This document shows positions 1 through 44,590 of a stretch of 44,590 bases of DNA, in pieces (position 1 is the stretch's first letter; each line of letters starts with the position of its first letter). A program made the translations under genes and the position numbers. The notes under the pieces are model-generated. The model was not told the origin of the DNA. It saw nothing but the letters and a program-made list of their open reading frames with translations, and ran no database searches. The DNA comes from Rhodopirellula sp. GTDB lineage: Bacteria; Planctomycetota; Planctomycetia; Pirellulales; Pirellulaceae. Location: assembly GCA_024644085.1 (NCBI GenBank), contig JAHELS010000027.1:1-44590 (forward strand). The letters are read 5' to 3'.

Positions 1-14
1 TGGCAACCAGCGAT

Positions 15-1307
15 TCACGGTGATCCGGCGGCGAGGGCTTTGGCGGCTGCGTTGACGATAGCGCGCGAAGTAATCGTCGCTCCGCTGGTTCCGTCGACGC
101 CGCGAACGGTTTGAAGTTTCAAAATGGAATCTTCGGTATCAGTTAGCGCCGAGTAGAACTGTTTCTCCTGGTGATTGGTCACCTTGACCGAATCAATTCT
201 GCCGCCCGAGACCGTTACGGCGACATCGAGCCGGCCGTTATATCCCGTGCTCGATCCGGAATACGTTCCGTCGGAAACAGTTTGCACATCGACCTTTTCG
301 AACAATTCGATCGCTTCGATGCTTTCGCGGGCGCGGGCCTTGAATCGATCTTCGTAGTCGTCGTTGCGAAAATTCCTGTCGTTGAGCACAAGGGTGTAAT
401 ACTTGATCGCTTCGTCAAAGCGACCGGCTTGTCGCATGGCGTCCCCGGCGGCAATGTATCCTTCGTACGAAGCATTCGTGCCGGTGATTCTTGCGGCCAT
501 CTTCATCGCTTCATCGAGCACGCCCATGTTGGCGTACAATTTCACCGCGCGTGCGGCAGCACCGGCGTTGTAGTTGCGCGAAGTGAGTTGCTGCATCGCC
601 AGAGGTTGATTTCCCAGACGCCAATAGCATTCCGCCAGCATGACGCCGGTATGTTCACCTTTGGCCGCGTTTCCGCGGCGAAGCCAGTACGCCGCGCGAG
701 GATAGTCCTGAAGCAATTCGAAGTACATCCTGCCGAGTGTACGGAAGTCACGTTCGAGAAGCGTCGAATTCCCTTTGTGCAACTCGGCACAGTGCTCAAC
801 CAGCTTGATGCCGCCGTGCCACTTAGAGGGATTGGGGTGGATGATGTCCCAGATGTACTGGCCCATGTTCCGCTTGTTGTTCCACTTGCCTTCCGGTTTC
901 AACGGCCAGGTGAGATCGAGTGTTTCCGGGTAATCGAGTGGCGTGTCCGAGGACCAATCGGGAGGTGATGATCCGACTTGCTCGATCACCCGGTCAATCT
1001 CAGATTTGCTGCGGACGATTTGCCCACTCGCATCTCGCCTTGACTCGGTTGATGCCTCCATCGGCGTGAGCACGAACCGACTGCCGCGAAACGTCACGGC
1101 GTGCACTTTCGAAAAGGGATAAGTGCGAGTCACAGCCCGCGAGCCGATCTTTGCTTCGAAATCGAACTCTTTCGATTCCTTGCGGATCTCCTTGACCACT
1201 CCCGTGATCTTTGCGCCGGTAAGAAACTCGATCGTATCCTCCGCACTTGCCGTTGGCACGAAGATGGCCAGGAGGCAAAGAACGGTGATCCAATGCGAGG
1301 GCTTCAT
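15..1307 (-). CDS. Secreted TPR protein with C-terminal FMN-binding domain
   Basis: The 430-residue product starts with a signal peptide (MKPSHW, then a hydrophobic stretch ending at ASA). A short beta-rich domain of LSm/SH3 appearance follows, then TPR-like helices, then a C-terminal FMN_bind domain. That domain ends in V-D-G-T-S-G-A-T with the last Thr at residue 411. In FMN_bind proteins, such as the NqrC/RnfG type, this SGAT Thr is where ApbE attaches FMN through a phosphoester bond. A periplasmic or surface electron carrier anchored on a TPR scaffold is therefore likely (inference). The frame stays open upstream to 1793, but I chose the ATG at 1307 because only it puts the signal peptide at the N terminus and the upstream translation looks non-coding. 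No redox partner gene lies next to it. Confidence 0.85.
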   Translation of the reverse strand: MKPSHWITVLCLLAIFVPTASAEDTIEFLTGAKITGVVKEIRKESKEFDFEAKIGSRAVTRTYPFSKVHAVTFRGSRFVLTPMEASTESRRDASGQIVRSKSEIDRVIEQVGSSPPDWSSDTPLDYPETLDLTWPLKPEGKWNNKRNMGQYIWDIIHPNPSKWHGGIKLVEHCAELHKGNSTLLERDFRTLGRMYFELLQDYPRAAYWLRRGNAAKGEHTGVMLAECYWRLGNQPLAMQQLTSRNYNAGAAARAVKLYANMGVLDEAMKMAARITGTNASYEGYIAAGDAMRQAGRFDEAIKYYTLVLNDRNFRNDDYEDRFKARARESIEAIELFEKVDVQTVSDGTYSGSSTGYNGRLDVAVTVSGGRIDSVKVTNHQEKQFYSALTDTEDSILKLQTVRGVDGTSGATITSRAIVNAAAKALAAGSP

Positions 1308-1530
1308 GAGGGGTTTCGCGAGACGAACATGAGCAGAGACAGGTCTATCGTAACCGGTCATGCCTGGGCCTAACAACGACGAGACGGGAAACACATCTCT
1401 GCGCCGACGCGAGTGGAATGAGCCCCCTCTCCGAGCGAACGGTTTCTGCTTCGGAGGAATCCCGATCCCATGGATTTCGCTACAACAAAGAATTGTCTCT
1501 CGCGATGCCAGCGACCTCACAGCGGGATGA

Positions 1531-2670
1531 TTACGAAATTGACTCTGCATATCGTGCGAACGTTGACGCGATTTCCAATTGGTGGATCGTCTGTCCCTGT
1601 GCATCGGTCCAGCCAGGGAAAAAATCGCCGAATGCGTTGATCTCGATGATTTGTGGTTCGAGTGTGTGGCGGTCGAAAGCGAGATCGATCCCCAAGGCCG
1701 CCATCGAAAAAAGTTGCGCCGCACGTCGGCAAAGATCGAGGGCTTCGGCCCAGGCACGATCGGAAAGAACGCGCCGACACGCAGCCGGATCACCCCGGTA
1801 TCCCCCGAGATGCAGATTGGTCATCGGAAACGGACTGACTCGAAAAACGCTGGCGACTGGTTCGCGTCCGATCACAACAACGCGGACGTCAAAGTTGTCC
1901 CCGTTCAGCCGCGACTTGTTGACCGCCAGCTGCACCGTCGCGATTTCTTCAACCAGAAAACTTAGAACTCGACGCAATTCTTCACCCTTCACCGTCTTCA
2001 ACGCCCGCGTGTTGTAGTATCTGCCGTCGAGTTCAGTCACGCTGGTGGTAGCCGAGGACTGGCGATGGCGCGTGTCGACACAGGCGATTCCCGAAGCGCA
2101 CGACCCGAAAGCGAGTTTGACGTAGGCGCTCGGCCAATCGCGTTTTCGGATTTCCGTGATCGTGTCGGTCCCTTGCTCCGGATGAAAGAAATCCGGCGTC
2201 GCGATTCCATGCTCGGTCAGCACCGAGCTCGTGGCGTTCTTGTCAAAGAGTTTCAGTGTGTCGGAAAGATTCGATGTTGCGATGCATCGACCGTGTGATT
2301 CGACGCATTCGCTAACGCGCGACACAATGCGGCAAAGACCTCGGTAAAGCAGTCGTGGCGAGGCAATCCATCCCTGCTCGGCCGTGTCCCATAACGTTGG
2401 TTCCTGTCCACCGTCGACCTCGCCGGCCTGCATCAGCGCGCGAAAGAGCGAGAACTCACGACCGGGCGATTCGATCCGCAGCAAGAATGGCCCCGTTGGC
2501 AATTGGTCCGCGATATTGCCATCGCGCCGAATCACTTCCGCCCATTCAAGGACGTGAATCTTTGAGCGTATCTCGAACTGCTCGAGGTGTTGCTCGAGCG
2601 CGGATTGATAGTGCGCCCACCTCAAACTGTTGGGATCAACGATGACAACGTAATCGGGCGGGCCGGTCAC
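1531..2670 (-). CDS. ATP-grasp domain protein (STM4014-like)
   Basis: This 379-residue protein has the order of an ATP-grasp ligase. An N-terminal pre-grasp region opens with VVIVDPNSLRW. A Lys follows in DKNATSSVL, then a nucleotide-binding strand with VKLAFGSCASGI, the hinge-like LVEE, a DVRVVVIG strand, and the metal-binding segment near the C terminus with the EINAFGDFFPGW signature. The arrangement resembles the STM4014 family as I remember it. ATP-grasp enzymes join a carboxylate to an amine or thiol through an acyl-phosphate, but the substrate cannot be read from the sequence. The start is GTG, overlapping the TAG stop of the prepilin-like gene upstream by one base, so translation is probably coupled. 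A modification role linked to that neighbour is speculation. Confidence 0.8.
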   Translation of the reverse strand: MTGPPDYVVIVDPNSLRWAHYQSALEQHLEQFEIRSKIHVLEWAEVIRRDGNIADQLPTGPFLLRIESPGREFSLFRALMQAGEVDGGQEPTLWDTAEQGWIASPRLLYRGLCRIVSRVSECVESHGRCIATSNLSDTLKLFDKNATSSVLTEHGIATPDFFHPEQGTDTITEIRKRDWPSAYVKLAFGSCASGIACVDTRHRQSSATTSVTELDGRYYNTRALKTVKGEELRRVLSFLVEEIATVQLAVNKSRLNGDNFDVRVVVIGREPVASVFRVSPFPMTNLHLGGYRGDPAACRRVLSDRAWAEALDLCRRAAQLFSMAALGIDLAFDRHTLEPQIIEINAFGDFFPGWTDAQGQTIHQLEIASTFARYAESIS

Positions 2671-3737
2671 TATTGATTCAACATCTCGTCAATCGTTTCG
2701 CCACCGTTGGGTGTGAAAAGCGATTGCCATAATTCCGGATCGATCGACTCAGTGACGAAAATGACGCTCCCATCGGCCATCGCAATGTGGCATCCGCCGT
2801 AAAATCCGCTTCCAAATCCTCGCGGATCTTCGTTAGGAACATGATCGCTTCCCCGCCAGTTCTGTGGATGCCCCCAGGGAAGGAATTCTCCCGCTGCAGA
2901 ACCGAAAAGAACGGTCTGTGACGCGCCGTCTTCGATATCGCTGAACTTCTTGGTTTTCGTGTCTCCCATCAATAGCCGATTGGCCGCGAGATGCGAAAGT
3001 GCATACGAGCCGTTCTTGAGGATCGTGGTTTCAGGGGAAGGGTCTACCCGTATGTAGTCTTGTACGACGGTACCCATCGGTTCGCTGTTGCGAGGACTGT
3101 TCCAGGGATGCGACCTGTCAATCGATTCATACAGAGATTGTTGATCCATGAACGGCAACACCGCGGTTAACCACCCGTGCAACAGTCCGCCGTTCTCGTC
3201 TTTGGCCGTCAATCGTCCGATCGGATCTCCCGAGTCCTCGAACTGGGAATGATGGTTATGGAGTCCCAGCGCGACCTGTTTCTGTTTGTTCGAGTCCGAC
3301 ATCCTCCGCGCGGCCTGGCCACTGCTGGCGAGAAAGGGCTGCTTCGAGCGAATCATCCATCCAGCTTGGTGCGCGACGCCGGTCGCACCGATTCCGGCTG
3401 CGAATAGCGCGACCACAAAGACTGTTGCGGCAAACGATACGCGAGAAGTGAGCTTCCTATTCCCACTTGTAAGAAAGCTGCTGCCAAGAAAGTGGGCCAA
3501 TCCCCACGTCGCGATGAACAAGATGGTAAACGTTGCAACGCCGGTCCAGGAAACGGCGATGTTGGCGAAATTACGGCCGGTAAAAAATATCCAACCGAAA
3601 AGAACTCGAATCGGAGCTTCGACAACGAATCCGGCGCCCATGCAGGCAAGAAAAAAGAGCGCCAGTCCACCACCCACCAATGTGACCAACAGCTCCGTTT
3701 TTGTCACACCGTTTCGATTCGTACGACGCACCGTCAT
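2670..3737 (-). CDS. DUF1559-type prepilin-like membrane protein
   Basis: The 355-residue product belongs to the DUF1559 family, which is greatly expanded in planctomycetes and normally begins with a type IV prepilin signal. Here the signal is altered: G10 is followed by VTKTELLV, which keeps the Glu at +5 (E15) but has Lys-Thr in place of the usual Leu-Val. Further hydrophobic segments follow at about 45-55, 62-85 and 102-122, so it is more membrane-embedded than a simple pseudopilin. The DUF1559 core appears from about residue 140 (QAARRMSDSNKQKQVALGLHNHH). It ends in a variant of the H-X9-DG motif in which the His is replaced by Phe (FYGG..MADGS). It overlaps the gene upstream by ATGA and the ATP-grasp gene downstream by one base, placing it inside a tight operon. 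Confidence 0.85.
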   Translation of the reverse strand: MTVRRTNRNGVTKTELLVTLVGGGLALFFLACMGAGFVVEAPIRVLFGWIFFTGRNFANIAVSWTGVATFTILFIATWGLAHFLGSSFLTSGNRKLTSRVSFAATVFVVALFAAGIGATGVAHQAGWMIRSKQPFLASSGQAARRMSDSNKQKQVALGLHNHHSQFEDSGDPIGRLTAKDENGGLLHGWLTAVLPFMDQQSLYESIDRSHPWNSPRNSEPMGTVVQDYIRVDPSPETTILKNGSYALSHLAANRLLMGDTKTKKFSDIEDGASQTVLFGSAAGEFLPWGHPQNWRGSDHVPNEDPRGFGSGFYGGCHIAMADGSVIFVTESIDPELWQSLFTPNGGETIDEMLNQ

Positions 3738-4378
3738 TCCTCGATAATTGCGCCGCCGACGAGCAGCACGAGACGTCGATCCACATAAACATTGGGTTCG
3801 GCGAGGAGCCGTTCACCGCGGGAATCAAGTCCACGCCCGGCGAAGTACTCGTATTCCGCGTCAGGCCACTGGGGTGGGTGTCGAAGCGACTCGGAGGCAA
3901 CGGCGTCACCAAGTTGGCTCGGAAACATCTGCTTGTGTTCCTGGGCGTAGAACTCCAGCAACTCATAAAGATTCTCGAGGCGCAGTCGCCGCGCTTCGAT
4001 ATCACGCTCGTGTCTAGCGAGGGTAACGCTGTCGCGCGGCCCCTCTGCCTCGCGTAGCTGGTACGTCAATCCATCTTTTTCCCACGCGCCAGGCGTCATC
4101 AATTCGCGTGCGCCGGAAATCATGGTCAGCGCTAACAGGAACACCAGGCCCCAGAGCGTGACCAACGCGAACGATTTGCGAATCGTCAAACGAGGCAGGC
4201 TTGGAAAGTCGGTGGCCATCGTGTTCCAACACCAGCGGACAACCAGCGTGGCAAGTACGACCAGCACAAGGAAAAACGAGATTGAGTCCAGACGCAGGCG
4301 GGCCACGTCACTGAGTGTGACGACTGGCATGCCACCGAGAAGGTCGCAGCAAGGTAGCGGCGGGCCGCTGAGCATCAT
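3734..4378 (-). CDS. Two-TM membrane protein of unknown function
   Basis: I do not recognise this 214-residue protein. It has two hydrophobic helices, at about residues 31-51 and 69-90. A charged, probably helical region rich in Arg and Glu follows (about 115-150), then a short C-terminal part ending in VLLVGGAIIEE. Two ATG codons open the frame (4378 and 4375) and either could be used. The gene overlaps the DUF1559 gene by four bases (ATGA), so it is very likely co-translated with it and probably acts with it at the membrane. No catalytic motif is visible. Confidence 0.7.
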   Translation of the reverse strand: MMLSGPPLPCCDLLGGMPVVTLSDVARLRLDSISFFLVLVVLATLVVRWCWNTMATDFPSLPRLTIRKSFALVTLWGLVFLLALTMISGARELMTPGAWEKDGLTYQLREAEGPRDSVTLARHERDIEARRLRLENLYELLEFYAQEHKQMFPSQLGDAVASESLRHPPQWPDAEYEYFAGRGLDSRGERLLAEPNVYVDRRLVLLVGGAIIEE

Positions 4379-4425
4379 GGTGTCACCTGAAACCGGCCGA
4401 TGGGTTCGATCGACCGCGGGAGAAG

Positions 4426-5259
4426 TCAGTTCGCCGCTTCCAGCCCGGCATCACGGGGCGTGAAGTTGAAGTTTCGACTTTGGCTGAAGAATTCAATCGG
4501 GTTGTCGTACACTACTTTGCGAATCAAGGATTCCTCGAGACCGCGGCGTCGCATTTCGAATATCAAGTCGGGCACCGCCGTCGGCTTGCTCGGACCCCAA
4601 TCTCCAGCCGAATTTGCGAGTAGTCGTTCACCACCGAATCGTTCGATCATGTCGACGGCCCGCTCGGGCGTGCACTTGGTGATTGGGTAAAGGGTCATGC
4701 CGGCCCAGAAACCACGATCGAGAACTTCCGCGATGGTGTGTTCCTCGACGTGGTCGACCAACACGCGAGTGCGATCCACTCGCGAGTCCTCGCACAACAT
4801 GTCCAGGATCATTCGCGTACCCTGGTACTTGTCCTCGAGGTGGGGTGTGTGGATCAGAATGGGTTGGTCATGCTCGACGGCGAGATCGACATGTTCGAGG
4901 AAAATTGTCGCTTCGTTCTTCGTATTCTTGTTCAATCCAATTTCGCCGATTCCCAAAACGTTTGGGCAATCAAGGAAGCCCGGAATCATTGCGATCACTT
5001 CGCGAGAAAGTGACACGTTTTCTGCTTCCTTGGCATTGATGCACAACCATGTGAAGTGCTGGATTCCGAATTGCGCCGCCCGTTTCGGTTCGACCTCGGT
5101 CAGTTGGCGAAAGTAATCGCGAAACCCATCGACACTGCCGCGGTCGAAACCTGCCCAGAATGCAGGTTCACTCATTGCAACACAGCCCATTCTCGCGAGC
5201 GTTGCGTAATCGTCGGTGGTACGCGAGACCATATGAATATGGGGATCGATGTAGTCCAT
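4426..5259 (-). CDS. TatD-family metal-dependent hydrolase, ebo-cluster type
   Basis: The 277-residue protein is a TIM-barrel hydrolase of the TatD family. Metal-ligand positions are visible: H7 and H9 (DPHIHM), E106 (GIGEIGL), H137 (LIHTPH), H170 (VDH) and D220 (NSAGDWG). The opening DYIDPHIHMVSRTTDDY and the segment around EPAFWAG match, from memory, the TatD subgroup in ebo clusters, which have been linked to transport of natural-product precursors to the periplasm. No other ebo gene (UbiA-like, sugar-phosphate isomerase-like or dehydroquinate-synthase-like) lies in this window, so the copy looks orphaned. The ATG at 5259 has the HxH motif in the right place. It lies 84 bases after the 86-residue protein gene, probably in one transcript. 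Substrate unknown. Confidence 0.85.
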   Translation of the reverse strand: MDYIDPHIHMVSRTTDDYATLARMGCVAMSEPAFWAGFDRGSVDGFRDYFRQLTEVEPKRAAQFGIQHFTWLCINAKEAENVSLSREVIAMIPGFLDCPNVLGIGEIGLNKNTKNEATIFLEHVDLAVEHDQPILIHTPHLEDKYQGTRMILDMLCEDSRVDRTRVLVDHVEEHTIAEVLDRGFWAGMTLYPITKCTPERAVDMIERFGGERLLANSAGDWGPSKPTAVPDLIFEMRRRGLEESLIRKVVYDNPIEFFSQSRNFNFTPRDAGLEAAN

Positions 5260-5343
5260 GGCGGGAATTCGTTGGGAATGAAAAACAGGAACTGACTATC
5301 GGTTACTTGCCGTCCCGCTGAGAGAGACGTGCAATGCTTTGAA

Positions 5344-5604
5344 TCAAACTTGCATCTGTTGGCGCCAATCGGTTTCGTAATCGCGAGAAAACAGGCGTTG
5401 CAAACGTTCGGCACGGTCAGGGCCTTCGCTGAGCAAAATGCGGATCGCGTCGTCGAGCTTGGTACGACGCGGCTTGGCGCGCTGGCTCAACGCAGCCTGT
5501 TCGTCGGCACTTCGATCGATGCGGTCGAGCGTCGCAGCGACCTCGAGGAGCTTGGCTCGCGTTTCGAGAAATGTATCGTCAAGGATGTCATCTGCCGCTC
5601 GCAT
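5344..5604 (-). CDS. Small charged protein upstream of TatD-type hydrolase
   Basis: An 86-residue soluble protein, unrecognised, with no transmembrane segment or signal peptide. It is strongly charged and appears almost wholly helical, with three amphipathic stretches at about 4-30, 33-45 and 48-75. It lies on the same strand as the TatD-type hydrolase and 84 bases upstream of it, behind a good -10 promoter element, so it is probably the first gene of that transcript. Codon use looks like that of its neighbours. An adaptor or regulatory partner of the hydrolase is possible but unsupported by any motif. Confidence 0.6.
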   Translation of the reverse strand: MRAADDILDDTFLETRAKLLEVAATLDRIDRSADEQAALSQRAKPRRTKLDDAIRILLSEGPDRAERLQRLFSRDYETDWRQQMQV

Positions 5605-5871
5605 CGCCGTGCCTGCTGAGGGAGGAAATTGCAGTCTTGCGTCGTGAAGCCCTCATTATAGAGGGAAATGCGGATGGTCGAGCCGGTTTGATGCGAAGTA
5701 TCCACGCACACGGGGGGAAGCGGTTTGTGCCGGATCGTACGGATTATTTCACGTATGACGATCGACTCCCGCAGCGAAAGCCGGGAATTCACGCCTTCCT
5801 AACGCGCGGCGCCACGTAAAAGCTACGGTTTTTCAGAGAGGTCCCCGATCCCAACGCATTTTCGGCGCAAC
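5605..5871. other. Divergent intergenic region
   Basis: This 267-base region separates the minus-strand 86-residue protein/TatD unit from the plus-strand HEAT-repeat unit, so it must hold promoters for both. The minus-strand -10 element is described separately. I see no clear plus-strand promoter and no credible gene; the short frames here lack coding character. Confidence 0.6.
5650..5665 (-). promoter_or_regulatory. TATAAT -10 element framed by a 5-bp inverted repeat
   Basis: On the minus strand the consensus TATAAT occupies 5655-5660. It is flanked exactly by CCCTC and GAGGG arms, forming a 16-bp palindrome-like element. A start of transcription near 5648 would give a leader of about 44 bases before the ATG at 5604. 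The -35 region is weak (TCGACC with a 15-base spacer). The framing arms could be an operator. This is a pattern match only. Confidence 0.35.
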
Positions 5872-7413
5872 ATGCAAGGTCTTGAACTTACATACGAAAC
5901 ACTCGGCGCGACGCGGAACGAAGCCGCGGTTGACGTGTTGATTCTTGCCCTGCAAGACGACGATTCCGCGACCCGCCGGCTGGCGCTCAACGCCTTGATG
6001 TTGCGGTCCGAGCCGCGCTGTCCCGAGCTTGTTCTGGAGAATTGGGACAACTTGCAAGCCGATGATATCCGCGTGCTGCGGCGAAAGAAGCAGTGGATCG
6101 AATCGACGGTCGCCGAGTGTCTGCAAGGATCGGGCGAATCGGTGTTGACCGCCGTCGCAGCTGCCGAAAGTTTGCAATTGACTTCAGCGATGCCTCACCT
6201 GGTCCTGTTGGCCGAATCGAACGCTTCACGCTCGATCCGCGCTCAGGCCGCATCGGCTGTCCTTGAGATGGTTGGTCGTCTTGGTGCGGATGCCCGATGC
6301 GACCGAGACCAGCCGACGCTTCGCGGTCCGATTCTCGCCCGGCTCGCCGATTCGGTTCGACGGTTTTCGATGCATCGCAACATTGATCTCGTTGACGCGT
6401 ACCTCGTTGTTTCCACCTGGGGTGACGGCGATCTTCGCCAGATGTTGGCCGATGGTGGTGCAGAGATGAACCTGATCTGTGATCGTTTAACGAAAAGCGA
6501 GCGATCCGGCGTGATCGACTTGCTGGCAGGCTTCTTACGAAGAAAAAACATTCCTTCGCGGATCGCACAAATCATTCAGTCACGCAACGATGAGCCGTTT
6601 CGCGATGCATTGCTGCGTAAAATCAGTGCCGATCCATCCGCGAGCACACTGAAGAATCTCCGGCAGATCGGCATGCCGGAATGTTGCCGCGGCGGAGAAG
6701 AAGCCATCAGCGCGATCGCCCCCGATTATCGCGCTCCGCTTGTGCATCTTTACGTGGCCTCGAGCAGCGACCCGCTTGAAGCGTTGCACGTGATCGCTGC
6801 GACCATCGAGAGGGGTGGCCCGAATTGCAACGCCGCCGCGGCAGCGTCACTTTCGCGCTGTGCGTTGCCGGAAACCGACATTTGGCTCAGAGCCGCGTTG
6901 CCGGTCGCCGAGGGTGACGAGTCGACGATCCGCGCCGACGACAACGCGCGTCTATTGAAACGGCTGATCGATTTGCTCGAGCACAATGACACCAGTGTCG
7001 TGAAAGGTGTACGCCGTGTCCTCGAGCCGCTGCACGCCGACGCGATGTTGCCACGTTTTCAATCGCTCCGACCACGAAGCCGCCATCGTCTCGGCAGCAT
7101 CGTGATGATGATCGATCCGGATGCCATCAACCGCGTCCAAGACGCATTGCGGCACCCGGTCTTGCGAAAACGGCTTGAGGCAATCGCAATGGCCGATGCT
7201 TTAGCCGTGGTCGATCTGCTGTCGGACTCATTCGCCCACATCGTTCGCGAGGACCACCAGGAAGCCCGAATGCAGGCTGCCGAAGCGATGTCGCAGGCCG
7301 AAGGCGAATTCACGCTGCAGCTGTTGAAAGAACTGATCGATTTGCCGGAATGCCCTGTGCGTGACGTGGCTATCCAGGCGATCGATAAACGCGAAAAAAA
7401 CTGCGCCGGTTAA
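5872..7413 (+). CDS. HEAT-repeat protein
   Basis: The 513-residue protein is built almost entirely of helical pairs of HEAT type. Typical units are seen at the N terminus (AAVDVLILALQDDDSATR and the following helix), around 85-125 and 330-400, and again at the C terminus (about 465-505), where the pattern of a helix, an Asp/Glu turn and an Arg-containing second helix recurs. There is no signal peptide and no membrane segment, so it is probably a cytoplasmic scaffold. The ATG at 5872 is the only sensible start before the first repeat. A small one-TM protein gene begins 19 bases after the stop, suggesting a two-gene unit in which the HEAT protein might dock at the membrane through its neighbour (inference). 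No enzymatic motif is visible. Confidence 0.8.
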   Translation: MQGLELTYETLGATRNEAAVDVLILALQDDDSATRRLALNALMLRSEPRCPELVLENWDNLQADDIRVLRRKKQWIESTVAECLQGSGESVLTAVAAAESLQLTSAMPHLVLLAESNASRSIRAQAASAVLEMVGRLGADARCDRDQPTLRGPILARLADSVRRFSMHRNIDLVDAYLVVSTWGDGDLRQMLADGGAEMNLICDRLTKSERSGVIDLLAGFLRRKNIPSRIAQIIQSRNDEPFRDALLRKISADPSASTLKNLRQIGMPECCRGGEEAISAIAPDYRAPLVHLYVASSSDPLEALHVIAATIERGGPNCNAAAAASLSRCALPETDIWLRAALPVAEGDESTIRADDNARLLKRLIDLLEHNDTSVVKGVRRVLEPLHADAMLPRFQSLRPRSRHRLGSIVMMIDPDAINRVQDALRHPVLRKRLEAIAMADALAVVDLLSDSFAHIVREDHQEARMQAAEAMSQAEGEFTLQLLKELIDLPECPVRDVAIQAIDKREKNCAG

Positions 7414-7432
7414 ACCACACGAGCCCATTGCC

Positions 7433-7849
7433 ATGTTTTCAAGCCTAACAACATTCCATCTGCTGGCCGAAACCCGCATGGCCGAAGTCAGCATGCAATA
7501 CCGTGAAGATGTGGCCAGCAGTGATCCGTCCGTATTCTGGTACCTGTTGATTCCGATCTTCGCCGTCTCAGTTGGCTTCGCGATCTATCGAATCGTCGAC
7601 CGCGAACCGAGGGTCGTCAACACGCCGCTGGGGATGCTGCATGAAATTTGCCGCGTGCACCGAATCAATAAGAGCGGACGGTACCTGCTTGATCAAATCG
7701 CTGAGGAAGCTGGACTCGAACAACCCGCCTCGATGCTGCTGGGGGTAACCCAATTCGAACATGCGGTCGAGAAGGCCGGCCAACACATGAAGTACGATCG
7801 GCGACAACAAACGACACTGGGCATGCTTCGTCGTCGCCTCTTCTCTTAA
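7433..7849 (+). CDS. Small single-TM membrane protein
   Basis: A 138-residue protein I do not recognise. One hydrophobic helix lies at residues 35-55 (WYLLIPIFAVSVGFAIY). A soluble C-terminal domain of about 80 residues follows, with mixed helices (LGMLHEICRVHRI, then YLLDQIAEEAGL), ending LGMLRRRLFS. I chose the ATG at 7433, 19 bases after the HEAT gene stop; the frame extends back into the HEAT gene to 7361, but that part would overlap coding sequence. Close spacing suggests co-transcription with the HEAT protein. Confidence 0.7.
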   Translation: MFSSLTTFHLLAETRMAEVSMQYREDVASSDPSVFWYLLIPIFAVSVGFAIYRIVDREPRVVNTPLGMLHEICRVHRINKSGRYLLDQIAEEAGLEQPASMLLGVTQFEHAVEKAGQHMKYDRRQQTTLGMLRRRLFS

Positions 7850-7950
7850 TGCCCCGATAGCCGCCGAGATTGTTGCTCGGTATCTTTTGCCAGTCCGAAT
7901 AATGGGACGCTCTTCTACGTTCCAGTGATTCCAAGGCATCTGATCTACGC

Positions 7951-8856
7951 ATGAGCTCTATTTCTCTTCCGCGAAAAACACTTGGCCGGACCGGGCTCGA
8001 AGTGACGCAGCTCGGCTATGGCAGCATGGGTTTGCGAGGGCCACGCACGTGGGGCGTGCGCGTCGTGGACGATGAAGCATCCGAGCGATTCCTGCATGCC
8101 GTGCTCGACGCCGGAATCAATTTCATTGATACCGCGCCGGACTACGGAATCAGCGAGGAGCGAATCGGCAGATACATCAGCTCGCGCCGCGAGGAGTTTA
8201 TCCTGGCGACCAAGTGTGGCTGCGTTTACACCCAACATGAAGATCATCTCGAAATTGACCATCACTGGAACAAGGAGGTAATCCAGCGGAATCTCGATGT
8301 GAGTCTCCAGCGTTTGCGAACCGATTTCGTCGACATCCTGCAATTCCACGGTGGCGATGCGGAAACGTTGCAACGCGAAGGTCTGATCGATCTGCTTGAA
8401 AATTTTCGTTCGCAAGGCCTTGTGCGCTTTATCGGTGTCTCAAGCAAGCTTCCGAAGTTGCCGGCGCTGATCGACCTCGGCGTCTTCGATACATTCCAAA
8501 TCCCTTATTGCTGTCTCACGCCGGAGCACGAGCCGTGGATCACCCGCGCCGCGGAGTGCGGTGCCGGCATGATCATTCGCGGCGGCATTGCGCACGGCGG
8601 ACCTGACGCGGAAATCGAAAGGCCGGCGCTCCAGAACGTCTGGGAGCGATCGAGGCTCGACGAAGTTCTGCCCAGCGACATGACACGTGCCGAATTGATA
8701 CTGCGGTACACGTTGTCGCATCCGCATTGCCACACGACCATCGTCGGAACATGTAACCACGATCATCTGGCGGAAAACCTAGCCGCTGCGAGCGCCGGAC
8801 CGCTGCCCGCCGAGTTGTACGACGAGGTGACGCGACGGGTCGCGGAAACCGGTTAG
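7951..8856 (+). CDS. Aldo/keto reductase
   Basis: The 301-residue protein is a canonical (alpha/beta)8 aldo/keto reductase. The N-terminal LGRTGLEVTQLGYGSMG strand pair is typical, and the catalytic tetrad is complete: D60 and Y65 (FIDTAPDYG), K88 (ILATKCG) and H133 (DILQFHGG). Near the C terminus the cofactor-binding strand is represented by HTTIVGTCNHDHLAENL, as in NAD(P)H-dependent members. It should reduce a carbonyl substrate with NADPH in the cytoplasm, but the substrate cannot be inferred. It lies 101 bases after the small membrane protein gene and converges on the giant ATPase gene with only 25 bases between stops. Confidence 0.93.
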   Translation: MSSISLPRKTLGRTGLEVTQLGYGSMGLRGPRTWGVRVVDDEASERFLHAVLDAGINFIDTAPDYGISEERIGRYISSRREEFILATKCGCVYTQHEDHLEIDHHWNKEVIQRNLDVSLQRLRTDFVDILQFHGGDAETLQREGLIDLLENFRSQGLVRFIGVSSKLPKLPALIDLGVFDTFQIPYCCLTPEHEPWITRAAECGAGMIIRGGIAHGGPDAEIERPALQNVWERSRLDEVLPSDMTRAELILRYTLSHPHCHTTIVGTCNHDHLAENLAAASAGPLPAELYDEVTRRVAETG

Positions 8857-8881
8857 CCCGACCATCGGCCCCACTTACCAA

Positions 8882-11800
8882 TCAGCCCTGCCCGCCCGAT
8901 TTTCCCCGTGCGGACTCGAAAGAGTTTTCGACCTGGCGGTAATTCTCAAGCATCGCATCGAGTTGCGTTCTCAACCGCTCCAGGTCGCGACCGTTGTCGA
9001 TCGACTCTTCGAGAATTGGCCGCAACCATTCCTGCATCAAGTGGAATTGTCCCTTGACCAGGTCGGCGATCACGCGAGGCACCTTGTGCTGCACCAGCAC
9101 TTTTTGATCCGGTGGTGAGAGGGCTTGTTGCTCGCTGACTTTCTCGAGTTGGTGAGTGGTCGACTGCAACGTTTCGGCCAACTGTGATACCGACGCCGTC
9201 AAGCTTTGCCGCAACGAATCGACACGTGCGTCCATGCGCTCCTCCGCCCCGTCGCTGCCCACCGCGATTGCCCGCGAGATCACCTGGCGAATCGATTCGA
9301 GCCCATCGCGCATGGATGCCAGTTGTCGCATCAGCTGGCCCGCCTGGTCTTCGCTGTCCATTCCCGACATCCGCACGCTTTCGACGTACGCGTACTTGAT
9401 CGCGTCCCACCGCTCTTTTTCTTCCGTATTGAGAATTCCCATCAACTCTTTGAACTTCAATACGTTCGCTTCGTTGTCGGTCGTTAACGTCTGCGCATCC
9501 TGTTCGTAGTTGCTGACGATCAAGGTTTGCAATTCCGCATCGTTCATCACCGCCGCAACACGCTCGGCGATACGATTCATGTTCCGGTAACTTCCCTGAA
9601 GTTTGAAGGGAGGTTCGGTGCGGTAGGCGTCTGCCTGGGCGGCGCTGCGGATGTAGGCGCGGTTGACTCGCAGGACGACATCGCGGACACGCAACAGCTT
9701 TCGCATTATTTCGAACATTTCGCGAACCTGGTCCATCGACAGGTTGCTTTGCAGTTCGATTCCCTCGATGGAATCCCGCTGGGCCGCGTGGATGATCGCC
9801 CGGGCATCTTCCGGCGGCGCGGTTGCCAATGTCGCGAGCGTCCGATTACTGGTCAAGCAGTTTTCGAGGTAGCTCATCTCGAACGATTCGGCGGAGTCGC
9901 CGATGATTTCGCCGAGATTGTATACATCGGCGCGATTGGAAAGCATGTCGGGAACTTGGAAACGCTCGCCGCTCTCGGTATAGGGGTTGCCCGCCATCAC
10001 GACTGCCACGCGTCGACCGCGTAGATCGTAGGTTCGCGTTTTCCCGTTACGCACGCCTTCGATCTTTCTTGTCGCATCGCACAAAGAAATAAATTTCTGC
10101 AGAAGCTCCGGATTGGTGTGCTGGATATCGTCGAGATACAGCATCACGTTGTCACCCATTTCCAGAGCGAGATTCAATCGTTCGATCTCTTCGCGGGCCG
10201 CGGCATTGGGAGCCTCGGCCGGATCGAGCGACGTGACTCCGTGGCCGATCGCCGGACCATTGATCTTCATGAAAACGATGCCGAGCCGATTGGCCACGTA
10301 CTCCATCAACGTCGTCTTGCCGTAACCGGGCGGCGAAATCAACAGCAACAAACCCATTCGGTCCGTTCGCTTGTCGGCCCCGGCGGCGCCCATCTGCTTT
10401 GCCAGGTTGTCGCCGATCAACGGCAAATAGACTTCGTCCAGGAGGCGATTGCGAACGAAACTCGTCAACACGCGCGGTTTGAATTCGTCGAGCCGCATCG
10501 CTTCGCGTGATTCGTCCACCACACGGTTCTTGGTTTCATGGAGACGGCGAAATCTCGGGACGACATCTTCACGATACGCGCGAACGCGGCGAAGGATCTC
10601 GTGGAAATGAAGGTTCATCTCACCCCGCACGATCCGCGGGTGGTTGCCCGCCATGTCCTCGAGCTTCCGTGCAATCGTTGCTTCCGAGCGTCTCATAGAA
10701 CCTGTCCCACCGGAAAGCACGGTCCACGCCAACTCGTCTCGGTAGCCGATGGCAGGGTCGATCTCTTCCTCTCTGGCGTGTGTTTTCAGGTACGCATCGA
10801 CCCAGTTCCGCGCGAGAATGAATGCACGAATTGGATCCGATTCATTTTTGAGAACGCTGGACAGCAACTTGTCACGGTCTACATCCGGGATCGCCGCCGA
10901 GAAGGCCTCAAACAAATCTGCTGCTTGCCCGCTCACGACTGGTTTTTTCGGGGCATGCGTTAACTCGTCGAACAGGTACGCCGCAATGCGGCTCGGGGAG
11001 GTATCCGCATCGAAAACGGGTCCCCATTGTTCACGGTCCGATTCGGCCAGCTCGGTCAGCCGCTGGCGAAACTCGACCGCCGGTCTGGCGTTGGGGTATG
11101 CCTGGGCCAACTTGGCAAAGCCGCCGATCCAATCGATCATCGCTTTGCGACTTTTCGCATTGAGCAACTTGTGGAACCACAGCAACGCTGCGGCGCGAAT
11201 CGTCGGTGCGTGTCGCAGCAGCCCGATCGACGAATCGATTTCTACCAATGCCGAAAGGATCGTCGCGGCGTCGGTATCGTGAACCCCCTTTGCGTAGCCT
11301 TCGTCGAAGCGTCCGCCGCTCTGCGACTGAATCCAATTTGCGTTGATGGTCGATGGAAATGATTCCAGGGTCTCAAACAGGTCAACGGCAAGGAACTCTG
11401 CACGGTAGACTTCGCGGTTCTCGCTGACCAGTTCCTGGTTCCAGAGATCGCGGGCCGCCAACAGAGCTTCGTCATGAAGCTTTTCGAAGAATTGTGTCCC
11501 GGTCAGGTGCAGGCTCAAATCGCCTCCGCGCAGCACGGTCGTCAAATCGAGCGGCTGGGTGTTGACCGCGAAACGCTGGTTCCCCAGCCGGATTACGTCG
11601 CCCCCGTCTTCGTACAGGTCCTGGCGATCCTTGAGTTGCCGCGTGGCATCTTCGCGAATCGTCTTCAACCGACTTTCGAGATCCTCGACGCGGACGGCAT
11701 CATCGAGCTCGTCAAGCTGGGTGATGATATCGCGGACCTTTTCGACCATCAGATCGCCGGCGAAATACGCGGCAATCTCGTCGGTCGATTCCATCTTGTT

Positions 11801-14119
11801 GACGCGTGAGTCGACCCCCTTGAGGATTCGGTCGGCTGCGGAAGCAAGTGACTCGGCGCGGCGGTTGCGCTTTTCAATCAGCGCCACCTTTCGCGATTCA
11901 AACGCTGCGTACACGTCTTCGCGGCGCTGGGCCAATTGAATGACAAACTCGTCAAACTCCGCAAACCGGCCCTCAAGTTCTTCAAGCTGGACCATCAGCC
12001 GCGTCAGGTATTCGTCGCATCGCTGCGGCGAATCGCAAACGTCGAGGTATCCGGCCGTGGTTTGTTCCAGCAATTTCAGCTGTGATGCAAATTCGGCCTT
12101 CCCTTCGACGCTGACCAGTTCGCTTACACGTGCCTTGAGCGAGCTGCGGACGCGATTGAGCGAGGCGAACACGTTGCCGATCGAATCAATGATCTCGGTC
12201 CGTTTGGTCGCGTCGTCGATTCGCAGATTGCTCACCGTCTCGGTAAGCAGCTCGAGTTGGGCCGCGGTGGCGTCAATTTCTTCTTCGAGTTTCTTCGCCT
12301 CTGCAACGGTCGATACGGTATCAACCTGTTCTCCGGCCTTTTGAACACGATTGACATAGGGATCGAGCGATCCCGGGGTCAGCAGGAAATCGACGCAGCG
12401 GCGGCTCAACCGCTCGGCCCGTTCGGCGGTTGTTGCCTGTAATTCTTCGATCACAGATTCGTCGACGTACCTCAGCTCTTTCAAGCCGAGTGCGTGTCCA
12501 CGCTGTTCCCGCAGGCTGGCGAGCGATGAAACGTAGTCGTCGATGGATTCAAAGCGGCTTCGTTCGATCGATTTGATCAGCGACTCGATCGCATCCTGTA
12601 CCTGCTTGGTCCGCTGCTGGGTGTCACGGCGGACGCGTACTACTTTTTCGAATTCTTCGACCGCGGCGCTGGCCGCCTCGTGGATTTTTCGCACCGGGTC
12701 GGCAAGGTTTTTCGTCTCCGACTTGTCAATCCAGAAATAGCTGTCGAGCACGTCGGACGATTTCTTGACCAAATCGACGTACAACCCTTCGTAGCTGTCG
12801 TCCTTGTCGATCAACTGCAGAATCTCGGTGCATTCGGCCATCCCTCGGACAATTTCTTTGTTGCCGATCTTAAACAGCAGCGAATCCGTCTGGTTCTCCG
12901 GCACGAAGTTGGCACCGGTGAAAGGGGTCTGCCAGATCTGGACGGCGTGATGCTTTTGCGGATCGTCCTGGGTCTGGAAACAGACCATCTCGCCGCCTTC
13001 GAACAAGGTTTGGCCATGACAAACCAGCGGCGTCTCGACGGTTTGGCGGATCACGTTGTAGCGAAGCTGGACGTAGGTCCCCGACTCGGGATTATAAAAC
13101 AGGTAGAGGAAGTCTTCGCCGTTGGACGAAGCGACGGTGCGTTGGTATCGCATGTCGCTCAAGCCGTGATCGAAGCGTTTGAATTCGCCCGTCTGCAAAT
13201 AGTAGCCGCCTGGAAAGATCAGTCCCTGGTCGCCGGGCAGCATCACACAGGAGTGCTCGATTTCGTCGAGGCGCATCGCCTGTTGGATCTTTCCATTGAA
13301 TACCAGGTATCGGAACTTGTCCTCCTGGTACGGTCTTACTTTCAGCAGGATCAAATTGCCGATGATCGTGTAGTAGATTTCGGCATCGTCAAGCGTTTGG
13401 TCTGAATTGTCGACCGGTTCGGCGTAGATCCCGCCGCCGCTGTCGGTGTTGTTCTCGACCTTGATGGTCAGATCACCGCCAACCGTTTCGACAAAGACAG
13501 CATCTTCGATCGAAATGTGCGGGTGCGCACCATAACGATGCTGGTCGCGAGTCGTACGTGTCCAACGGAATTCGTGTTGCGGCGGGTCGCGGACCTCGTG
13601 CTCGCTGCGGTTGTCGATATACTCGAGGGCGTCCGGTGTGACCCGCCACTTGAACGATTTGATGTCGCGATGTGTCTTGCCGACCTGGAAAACCATGTGC
13701 AACATGGGCCCGGTGCGAAAGAACCTCGCGAAACGAGTGCCCTTGTAGAATCGATACAGTTCATGAAAGTCGCTGTTGAATCGTTCGTCGCCGACCAGTC
13801 CGAGCGATGATTCATGAAACTGGTGATCGCTGAAGCGATAGGCCGAAAAGACGTCTGCCAATCCGATGTCGGTTTTCAGTCCGAATTGGACGTTGTAACC
13901 GAACAGGAATTCGTCACCGACGGCTACCAGATCCCTGGGGATACAGTTGTGCTCGGTCGTCACCCGTTCGGTGGCGATCAGAACGGTTTCGATATTGCCG
14001 AAGACTTCCGCACGCTCTTCATTCAGCTCGGCGAGCCGTGAACGCAGGTCCGCTGCCGCATCGCGGAGACGGTTGCGTAGAACCTCGTAGGTGCCGGCAG
14101 CGAGTTGAGTCTCAGTCAT
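8882..14119 (-). CDS. Giant AAA+ ATPase ('DNA repair ATPase', DUF3686-like)
   Basis: The product has 1745 residues. An N-terminal beta-rich region (about 1-480) carries the motifs of the DUF3686-type 'DNA repair ATPase' family as I remember it, for example HMVFQVGKTHRDIKSFKW and LPGDQGLIFPGGYYLQTG. Long charged coiled-coil helices follow (about 480-880), then a helical linker. An AAA+ module has Walker A SPPGYGKTT with K1268 and Walker B VMLYLDDIQH with D1330-D1331, followed by a GNPYTESGERF segment like the sensor region of MoxR-type AAA+ proteins. The C terminus (about 1540-1745) is again coiled coil. There is no signal peptide or membrane segment. The DNA-repair label is only an annotation habit. 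It follows the flotillin gene by 107 bases that contain a strong hairpin. Given its neighbours, it may work as a membrane-associated remodelling ATPase (inference). Confidence 0.9.
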   Translation of the reverse strand: MTETQLAAGTYEVLRNRLRDAAADLRSRLAELNEERAEVFGNIETVLIATERVTTEHNCIPRDLVAVGDEFLFGYNVQFGLKTDIGLADVFSAYRFSDHQFHESSLGLVGDERFNSDFHELYRFYKGTRFARFFRTGPMLHMVFQVGKTHRDIKSFKWRVTPDALEYIDNRSEHEVRDPPQHEFRWTRTTRDQHRYGAHPHISIEDAVFVETVGGDLTIKVENNTDSGGGIYAEPVDNSDQTLDDAEIYYTIIGNLILLKVRPYQEDKFRYLVFNGKIQQAMRLDEIEHSCVMLPGDQGLIFPGGYYLQTGEFKRFDHGLSDMRYQRTVASSNGEDFLYLFYNPESGTYVQLRYNVIRQTVETPLVCHGQTLFEGGEMVCFQTQDDPQKHHAVQIWQTPFTGANFVPENQTDSLLFKIGNKEIVRGMAECTEILQLIDKDDSYEGLYVDLVKKSSDVLDSYFWIDKSETKNLADPVRKIHEAASAAVEEFEKVVRVRRDTQQRTKQVQDAIESLIKSIERSRFESIDDYVSSLASLREQRGHALGLKELRYVDESVIEELQATTAERAERLSRRCVDFLLTPGSLDPYVNRVQKAGEQVDTVSTVAEAKKLEEEIDATAAQLELLTETVSNLRIDDATKRTEIIDSIGNVFASLNRVRSSLKARVSELVSVEGKAEFASQLKLLEQTTAGYLDVCDSPQRCDEYLTRLMVQLEELEGRFAEFDEFVIQLAQRREDVYAAFESRKVALIEKRNRRAESLASAADRILKGVDSRVNKMESTDEIAAYFAGDLMVEKVRDIITQLDELDDAVRVEDLESRLKTIREDATRQLKDRQDLYEDGGDVIRLGNQRFAVNTQPLDLTTVLRGGDLSLHLTGTQFFEKLHDEALLAARDLWNQELVSENREVYRAEFLAVDLFETLESFPSTINANWIQSQSGGRFDEGYAKGVHDTDAATILSALVEIDSSIGLLRHAPTIRAAALLWFHKLLNAKSRKAMIDWIGGFAKLAQAYPNARPAVEFRQRLTELAESDREQWGPVFDADTSPSRIAAYLFDELTHAPKKPVVSGQAADLFEAFSAAIPDVDRDKLLSSVLKNESDPIRAFILARNWVDAYLKTHAREEEIDPAIGYRDELAWTVLSGGTGSMRRSEATIARKLEDMAGNHPRIVRGEMNLHFHEILRRVRAYREDVVPRFRRLHETKNRVVDESREAMRLDEFKPRVLTSFVRNRLLDEVYLPLIGDNLAKQMGAAGADKRTDRMGLLLLISPPGYGKTTLMEYVANRLGIVFMKINGPAIGHGVTSLDPAEAPNAAAREEIERLNLALEMGDNVMLYLDDIQHTNPELLQKFISLCDATRKIEGVRNGKTRTYDLRGRRVAVVMAGNPYTESGERFQVPDMLSNRADVYNLGEIIGDSAESFEMSYLENCLTSNRTLATLATAPPEDARAIIHAAQRDSIEGIELQSNLSMDQVREMFEIMRKLLRVRDVVLRVNRAYIRSAAQADAYRTEPPFKLQGSYRNMNRIAERVAAVMNDAELQTLIVSNYEQDAQTLTTDNEANVLKFKELMGILNTEEKERWDAIKYAYVESVRMSGMDSEDQAGQLMRQLASMRDGLESIRQVISRAIAVGSDGAEERMDARVDSLRQSLTASVSQLAETLQSTTHQLEKVSEQQALSPPDQKVLVQHKVPRVIADLVKGQFHLMQEWLRPILEESIDNGRDLERLRTQLDAMLENYRQVENSFESARGKSGGQG

Positions 14120-14163
14120 GGGCGTGAAGGTAAACGGTGAACAGGTGGCGGCCTAAATCAAGC

Positions 14164-14203
14164 CGGATCGCTGCGGGTGCCAGTGCACACCCACAGCGAT
14201 CCG
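14164..14203 (-). terminator. 16-bp intercistronic hairpin between flotillin and AAA+ genes
   Basis: The arms 14164-14179 and 14188-14203 pair along all 16 positions with an 8-base loop. The single C/A mismatch on the plus strand becomes a G-U pair in the minus-strand transcript, so the RNA stem is unbroken. It is GC rich. No T-run follows in the direction of transcription, so it is not a textbook intrinsic terminator. It may instead attenuate read-through, mark a processing site, or protect the 3' end of the flotillin message. Confidence 0.6.
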
Positions 14204-14226
14204 TAACCTGTCCGCCTTGGAAATTC

Positions 14227-16359
14227 TTAAGCATTCTTTCCGTTGCTTGCCGCGGCGGATGCGGCCAGCAGCCGTCCCGCTTTCTGGTCGGCAATGTTGG
14301 CGGTTCCGGCCATGCTCAGCAGGCTGGTCAGTTGCGTCCGCACGTCGTCGGTGCTCGCCAATCCCATCATCTTCGCAATCAGTGCGGCGATCGACAGGTC
14401 TTTCACGCCATCGGTGTCGAGGTTGAACTGTTTGATCAGCTCGGACAACTGGTCCTTGAAGTATTCCGCATTCCCGTCGAAGAACGTGTCTTTGATGTCG
14501 GTAGCGACTTTGCTGTTGTAGACGAAGCGATCGATTGCCTTGCCTCCCTTGACCGCCGAAGTGATCTGGTCGAAGAATTCTCCATCTCCGCCGACGATAT
14601 CGATACGTGCGCTCTTGAGGGCGTCTCCGACGACGCCGGCTTGGCTTTCGGCGATGCCTCGTTGAGCGTTGATAGCGGCAATCTCGACTTCCTTCTCTTT
14701 GTCCAGTTCGAGTTTGAACTCTTCGTGTTCTTTCCCGACGCTGTCGAGCTGTTTCATCGCTTCGGCTTTCTCGGTGATGCCGGTCGCCTCGCTGTGGTAC
14801 TTCTCGCGTGCGACGTTGGCTTCGGCCAGGCCCTCCTTTTCGATCGCGTCGGCCTTGGCTTCGATCCCCTTGGCTTCGGCGATTGCTTTTTTCTGCAGCA
14901 CGGACGCTTCGGCGGTTCCTTCTTTCTCGAGGCTGGCCGCCTTGGCCTCCTGGACGGTCGCTTCGGCCAATCCGGATGCGGCGGACTTGGCCGCTTCGGC
15001 TTCGGCGAGCATTTTTGTCGCAGCGGTTTCTTTCTCCGCGGCGTCCCTGTTCGCTTCGGCTTCGATGCGAATCTTTTCGGCCAGCAACTCACTCGCTTCT
15101 TTCTCGGCCTGCGCGAGCTTGGTTTGCCGAATCAATTCTTCCTGGGCCTTCATCTCAGCCGCGGTGACTTGCACCTTCTTGAGACGTTCGGCCGCAGCGA
15201 CTTCTTCGGTGTCTTTGATCCGTTCCTGTTCTTCGACGACGGCCCGTTCGACGGCGACGCGTTCGCGGATCACTTCCTGGATATTGCGTTTCTCGACTTC
15301 GATCGCCTTTTCCTTTTCGACATCGGCGACGCCAACGACCCGGAGTCGTTCGGTCATTTCGAGGTCACGGTCACGGCTGACACGTTCCAATTCGACGGCG
15401 TCGGTCTTCTCCTTGTTGCGCTGTGCAACCAGGATTTGACGTGACATGTTTTCCTCGGCAATTCCGAGTTCTTCGTCAGTGACGATTCTCGCGCGTTCGG
15501 ATTCAAGCCGTTGTTCTTCTTCGACCTTCTTCGCCGATGCCTGTTCGCGAGCCGTGATTTCGGCGATTTCGCGTGCCTGTTTTTCAACCGCCTCGACACG
15601 CTGTCGCTCGAGCGCAAGGATCGTTTCCTCCGCCTCGACATCCTGTTTCTTCAGCGTTTTTTCCTTGTCACGCGTGAATTGGTTCTCCTTTACCTTCTCG
15701 GTGGCTGTCAGTTCGGTGATCTTTTTGATCCCCTCGGCATCGAGGATGTTGGTCGGGCTCAACATCTGCAGCGGTGTTTGTTCGAGATAGTCGATTGCCG
15801 CGTCATCCAGCCGATAACCATTCAGATCGGTTCCGATCACCTTCAGGATTTCGTCTTTGAATTTGTCACGCTGGTCATACAGATCGACGAAATCGAATTG
15901 CTTCCCGACAGTTTTCAGTGCTTCACTGAATTTCGCGTCGAACAATTCGCGCAGGGTATCGATCTCACTGCACCGCTTGGCACCGATCGATTGGGCGACT
16001 TCCTTCATCTCTTCCTGCGTGTTGTCGACGCGGATGAAGAACGCCACCTTGATGTCGGCACGGATATTGTCCTGGCAAATCAGACCCTCGCTCCCCTCAC
16101 GGCTGATCTCGAAGCTCTTCAGCGTCAAGTCCATGAAGTCATAGCGATGGAACAGCGGCACAATGAATTTGCCGCCGGCAGTGGTGACATCAAGGCCGCC
16201 GAGGCCGGATTTGACGATCGCGCGATCGGGGCCGACGACGATGTAGTACTTCTTGAACGTGGTCAGCGCCGCGATCACGGCGAAGATCAACACGTACAGA
16301 GCGATCATGGGACCCGAGGTCCAATCAACGGACTGGGCCAATATAAAACTGAACGTCAC
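14227..16359 (-). CDS. Flotillin-family SPFH protein (YqiK-like)
   Basis: The 710-residue protein has one N-terminal membrane helix (residues 17-35), an SPFH/band-7 domain (about 36-200) and a long coiled coil (about 215-560). The coil is extremely rich in Glu, Ala and Lys, with the repeating AEA(K/N/E) pattern of flotillins. A C-terminal globular part of about 130 residues follows. Flotillins oligomerise at the inner membrane and scaffold membrane microdomains. The start is GTG and overlaps the TGA of the upstream YqiJ-like gene by four bases, so the two are translationally coupled, as in the yqiJ-yqiK pair of Escherichia coli. The giant AAA+ gene lies directly downstream on the same strand, making a three-gene set. 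Identity is secure; function in this organism is not known. Confidence 0.93.
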   Translation of the reverse strand: MTFSFILAQSVDWTSGPMIALYVLIFAVIAALTTFKKYYIVVGPDRAIVKSGLGGLDVTTAGGKFIVPLFHRYDFMDLTLKSFEISREGSEGLICQDNIRADIKVAFFIRVDNTQEEMKEVAQSIGAKRCSEIDTLRELFDAKFSEALKTVGKQFDFVDLYDQRDKFKDEILKVIGTDLNGYRLDDAAIDYLEQTPLQMLSPTNILDAEGIKKITELTATEKVKENQFTRDKEKTLKKQDVEAEETILALERQRVEAVEKQAREIAEITAREQASAKKVEEEQRLESERARIVTDEELGIAEENMSRQILVAQRNKEKTDAVELERVSRDRDLEMTERLRVVGVADVEKEKAIEVEKRNIQEVIRERVAVERAVVEEQERIKDTEEVAAAERLKKVQVTAAEMKAQEELIRQTKLAQAEKEASELLAEKIRIEAEANRDAAEKETAATKMLAEAEAAKSAASGLAEATVQEAKAASLEKEGTAEASVLQKKAIAEAKGIEAKADAIEKEGLAEANVAREKYHSEATGITEKAEAMKQLDSVGKEHEEFKLELDKEKEVEIAAINAQRGIAESQAGVVGDALKSARIDIVGGDGEFFDQITSAVKGGKAIDRFVYNSKVATDIKDTFFDGNAEYFKDQLSELIKQFNLDTDGVKDLSIAALIAKMMGLASTDDVRTQLTSLLSMAGTANIADQKAGRLLAASAAASNGKNA

Positions 16360-17108
16360 GATTGCGTCTCCGGTTGAAGATGAGTGACTTTGTAAATGCG
16401 TTTATCCCGGTCGAAACCGATAATCCGAACTTCCGTCCCCTTCGTGATGTGCGCGCCATCGGTGCGAACATTCAATAGCAACGGCGATGCATTGGTCCGA
16501 AACTTGGCTTGGCCAAATTCCGGTGTCGCCTCCGTCGTGCAAATCTCACATGTCGCCCCAAGCAATTTCTGCGCACTGTAGGATGGCGGATCGACGAAGT
16601 AGCCCAGCATCGGCTGGGTGACCAGCTTGGTGATCCCGGTGGCTATCACGAAATTGCGGATCGCCAATAACACGCTCGGTATCCAAACGGGGTCGTAACG
16701 ATTCGTGTCGTAGCTGTGCCAGAGCCCATAGGAAACACTCCAGAAAGCAACGGCAAATACTCCGCCCCACAACACGACCGGCACCCGACCAAAATTCGTC
16801 CAACGGACCGTCGCGCCCCCAAGGCCGTGCAGGAAATCAACGTCAACGTGGGCGCCGTGGCCGGCGTCAACGTCCGGCATTTCAACACCGGGAATATCGA
16901 CCGTCGGGACATCCACATCCGGGACATCCAACGCCACATCGATATCGACACCCGGATCGAGATCAACATCCGGAACGTCGAAGCCCAGGTCGATCAGACC
17001 GATCAACGCCAGAATCGTGTACAGGACCAACAGGCATACCAGGATCGACGCGGGCCAAACCGGTCCGACGAACATCCGTTCGGCAAGTTGCAGGAGGGAA
17101 TCGGGCAC
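16356..17108 (-). CDS. YqiJ/NfeD-like inner-membrane protein with OB-fold and Asp-rich repeat
   Basis: The 250-residue protein has a first membrane helix at about 18-41 and two more at about 108-130 and 142-165. A C-terminal beta-rich domain (about 183-245, with GTEVRIIGFDRDKRIYKVTHL) fits the OB-fold of NfeD/YqiJ proteins, the usual partners of flotillins. Between helices 1 and 2 lies a striking low-complexity stretch (44-91) of DVPDVD-like units with 14 Asp residues. The start is GTG at 17108; a later ATG at residue 12 is possible. The TGA overlaps the flotillin GTG. The 124 bases upstream (17109-17232) must hold the operon promoter, though I see no clear consensus there. Confidence 0.85.
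   Translation of the reverse strand: MPDSLLQLAERMFVGPVWPASILVCLLVLYTILALIGLIDLGFDVPDVDLDPGVDIDVALDVPDVDVPTVDIPGVEMPDVDAGHGAHVDVDFLHGLGGATVRWTNFGRVPVVLWGGVFAVAFWSVSYGLWHSYDTNRYDPVWIPSVLLAIRNFVIATGITKLVTQPMLGYFVDPPSYSAQKLLGATCEICTTEATPEFGQAKFRTNASPLLLNVRTDGAHITKGTEVRIIGFDRDKRIYKVTHLQPETQS
16836..16979 (-). repeat. Asp-Val repeat tract inside the YqiJ-like gene
   Basis: Residues 44-91 of the YqiJ-like protein consist of degenerate DVPDVD/DIDV units. The DNA shows matching degenerate repeats built on GACGTnCCnGAnGT. The tract lies between the first two membrane helices and contains 14 Asp plus one Glu, with no Lys or Arg, giving a highly anionic loop. Confidence 0.75.
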
Positions 17109-17232
17109 CGGTGCAAAACCAGGAGGAATGAAAACACTATCAGCTTAATAGCTTGGCGGCAGACGCCAGTTTCCAGGGCGCAATCCTCCCAACTATTTCC
17201 CGATTTTCTATCATCAACAGCCCGCACAATGC

Positions 17233-18759
17233 TCACTCACCGCCTCGCGGCCTCCCGAACCAAGGGGAAACGGCGCGGTCGAGCAGGTTTCGCGTGATCT
17301 GGTCTACCCGCGCATCCGGGCCATGCGGACGGGACCAATGCGACCACGGCAATTGATGCCCCGGCGGGCTGGACAATCCCTGGCACCACCAGATCGTCGA
17401 CGCGTTGAAGACAAAGTTGTCCCTCGGCCCGGGATAGAACGTCGCGGTCCATCGCTGCGGATTCACGCCGCCCTGCAGTGCGGTGCCTTCGGCAACAATC
17501 TCGAGTCCTTCGATATCGGGCGGATCACCGTGGTATTCCCAGCCGATCAACCCCGGGATCCGATCACCATTTTTCATTCCGGTGCCCGTGTAAATCCAAT
17601 GCTCGGGCCGTGTACAGATCCAGTCGCCGCCGCCGTTGACCGGATCGACGTTTCGAGCCCCCATCAAGTAACCCTCGTCGGGACCGCGATGCGGAAACGG
17701 GCCATGCTCTTTTTCACGCTGCATCGCCCATTTGTAGTCGCCACCGTACGGCCCGCCGCGATACAGGATCCGGTTTTCCCTTCCATCACTGGCCGAGCGA
17801 AAGGGACTGACCCAGCAGACCGAATTCCCGCACAGAAACATCAGGTTCACTCCCGCGTCACGCAGTGCAACCACGCTCTTGTATTGCCGAAGGTCCCAGT
17901 ACTCGTCGTGACCAACGCTCAAGAAGGCTTTGCATTTGAGTCCGCGCGCCGGCGAGAGCATGTCGGAGTTGCTGCAGTAGGTAACGTCGTAACCCTGTTG
18001 TTCCAACCAATATGCCATTGGGAACTCGAAGCAAAGCCATTCGCCGCTGCCGACCGTTTGCGGGTTCTCGAAGATCTGCGGATACATCCCGTACGGCCGA
18101 TCAAAGCTGACGTCCGCCCAGGGACCCTGGTTACCCTTGGGGTGTGTGTAAACGGAGTCGCGATCGGGCCATTGGTTGTATGCTTGCCACGTGTTGTCGC
18201 TGCATTGAAACAGGATGTCGGCGTCGCGATCATCGCGCACGATGAACACGATGTAGCTTTGCCAGTATCCGTGTCCGGTCGAATCGGACAAGGTCGTCAA
18301 TCGGCCGATGTAAACGCCGCTTGTCCAGTTTGAAGGGATTTCAAGCGACGCCGACTTTTTCCAACGACATTCACGCAGCCGTTTCGGGCCGTGCTCAGGT
18401 ACACTTTGTTTGAATCCTTCGAGCGGGCCGATCGTTTTCATCAGCCTCGCGCCGCGGCCACCGTAGTACCCGGTGCGAAAAACTTCGATGATGAATTCCT
18501 GGGCTGGATCGGTTGAAACAAAGAGGTCGATTGTTTCGCCGGCGGCGACGCTTTGTCGCGAGCAGTAACCTTCGATACGCGACGATCGAACGCCGCCGCG
18601 CGTGTCGGTGCGAACGCGTGTTAATTGCCAATCGGTCGATCCAGCATGGGCGTTTTCGCGGGTGACCGGATTGTCGGCTGCGGCAGCGCGAGGCATTCCA
18701 AGTCCGACCGTGGCGGCCGCGGCCAAGGTGCCCTTGAGCAGTTGTCGGCGATCGGTCAC
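17233..18759 (-). CDS. Tat-exported N,N-dimethylformamidase-like protein
   Basis: The 508-residue protein begins with a twin-arginine signal (R4-R5 in DRRQLLKG, then an Ala-rich core ending PRAAAA), so it should be exported folded. The mature part resembles the large-subunit C-terminal domain of N,N-dimethylformamidase. It has an N-terminal beta-rich segment (QSVAAGETIDLFVSTD), then VYIGRLTTL, a SVGHDEYWD motif typical of this family, and a C-terminal GWEYHGDPP segment. The characterised enzyme hydrolyses dimethylformamide with a mononuclear iron centre and its large subunit is considerably longer; I cannot confirm the iron ligands here, so another amide or polysaccharide-related substrate is possible. 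The start is GTG and overlaps the TGA of the sulfatase-cytochrome gene by four bases, so the two proteins are made together. Confidence 0.75.
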   Translation of the reverse strand: MTDRRQLLKGTLAAAATVGLGMPRAAAADNPVTRENAHAGSTDWQLTRVRTDTRGGVRSSRIEGYCSRQSVAAGETIDLFVSTDPAQEFIIEVFRTGYYGGRGARLMKTIGPLEGFKQSVPEHGPKRLRECRWKKSASLEIPSNWTSGVYIGRLTTLSDSTGHGYWQSYIVFIVRDDRDADILFQCSDNTWQAYNQWPDRDSVYTHPKGNQGPWADVSFDRPYGMYPQIFENPQTVGSGEWLCFEFPMAYWLEQQGYDVTYCSNSDMLSPARGLKCKAFLSVGHDEYWDLRQYKSVVALRDAGVNLMFLCGNSVCWVSPFRSASDGRENRILYRGGPYGGDYKWAMQREKEHGPFPHRGPDEGYLMGARNVDPVNGGGDWICTRPEHWIYTGTGMKNGDRIPGLIGWEYHGDPPDIEGLEIVAEGTALQGGVNPQRWTATFYPGPRDNFVFNASTIWWCQGLSSPPGHQLPWSHWSRPHGPDARVDQITRNLLDRAVSPWFGRPRGGE

Positions 18760-21700
18760 TCAATTTCTCCCGCGACGCCATGCGACGTCAAACTTTGAAG
18801 GTACTTCACGACATCCAGCAACTGATCTTCGGTCAGTGTCTCGTCCAAACCCGCGGGCATGATCGAAACACTGCTCGGCGCGATCGATTCAATATCGCCC
18901 TGTGCGATTGCGATGATCTCACCGCTCGCTTGCTGGATCCGAATGTCGTCCGCCGATTCGCCGATGACGAGACCCGTGAGGGCGCGACCGTCGACCGTCA
19001 AGACTTTGTGCGTCTCGTAGTCCCGGACGATACTCGCCGACGGAAACACCATCGACTCCAACAGATCAATTGCCGATCGATTTGCACCAATGGTCGACAA
19101 GTCGGGACCTACCGCTTTACCCTGGTCCCCGATCCGGTGACAGGAACTGCATTTGGCTTTTTCGCTGTGGAAGACCTGTTTTCCGCGCCCGGCATCGCCT
19201 TGATCGAGGCGATCACGCAACACCTGCAATCGTAGCAGCTTTGTTTGGTGATGCTGTTTGAGCCGGTCGAGAAGCCGATTGGCGCGGTCCAGCGTTTCGG
19301 TCGGAAATCGTTTGACAACATCCGAGAACTCATGCACCTCGATTGATGAAAAGGAGTCAGCTGACTCCAGGGATTCCAACAGGGCCTCGGCAGCGTTGTG
19401 GTTCACGTTGCGTTGAAAAGCACGCAGAAGTTCGCGGAGATCGCCAGGGGACGCGCTGCGAACAAGTGGTGCAACTTTCTCGAGTTGCCCAGCAGTCAGC
19501 TGCGACACTCCCAACAGTCTTGCCGCAGCGGCGGCAGCCGTCGGCGAACCCGATTCGCGATACGTTTGCAGCAGTCGCTCGAACATCTGTGGCTCAAGCT
19601 TTGCGGATCCTTTGACCAGCGCCGTGAGAGCCTCGGTGCGTAGCGTCATGGAACGTTTCTGATCCGCGGCCAGTGAGTCAAGTTGTGCGGCGAATTCGTT
19701 CCCCTGCATCCCCGCCACGGCCATCATTGCGCTTCGCACGGTCCTCTCGTCGGAGGACTGCAACATGTCGCGAAGCGGCCCGACCCAGCTTTGACTCGGG
19801 GCGATTCGTCCGGCACGCGCCAGGGTGCCCAGCGCCAACGCTCGCGATTCTTCGATGTCTGATTCCAGCCACTGCCCCACAAGCGACGCCATCGCGGGGG
19901 AATCGAGATACGCGTCGAGAGCATCATTGATGGTCGGATAACGCGATGGGCCCTGGCCAGTCGCAATCCAGTTGCCCACCAGGGAGGTAACATCGTCCGC
20001 CCACTGCGGATTCCTTTTCAGAATGCGTTTGAGCAAGTTGCCGCTGCTGGTGTCAAAGTTCATCAGCCCCACGGCGTCTTTGTAGGAGATGCTGCTGGGA
20101 TCGATCTGTTCGACCGCTGTCATGGCAGCGACGACGGCGCGATCGCGGAGTTTTCCATTCCAAACCTGGCTCCGCACGGCGGAGGAATCCCCGATTTCGA
20201 TGAGTGCATAGACAAGGGCGTGCTCCTCCGATCGATCGATGCCCGGACGATCCAGCGCAGCTACCAGCGAGGGAATCGCTTGACGATCACCGACCTTTCC
20301 CAGCACGGTTGCCGCCCCGCGTCTTACCGAGGCGATTGGATCGGCCAGCAGTGGCAGGATTTGGGATGCGTCCATTGCTTCGGCGAATTCACCAATCGCC
20401 CGACAGGCCGCCTGACGCACCGCCGCGTCAGCGTCCTTCAGGGCTGGCCGCAATGCTTCGCGGGCGTCCGTTCGCAAACGCTCGTTCGTCGCCATCCGTG
20501 ACAATGCCCAAACGGCGTTCCTGCGGACGCGTATGTCGCTGCGCACGATCGATGACCGCAGTAAGGGCAAAGTTTCCTCGCCGCGCGCCGCACACCGCTC
20601 GATCGCCTGCTGGCGAACCGCAAAGCGCGTATCGTTCAAGAGCTTGACCAGGGACGCGGGTGATTGTTTTTGCCAATCAATCCGCAGGCCGCGGGGATCG
20701 ACCATCGTGGTCATGCCGTCGCGACGGACACGATAAATACCGCCCAGCAGCTCCGGCTTGGCGTACTGGGAGGTCGGACAACCGCGGTAAAACCATCCGC
20801 CGGTATCGACGACTAGCAGGCTGCCGTCGGCATCCTCTAGAACATCCGTGGGATGAAATTCGCGGCTGGAAGAAGAAAGAAATTCGTGCTGGGTCACATC
20901 GTAAGTCGAACCCTTCTTAGCCAAGCCGAGTCGCACCACCTTTCCACTGTTGAAAAAGGTCGCAAACAAGTCATCACTCCAACGATGGTCCATCACACCG
21001 CTTCGGTAACGGGTCAAACCCGATACAGCGACGTGACCAAAGCGGTGCACGGGACCGAGAAGATCGCCGGTGACCTTGAGTTCGCCCAACACCCGCTCGC
21101 GATGCGGATAGGCTCCGCCGTGCAACCAGTGAACCAGGCAATCGACTCGAGGTCGGGTGTACAGAATGTTGACGGTCCCCAGCATGTCGCCCGAATCGGT
21201 AAAGTCGACTTCGACCGGGTTGTCCATTCCGCCGCCGCAATGAATCCGCGCGTCCGAGCCGTCGCCGCGGCACGAGAAAAGGTAAGAACCTTCGCGCTTG
21301 CTGGTGATGTTGCCGGCCTCATCTTTGAATTCGTGACCGTGGTACCCATCGGTCCAGTAGAGGCGCCCGTCGGGTCCGGTAAAGCAACCGTGAATGCTTG
21401 CCGCGTTTCCGGTGTATCCGAATTCGTCCACGATGATCTCGCGTTGATCGGCGACGCCGTCGTCATCCGTGTCGGTCAAACGCCAGATATTTGGTGGCGA
21501 GGCAACGTAGAGCGAGCCGTCTTGCCAAACTCCGCCCATCGGAAAGGTCATCTTGTCCGCAAACACCGTGAAGGAATCGAATCGGCCGTCGCCGTCGGAA
21601 TCGACCAAACGTCGAATCGTGTTGGGAAGGTTCTTTTCCAACTCGTCGCTGGTCATGTTCACGCCGGCGTTATTACAAACGTACAACCGGCCAATGTCGT

Positions 21701-23345
21701 CAAAACAGGCCATCGTTGGATGAGTCACCAGCGGCGGTCCTGCGGCTAATTCGACGGAGAAACCATCGGGCACCGATATCGGTGCGGGCATGAATCCATC
21801 GGAAAGAGGCGGCGGATCGGCAGGGGAAAGTTGTGCGATCTCTTCGTCGACGCCGTCGTGAATCCGGACTTGGGAGGTGCCGCCGTTCCACATGTCATAC
21901 TTGGGAACCGAGTATTCCGCGAAAAACGCATCGAGCTGTTGCTTCAATTGCTCACGCAATCCCCTGCTGCGGGCGTCGCCGACAAGATTCACAAACTCAT
22001 CCGGGTCGGAGGCGAGGTCGTAAAGTTCGTGTGGACCGTTGGGATGGCGGTGAATGTACTTGTGGGTCGCGGTGCGGACGCAGCGCAGGTTCTCAAACTC
22101 GTAATAGACCGCCTCGCGAGAAGTCTCGGCGGCGTTGGCCTCTGGGGATCGAGAATCGGATTCTTCAGCGCCCACCGGGGATGTCGCCGGTGCCGTGAGC
22201 AATGCGGAAAAATCTCTTCCCGGAGATTTTGGCGCACTGGGAAGACTCTCGCCCATCGATAGGTGCCCGAGCAATGTCGGCATCACGTCGTAATTGGCGA
22301 TCAATTGATCGCGGCGGACACCCGAAGCGATCCTTTCGGGATGTCGCCAGATCAAAGGGATCTGCATCATGCCGTCTCGAGCGGTCAGCGGGCGTGTGTG
22401 ATCTCCCATTCCGAAAAAGCCACCGTGGCCGCCCACCCAACCCTGGTCGGCGATGAACACGACGAGAGTGTCTTCGTCCAACCCGTGTGTCTCGAGCGCT
22501 TTCATCACGTCACCGACTCCGTCATCAACACCGCTGACTTCGGTTGCGACGCGGCGGATCGAGGTTGGATTGTTGATGTAATCGCGGTTGTTCAACTGCC
22601 ACGGATGAGGCTTCGTTCGGGGAAACGAGGCGAGCTCTTTGTCGGCGTAGTATTCCCGGTGACGATTCTTGCCATCTCGAAGCAACAATCGGCTAAGTGA
22701 GTAAGGGCCGTTGTAGGAAAGAAACAAGAAGAACGGTGCTTCTTTTCCGGCTCGCGAATCAATGAACTTGATTGCGTGCTGAGTCCATAGGTCCGTCAAG
22801 TACTTTGGCTCGGATCGTATCTCACCGTTTTCAATCACTTGCGCGTTGTAGAACGTACTCGTTCCGCCGTGCGGCATCGTGATCCAATAATCATCGAGTC
22901 CTTCTTGAGGACGCAGGTTGTCGCCGAGATGCCACTTGCCCACCAGGCCGCAGTCGTAGCCCGCCTCGCGCAGCACTTCGGGCAACGAGGTCAATTCGTC
23001 GAGCGTGCATCGCGCGTCGGGACCGACTTGTAGACGTCCGCCTGAGAGAAACGAGTGAACGCCATGTTGAGACGGCATCAACCCGGTCAGAACCGTCGCA
23101 CGAGTCGGCGAACAGACGGGGTTGGACGCGAATGCGCGCGTGAACAGCGTACCTTCGGCGGCAAGGCGATCGATGTTCGGCGTGCGTATGTCGGGATTGC
23201 CATAGCAGCCCAACGTCCAGGCCCCGTGATTGTCCGTCATGATCAGGACAACGTTTGGGCGGGACGAATCACTCGCAAGCGATACAGTTGCGAGTAGTGT
23301 TGTGGCGGCGACCATCAGCGGTCGGCCGATAATTGGATTCTTCAA
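18756..23345 (-). CDS. Sulfatase-PVC propeller-HEAT-cytochrome c fusion protein
   Basis: This single 1529-residue frame joins units that are usually separate. Residues 1-25 form a signal peptide. A type I sulfatase follows (about 28-480), with metal-site D38 and the formylglycine motif C78-S-P-T-R82. From about 505 to 880 comes the PVC-type membrane-bound dehydrogenase beta-propeller (PDGFSVELAAGPP, then HPTDVLEDADGSLLVVDTGGW). HEAT repeats span about 895-1380, and a cytochrome c domain has C1399-S-S-C-H1403 with a likely axial Met at about 1496. The start is TTG at 23345: an in-frame TGA lies just upstream (23355-23357) and a GAGG ribosome site sits 7 bases before it. A later ATG would remove the positively charged part of the signal peptide. 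It probably cleaves sulfate esters while passing electrons from an oxidised substrate in the periplasm (inference). Confidence 0.88.
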   Translation of the reverse strand: MKNPIIGRPLMVAATTLLATVSLASDSSRPNVVLIMTDNHGAWTLGCYGNPDIRTPNIDRLAAEGTLFTRAFASNPVCSPTRATVLTGLMPSQHGVHSFLSGGRLQVGPDARCTLDELTSLPEVLREAGYDCGLVGKWHLGDNLRPQEGLDDYWITMPHGGTSTFYNAQVIENGEIRSEPKYLTDLWTQHAIKFIDSRAGKEAPFFLFLSYNGPYSLSRLLLRDGKNRHREYYADKELASFPRTKPHPWQLNNRDYINNPTSIRRVATEVSGVDDGVGDVMKALETHGLDEDTLVVFIADQGWVGGHGGFFGMGDHTRPLTARDGMMQIPLIWRHPERIASGVRRDQLIANYDVMPTLLGHLSMGESLPSAPKSPGRDFSALLTAPATSPVGAEESDSRSPEANAAETSREAVYYEFENLRCVRTATHKYIHRHPNGPHELYDLASDPDEFVNLVGDARSRGLREQLKQQLDAFFAEYSVPKYDMWNGGTSQVRIHDGVDEEIAQLSPADPPPLSDGFMPAPISVPDGFSVELAAGPPLVTHPTMACFDDIGRLYVCNNAGVNMTSDELEKNLPNTIRRLVDSDGDGRFDSFTVFADKMTFPMGGVWQDGSLYVASPPNIWRLTDTDDDGVADQREIIVDEFGYTGNAASIHGCFTGPDGRLYWTDGYHGHEFKDEAGNITSKREGSYLFSCRGDGSDARIHCGGGMDNPVEVDFTDSGDMLGTVNILYTRPRVDCLVHWLHGGAYPHRERVLGELKVTGDLLGPVHRFGHVAVSGLTRYRSGVMDHRWSDDLFATFFNSGKVVRLGLAKKGSTYDVTQHEFLSSSSREFHPTDVLEDADGSLLVVDTGGWFYRGCPTSQYAKPELLGGIYRVRRDGMTTMVDPRGLRIDWQKQSPASLVKLLNDTRFAVRQQAIERCAARGEETLPLLRSSIVRSDIRVRRNAVWALSRMATNERLRTDAREALRPALKDADAAVRQAACRAIGEFAEAMDASQILPLLADPIASVRRGAATVLGKVGDRQAIPSLVAALDRPGIDRSEEHALVYALIEIGDSSAVRSQVWNGKLRDRAVVAAMTAVEQIDPSSISYKDAVGLMNFDTSSGNLLKRILKRNPQWADDVTSLVGNWIATGQGPSRYPTINDALDAYLDSPAMASLVGQWLESDIEESRALALGTLARAGRIAPSQSWVGPLRDMLQSSDERTVRSAMMAVAGMQGNEFAAQLDSLAADQKRSMTLRTEALTALVKGSAKLEPQMFERLLQTYRESGSPTAAAAAARLLGVSQLTAGQLEKVAPLVRSASPGDLRELLRAFQRNVNHNAAEALLESLESADSFSSIEVHEFSDVVKRFPTETLDRANRLLDRLKQHHQTKLLRLQVLRDRLDQGDAGRGKQVFHSEKAKCSSCHRIGDQGKAVGPDLSTIGANRSAIDLLESMVFPSASIVRDYETHKVLTVDGRALTGLVIGESADDIRIQQASGEIIAIAQGDIESIAPSSVSIMPAGLDETLTEDQLLDVVKYLQSLTSHGVAGEIE

Positions 23346-23352
23346 CGCTTTG

Positions 23353-23356
23353 CCTC
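23353..23356 (-). promoter_or_regulatory. Ribosome binding site fixing the TTG start
   Basis: GAGG lies 7 bases before TTG 23345 and overlaps an in-frame TGA (23355-23357), so translation of the fusion protein cannot begin further upstream. Confidence 0.55.
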
Positions 23357-23439
23357 ACCGCGATTCGCAGGTCATGATCCAACAGGGATCGTAACCGTAC
23401 GGAGAAGCGGATGCGACATCCGGGCGCGTGAGCGAAGCG

Positions 23440-23757
23440 TCAAGCTTCCAAATCGAGGTGTCCGCCGGTTCCCTCGGGGGAGGCGGAACGGGGCTGGGCA
23501 GGCGAATTCTGTTCGTCCTCTTCCTGCTGCTCGTCGGAGCTTTCGAAATAGTCGAGTAATTGGCGGCCATTTCCACCGCGGTCGTCAGTTTGATCACCGG
23601 CGTCAACGGCGCTCGAGTCTGCTGCTTTCCCAGCGGGCGTTTCTTTCACTGATTGTTGGCGGCTTGACTCGGTCGCCTGGTTATCGGCCTCTCCGCCGCG
23701 AGCCGCGGCGCGTGCCGTGCCGGCCACCGAAGCGGCCGCGCTTGGGTTGATATTCAC
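23440..23757 (-). CDS. Small acidic Ala/Glu/Gln-rich protein
   Basis: A 105-residue hydrophilic protein without recognised domain, signal peptide or membrane helix. It begins NINPSAAASVAGTARAAARG and is rich in Asp, Glu, Ser and Gln, with a central GRQLLDYFESSDEQQEEDEQ segment, so it is probably largely disordered. The start is GTG, with GAGGAG about 11 bases upstream, and lies 30 bases after the stop of the AsmA-like gene on the same strand. I recall similar small proteins in other planctomycete genomes but cannot verify this. A competing frame at 23355-23606 has no comparable support. Confidence 0.55.
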   Translation of the reverse strand: MNINPSAAASVAGTARAAARGGEADNQATESSRQQSVKETPAGKAADSSAVDAGDQTDDRGGNGRQLLDYFESSDEQQEEDEQNSPAQPRSASPEGTGGHLDLEA

Positions 23758-23787
23758 CTTTGTTAATTCTCCTCGATTGCAGGTTGA

Positions 23788-26700
23788 TCAACGCAGCCAA
23801 CGTCCAAACAAGCTGGCCGATTCTTCCCGTTGGTTCGATTCGTCATGACTCATCCCGGGTATCAATCGTTCCAATGTTTCACCCACACCCTCGAGAGCAC
23901 GCCGCTCGATCTCGAGCGCGTGCAGCGGACCACGAACGTCGATCGTCCATAGTGTGTAACGTTGGCTGCGGAGTGGTCGAAAGACGTGCGTGAACGAGTT
24001 TTTTGGACTGACTCGCGTGTTGAATGTCAAATCCAGTTCCCGTCGCCGGTCGAGGGTGCCGCCACCGTGCAGCGTCACGAGATCACCCCAGATCTGCAGG
24101 TCGTTGAAAGTCATTGTGTCGCCAAAGATTGTGAATTCAACTTCGCCGTCGGTGAACGCGACGTCCTTCGTCGGCGTTACACGCAGCAGATTCAACACTT
24201 TGACGATCAGAGGTAATTTGTAGAGGTTGGCCCCGCTGACCCGCGCCGCGCCGCTTCCTTTCAACAGATCCGCGGACCCAAGGTTGCCTTGCAACTGTGC
24301 TTGGCCGGAAAAAGCGCCGGTCAACTCGTTGTCACCCTGGCCGAAGTCTGCCAGCAACGTCGGAACTTTTCCACTGCGGACGGCGAGACCGACGTCAAAG
24401 CCTCCCGATGACAAGACCACTTCACCGTCCATGTCGATCGTGCCATCGAAAAGTTTTCCGCGGATCGACGAAACTCGGCGTGCCGGTGCGTCGTCGTTCG
24501 CGGGTTCGATTTTTCGGTCGACGCTTTGGCCGCCCAACAGCAATCGATCGCCTTCGATCGAAAACGGGCCGCGAATTCCCGTTATCTGCAAGTCGTAAAC
24601 GTGCATGGAATCAATTCCCACATCGCCCAGCGCCCGGATTCCCATTTCGTCGCGCACGCCCCTGACTGAGACTTCGCCTCGCAGTGAATGCACCGGTCCG
24701 ACGTCGGCGATGCGATTGCCCTCGAGTTGCAGGACGAGATCCCATTGGATGGAGGGTTCAGCGTGCGTCGCGTCGGGCAGCGCAAGGCGTGTTTGACCGC
24801 GAACGCTGACCGGTCCGCGGAGTTGCAATCGCCGCATTGCCTCACGCATCTGACTCGGAATCGCCGCGATCAATTCCGCGTCCGGATGAAGCCGGCTTCC
24901 GCTGTGTAAATTCAAGAGCAGTTCCCAGCGACCGTTTTCATCTTGGACACAGCGCCCATCGGCTGACAGCGTCGACGCATCATGTTTTCCGTTGATCGAT
25001 TCAATCGTGACTTCCGAACCGTCAAACCGGACGGTGCCGTCGACAACATCGATGCGGTAAGGCAGGGCGGTGGGTCTCAGACTCAGCGACCGATTCGTGA
25101 CCTGGCCGTTCTCGCGTTGTCGCGCCGTCACGTCGAGATCGAGCGACGTGCCGACACCCTGTTGATTCAGTGTCACGGTCAATTCGTCGAGCACGCCGCT
25201 GGGCGAGATTGCATCCCAGGTTTGTCGCGTCGAAAGGGGCAAGGAACTCCGTAGTGCCTCGTCCATCGGAATGTTGTTCGCTCGAAAGTTGAGCGACATC
25301 TGCGAATCGGTCGCCGCCGACACCGCGGCATCGGTGATCCGGAACTCGCTGGCTTCCGGATTCGCCGCCGGCATGCGATAGGAACCGTTGCACATCACGA
25401 CGCCCGCATTCGCATTGGTGGCGCGGAATCCGACCAGCTGGACCAGCTCGTCGTCGACCTGGAGCTTACCCGAGACGTTGTAAAGTGGATAAGCAAACTT
25501 GTCGTAGCGGAGGTGACCGTCGATGATGCGAAGGTCGATTTTTCGATGCGGGCGACCCGATGCATCGGTTGTCAGTTTTGCGGTCGCCAGGTGGACCGAG
25601 CCACGCGGGCTCAGCGAACGGGCGAACGTTTCAAGTTTGGTTGTCGGACGTCCGCGGGGTGAGAGAGCCTTGATCAAGGTCCGGTCAATCGGGATGGCCC
25701 CATCGGTAGCAATCACGAATGATTTCTCATTTGTAATCCCCGGTCGAATCGGTGCGCGAAAGGCACATTGCATACGGTTGCCGCCGATTCGCCCGTCAAG
25801 CAACTGGGTTGATGCGATGTTGTCGCGAACCACAATCTTGCCGACCAGGCTCTCGATCGGGTAGGGGAACTTGTCGTAACGGACATCGACCCCTTTGCAG
25901 ATGATCGTGGCATCCGTCTTCCATTGCGATTGGACGTGAGCGATCTTTGCGTCGATGTCGATCCGTCCCAGAGGTTTCAAGCGATCCCAGTTTGATTGCA
26001 TCGAGGGAGGAAGCGTCGCTGCGAAACGTTCATCCAGCAGCAAGCCGCGTGTGCTAAGATTCAGCACGGCATCGCATGGCCATCGATAGCCGTCGATACG
26101 ACCGGTCGCCCGAACCACCGCGTCACCAAGTGTGCCGTGCGACGCCTCGATCGAGATTCCCTCCGGGTCGCAGTTCACGATCCCGCGTAAATGCGAAATC
26201 GGCTTGGGCAACGAGGGATGCGAGAAGCGACCTTCGTGAACGGTCGTCCGAAGTTGATAATTGGTGTCGCCCCCGGCCGTTGTGTGCAAAGCCAGCGTTG
26301 CGTCGCAAACACATTGTAAGTCCCGTGCATGCCTCGCCGCGGTCGACCACTCACTGGGCAATCGGTCGTACAAATCGCGACTTAGAAAGGCCCCCTGCAC
26401 GGCACAGCGAAGATCTGTCTGGCCCCCTTTCTTTTCAATCTTGACCAACACGCCGTTTGCGAAATCAGTCGACCCTTGAATCGTAATGGATTGGTCGATG
26501 TCGCCGGTCGACGAGGGTGTGTTCAGCACCGTCACATTCTCGAACTCAGCATTGATGGGGCGGTCATTTGATATCCCATCGAGCAAACGAAAACTGACGC
26601 GGCGCAAATCCATCCGTGGGGTGACCGGCCCAAGATTCGGCAGAGGTATCAAAGCGGCAAGCGAAATCTTTCCTTCGCTCAACCAGGCATTCGCCTGGAC

Positions 26701-27135
26701 GCCATCCATCACGACACGTTTTGTGACCAGCGGGATTTTTTTGTCGATCAACAACTCCGGATGCACCTCTGCGACCACGGTCATCCGTTCGATGCGCACC
26801 ATCTCGCGCGAACCGTACTGAAACGTCGACGAGGCAGCCTCGGCAATTCGTAGATCCTCGAATACCAACCCCACGTCGGGATCGAAGTGGCCCCGCCGGA
26901 TCGAAACCTCGTAGCCGCGATAGTGGTCTTGAAGTTGTGACAGAAAATGGCGACGTGCCGTTTCACCAAGAGTCGGTGGCGCCAACGCACGGAACAAAAA
27001 GAAGGTCGCCAACAACGTCAGCGCAAGGGTGAACCACCGAGACAAACGCCTCGGACGTCGCGGTGCCGGCGCATCTTGGGGGCCGCTCAACCTGGTTGCC
27101 TTCCAATGGCAAGCTGGACGTGAACTCCATCGCAC
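23788..27135 (-). CDS. Large AsmA/TamB-like envelope protein with repeated modules
   Basis: The 1115-residue protein has a basic N terminus, one membrane anchor (about 33-50) and then about 1050 residues of beta-strand-rich sequence, as in AsmA, YhdP and TamB proteins that form long hydrophobic grooves between membranes. Internal repetition is visible: the segments HPSLPKPISHLRG, YDKFPYPIESLVG, YDKFAYPLYNVSG, LPYRIDVVDG and VGPVHSLRG recur at intervals of about 110-155 residues, each followed by similar strands. The C-terminal region (about 930-1080, GQAQLQGNLGSADLLKGSGAARV to TLHGGGTLDRRRELDLTF) matches the AsmA C-terminal domain. The start is GTG; no better codon precedes the anchor. It lies 24 bases after the polytopic membrane protein gene. 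A role in moving lipid or glycolipid across the periplasm is inferred from fold and context. Confidence 0.8.
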   Translation of the reverse strand: MRWSSRPACHWKATRLSGPQDAPAPRRPRRLSRWFTLALTLLATFFLFRALAPPTLGETARRHFLSQLQDHYRGYEVSIRRGHFDPDVGLVFEDLRIAEAASSTFQYGSREMVRIERMTVVAEVHPELLIDKKIPLVTKRVVMDGVQANAWLSEGKISLAALIPLPNLGPVTPRMDLRRVSFRLLDGISNDRPINAEFENVTVLNTPSSTGDIDQSITIQGSTDFANGVLVKIEKKGGQTDLRCAVQGAFLSRDLYDRLPSEWSTAARHARDLQCVCDATLALHTTAGGDTNYQLRTTVHEGRFSHPSLPKPISHLRGIVNCDPEGISIEASHGTLGDAVVRATGRIDGYRWPCDAVLNLSTRGLLLDERFAATLPPSMQSNWDRLKPLGRIDIDAKIAHVQSQWKTDATIICKGVDVRYDKFPYPIESLVGKIVVRDNIASTQLLDGRIGGNRMQCAFRAPIRPGITNEKSFVIATDGAIPIDRTLIKALSPRGRPTTKLETFARSLSPRGSVHLATAKLTTDASGRPHRKIDLRIIDGHLRYDKFAYPLYNVSGKLQVDDELVQLVGFRATNANAGVVMCNGSYRMPAANPEASEFRITDAAVSAATDSQMSLNFRANNIPMDEALRSSLPLSTRQTWDAISPSGVLDELTVTLNQQGVGTSLDLDVTARQRENGQVTNRSLSLRPTALPYRIDVVDGTVRFDGSEVTIESINGKHDASTLSADGRCVQDENGRWELLLNLHSGSRLHPDAELIAAIPSQMREAMRRLQLRGPVSVRGQTRLALPDATHAEPSIQWDLVLQLEGNRIADVGPVHSLRGEVSVRGVRDEMGIRALGDVGIDSMHVYDLQITGIRGPFSIEGDRLLLGGQSVDRKIEPANDDAPARRVSSIRGKLFDGTIDMDGEVVLSSGGFDVGLAVRSGKVPTLLADFGQGDNELTGAFSGQAQLQGNLGSADLLKGSGAARVSGANLYKLPLIVKVLNLLRVTPTKDVAFTDGEVEFTIFGDTMTFNDLQIWGDLVTLHGGGTLDRRRELDLTFNTRVSPKNSFTHVFRPLRSQRYTLWTIDVRGPLHALEIERRALEGVGETLERLIPGMSHDESNQREESASLFGRWLR

Positions 27136-27159
27136 TTCGTCGCGATACTAGTCCTGCGT

Positions 27160-28785
27160 TCAGACGTTGATCCAGCCCAAAAACTGCCAAAAACGGTACA
27201 GCCAGGGAGACTGCCACGGTGAATCGATCGACGCGGAAACAGAAAAAACGCTGATTGCAAGCATCGCGATCAGCATCATCCTGCGGCCCTTCGCATGGCC
27301 AAGCTTGTCGATAACAGGCGTGATGACCAGCAACCACAGCGGTGCGAACCACAACATCCAGCGAAAACAAACACTTACACCGCCGTAGTTACGATCGATC
27401 AGCGGCCGGTTGAGATAGAAAAGCAAGCAAACGGTTGTTGCCAATAGCACGGCGAATGCTAGCTTTCGAAAATAACTCGGGCCTGTCCAGAGACCGCCAA
27501 TCATTCCCAGCGGGACAAGCAGCCAAATCGGCGTCAACGAAAAAAGCCCATGGTGTCCGATGGTCATGTGGAGCAAATAAATTGCCTTGGAGGGTTCACC
27601 GCGATCAACGCCGCGACGCATCCCATCTCGCCAATAGGTGTCGGGGTACTCGTACCAGTCATCCCAGTGGGCAAGTTTCCAGCCCGTTTCGTTCTTCAGC
27701 AGAGCGAAATAGGTCTCGTCAACCTTGGCAACCCAACGTTGCGGCTCGTCCGAAGGAACAATCACGACTTCTCCCTCCGGCGCTAATTGGCGTCTCTCCA
27801 AAGCTGATTCAATTTCACTTTTGAGTTCGTCATCGGGCTCACTCGCGGTCGAATTGAGATCGGCGATGGGTGCACCGTTGCCGCGATGTGCGTAGGGTGG
27901 TCGAAAGCTTTCGTGTGCGATCCAGTTGGTGCCGAAAAAGGCGACCGCGACCACGATGACACCAAGGCCAAATGGCAGGATCGAAGACCGTTTGAGCAGC
28001 GCGAAAAGCAAGAACCAGAGGCCCATCATTGAAAGCGCCGGCAATTCGTTGGCTGCGGCGAACGCGGCGCTGATGCCCGCCGCGACCCAAACCCACATCG
28101 AGACGCGCGATGAGATGTCGTCGGTCGATGCGGCGATTTTCTGTGCCGCGAAAACGTAAAGCCACATCGCAGCGGCGGTGGCCGTGGCCGCGGGAAGATG
28201 ATTATTGAGGGACACGGCAAACGGCAACATCATCGTGCCGAAGCAGGCGGCAATCGAAGCGAATAAGCGCCCCCAATGGCTGCGGCCAATTCGTTCGATG
28301 CAACCGATCGTGGCGTAAAAGAAGATCGCGAGCATCGGTAGATTCACCAGTGCGAGCACGATGCGCGCGACGTAGATCGGATGCTCTGTCAGCGTCATGC
28401 CGGTGACAAGATGGACCAGTTTGTAGACGCCGGCGACCATGGTAGGCAGAAGCGGAGGCTTGCTGCTGTAGTAATGTTGTTTGCCGTCCGAGCCGACGTG
28501 TCGAACCTTGTCAATCGTCTGCCACGGTCGACGGTGGCGGTGGATGGGATTGACGATGGCGATCTGTTTGTCAATCGCGTAGGTGCCGTGTTCGACCAGC
28601 GATGCGACGGTGCACCACCGGCTGCGGTCATTGGCGCTCAGAAAGGCTGTATCCCCTTCGCTGCTCGTCACCACCGCCATTCGTCCGGCCGCCAATGCGA
28701 GAGCGACGCATACAATTACGTGGTAGATCGATCGTCTCACAGCCCGCTCGTCGGCGGCCGTCTGAGTCGTCTCTTCGCGTATCAC
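27160..28785 (-). CDS. Polytopic membrane protein, probable GT-C-like glycosyltransferase
   Basis: The 541-residue protein has around ten or more hydrophobic helices. One soluble loop (about 290-385) contains PSDEPQRWVAKVDETYFALL. The first extracytoplasmic loop carries acidic residues (SSEGDTAFLSANDRSRW), a layout reminiscent of dolichyl-phosphate-mannose- or ArnT-type GT-C transferases, which use lipid-linked sugars. The best support is context: the gene overlaps by GTGA the upstream GT2 gene of the polyprenyl-phosphate glycosyltransferase type, which would make such a donor. No signature proves GT-C activity, so a flippase or other envelope protein is possible. Start is GTG. Confidence 0.6.
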   Translation of the reverse strand: MIREETTQTAADERAVRRSIYHVIVCVALALAAGRMAVVTSSEGDTAFLSANDRSRWCTVASLVEHGTYAIDKQIAIVNPIHRHRRPWQTIDKVRHVGSDGKQHYYSSKPPLLPTMVAGVYKLVHLVTGMTLTEHPIYVARIVLALVNLPMLAIFFYATIGCIERIGRSHWGRLFASIAACFGTMMLPFAVSLNNHLPAATATAAAMWLYVFAAQKIAASTDDISSRVSMWVWVAAGISAAFAAANELPALSMMGLWFLLFALLKRSSILPFGLGVIVVAVAFFGTNWIAHESFRPPYAHRGNGAPIADLNSTASEPDDELKSEIESALERRQLAPEGEVVIVPSDEPQRWVAKVDETYFALLKNETGWKLAHWDDWYEYPDTYWRDGMRRGVDRGEPSKAIYLLHMTIGHHGLFSLTPIWLLVPLGMIGGLWTGPSYFRKLAFAVLLATTVCLLFYLNRPLIDRNYGGVSVCFRWMLWFAPLWLLVITPVIDKLGHAKGRRMMLIAMLAISVFSVSASIDSPWQSPWLYRFWQFLGWINV

Positions 28786-29798
28786 GTTTTCTCCGCAGGC
28801 ACGCGCTGGGCGATGCTGTAGGAATCATTCATCCCATGAGTCCGCGAAACGATCAATTCGGCGAGCAAACCGGCGAGCAAGAATTGGGCGCCCAACAATA
28901 GCGCAGTGATGCAGTAATAGAATATTGCCGTCTCGTGCAGGTGAATGTCATGCATCGAATGTGATAGGCGCGTGATCACCCACATCGCTGATAGGTACGT
29001 CATCCCAATGCCTCCGATGGCAAAGAACAGCATCCCGGCAGCACCGATCAAGTGCAACGGACGGCCGGAGTACCCGGTCAGCATGTAGATCGTCAATAGA
29101 TCGAGAAAACCCTTGATCAGCCGCGACACCCCGTACTTGGACTGCCCAAATCTTCTTGCATGGTGTTCGACTTCGATTTCGCCCACCTCCCACCCGCGCG
29201 AGGCTGCGAGCACGGGGACAAATCGATGTCGCTCGCCGTAAAGTTCGACCTCGTCAAAGATTTCGCGGCGATAGGCTTTGAATCCACAGTTGTGATCGTG
29301 CAGGGCGACACCCGTTAGCGTGCTGACCAGCCAGTTGAAGACGCGACTTGGAAACACTTTGTGCCACGGATCGTGCCGGACGCGTTTCCAGCCGCTGACA
29401 ACATCGAGTCCTTGGTCCAACTGGGCCAGGAAACGCGGGATCTCGTCGGGGTCATCTTGAAGATCGGCATCCATGGTGATCACGATTTCGCCGCAACAGG
29501 CCTCGAATCCGGCCGACAAAGCCGCCGCCTTGCCAAAGTTTCGTCGAAATCGAATCGCCTCGGTTCCTGGATCCTCTTCGGACAACTTCTCGATGATCGA
29601 CCAGGATCGGTCGGTCGATCCATCGTCGACGAATACAATTTGGCAATTCAGTCCTGCCGAGTCGCATTGCTCACGTATCCGCCCGTGCAACTCTTCGAGC
29701 GAATCCTGTTCGTTGAGCGTTGGGATCACAAAAGATACGTTCCTTCGCTCCTCCGACGCGGGCGTAGTTTGAGTATTGAGGTATTCGTTTTCGGACAA
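28782..29798 (-). CDS. GT2 glycosyltransferase (polyprenyl-phosphate sugar transferase type)
   Basis: The 338-residue protein has a GT-A domain at its N terminus with VSFVIPTLNEQDSL, FVDDGSTDRS (D58-D59) and the metal-binding MDADLQDDPDE (D110 and D112). These are typical of DPM1/ArnC/GtrB enzymes that move a sugar from a nucleotide to polyprenyl phosphate. The DHNCGFKAYRREIF and HHARRFGQSKYG segments are also typical of this group. Two membrane helices close the protein (about 235-262 and 290-320), as in GtrB-like members. It is the first gene of the minus-strand envelope operon and overlaps the polytopic protein gene by four bases. The sugar is unknown. Confidence 0.92.
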   Translation of the reverse strand: MSENEYLNTQTTPASEERRNVSFVIPTLNEQDSLEELHGRIREQCDSAGLNCQIVFVDDGSTDRSWSIIEKLSEEDPGTEAIRFRRNFGKAAALSAGFEACCGEIVITMDADLQDDPDEIPRFLAQLDQGLDVVSGWKRVRHDPWHKVFPSRVFNWLVSTLTGVALHDHNCGFKAYRREIFDEVELYGERHRFVPVLAASRGWEVGEIEVEHHARRFGQSKYGVSRLIKGFLDLLTIYMLTGYSGRPLHLIGAAGMLFFAIGGIGMTYLSAMWVITRLSHSMHDIHLHETAIFYYCITALLLGAQFLLAGLLAELIVSRTHGMNDSYSIAQRVPAEKT

Positions 29799-29960
29799 GG
29801 GATGCTCGGCACAATTGAGTGATAGTCCGGCTGGGCAGATCGTCCATTATGCTCACCGCGGGGCTTGGTACCATCCCCGCGAGGTGTGCGTTTGGCGCGA
29901 GTCCTGGAAATTTGCGGGCGAGCGTGGTTGGTTGCCGTGCGCGTTTTGTATACTGATCAA
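29799..29960. other. Divergent promoter region
   Basis: These 162 bases separate the minus-strand envelope operon from the plus-strand DUF1549/1553 gene and must contain promoters for both. The plus side holds TATACT at 29949-29954. I see no clear minus-strand consensus and no gene. Confidence 0.5.
29949..29954 (+). promoter_or_regulatory. -10-like TATACT directly before an ATG
   Basis: TATACT matches the -10 consensus at five of six positions and lies only six bases before the ATG at 29961. Transcription would begin at or next to the start codon, implying a leaderless message. The -35 region is weak (TTGGTT with a 15-base spacer). Confidence 0.25.
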
Positions 29961-32387
29961 ATGCGGGATTGGCAGCTCCACTTGATTTTGCTTTTTCTTT
30001 TTTCGGCGGCGCCGGTAATCGGTGAAGAACCCTCGGACGATGCAGAGATATCGTTTTTCGAATCGAGGATCCGCCCGGCTCTTGTCGAACATTGCTATGA
30101 GTGCCACTCGAGCGAGGCTGGTTTTCGTGAGGGCGGATTGCACGTTGACACACGTGAATCAATTCGCGCCGGTGGCGAGAGCGGACCGGCGGTGGTTCCG
30201 GGCAAGCCGGGTGAGAGTTGGCTGCTGAAGGCGATCTCGCACGCCGACTCCGATCTAATCATGCCTCCTCAGGGCGAGCAACTTGACGAATCGTTGGTTG
30301 CCGATTTTCGCAGATGGATCGAGCGCGGCGCTGCCGACCCGCGAGACTCGATACCGGGCGCGTCGAAGACCTGGTCACCCGCCGACGCGATCGACCACTG
30401 GGCCTACCAATCGCCGGCCTCGCCGATCGCGCCGGTGATTGAAACCGATTGGAACCGCAGTGACATCGACTTGTTCGTGCTGGAGAAGTTGCGTGCCGCC
30501 GGGCTGAGCCCATCGGTTGACGCGTCTCCCGAGACACTGCTTCGACGAGTGACGTTTGATTTGACCGGACTGCCCCCCGAACCGACGAAAATCGAGGAAT
30601 TCACGCAACGAGTCAAAGCTCACGGACTTGACGGTGCCCTGGGCGACGAGGTCGATCGCTTGCTCGCCTCGGACGCCTACGGCGAACGTTGGGCGCGTCA
30701 TTGGTTGGACGTAGCGCGATTCGGTGAATCGAGCGGCAAAGAAGCAAACATCACGTTTCCTTACGCTTGGCGTTTTCGCGATTACGTGATCGATTCATTT
30801 CGCGATGATGTTCCGCTGGATCAGTTCTTGACTCAGCAGATAGCCGGCGACTTGTTGCCCGCAAGCGATGACGCCCAGCGCACGCGGTTGCTGATCGCGA
30901 CCGGGTTTCTTGCGCTTGGTCCGAAGAACCTCGACGCGGCCGATCCGCGACAGTTCGAGGCCGATTTGATTGACGAACAAATTGACGCGGTGACGCGAGT
31001 GTTCATGGCCAGCTCTTTAGCCTGTGCGAGGTGCCACGATCACAAGTCGGACCCGTTTTCGATGGAAGATTACTATGCGCTTTCGGGCGTATTCGCGAGT
31101 ACCAAAACTTTTTTCGGCACGGCGGTGTCACCGGCAAACCGCGTTGGCGGCGATCCTTTGCGATTGCCCGGGCTGGCAACCACCCCGGTGTTGCACCGGT
31201 CGATCACTGCGGCGAAAGTCGCGGAGTTGAAAGCACAAAAGGCGGCTCTGGAAAAAGAAAGAGTGGACAAAGGCCGCGCGTTAACGCTGCGTGACGCACT
31301 GCGAATCTTCTGGCAAACCGGTGGGATCGAGGGGCAATTGGAAAAGTTTGACGACCAGGGCCGAGCGTTGCCTTTGGCGATGGGAGTGCTTGAGGCCGAT
31401 GTGATTCGCGACGCACCGCTGCTGGTTCGCGGAGACGTCAACCGGCCTGGTGATGTGATCCCGCGTCGGCTGCCTTCGAACGTGAAAGTCAAGCGACCAC
31501 CGGAGATTGACCTCAATCAAAGCGGTCGCTTGGCGCTGGCGCATTGGCTGGCACGTCCCGACCACCCACTGACGGCGCGCGTCTTTGTCAACCGCGTTTG
31601 GTCGCACCTGTTTGGCGAGGGACTTGTCAGCAGCGTGGATGACTTCGGTACGACCGGTCAATTCCCGAGCCATCCCGACCTGCTCGAGTATCTGGCAATT
31701 CGCTTTGTCGAGCAGGATTGGTCAGTCAAGCGTTTGATCCGCGAGATCGTGTTGTCGCGCGTCTACCGGCAATCATCCGCGTTTGATCCCGAGGCATTCG
31801 AGGTTGATCCGGAGAACCGAATGCTATGGCGGATGAGCAAACGTCGCCTCGAGGCAGAAGCCATGCGCGACGCGATGCTGGCGGTCTCGGGTGAATTGGA
31901 TTTAGATCCGCCGCTTGGTTCACTGGTTGGCCGCGTGATCGGCGATCGTCCCGTCTCGCTTGTGGGCCTCGACAAACGACTGCCGCCCGATTTGGATGGA
32001 TCGCTTCACCGTTCCATCTATCTGCCGGTGCTGAGGGATCGGTTGCCCGCAGTGCTTGATGTCTTTGATTTTGCCGAGCCGAGCCTGGTCACGGGAAAAC
32101 GTGAAACGACGAACGTGCCGACACAGGCGTTGTACTTGATGAACAGCGACTTCGTTGCGGAGCGGGCTGCTGCGATGGCGAAGCGTTTGAAAGCGGAATC
32201 GGATGGCGACACAAGTGAGTTGATCGAATCCGCATTCCTTTACTGCTATGGGCGTCGTCCGTCCACCGAGGAAACAGAATTGGTCGGCTCTTTCCTTCGC
32301 GCCGGTTCAAAATCCGATCGGAGTGAGCGATTGGAACGGTGTTGCCAATCGTTGCTTTCGACGGCTGAGTTCCGTTTACTTGATTGA
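29961..32387 (+). CDS. Planctomycete cytochrome with DUF1549 and DUF1553 domains
   Basis: The 808-residue protein is a typical PSCyt1/DUF1549/DUF1553 protein. A signal peptide (MRDWQLHL, hydrophobic core, ending VIGEEPS) is followed by a heme-binding C45-Y-E-C48-H49. DUF1549 runs from about 164, with a second C355-A-R-C358-H359 followed by DHKSDPF. DUF1553 runs from about 532 (HPLTARVFVNRVWSHLFGEG) nearly to the end. I chose the ATG at 29961; the frame is open back to 29865, but that part would bury the signal peptide. These proteins are very numerous in planctomycetes and are usually paired with a DUF1501 gene, as here, where the next ATG lies eight bases after the stop. They are thought to act in periplasmic oxidation, perhaps of polysaccharides, but the substrate is unknown. 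Confidence 0.95.
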   Translation: MRDWQLHLILLFLFSAAPVIGEEPSDDAEISFFESRIRPALVEHCYECHSSEAGFREGGLHVDTRESIRAGGESGPAVVPGKPGESWLLKAISHADSDLIMPPQGEQLDESLVADFRRWIERGAADPRDSIPGASKTWSPADAIDHWAYQSPASPIAPVIETDWNRSDIDLFVLEKLRAAGLSPSVDASPETLLRRVTFDLTGLPPEPTKIEEFTQRVKAHGLDGALGDEVDRLLASDAYGERWARHWLDVARFGESSGKEANITFPYAWRFRDYVIDSFRDDVPLDQFLTQQIAGDLLPASDDAQRTRLLIATGFLALGPKNLDAADPRQFEADLIDEQIDAVTRVFMASSLACARCHDHKSDPFSMEDYYALSGVFASTKTFFGTAVSPANRVGGDPLRLPGLATTPVLHRSITAAKVAELKAQKAALEKERVDKGRALTLRDALRIFWQTGGIEGQLEKFDDQGRALPLAMGVLEADVIRDAPLLVRGDVNRPGDVIPRRLPSNVKVKRPPEIDLNQSGRLALAHWLARPDHPLTARVFVNRVWSHLFGEGLVSSVDDFGTTGQFPSHPDLLEYLAIRFVEQDWSVKRLIREIVLSRVYRQSSAFDPEAFEVDPENRMLWRMSKRRLEAEAMRDAMLAVSGELDLDPPLGSLVGRVIGDRPVSLVGLDKRLPPDLDGSLHRSIYLPVLRDRLPAVLDVFDFAEPSLVTGKRETTNVPTQALYLMNSDFVAERAAAMAKRLKAESDGDTSELIESAFLYCYGRRPSTEETELVGSFLRAGSKSDRSERLERCCQSLLSTAEFRLLD

Positions 32388-32395
32388 GAATTGCT

Positions 32396-33802
32396 ATGCA
32401 GCCGCGAAAAACGAATGTCTGGTCACGCCGAGAGTTGCTGCGGTCGGTTGCATCGGGATTTGGTTTCTTGGCGTTTGCCGACCTGGCGCACCGCACCGCG
32501 GCAGGGCAGACGGCAACTCATTTTCCCGCCCTCGCTAAGCGTGTGATCTTTTTATGTATGAATGGCGGACCGTCGCACGTCGATCTGTTCGATTACAAAC
32601 CGGAATTGAATCGACGATCGGGCGAATCATTGAGTGAGCGAGGCGGCGCCACATTGCTCGGTTCGCCGTTTCGATTTTCGCGTCATGGCGATTCGGGCCA
32701 CTGGATCTCGGAATTGTTTCCGCACCTTGCCGCCGAGGCTGACGAACTTTGCATGATTCACAGCATGCAGACCGACTTGCCGAATCACTCGCAGGCATTT
32801 CTGCAAATGCACACGGGAAGTTTTCAATTTACCCGTCCCTCGCTCGGATCCTGGGCACTTTATGGTCTGGGGAGCGAAAACGAAAATCTGCCCGGTTTCA
32901 TCACGCTCAGCCCACCGTCGGACAATGGCGGTGCTCGTAACTACGGCAGCAGTTTCTTACCGGCGATGTACCAGGGTACGAGAATCGGCACGAATCAGAT
33001 TCCTCGTTTTTATGCCAAGTTGATGGGAATCGACGCAGAGCCGGGCCCGCCTCTGCGTAATGTCAACAATTCGCGGCTTTCGCGGTCCCAGCAGCGTGAG
33101 CAGCTCGATTTGATCCGTGACTTGAACGAACAAAAGCTTCGGCGAGAAACGTTCCATCCCGAAATCGAGGGTGCCATTGAATCCTTTGAGTTGGCGTTTC
33201 GAATGCAGGACGAGATACCGCATGTCATGGACCTTGGAGCCGAGTCGAAAGAAACATTGCGACTTTATGGCATTGGCTCGGGCGAGCCGACGGATCGATT
33301 TGGGCAGCAGTGTTTGATGGCGCGTCGCATGGCCGAGGCCGGCGTGCGATTCATTGAATTGACATCTCCGATCGGCTGGGACCACCATTTTCGATTGCAG
33401 GAAGAATTGCCCGAGTCATGTCTTGCAACGGACAAACCGATCGCGGCACTGCTTTCGGATTTGAAACAACGTGGGCTGCTCGAAGACACGCTTGTAATTT
33501 GGGCCGGCGAGTTCGGCCGTACTCCGTACGCACAGAGCGGCAGCGGGCGCGACCACAACAACAAGGGCTATACGATCTGGATGGCGGGCGGAGGTGTTAA
33601 AGGAGGTTTTCGTCATGGAGCAACCGATGACTACGGGAGCACTGCAGTCGAGGAACCGGTTCACATTCACGACTGGCACGCCACGGTCCTGCGACTGTTG
33701 GGGCTCGATCACACCAGGCTGACGTTTTCTTATGCGGGACGCGACTACCGCTTGACTGACGTGCACGGGAATGTTGTGGAGTCGATTTTGGACAGGGTCT
33801 AA
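32396..33802 (+). CDS. Tat-exported DUF1501 (sulfatase-like fold) protein
   Basis: The 468-residue protein starts with a twin-arginine signal (S-R11-R12-E-L-L, then a hydrophobic core ending AAG). The mature part is DUF1501, which shares the alkaline phosphatase/sulfatase fold: RVIFLCMNGGPSHVDLFDYKP at the start, FGRTPYAQSGSGRDHNNKGY in the middle and a C-terminal HDWHATVLRLLGLDH segment. No Cys/Ser-x-Pro-x-Arg motif is seen, so it is not a classical sulfatase. The ATG at 32396 is preferred over the TTG at 32384, which overlaps the upstream stop. It forms the usual pair with the cytochrome gene eight bases upstream. The enzyme reaction is not established. Confidence 0.93.
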   Translation: MQPRKTNVWSRRELLRSVASGFGFLAFADLAHRTAAGQTATHFPALAKRVIFLCMNGGPSHVDLFDYKPELNRRSGESLSERGGATLLGSPFRFSRHGDSGHWISELFPHLAAEADELCMIHSMQTDLPNHSQAFLQMHTGSFQFTRPSLGSWALYGLGSENENLPGFITLSPPSDNGGARNYGSSFLPAMYQGTRIGTNQIPRFYAKLMGIDAEPGPPLRNVNNSRLSRSQQREQLDLIRDLNEQKLRRETFHPEIEGAIESFELAFRMQDEIPHVMDLGAESKETLRLYGIGSGEPTDRFGQQCLMARRMAEAGVRFIELTSPIGWDHHFRLQEELPESCLATDKPIAALLSDLKQRGLLEDTLVIWAGEFGRTPYAQSGSGRDHNNKGYTIWMAGGGVKGGFRHGATDDYGSTAVEEPVHIHDWHATVLRLLGLDHTRLTFSYAGRDYRLTDVHGNVVESILDRV

Positions 33803-33886
33803 CGACTTCGCGCCGTCGGCAAGGCATGGCTATACTTCTGTCTGCTCTCGACGTTTCAGCCATTTTCAATTGCCGATTCAGGTGCG

Positions 33887-34423
33887 ATGTCATTCGAGCC
33901 GCCGCAACATTCGTATTCTGTTCCAGCGCAACCCGCTCGAAAGGGCACGGGTGTGCTGTGGTGGTTTCTCGGCTTGGGGGCGCTTCTATGCATCGTATGC
34001 TGCGGCGGTCTAATCGCGGGGCTGGCGTACATCGGGGTCGAAGGCCCGGAGACGTCGGTCTACACCGGCAACCAGGTTCCGGCGCGATACGTCAAGACGA
34101 TGCGTGAAGTCGGCGCGCTCGATCCGAACGAAAACATCCGCTACTTTTACTCCGATTCGCTTGTGGATATTCGTGACGGATTCTATTTCATCAGCAACAA
34201 GAAACTCGTCATTTTCATCGACGACGGCCGGGAGTCTCCGTTGACCGTGATCCCGTTTGATCAGATCGAGAGTACGGAGATCTTTCGCAACGAATCGTTC
34301 TTTGAAGACAGCGAAATCACGGTCGTGATGAAGGACGGCGAGGTGCTGGCCTTTCCGGTGTCGAGCGAGTTCGATCGAGACCAGCAATTCTTCGACGCGA
34401 TCGAGTCGAGCAGAAATCAGTAG
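33887..34423 (+). CDS. Single-TM protein with possible PH-like domain
   Basis: A 178-residue protein with a short proline-rich cytoplasmic start, one membrane helix at about 22-50, and a soluble C-terminal domain of about 110 residues. That domain alternates short strands (NIRYFYSDSL, GFYFISNKKLVIFID, LTVIPFDQIESTEIF, EITVVMKDGEVLAFPV) and ends in a helix (QQFFDAIESS). This pattern suggests a bacterial PH-like domain, but I cannot confirm it. It stands alone between the DUF1501 gene and the DUF485 gene. A TATACT at 33831 could be its -10 element. Confidence 0.75.
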   Translation: MSFEPPQHSYSVPAQPARKGTGVLWWFLGLGALLCIVCCGGLIAGLAYIGVEGPETSVYTGNQVPARYVKTMREVGALDPNENIRYFYSDSLVDIRDGFYFISNKKLVIFIDDGRESPLTVIPFDQIESTEIFRNESFFEDSEITVVMKDGEVLAFPVSSEFDRDQQFFDAIESSRNQ

Positions 34424-34522
34424 AGGGCTGTGCCGCACCGCAACGTCCGCGAGTTTCTACGACGGTCGGTCTGTTTTCACGATTCTTCATCGGCCAACGC
34501 TTCAGTGACTCGTCGCGGCATG

Positions 34523-34543
34523 CCAAGTCGTTTATAAACTTGG
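34523..34543. promoter_or_regulatory. Inverted repeat overlapping a -10-like element
   Basis: CCAAGT at 34523-34528 and ACTTGG at 34538-34543 are perfect inverted arms with a nine-base spacer. The spacer and one arm include TATAAA at 34533-34538. It lies 35 bases before the DUF485 gene, where an operator for the permease operon would be expected. A pattern match only. Confidence 0.3.
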
Positions 34544-34578
34544 GACGTCGTCCAGGCCTCCCCCCGCGTGCCCGCCGC

Positions 34579-34872
34579 ATGAATACGTCCGATACACCTT
34601 CTGCAGAGCGACAGTTCAATACCCGATTAGGGTTGCTGCTGTTTTTTTTGTATCTGGTCTTCTATCTCGGCTTTGTGTTGGTCAACGCCTTCGCGGCGGA
34701 CGTGATGGACACGATCGCGTTGGCGGGACTGAACCTGGCGATCGTTTATGGGTTTGGATTGATCGTGGCCGCATTTGTGTTGGCAATGATCTACGGATTG
34801 ATGTGCCGCGCCGAGCCGGACGAGACGCGAGATTCCGATGCTAAGGTGGACGGCGAGGAGGACGTGACATGA
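34579..34872 (+). CDS. DUF485 small membrane protein (YjcH-like)
   Basis: The 97-residue protein has two hydrophobic helices (about 17-42 and 50-78), with the RQFNTRLGLLLFFLYLVFY opening typical of DUF485. In many bacteria this protein is encoded just before the ActP acetate permease, and here its stop overlaps the permease ATG (ATGA). The longer frame from 34540 begins with a non-conserved Arg-rich segment, so I use the ATG at 34579. Its C-terminal acidic tail holds the GAGGAG ribosome site for the next gene. It probably assists or regulates the permease. Confidence 0.88.
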   Translation: MNTSDTPSAERQFNTRLGLLLFFLYLVFYLGFVLVNAFAADVMDTIALAGLNLAIVYGFGLIVAAFVLAMIYGLMCRAEPDETRDSDAKVDGEEDVT

Positions 34873-36797
34873 TTTACGATCCTTCTCCGATGGCCGTGAT
34901 CGTTTTCATTCTGTTCGTGGTCGGCACGGTCGGTCTCAGTTTTTATCTCGGTCGCAAGGCAAAATCCTCGGAAGGATACTTTGCCGCCCACGGCCAGATT
35001 CCCTGGGCCGTCAATGGCGTTGCGTTCGCCGGTGATTACCTTTCAGCTGCGTCGTTCCTTGGCATCTGCGGGATGATTGCCGCCTACGGTTATGATGGAT
35101 TCCTCTATTCCATCGGATTTCTCGCCGGTTGGATTGTGGCGCTCTTTGTGATCGCCGAACCGATGAAGCGTCTGGGACGCTTTACATTTGCCGATGCATT
35201 GGATGCGCAATTCGATTCGCGCGGGATCAAGGCGGCTGCCGGGATCAGCACGTTGGTGGTCAGCGTTTTCTACTTGATCCCACAAATGGTTGGGGCTGGT
35301 TCGTTGATTCAACCGCTGCTGGGGTATCAGCATTGGGTCGGCGTTGTCATGGTCGGCGTCGTCGTGATCACGATCGTGGTCACCGCGGGAATGGTTTCGA
35401 CAACCTGGGTCCAGTTTCTCAAAGGATCGTTGCTTGTAATCTTCAGCAGTGTTTTGGTGGTGATGTTGTTGCAGGGAGGCTTGAAGACCAACACGACCGC
35501 GTTCCAGGTGATTGGCCCGCTCAGCCCCGAAAGCCTCGACGAACCGGTCATCAATGGACGTGAATTGATTTCGGCTGGCGACGGATGGGAAGAATTACCG
35601 TACGTCCGGCTGGCAAGCACCGAGGGATCCGGCTACGACGTGTTTCGTATCGAAGAGGATCTTGCCACCGGGGAAGTCTTGCTGAGGCAAGCGCAATCGG
35701 TCTCCGGATCGGGTGATGACAAGATCATTGACGGTGCTCCCAATGGCGTGGGTGAGGGCGAGCGGCAATTGATGCCCGTCGGTCACGTCTCGCGGCTTCC
35801 CGGTGGAAAATCAGAGACTGGTCCGCTTGGACCGATATCCTTTTTCACAACATTGTCCGAGAGCGAGGTGATGTTGTGGGGCAGCGATACGATTCGGCAC
35901 GGCGATGGAACTAAGACAACGGTCTATTTCCAGAAACCGACCGAGGGGCGGCGCGTGCTTCGTCCAGGCGAGCACCCCAAGTTCGCCGGTATCCGCAGCG
36001 GCAGCTTCGTCGACCGGCTGAATTTTCTGTCGTTGATGCTTGCACTGTTTTGTGGGACTGCCTCGCTGCCACATATCCTGATTCGCTACTACACCGTGAA
36101 AGATGGCGCGGCGGCTCGCAAAAGCACGATCGTGGGGATCGCCACGATCGGTTTTTTCTATGTCCTGACTCTCTATCTTGGACTCGGTGCGATGACGAGC
36201 GGCTCGCTCGACTTGACCGATTCGAATATGTCGGCCCCACTGCTTGCGCGCAGCATTCGCCCGTGGCTGTTTGCCGTCATCTCGGCGATCGCATTCACCA
36301 CGGTGCTCGGGACGGTCAGCGGATTGATCCTGGCCAGCAGCGGTGCGGTCGCCCACGACCTGCTCGGCGGCGTCTTTGGATTGGAATTGTCGGGCCAGAC
36401 TCAAGTTCGCATCGCCAAACTTGCTGCGGTGATCGTCGGCGGAATTGCAATCGTGCTGGGGATTCTTTTCAAAGAGTTGAATGTTGGATACCTGGTGGGT
36501 TGGGCTTTCAGCGTCGCGGCCAGCGCCAATTTGCCGGCTTTGGTCATGCTGTTGTTTTGGAAGGGAACGACAAAACAGGGAATCGTGGCGAGTGTGTTGG
36601 TGGGGATGATCAGCTCGCTCGGATGGATTTTGTTGTCTGCCGATACGTACAAATCGGTGTATGGCCTTGACCCTGCTGACGCGATCGCACCGTTCAGCCA
36701 GCCGGGCATTGTCACCATTCCGCTGGCATTTCTGACGCTTATCGTGGTGTCATTGATGACGAAGCGTTCCGGGTCCACGGTCGAGCAGCCCGCTTGA
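34869..36797 (+). CDS. Sodium:solute symporter, ActP (acetate permease)-like
   Basis: The 642-residue protein belongs to the SSS family. The N-terminal SFYLGRKAKSSEGYFAAHGQIPWAVNG and GDYLSAASFLGICGMIA are characteristic of ActP/YjcG-type cation:acetate symporters, and GTASLPHILIRYYTVKDGAAARKS later in the protein is a strong ActP hallmark. The DUF485 gene immediately upstream supports this. Unlike the roughly 550-residue Escherichia coli protein, this one has a hydrophilic insertion of about 170 residues (about 204-375) containing acidic, Gly-rich and beta-like sequence. Substrate is probably acetate or another short carboxylate, taken up with Na+. No acetyl-CoA synthetase gene is in the window. 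Confidence 0.9.
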   Translation: MIYDPSPMAVIVFILFVVGTVGLSFYLGRKAKSSEGYFAAHGQIPWAVNGVAFAGDYLSAASFLGICGMIAAYGYDGFLYSIGFLAGWIVALFVIAEPMKRLGRFTFADALDAQFDSRGIKAAAGISTLVVSVFYLIPQMVGAGSLIQPLLGYQHWVGVVMVGVVVITIVVTAGMVSTTWVQFLKGSLLVIFSSVLVVMLLQGGLKTNTTAFQVIGPLSPESLDEPVINGRELISAGDGWEELPYVRLASTEGSGYDVFRIEEDLATGEVLLRQAQSVSGSGDDKIIDGAPNGVGEGERQLMPVGHVSRLPGGKSETGPLGPISFFTTLSESEVMLWGSDTIRHGDGTKTTVYFQKPTEGRRVLRPGEHPKFAGIRSGSFVDRLNFLSLMLALFCGTASLPHILIRYYTVKDGAAARKSTIVGIATIGFFYVLTLYLGLGAMTSGSLDLTDSNMSAPLLARSIRPWLFAVISAIAFTTVLGTVSGLILASSGAVAHDLLGGVFGLELSGQTQVRIAKLAAVIVGGIAIVLGILFKELNVGYLVGWAFSVAASANLPALVMLLFWKGTTKQGIVASVLVGMISSLGWILLSADTYKSVYGLDPADAIAPFSQPGIVTIPLAFLTLIVVSLMTKRSGSTVEQPA

Positions 36798-37037
36798 TTT
36801 TGTGCTAGCAAATCGTTTTCGGTTCTGCGGAGATGCTTCGGACCTCCCAGAAATCTGACTTGGCCTGAATTCACGGCTTTCGTTAAACTCCCGAGCCTAC
36901 GCAGAGGCGGGCCGCACGTCTGGATGACGTGCTGGTCGAACGAAGATGTGAACGTCGTCGTTTGATATCGCTCCCGTCGCTGCGCGTCTCAGGTCACCAT
37001 GACTTGGGCGAATACAGGTTTCGGCCGTCATGACCGC

Positions 37038-37045
37038 AGGGAGGG
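37038..37045 (+). promoter_or_regulatory. Strong ribosome binding site deciding the SbcD-like start
   Basis: AGGGAGGG ends five bases before ATG 37051. This is one of the few clear Shine-Dalgarno sequences in the window and selects this ATG over the in-frame ATG at 37030. Confidence 0.65.
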
Positions 37046-37050
37046 AACCA

Positions 37051-38295
37051 ATGCCAGGCGAGTCGTTCCGATTCATTCATGCCAGCGATTTTCATCTCGA
37101 ATCTCCGCTGGGTGATCTCGATGCGTTGCCGTCGAATTTGCGCGAGGCGATGGCCGAGGCGCCGCGCCGCGCGGCCCAGGCCGTGTTCGAGGCAGCGTTG
37201 GCGGACAATATTGATTTCCTCGTCCTTTGCGGCGACCTGATCAGCCCACAGGCGGCCGGCCCACACGGGATGGCGTTGTTGCTCGACGGCTTTGAAAAGC
37301 TCAATGCAAAAGAGACACCGGTCTACTGGGCGGCCGGGATCGCGGACGATCCCCAGAAGTGGCCCGAAGCCGTTCCATTGCCGCCCAACGTGACGCTGTT
37401 TCCTAAGAACCAGGCGACGTCGATCCAAGTCGAGCGTGCCGGTCGGACCATTTGTACGGTCGTGGGTCGTAGCAGTGACGGCCGCAGTGTATTGCATGTT
37501 CCCAGTTATCGCAGTGAACCGACCGACGAATACACCGTGGCGATCGGTTATGGCAGCTCGGAGGCGGACGCGTTGGCCGAAGGCCGGTTCGACTACTGGG
37601 CACTTGGTGGCGAGCATAACCGCGAAGAGGTCGAAGGCGGCGCGAACTCGGGTGCTCTTTACTGTGGTTCACCCCAGGGAAGATCGCTCGATGAATGCGG
37701 TCCACACGGATACTCGATCGTGGACGTCGATGCCGACCGAACGACGCGAATCCATAGCATTGAGTGCGACACCTTTCGGTACTGTCATGTCGAAATTGAT
37801 GCCGCGGAGATCACTGCAGTCGGAAGCCTCCAAAACCTGCTGGGTGAACGAATTGTTCGCTTGCAACATGAATCGGGCGGGCGACACCTGTTGATTGGTT
37901 GGGACATTTCGATCTCCAGCGGCGATGCGCTCCATTCGATTGGCGATGCGGAAGAACTGTTACAGTCGATCCGCCGTGAATATGGACACGGGAGTCCGGC
38001 AGCCTGGACGACGCGGTTATCGGTCCGCCCGCCGCGAAAGTATCCAAAGGCGTGGCACGACGAAGACACGATTCTCGGAGATTTCCTGCGGGCTGCGCAA
38101 AAGCATCGCAAGGCCGAAGGCCGCGATCTGAACTTGCTTCCGATGACCGAAGAACATCCCGGCCTGGGCGGAACGACTTCCACCCTACTTGCCGAAGTTT
38201 CATTCTCGAGCCAAATGGACGTGCTCGACCAGGCAACGCTGTTGGGCGTTGAATTGCTCCGTGGCGGGAAGCCGAATTTGGTGCAGAAATCATGA
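37051..38295 (+). CDS. SbcD/Mre11-like metallophosphoesterase with incomplete active site
   Basis: The 414-residue protein has the fold signature and partner gene of SbcD/Mre11/YhaO nucleases. D13 and H15 (HASDFHLESP) and D62 (LCGDLIS) are present. The next motif should read GNHD but reads G96-I-A-D99. The His-containing strand before the capping region reads VAIGYG (163-168) without His. The GHxH motif reads G186-G-E-H189. Thus site-1 ligands D13, H15, D62 and H189 remain, while the site-2 Asn and both His ligands and the catalytic His are gone. The remainder (ALYCGSPQGRSLDECGPHGYSIV) is normal for the family. The ATG at 37051 follows a strong ribosome site. It overlaps the SbcC-like gene by ATGA. 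It may be a structural partner or use one metal ion (inference). Confidence 0.85.
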   Translation: MPGESFRFIHASDFHLESPLGDLDALPSNLREAMAEAPRRAAQAVFEAALADNIDFLVLCGDLISPQAAGPHGMALLLDGFEKLNAKETPVYWAAGIADDPQKWPEAVPLPPNVTLFPKNQATSIQVERAGRTICTVVGRSSDGRSVLHVPSYRSEPTDEYTVAIGYGSSEADALAEGRFDYWALGGEHNREEVEGGANSGALYCGSPQGRSLDECGPHGYSIVDVDADRTTRIHSIECDTFRYCHVEIDAAEITAVGSLQNLLGERIVRLQHESGGRHLLIGWDISISSGDALHSIGDAEELLQSIRREYGHGSPAAWTTRLSVRPPRKYPKAWHDEDTILGDFLRAAQKHRKAEGRDLNLLPMTEEHPGLGGTTSTLLAEVSFSSQMDVLDQATLLGVELLRGGKPNLVQKS

Positions 38296-41200
38296 GAGTT
38301 AAAGACATACAAATTGATGGGTTCGGCGTTTGGACCGGGTTGTCGGTCGATTCCCTGCCTGATGGCATGACGTTGTTTTACGGTCCTAACGAGGCGGGCA
38401 AAACAACGTTGATGCAATTCATCCGCGCGATGCTTTACGGCTTCACACCCGAGCGCCGCGAGAAATATTTGCCGCCGGTTCATGGCGGCACACCGGGCGG
38501 CGCGGTCCGCGTGACCGGACCGGGCGGCGGCTATCACATTCGTCGCCACAGCCAATTGACCGATACCGGTGTGACGGGCCAATTGGCGGTTACCGGCGAG
38601 GATGGATTGAGCCAGGGACAGCACCGGCTCAGCAGTTTGCTCGGACAGATCGACGAACCGATTTTCACCAACGTATTCGCGATCGGGATGCGCGAACTCC
38701 AGGAACTCAGCACGCTCGATGACACGGCGGCGGCCGACGAACTGTACAAGCTCTCCAGCGGGCTCGACCGGGTTTCCCTGGTGGACGTTCTGCGCTCGCT
38801 GCGCAAAGGACGAAGTTCGTTGGTCGGTCGCGCGGGCCACGAGGACGAGTCCGAATCGGCGAAACTCATCGCCTTGATCACGAAACGCGAAAAACTACGT
38901 GACGAAGTCCAGCAGTTGACTCGCGGCGGCAGGCGGTGGAGCGAGCTGGCATCGCAGCGACGAACGCAGCAACAGGAAATCGAGCAGTTGACCGCTCGCA
39001 TGTCAGCATGGGAACGAGAATCACGCGGCGTTGAAATTGCCTCGAGTTTGTTTGAGGCGTGGACCCAGCGCGATGCACTCGCGGTCGAGATCGAAGAGCT
39101 CGAAGCGGAAACACACGTTCCCGAAGAAGCGCCCGCGCAGATTGAAAAAATCGACGAAATAGTGGAGGAACGCCGAGAGCGGTTGGAGGAGGTCAAGGAA
39201 AAGCGAAGAGCGATTCGCGAAAAGGCCGAGCACCTTCCTGTCAGCCGCCGCATGCTTGATCTGCAGGGTCGGATCGAGGCGGCTGCGGAGCAGGCGACTT
39301 GGGTCGAAGCACTCCAAGAACAGATTGAGCGTCTGGATGTGCAAATCGACAAGGCTCAGAAACAGCTGGAATCGGATGCCGAACGGCTGGGGATCGAAGA
39401 ACACGACAGAATCGGGCTGCTTGAAGGTGGCACCGCCCAGTTGCCCGACCTCTCGAAGCAATCACTCAGTGCCCTGGCCGGCCCGGCAAAACGAGTCAAG
39501 GAGCAAGCGTTCCTGATGAAACAGGCGCGCAGCGAGGGAGATGAACACAAGGCGCGGGCCGAAAAATTCGGCGAGTCGCTGCGCGAAGTGCTCGAGAAAG
39601 CTCGGGCCACGAATCTGCAACAAGCGATTCGCCAACAATCCGAGATCATTACGACGCTTCGGCATCGCGTACAGCTCGGCGAACATCTCGACAAACTCAA
39701 ACGGCACTACCGCGAGCTGGAAAAGGAAACGGTCGAGTTGACCACCTCCGAAGCGTTGCCGGTCGACCGACTCGTTCTGCTGGCCGTTCCGTTCATTGTC
39801 GGCGGCATGGCATTAATCTACGGACTGGCCAACGTGTTCGGATTCATGTGGCTGGTGTCCACCCCCGATCCGACCTGGGGAATGCTCTGCATCCTGTTCG
39901 GATTCATGAGCCTGTTGACCTACTATTTCGGCCGCGAAAACGGACAGCGGTCAACGTCGCTTGATCGCGAAGACTGTGAACGACAGATCGACACCTTGCG
40001 ACGACAGATTCGAGAGGTTGAATCGGAGCGCAACGATATCGATTCGACCCTCCCGACCAGCAACGAATCGCTCGAATTGCGAGTTCGCGAAGCCGAGCGG
40101 TTGTTGGCGGACCTCGAGTCGTCGTTGCCGACGTACCACAATCACGAAGCTGCGATGCAGTCGTACAAGTCCTCGCGTGATCGGGCCGGGAAGGCTGCCG
40201 AGAAACTCAAGAACGCTCGGCGCGAATGGTCCGCGACGCTCCAGGAACTCGGGCTCAGCGAAACCATGTCGCCTTCGAGCGTTCGGAATCTGAGTGCCGG
40301 CTACGAAACGCTCCAGGCGAGTCGCAGACGACTCGACGAACTCGAATCCGAAAAGGAACAACGTGAGCGCGAGCGCCAGATTATCGCCAAGCGAATCGAG
40401 TCGCTGTACCTCGAGGCGCTTGAAGTCAACGAGGATGCCGCGAGAAATGCTGAGGAAGCAGACGAGATCTCCGAGGAGGCTCTGGCCCGACGGTTCAAAC
40501 GACGAACGGGACCCCTCGATCAACTCAATCACCTGCACGAGGAGTTGTCCCGCCAGCAGCATTGGATCAAGCGCCGACGGGAATTGAAGGAACAGGACCT
40601 CCAACTCAAACGCCAACAGAGTGCCCACAGCCGCGCGATCGAACGTGGTGAGCAACATCGGCGAGCCCTGTGGGCGAAATGCGGTGTGGCAACGCAGGAA
40701 CAGTTCGACGAGATGGTCGAAAACAGCTCGCACCTGGAAGAGTTGCAGGAGAAACATGAGGCTTTGGAAAAACAGATTCGCACGGCGATTCCACCGCAGG
40801 TTGAATACGACTCGGTGGCGCATGAGATCGAAGGGGCGACCGCGGCGGATCTTGAAAAGCGATGGGAATCGCTCACCTCGCAAATGACGGAAACCGAGGC
40901 GCGAATCGCGCAGTTGCGCACCCAACAGGGTGAATTGGCCCAGGAGATGAAACATCTCGCCGATGACAATCGCTTGACGGTCGCGCAGTTGGAACTTGGA
41001 TGCGCCGAACGGCGCATCGAGGCTGCTTGCCGTCGTTGGCAAACGATGGCGATGGCGAGCTGTTTGCTCGAGGATGTCTGCGGCACCTTTGAACGGGAGC
41101 GACAACCCGAAACGCTCCGAGAAGCGTCGACTTTTCTGAATCAATTGACCAACGGCAAATACACGAGGATCTGGACGCCGCTTGGCACGAATCGATTGAG

Positions 41201-42029
41201 AATCGATGACACCGATGAGCGATCCTTGCCGTTAGAAATACTGAGTCGAGGTACGCGCGAGGCTGTATTCATCGCGCTTCGGTTGTCTTTGGCCGCCGCG
41301 TACGCACGCCGTGGTGTGATGTTGCCACTCGTTCTTGACGATGTGCTCGTGAATTTTGACAGCGATCGCGCGATGCACGCCGCGCAAACTTTGAAAACGT
41401 TCGCCGAACTCGGGCATCAAGTCATGATGTTCACCTGCCACCAGCACATCGTCGAGATCTTCCATGAGATCGATGTCGAGTGTCGCATGATGCCGCCGCA
41501 AGGTGAGCCAGGACGTGCCACGATACTGACGCCCGAGGAGATGGAAGAAGAGTTCGAGGAGGAGGAGGAAGAAGAGTTCGAGGAGGCCGAGGAAGAAGTC
41601 CTCGAAGAAACACACGAAGAAGAGCCGGTCGCGGAGGAAGCGGAGTCGGAGCCGGAACCCGAACCGGTCGCCGTTGCCCCCGACGTGACCCCGGAAATCG
41701 TTTACGTTGAAAAACCGAAACCAAAACGGAAGCAAAAAAAACGCGTGAAGCCGCCGAAGCGACGCACCTACCAGGAGCCGGAGGAGGTCGAGGAGGAATA
41801 CGTGGAACAGGAATATGTCGAGCCGGAGCCGGCGATTCGGTGGGCGTGGTTTGAACAGGAACCAGTCGAAAGACTCGAGCGAGTCGAGGATGCTTTGGAA
41901 TCGATCGCCAACGACTGGACCGACGGAGATTTGCAAGCACCCCAGGATCAGATTCCCGATGACGTGTTGAATCGAAATGCCTCCTGGTGGAGCGAGAATT
42001 CCACGACCTCCCAAAGGAACGTCAGCTAG
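38292..42029 (+). CDS. SbcC/Rad50-like (YhaN-type) ATPase with central TM hairpin
   Basis: The 1245-residue protein is an SMC/Rad50-type ABC ATPase. Walker A GPNEAGKTT lies at residues 31-39 (K37), the ABC signature L-S-R-G at 984-987 and Walker B VLDDVLVNFD with D1016-D1017. Between them are two long coiled-coil arms. In the centre, where SbcC and Rad50 carry a CxxC zinc hook, there are two hydrophobic helices (about 493-519 and 525-547) and no CxxC, as I remember for YhaN-type proteins. After the ATPase core comes an unusual tail of about 165 residues (about 1080-1245). The tail has a Glu-run, a basic KPKRKQKKRVKPPKRR stretch and a further acidic part. Its ATG overlaps the SbcD-like stop, so the two are made together and probably form one complex tethered to the inner membrane. 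Confidence 0.9.
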   Translation: MRVKDIQIDGFGVWTGLSVDSLPDGMTLFYGPNEAGKTTLMQFIRAMLYGFTPERREKYLPPVHGGTPGGAVRVTGPGGGYHIRRHSQLTDTGVTGQLAVTGEDGLSQGQHRLSSLLGQIDEPIFTNVFAIGMRELQELSTLDDTAAADELYKLSSGLDRVSLVDVLRSLRKGRSSLVGRAGHEDESESAKLIALITKREKLRDEVQQLTRGGRRWSELASQRRTQQQEIEQLTARMSAWERESRGVEIASSLFEAWTQRDALAVEIEELEAETHVPEEAPAQIEKIDEIVEERRERLEEVKEKRRAIREKAEHLPVSRRMLDLQGRIEAAAEQATWVEALQEQIERLDVQIDKAQKQLESDAERLGIEEHDRIGLLEGGTAQLPDLSKQSLSALAGPAKRVKEQAFLMKQARSEGDEHKARAEKFGESLREVLEKARATNLQQAIRQQSEIITTLRHRVQLGEHLDKLKRHYRELEKETVELTTSEALPVDRLVLLAVPFIVGGMALIYGLANVFGFMWLVSTPDPTWGMLCILFGFMSLLTYYFGRENGQRSTSLDREDCERQIDTLRRQIREVESERNDIDSTLPTSNESLELRVREAERLLADLESSLPTYHNHEAAMQSYKSSRDRAGKAAEKLKNARREWSATLQELGLSETMSPSSVRNLSAGYETLQASRRRLDELESEKEQRERERQIIAKRIESLYLEALEVNEDAARNAEEADEISEEALARRFKRRTGPLDQLNHLHEELSRQQHWIKRRRELKEQDLQLKRQQSAHSRAIERGEQHRRALWAKCGVATQEQFDEMVENSSHLEELQEKHEALEKQIRTAIPPQVEYDSVAHEIEGATAADLEKRWESLTSQMTETEARIAQLRTQQGELAQEMKHLADDNRLTVAQLELGCAERRIEAACRRWQTMAMASCLLEDVCGTFERERQPETLREASTFLNQLTNGKYTRIWTPLGTNRLRIDDTDERSLPLEILSRGTREAVFIALRLSLAAAYARRGVMLPLVLDDVLVNFDSDRAMHAAQTLKTFAELGHQVMMFTCHQHIVEIFHEIDVECRMMPPQGEPGRATILTPEEMEEEFEEEEEEEFEEAEEEVLEETHEEEPVAEEAESEPEPEPVAVAPDVTPEIVYVEKPKPKRKQKKRVKPPKRRTYQEPEEVEEEYVEQEYVEPEPAIRWAWFEQEPVERLERVEDALESIANDWTDGDLQAPQDQIPDDVLNRNASWWSENSTTSQRNVS

Positions 42030-42181
42030 GCCTTAACGGCACCGCCTATCGAGTTCTTGGGGCGATACCGAGATTCGGGAAGTCTGTGCCATTTTTCCAC
42101 TGGCGTCGTCGACCGGCTGTTGGTTAATGAGGGAAAGGATGAATCTCTTTTCTTTTCTGCCTCTCTCGTCAGGTGACTAAC

Positions 42182-42805
42182 ATGCTGCGCGGCCTCCTTC
42201 GGCTGCTCCGTGACTCGCGTCAGGAGCCATCGCTGATCAACACTGATTCAAATCACGTTGTTCTTTACGCCCATATCGAAGAGCCGCCGGCCCCGACACG
42301 ACAGGCCGCTGCATTGCCAGCCAAAACCGCAGCTGCCATGCCGTTGCGGGCGAGCCACCGTCAGCGTCTGTACGCGATGAAAATGGAGCACACCAAACTG
42401 TGCAGTCCTCGACGGTGCGAGCGATTGCGTGAACTCGGGATCGTCACCGCAGGCGATTTTTCGGTGACCAGGCCAGAGCAATTGGCGCGTCGTTTCGGGT
42501 CCCCTGGCCGCGCTCTGCGCGTGATCAAGCGGTACCGCCGGGCCATTCGATTCGCAGCCTCAGTGCCGGGGATGATGCCGCGTGATGCACTATTACTGAT
42601 CAGCATTCATCGGCGCAGCGTTGGCGTCCTTGCTGGCGAATCACCTGCCGCCCTGCACCGCGATCTGGAGCGGTTTGCCGAAAGCACGACTGGCCGCAGA
42701 CAGCTTCGAGGGCGGCGAATTCCCAGCACGCGGCGGCTAAGGCGATGGATATCCGAGTGCAAATCGTGCTCGATCGGTACGCCGTTGCATGCGCGAGCAG
42801 CCTAG
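42182..42805 (+). CDS. DUF4332-like helix-hairpin-helix protein
   Basis: The 207-residue protein is Arg rich, and its central part (about 70-125) resembles DUF4332: LCSPRRCERLRELGIVTAGD followed by a helix and GSPGRALRVIKRYRRA, a helix-hairpin-helix-like pattern often found in nucleic-acid-binding proteins. The C-terminal 50 residues are strongly basic (RRQLRGRRIPSTRRLRR). I prefer the ATG at 42182 because AGGTGA ends five bases upstream; a GTG at 42173 is the alternative. It lies 150 bases after the SbcC-like gene on the same strand, too far to claim an operon. Function unknown. Confidence 0.65.
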   Translation: MLRGLLRLLRDSRQEPSLINTDSNHVVLYAHIEEPPAPTRQAAALPAKTAAAMPLRASHRQRLYAMKMEHTKLCSPRRCERLRELGIVTAGDFSVTRPEQLARRFGSPGRALRVIKRYRRAIRFAASVPGMMPRDALLLISIHRRSVGVLAGESPAALHRDLERFAESTTGRRQLRGRRIPSTRRLRRWISECKSCSIGTPLHARAA

Positions 42806-42893
42806 GCACAGCCGCTGCACTTTGACGCCACTTGCATCGATCGTCGCTCCACCTGTTAAACTGCCCGGAAATACTGGACAACGAGCGGGATTG

Positions 42894-43874
42894 ATGAGCG
42901 AAGCAGATTCAGACTGGTACCTGCGACACCGTGATGGCGTCCAGCACGGCCCCTTCCGGCTTGCCGACATTGTTTCTGCTGCTGCGTCGGGTAACGTCGC
43001 CAGTGACACCGCGGTGCGGCACGTCGTTCACACACGCGACCAGTGGGTTCTGGCCGTCCGAGTGCAACCGATCGCGCAGGCGATGCCGTCGTCCACTGAT
43101 GGCCCCGAGTCGACGCCTCCCGCGGCCTCTGCGCCTGCGGCAGCGGCGCCGATTTCGCCACCCGCAACCAAGCCCCTCTCGCCGCTGCCGCGAAAGCGCA
43201 GGGCCGTTCGCGAAACACCTGCGTCCCCCAACCCTCAAGGCACGTCTCCAAAGCGGTCGGTGTTTCAACGCTCCGGTGTTCAGGACGATCCAGTTCAGAA
43301 CGCTCCAGCTAAGGACGATCCAGTTCGGGGAGTTCCAGACCAAGGTTCGGCGATCCAACGTGCGGCGACTCCGACCGTCAGCACGGCATCCGCCCAAACG
43401 CCGGCCCCGGTTGCGGGAAATGTTTCTGAAGCGACATTGGATCCCGTTCCGGCGATTCGAAGTCTGCGAGAGCACAACTTCCCCGTTCCCAAAACGTTTC
43501 TGGATGCTGCTGCCGCACTGTTTGATTTCCGATTCCGGCATTTCATTACGCCATGGATCATCAAGATCCTGTGGGCCCTTGCCGTCGCGGCGGCTGTATT
43601 GTGGCTTGCCAAATTGGGCGCCGAGATGTTCATCAGCCCCTCGCTGCAGACTGAAACAGCGCTCGCTCCGGAGGCCTCGGGCGGATGGCAATTCGAGCCG
43701 CTGCAAGGGAACTCGATTTTTCAGACGCGGATTTTTCTTTATGGCACGGCAACGTTCGTTGTGGGCGTATTGCTTCTGTGCGCTCGCATGGCACTTGAAG
43801 CCGGGATCGTGTTCTTTTATGTGGCCTCGGATATCCGTGAATTAAAAAAAGAGTTGAAACAGCGGGTGCAGTGA
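42894..43874 (+). CDS. GYF-like and DUF4282 membrane protein
   Basis: The 326-residue protein starts with a GYF-2-like module (about 5-60, DWYLRHRDGVQHGPFRLADIV). A long Pro/Ala/Ser-rich disordered linker (about 60-195) follows, then a DUF4282-type C-terminal region with two membrane helices, near 225-245 (IIKILWALAVAAAVLWLAKL) and 280-315 (FLYGTATFVVGVLLLCARM). The linker includes a short internal duplication (DDPVQNAPAKDDPV). The ATG at 42894 is chosen because the domain begins directly after it; the frame to 42789 gives an unrelated extension. GYF-type modules bind proline-rich peptides, so it may recruit a partner to the membrane. No partner is evident. Confidence 0.8.
   Translation: MSEADSDWYLRHRDGVQHGPFRLADIVSAAASGNVASDTAVRHVVHTRDQWVLAVRVQPIAQAMPSSTDGPESTPPAASAPAAAAPISPPATKPLSPLPRKRRAVRETPASPNPQGTSPKRSVFQRSGVQDDPVQNAPAKDDPVRGVPDQGSAIQRAATPTVSTASAQTPAPVAGNVSEATLDPVPAIRSLREHNFPVPKTFLDAAAALFDFRFRHFITPWIIKILWALAVAAAVLWLAKLGAEMFISPSLQTETALAPEASGGWQFEPLQGNSIFQTRIFLYGTATFVVGVLLLCARMALEAGIVFFYVASDIRELKKELKQRVQ
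43282..43326 (+). repeat. 15-bp direct repeat with 30-bp period in the DUF4282 gene
   Basis: AGGACGATCCAGTTC occurs at 43282-43296 and again at 43312-43326, encoding the repeated DDPV in the disordered linker. It looks like a recent in-frame duplication. Confidence 0.7.
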
Positions 43875-43977
43875 AAGACTCGATCACCGATTCTCGTCAT
43901 TGCGCGCCACGTCGTCCGGTTTTTCGTGCCTGATGTGGCGTCTCGTTTCCACTTGATCTCCGAAAACTGCGATCATC

Positions 43978-44590
43978 ATGGACCAGCCGCTCACTGTCCT
44001 TCGCGACTATACCGATCGAGTCGAAGCCGAGACGGTGCGAATTCGGCTTGCGGCCGCCGGCATCAAGGCGATCGTGACGGGGGAAGATGCGGCCACGGCG
44101 CTTGGACTCGGCGGTGCTGTGACTTGGCGAATGGTACGGATCGAAGTCCCCGCCGAAGATATTGAGAGGGCGGCGGCAATTCTTGAGCAAGACAGAAGGC
44201 TGCTGCTCGAAGCCGGCCCCTGGATTTGCAGCCGCTGTCACGAGCAGAACGAAGCGGCGTTTGAGGTTTGTTGGAGCTGCAGCAAACCGCGAACAGACGA
44301 TGACCAACGGGGTCGTTTGGATGAACCGCGCCCACCAGTCGCGTCGGCTGGGCTTGCGTCGTCGATCAGTGTTGAAACACCGCCTCTGCCACCGGTTGAT
44401 GACGCCAATCCGTACCGACCCGTTTTAATCCAGAAGGCAAGTCCCAAGAAGAAAAGGACCGAGTTGCCGCAGGTGATCCCGGGCGACAAGATGCGTGAAG
44501 ATGTGACGCGATGCCTCCGAGCCGCGATTGTCGGTACGTTCGTTCTGCCACCGCTGATCAGTTTCTACTGTATCTATCTGCTGCTGACTT
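43978..44590 (+). CDS. DUF2007-like and zinc-ribbon membrane protein (3' end outside window)
   Basis: The frame opens with ATG at 43978 and is still open at the window end, giving 204 residues. Residues 5-72 fit the DUF2007 'putative signal transducing protein' pattern (LRDYTDRVEAETVRIRLAAAGIKAIV, then RIEVPAEDIERAAAILE). A zinc ribbon follows with C84, C87, C98 and C101 (CSRC and CWSC). After a Pro-rich linker containing DDANPYRP, a hydrophobic segment starts at about residue 183 and runs off the end. The combination suggests a membrane-associated regulatory protein, but its role is unknown. It is 103 bases after the DUF4282 gene. Confidence 0.75.
   Translation, partial: MDQPLTVLRDYTDRVEAETVRIRLAAAGIKAIVTGEDAATALGLGGAVTWRMVRIEVPAEDIERAAAILEQDRRLLLEAGPWICSRCHEQNEAAFEVCWSCSKPRTDDDQRGRLDEPRPPVASAGLASSISVETPPLPPVDDANPYRPVLIQKASPKKKRTELPQVIPGDKMREDVTRCLRAAIVGTFVLPPLISFYCIYLLLT

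What the first reader, a model, noticed from the sequence alone, without database searches (positions are those of the whole stretch)
8882..17108. Three-gene unit: YqiJ/NfeD-like protein, flotillin and a 1745-residue AAA+ ATPase
Seen: three genes on one strand, the first two overlapping by GTGA and the third following after 107 bases. Known: NfeD/YqiJ and flotillin form a membrane-microdomain pair in many bacteria. The giant AAA+ is usually labelled a DNA repair ATPase without experimental basis that I know of. Inference: the ATPase is a dedicated motor or remodeller acting at flotillin scaffolds, for membrane repair, protease or channel control, or defence, rather than a DNA repair protein. 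Its N-terminal beta-rich domain and long coiled coils would suit docking on the flotillin coiled coil.
Basis: partly seen in the sequence, partly recalled or inferred. Interest (0 to 1): 0.75.

Follow-up and report, generated by a model that had tools for sequence, protein, structure and literature searches.

The report
Giant ATPase coupled to flotillin-like scaffold
A very large ATP-driven protein, usually labelled a DNA repair enzyme, travels almost without exception with one particular kind of membrane scaffold protein whose tail differs from that of ordinary flotillins, which suggests the two work as one machine at the bacterial membrane.

Summary
Confirmed: NfeD/YqiJ-like (17108-16356), SPFH/flotillin-like (16359-14227) and a 1745-aa DUF3686 AAA+ gene (14119-8882) lie in order on the minus strand. 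The unit is in print: Ravi et al. 2024 (PMC11237479, passages) describe this operon with and without CesT/Tir-PspA. The linkage is very tight. Of 392 genomes of the window's phylum 47 carry the ATPase; all 47 carry this flotillin type beside it, and the only two such flotillins without it lie at contig ends. In 198 genomes of a second phylum (taken as Bacteroidota) the same six carry both. New here: the coupled scaffold is not a canonical flotillin. Pfam Flot (PF15975) matches 15 of 17 ATPase-less relatives, E. coli YqiK included, and 0 of 67 coupled ones, which carry another C-terminal region, kept even in two genomes where ATPase and flotillin are unlinked. DUF3686 models as a beta-propeller. 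Most likely mechanism (inferred): the ATPase docks on that tail and remodels the scaffold, sometimes with PspA, under envelope stress. Nothing found supports DNA repair. The tail switch may be one ancestral event, hence correlative.

The parts
16356..17108 (-). NfeD/YqiJ-like membrane protein, 250 aa, hydrophobic segments at 11-46, 109-129 and 141-159
   Evidence: hydropathy; hhalign of its family with E. coli YqiJ 93.7%, E 2e-7; found upstream in 72 of 92 related loci, 14 more at contig edges, 6 without
14227..16359 (-). SPFH/Band-7 scaffold of flotillin layout, 710 aa: N-terminal TM segment, SPFH domain, long coiled coil, non-Flot C-terminal region
   Evidence: Band_7 41-183; TM-like 11-42; no Flot match
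14260..14682 (-). C-terminal region (residues 560-700) found only in ATPase-coupled SPFH proteins; candidate ATPase dock
   Evidence: E<1e-5 in 81 of 81 SPFH proteins with the ATPase in the locus (14 of these 81 built the profile), in 4 of 4 with unlinked or cut-off ATPase, in none of 17 ATPase-less loci in any frame
14120..14226 (-). 107-base gap with a 17-pair stem-loop (14203-14164), possible attenuator or processing site
   Evidence: gap z -5.1 against 100 mononucleotide shuffles
8882..14119 (-). 1745-aa AAA+ ATPase (PF12458 DUF3686, PF25472 DUF7902)
   Evidence: single copy in its genome; no TM-like segment
12929..13984 (-). beta-rich N-terminal domain (residues about 46-397), modelled as a beta-propeller
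   Evidence: model block pLDDT 73-93 there, 27 strands of 3 or more residues; best PDB matches are propellers such as DCAF1 WDR, E 8e-6
11615..12703 (-). helical, coiled-coil-like middle (residues about 473-835), includes DUF7902
   Evidence: model helices, block pLDDT 41-93; DUF7902 at 584-666
9563..10348 (-). AAA+ module (residues about 1258-1519): Walker A 1262-1270, Walker B 1326-1334 with DD, sensor 1 1373-1379, R1396, GSYRNM 1509-1514
   Evidence: D1330 and D1331 invariant in 55 of 55. The names and roles of these motifs are recalled, not computed

Best explanation
The three genes encode one membrane-envelope module. SHOWN: the ATPase gene is inherited with, and nearly always placed just downstream of, a YqiJ/NfeD-SPFH pair of one subtype; the SPFH protein of that subtype has its own C-terminal region in place of the Flot domain; the ATPase has a predicted propeller, long helices and one AAA+ module with intact Walker A and sensor 1 motifs. 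INFERRED: the NfeD-like and SPFH proteins form an oligomeric scaffold on the inner face of the membrane; the cytosolic ATPase is recruited through the scaffold's special C-terminal region, contacted by the propeller or coiled coil; ATP hydrolysis by an AAA+ ring loosens, re-arranges or recycles the scaffold and, where PspA is present, the PspA layer, so that it works like Vps4 does for ESCRT-III or MoxR ATPases do for their targets, during envelope stress. Likelihood by step: dedicated partner 0.9; acts at the scaffold 0.7; disassembly or remodelling of the scaffold itself 0.5; involvement of PspA in this organism 0.3.
For: Linkage: all 47 ATPase-positive genomes among 392 of the phylum have the coupled flotillin on the same contig and strand, matched domains 123-1573 nt apart; Fisher p 7e-59, not corrected for relatedness. 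The two flotillins of this type without ATPase end 39 and 248 nt from a contig end. Six of six in 198 genomes of a second phylum. In plasmids the top 12 flotillin rows (194 bits or more) of the 40 listed (316 matched) are exactly the 12 ATPase records; the 13th has 159 bits. Tail switch. The two ATPases with no flotillin within 10 kb upstream (L058, L061) have a flotillin with the special tail elsewhere in the genome. Protein distances correlate, r 0.87 for 58 loci (not corrected for species history). PspA lies in 25 of 92 related loci; PspA (E<=1e-10) in 31 of 47 ATPase-positive against 54 of 345 negative genomes. Ravi et al. infer the same kind of process. The AAA+ module resembles CbbQ/NorQ and RuvB.
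Against: No direct interaction, ATPase or phenotype evidence; no complex was modelled. The tail switch may be one ancestral split: on an SPFH-domain tree 14 of 17 ATPase-less proteins fall outside the coupled set, the other three nest in it only with support 0.34-0.82. Pfam sees these proteins poorly: even Band_7 matches only 11 of the 67 coupled ones, so lack of a Flot match alone is weak. Two ATPase-less proteins (L131, L132) lack Flot too and the full coupled-flotillin model matches their tails faintly (2.5e-4, 8.8e-6). Three ATPase genomes (G394, G395, G397), all with the ATPase at a contig edge, show no flotillin at E<=1e-40. At this locus there is no PspA, and the genome's only PspA lies on another contig; among the 47 ATPase genomes I read PspA (E<=1e-10) beside the unit only in G142. 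Many PspA hits in the phylum are partial and weak. PspA also pairs with an ATPase-less flotillin (Rhizobium). Walker B is DD in 55 of 55, so fast hydrolysis is uncertain. No Vps4-type MIT domain was reported.
Confidence: 0.55

Rival explanations
1. The ATPase uses the scaffold only as an anchor and acts on membrane-protein clients (extraction, quality control, channel or transporter assembly), as HflKC serves FtsH or NorQ/CbbQ serve their targets.
For: AAA+ module matches NorQ (best target-normalised TM of the 50 rows listed, 0.55) and CbbQ (0.42); HflKC regulates the FtsH protease (PMC10434171, passages).
Against: Pfam reported no protease domain in the ATPase, and no recurrent client gene beyond PspA, CesT/Tir and a regulator stands at a fixed place in the neighbourhoods.
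Confidence: 0.25
2. It is a DNA repair ATPase, as annotation says, and its place beside flotillin is incidental.
For: Pfam and record names; weak RuvB_N hit (E 3.6e-5, below cut-off); RuvB leads the fold matches by E-value (1e-6).
Against: Near-absolute linkage to a membrane scaffold; no repair family among the named neighbour clusters; RuvB sequence similarity is confined to the P-loop region; target-normalised TM 0.32-0.38 for RuvB against up to 0.55 for NorQ.
Confidence: 0.04
3. It is an anti-phage defence system at the membrane.
For: Patchy distribution (2 of the 9 genomes listed for the window's family); on some plasmids; PADLOC LmuB weak hit E 5e-5 over 487-829.
Against: The PADLOC hit covers the coiled-coil region only; no match in phages and no confirmed relative in viral contigs; the recurrent neighbours are PspA, CesT/Tir and a regulator.
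Confidence: 0.07
4. The genes are only co-inherited as a cassette, and the ATPase works independently of the scaffold.
For: Genes of other kinds stand between the two in several Bacteroidota, so tight co-translation is not needed.
Against: The special tail and the ATPase stay together in the genome even when unlinked (2 of 2 cases), which a cassette alone does not explain.
Confidence: 0.09

Closest known systems
CesT/Tir-PspA + band-7/flotillin + AAA+ (coiled coil, beta-propeller) + YqiJ/YuaF operon and its abbreviated form (Ravi et al. 2024, PMC11237479; passages read)
   Same: Same three genes; [quoted passage not shown]
   Different: This locus lacks PspA. In the passages that I read, the paper calls the scaffold's tail flotillin and does not say that the coupled proteins lack Pfam Flot or that the tail tracks the ATPase; its supplements were not read.
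E. coli YqiJ-YqiK and B. subtilis YuaF-YuaG (SPFH2-NfeD2 pairs, Hinderhofer et al. 2009, PMC2636767; passages read)
   Same: NfeD-like gene followed by a flotillin; SPFH domain and first part of the coiled coil homologous.
   Different: YqiK has the Flot domain (406-530). A 3960-base Proteus ATPase query found no match in the E. coli collection (5,426 genomes) at blastn sensitivity. YuaG was not examined.
MoxR-family AAA+ (NorQ, CbbQ)
   Same: Fold of the AAA+ module; strand hairpin between Walker B and sensor 1.
   Different: Those are small proteins with VWA partners (NorQ-NorD seen titles, the rest recalled); here a giant protein with propeller and long helices; Walker B is DD.
Vps4/ESCRT-III
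   Same: An AAA+ gene beside a relative of ESCRT-III (PspA) in part of the loci.
   Different: No MIT domain reported; AAA+ clade probably different; PspA absent at this locus.

Membership tests
Ravi et al. abbreviated band-7/YqiJ/AAA+ operon | YqiJ/YuaF-type TM protein gene adjacent | tested here: met
   17108-16356
Ravi et al. abbreviated band-7/YqiJ/AAA+ operon | TM + band-7 + coiled-coil protein | tested here: met
   Band_7, TM-like 11-42, coiled coil by homology and composition
Ravi et al. abbreviated band-7/YqiJ/AAA+ operon | AAA+ ATPase with coiled coil and beta-propeller N-terminal to it | tested here: met
   (propeller by predicted model)
Ravi et al. full CesT/Tir-PspA operon | CesT/Tir-PspA dyad in the operon | tested here: not met
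   The genome's only PspA is on another contig, C273; none of the three flanking genes scanned matched CesT/Tir; CesT/Tir was not searched further
Flotillin (SPFH + Flot) | SPFH/Band_7 domain | tested here: met
   E 9.8e-12
Flotillin (SPFH + Flot) | Flot C-terminal domain PF15975 | tested here: not met
   no match in the window protein nor in any of 67 coupled proteins; present in 15 of 17 ATPase-less ones
DUF3686 (PF12458) family | match above curated cut-off over the full model | tested here: met
   643.8 bits against cut-off 25, model 1-448
MoxR-like AAA+ clade | closest AAA+ fold, hairpin before sensor 1 | tested here: inconclusive
   AAA, AAA_5, AAA_22 and RuvB_N match 55 of 55; NorQ best by target TM, RuvB by E-value
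Vps4 | MIT domain | tested here: not met
   not reported by the Pfam scan at E<=0.1
DNA repair ATPase | DNA binding or repair phenotype | not testable with these tools
   only annotation names exist; no repair family among the named neighbour clusters
Anti-phage defence system | match to a known defence family along its length, or defence neighbours | tested here: not met
   only LmuB E 5e-5 over 487-829; recurrent neighbours

The most novel reading that the evidence does not exclude
SPFH scaffolds come in two mechanical types told apart by their tails: Flot-tailed ones that work without a motor, and a motor-driven type in which the Flot domain is replaced by a docking region for one giant propeller-AAA+ ATPase that actively disassembles or re-arranges the flotillin cage, a bacterial counterpart of the Vps4/ESCRT-III cycle for flotillins.
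Probability: 0.35. Interest if true: 0.8.

Novelty: new member of a known kind. Interest (0 to 1): 0.52.

Why it matters
Prokaryotic flotillins lack a known energy source or turnover mechanism (general knowledge, recalled). A tail region that tracks a dedicated ATPase, even when the genes are unlinked, gives a direct hypothesis: which part to delete, which contact to look for, and which of a genome's flotillins is motor-driven. It would also correct the 'DNA repair ATPase' label carried by this family.

Tried and rejected
DNA repair: rejected as working model, because the linkage is to a membrane scaffold and no repair family is among the 11 neighbour clusters shared by 5 or more of 92 loci (one of the 11 has no Pfam match and looks like an antisense frame; gene calls were crude and lost some true genes). 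Defence: only a coiled-coil-region hit, nothing in phages, no confirmed relative in viral contigs. Neighbouring sulfatase and DMFA2_C genes as parts of the unit: among the 92 loci the DMFA2_C gene has a counterpart only in L048, and the sulfatase counterparts above 50% identity only in L048 and L044, so local. LexA/SOS control: a divergent HTH regulator accompanies 25 of 92 loci, all from Bacteroidota or Chlorobi by record title; of the two scanned, one has a Peptidase_S24 match and one has not. In 14 of 25 the place of the usual catalytic Ser reads E (motif recalled), so autocleavage is doubtful. Rfam: no match in the window. Sequence search of solved structures gave only AAA+ hits for the ATPase, a coiled-coil match for its middle, QmcA weakly for the scaffold profile (nothing with the single protein) and none for the NfeD family. 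In the held library no paper holds 'DUF3686' or both 'DNA repair ATPase' and 'flotillin'; the listings showed no experimental study of this ATPase. Subscription papers and preprints are mostly not held.
Full report
WHAT IS THERE. On the minus strand the window holds a 250-aa NfeD/YqiJ-like gene (17108-16356), a 710-aa SPFH gene (16359-14227, overlapping by GTGA) and a 1745-aa gene (14119-8882) after 107 bases. The large protein matches DUF3686 (24-462), DUF7902 (584-666) and one AAA domain (from 1258). It is the only DUF3686 copy found in its genome. No tRNA and no Rfam match lies in the window.

ALREADY KNOWN. Ravi et al. 2024 (PMC11237479; [quoted passage not shown] The window holds such an abbreviated operon. 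Hinderhofer et al. 2009 (PMC2636767, passages) had described the flotillin-NfeD pair.

HOW TIGHT IS THE LINK. (a) Genomes of the window's phylum, an even draw of 392 that includes the window's own: DUF3686 in 47. A profile of the coupled flotillin (A2, 15 rows) hits 64 of 392 at E<=1e-40; 49 of these reach E<=1e-179, the other 15 only 1e-50 to 1e-73 (one of the 15, G312, is a fragment at a contig end and cannot be judged). All 47 ATPase genomes are among the 49, with the two genes on one contig and strand, matched domains 123-1573 nt apart, 39 of 47 under 500 nt. The two others (G221, G252; MAGs 72 and 68% complete) end 39 and 248 nt before their contig ends, so neither shows absence. Fisher p is 7e-59, not corrected for relatedness. 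(b) A second phylum, that of G403, which I reached through L120 (Chryseobacterium indologenes, hence taken as Bacteroidota): 6 of 198 have the ATPase, the seed genome G403 among them. 16 of 198 have a flotillin at E<=1e-40; six of these score E<1e-200, and they are the same six genomes with the genes adjacent by coordinates; the other ten score 1e-67 to 1e-101 and have no ATPase match. (c) 92 loci L031-L122: 12 records of the plasmid collection (some of chromosome size) and the 80 best of 546 confirmed relatives, hence biased to similar ones. Flotillin within 2 kb upstream in 82 (81 on the same strand; L100 divergent), 8 too near a locus end to tell, 2 none within 10 kb (L058, L061); NfeD-like in 72, 14 edge, 6 none. 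(d) Of the genomes of those ten unclear loci, seven, both orphans included, have a flotillin of this type; three (G394, G395, G397) show none at E<=1e-40, each with the ATPase within 1.6 kb of a contig edge; three further genomes in that call were known positives. (e) Plasmids: the top 12 flotillin rows of the 40 listed (316 records matched) are the 12 ATPase records. Protein distances correlate (ATPase-flotillin r 0.87, 58 loci, 0 of 999 permutations as high), without correction for species history.

THE TAIL SWITCH. I fetched 15 of the 25 lower-scoring flotillins of (a) and (b) (7 of 15 and 8 of 10), plus E. coli K-12 YqiK and a Rhizobium plasmid flotillin. Seventeen of 17 have an NfeD/YqiJ-like gene beside them: L131-L145 by profile, the last two by annotation. 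A profile of window-flotillin residues 560-700 was run on the ORFs of 115 loci (L031-L122, L125-L147), 102 of which held a recognisable SPFH ORF. It hits (E<1e-5) 81 of 81 with the ATPase in the locus; 14 of these 81 served to build it, so 67 are held out. It hits four more: two from the genomes with unlinked ATPase (L126, L127) and two cut by contig ends (L129, L130). It hits nothing in the 17 ATPase-less loci, in any frame, although their SPFH parts are found at E 1e-37 to 1e-63. ATPase absence was checked genome-wide for L131-L145, at DNA level for E. coli, and only in the plasmid record for Rhizobium. Pfam Flot (PF15975) matches 15 of the 17 ATPase-less proteins and 0 of 67 coupled ones (9 of 76 rows were dropped for size). 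Profile-profile alignment of the two sets covers SPFH and the first part of the coiled coil and stops at window residue 455. So the coupled protein is a flotillin-like SPFH protein whose C-terminal part differs from Flot. Cautions: Pfam sees the coupled proteins poorly (Band_7 itself in 11 of 67); the two ATPase-less proteins without Flot are L131 and L132, whose tails match the full coupled model faintly (2.5e-4 and 8.8e-6) and may be a third or intermediate kind, L132 being also broken into two frames; and on an SPFH-only tree 14 of 17 ATPase-less proteins fall outside the coupled set while three nest in it only with weak support, so one ancestral event could explain everything.

ANATOMY OF THE ATPASE. 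Two AlphaFold models from 55-row alignments cover residues 8-1158 (pLDDT 82.4, pTM 0.52) and 1150-1745 (pLDDT 78.8, pTM 0.65). The N-terminal part has 27 strands between model residues 39 and 390 (window residue = model + 7). Its best PDB matches are WDR and kelch propellers (DCAF1, E 8e-6, target TM 0.43; KLHDC3) and most of the others listed are propeller proteins as far as I recall them; rmsd values are large. This supports the propeller claim of Ravi et al.; the blade number is not settled. Then come long helices, a mixed domain, and the AAA+ module. Its fold hits by E-value begin with RuvB (1e-6), with CbbQ and NorQ close behind; by target-normalised TM among the 50 listed NorQ is best (0.55), then CbbQ 0.42, RuvB 0.32-0.38. 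Generic AAA, AAA_5, AAA_22 and RuvB_N all match 55 of 55. The clade is left open, MoxR-like being my preference. Walker B reads LYLDDIQ in the window, both D invariant in 55 of 55, where E is usual at the second (recalled). The protein has no TM-like segment.

PspA AND OTHER NEIGHBOURS. PspA lies in 25 of 92 loci, a CesT/Tir cluster in 20, and a divergent HTH regulator in 25. On pQBR103 the unit follows yjfI-PspA-rhomboid-DUF2491-DUF350-DUF1190-glutathionylspermidine synthase-like genes. In the window's genome the only PspA is on another contig. In the phylum PspA (E<=1e-10) is in 31 of 47 ATPase genomes against 54 of 345 others, and at E<=2e-30 in 16 of 47 against 19 of 345, again without correction for kinship. 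PspA also stands beside an ATPase-less flotillin in Rhizobium. So PspA is a frequent, not an obligate, partner. No repair or defence family is among the named clusters.

MECHANISM. Best-supported: a scaffold anchored by SPFH and NfeD-like proteins, a cytosolic ATPase docked through the special tail, ATP-driven remodelling of the scaffold and, where present, PspA. Linkage, domain content and tail correlation are shown; docking, ring formation, substrate and stress role are inferred. E. coli YqiK and QmcA are predicted to face the cytoplasm (PMC10434171, passages), which fits a cytosolic motor. PspA rods have a weak ATPase of their own, and the authors hold PspF to be dispensable for its membrane remodelling (PMC11746142, passages), so a Vps4-like partner would be an added layer. 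The main rival is client remodelling at the scaffold.

VERDICT. Real and well linked; the operon is known, so the locus is a new member of a known kind. The matched switch of scaffold tail and ATPase is the new and testable part.

Noticed in passing
window 14164-14203 (-): 17-pair GC-rich stem-loop in the flotillin-ATPase gap; 22 of 60 gaps examined (window and 59 loci) fold with z below -3 against mononucleotide shuffles. Possible attenuation or processing that sets the scaffold/ATPase ratio.
   Followed up: partly
25 loci, e.g. L031:2583-3368 (-), L060:3912-4622 (-): Divergent HTH_3 regulator upstream of the unit; S24-like C-terminal part in some, with E at the place of the usual catalytic Ser in 14 of 25.
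   Followed up: partly
L131:1934-4072 (+), L132:1766-3766 (+): ATPase-less SPFH proteins with PspA and an NfeD-like gene upstream, without Flot and with only faint likeness to the coupled tail: a possible third or intermediate tail type.
   Followed up: partly
window 10127-10132 (-), ATPase residues 1330-1331: Walker B has DD rather than DE in 55 of 55 relatives; slow hydrolysis or switch-like use possible.
   Followed up: no
L057, L062, L066, L071, L121: In several Bacteroidota loci other genes stand between flotillin and ATPase while the order of the unit is kept.
   Followed up: no
window 17233-23345 (-); L048:568-6743 (+): The sulfatase-DMFA2_C pair upstream of the unit recurs in the same order in L048 (Rubripirellula), not elsewhere among the 92 loci.
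   Followed up: no
L052:9857-19819 (+): ATPase open frame of 3320 aa, about twice the usual length; one member of alignment A5 carries ankyrin repeats in the AAA+/C-terminal part.
   Followed up: no
L035 (plasmid pQBR103): The unit rides on a large Pseudomonas plasmid directly after a yjfI-PspA-polyamine ligase-like cluster.
   Followed up: no
L124:1598-2281 (-) and 4024-9000 (-), i.e. G000:C273: The genome's PspA lies in the same 9-kb stretch as a large NRPS-like open frame (judged from its translation only).
   Followed up: no
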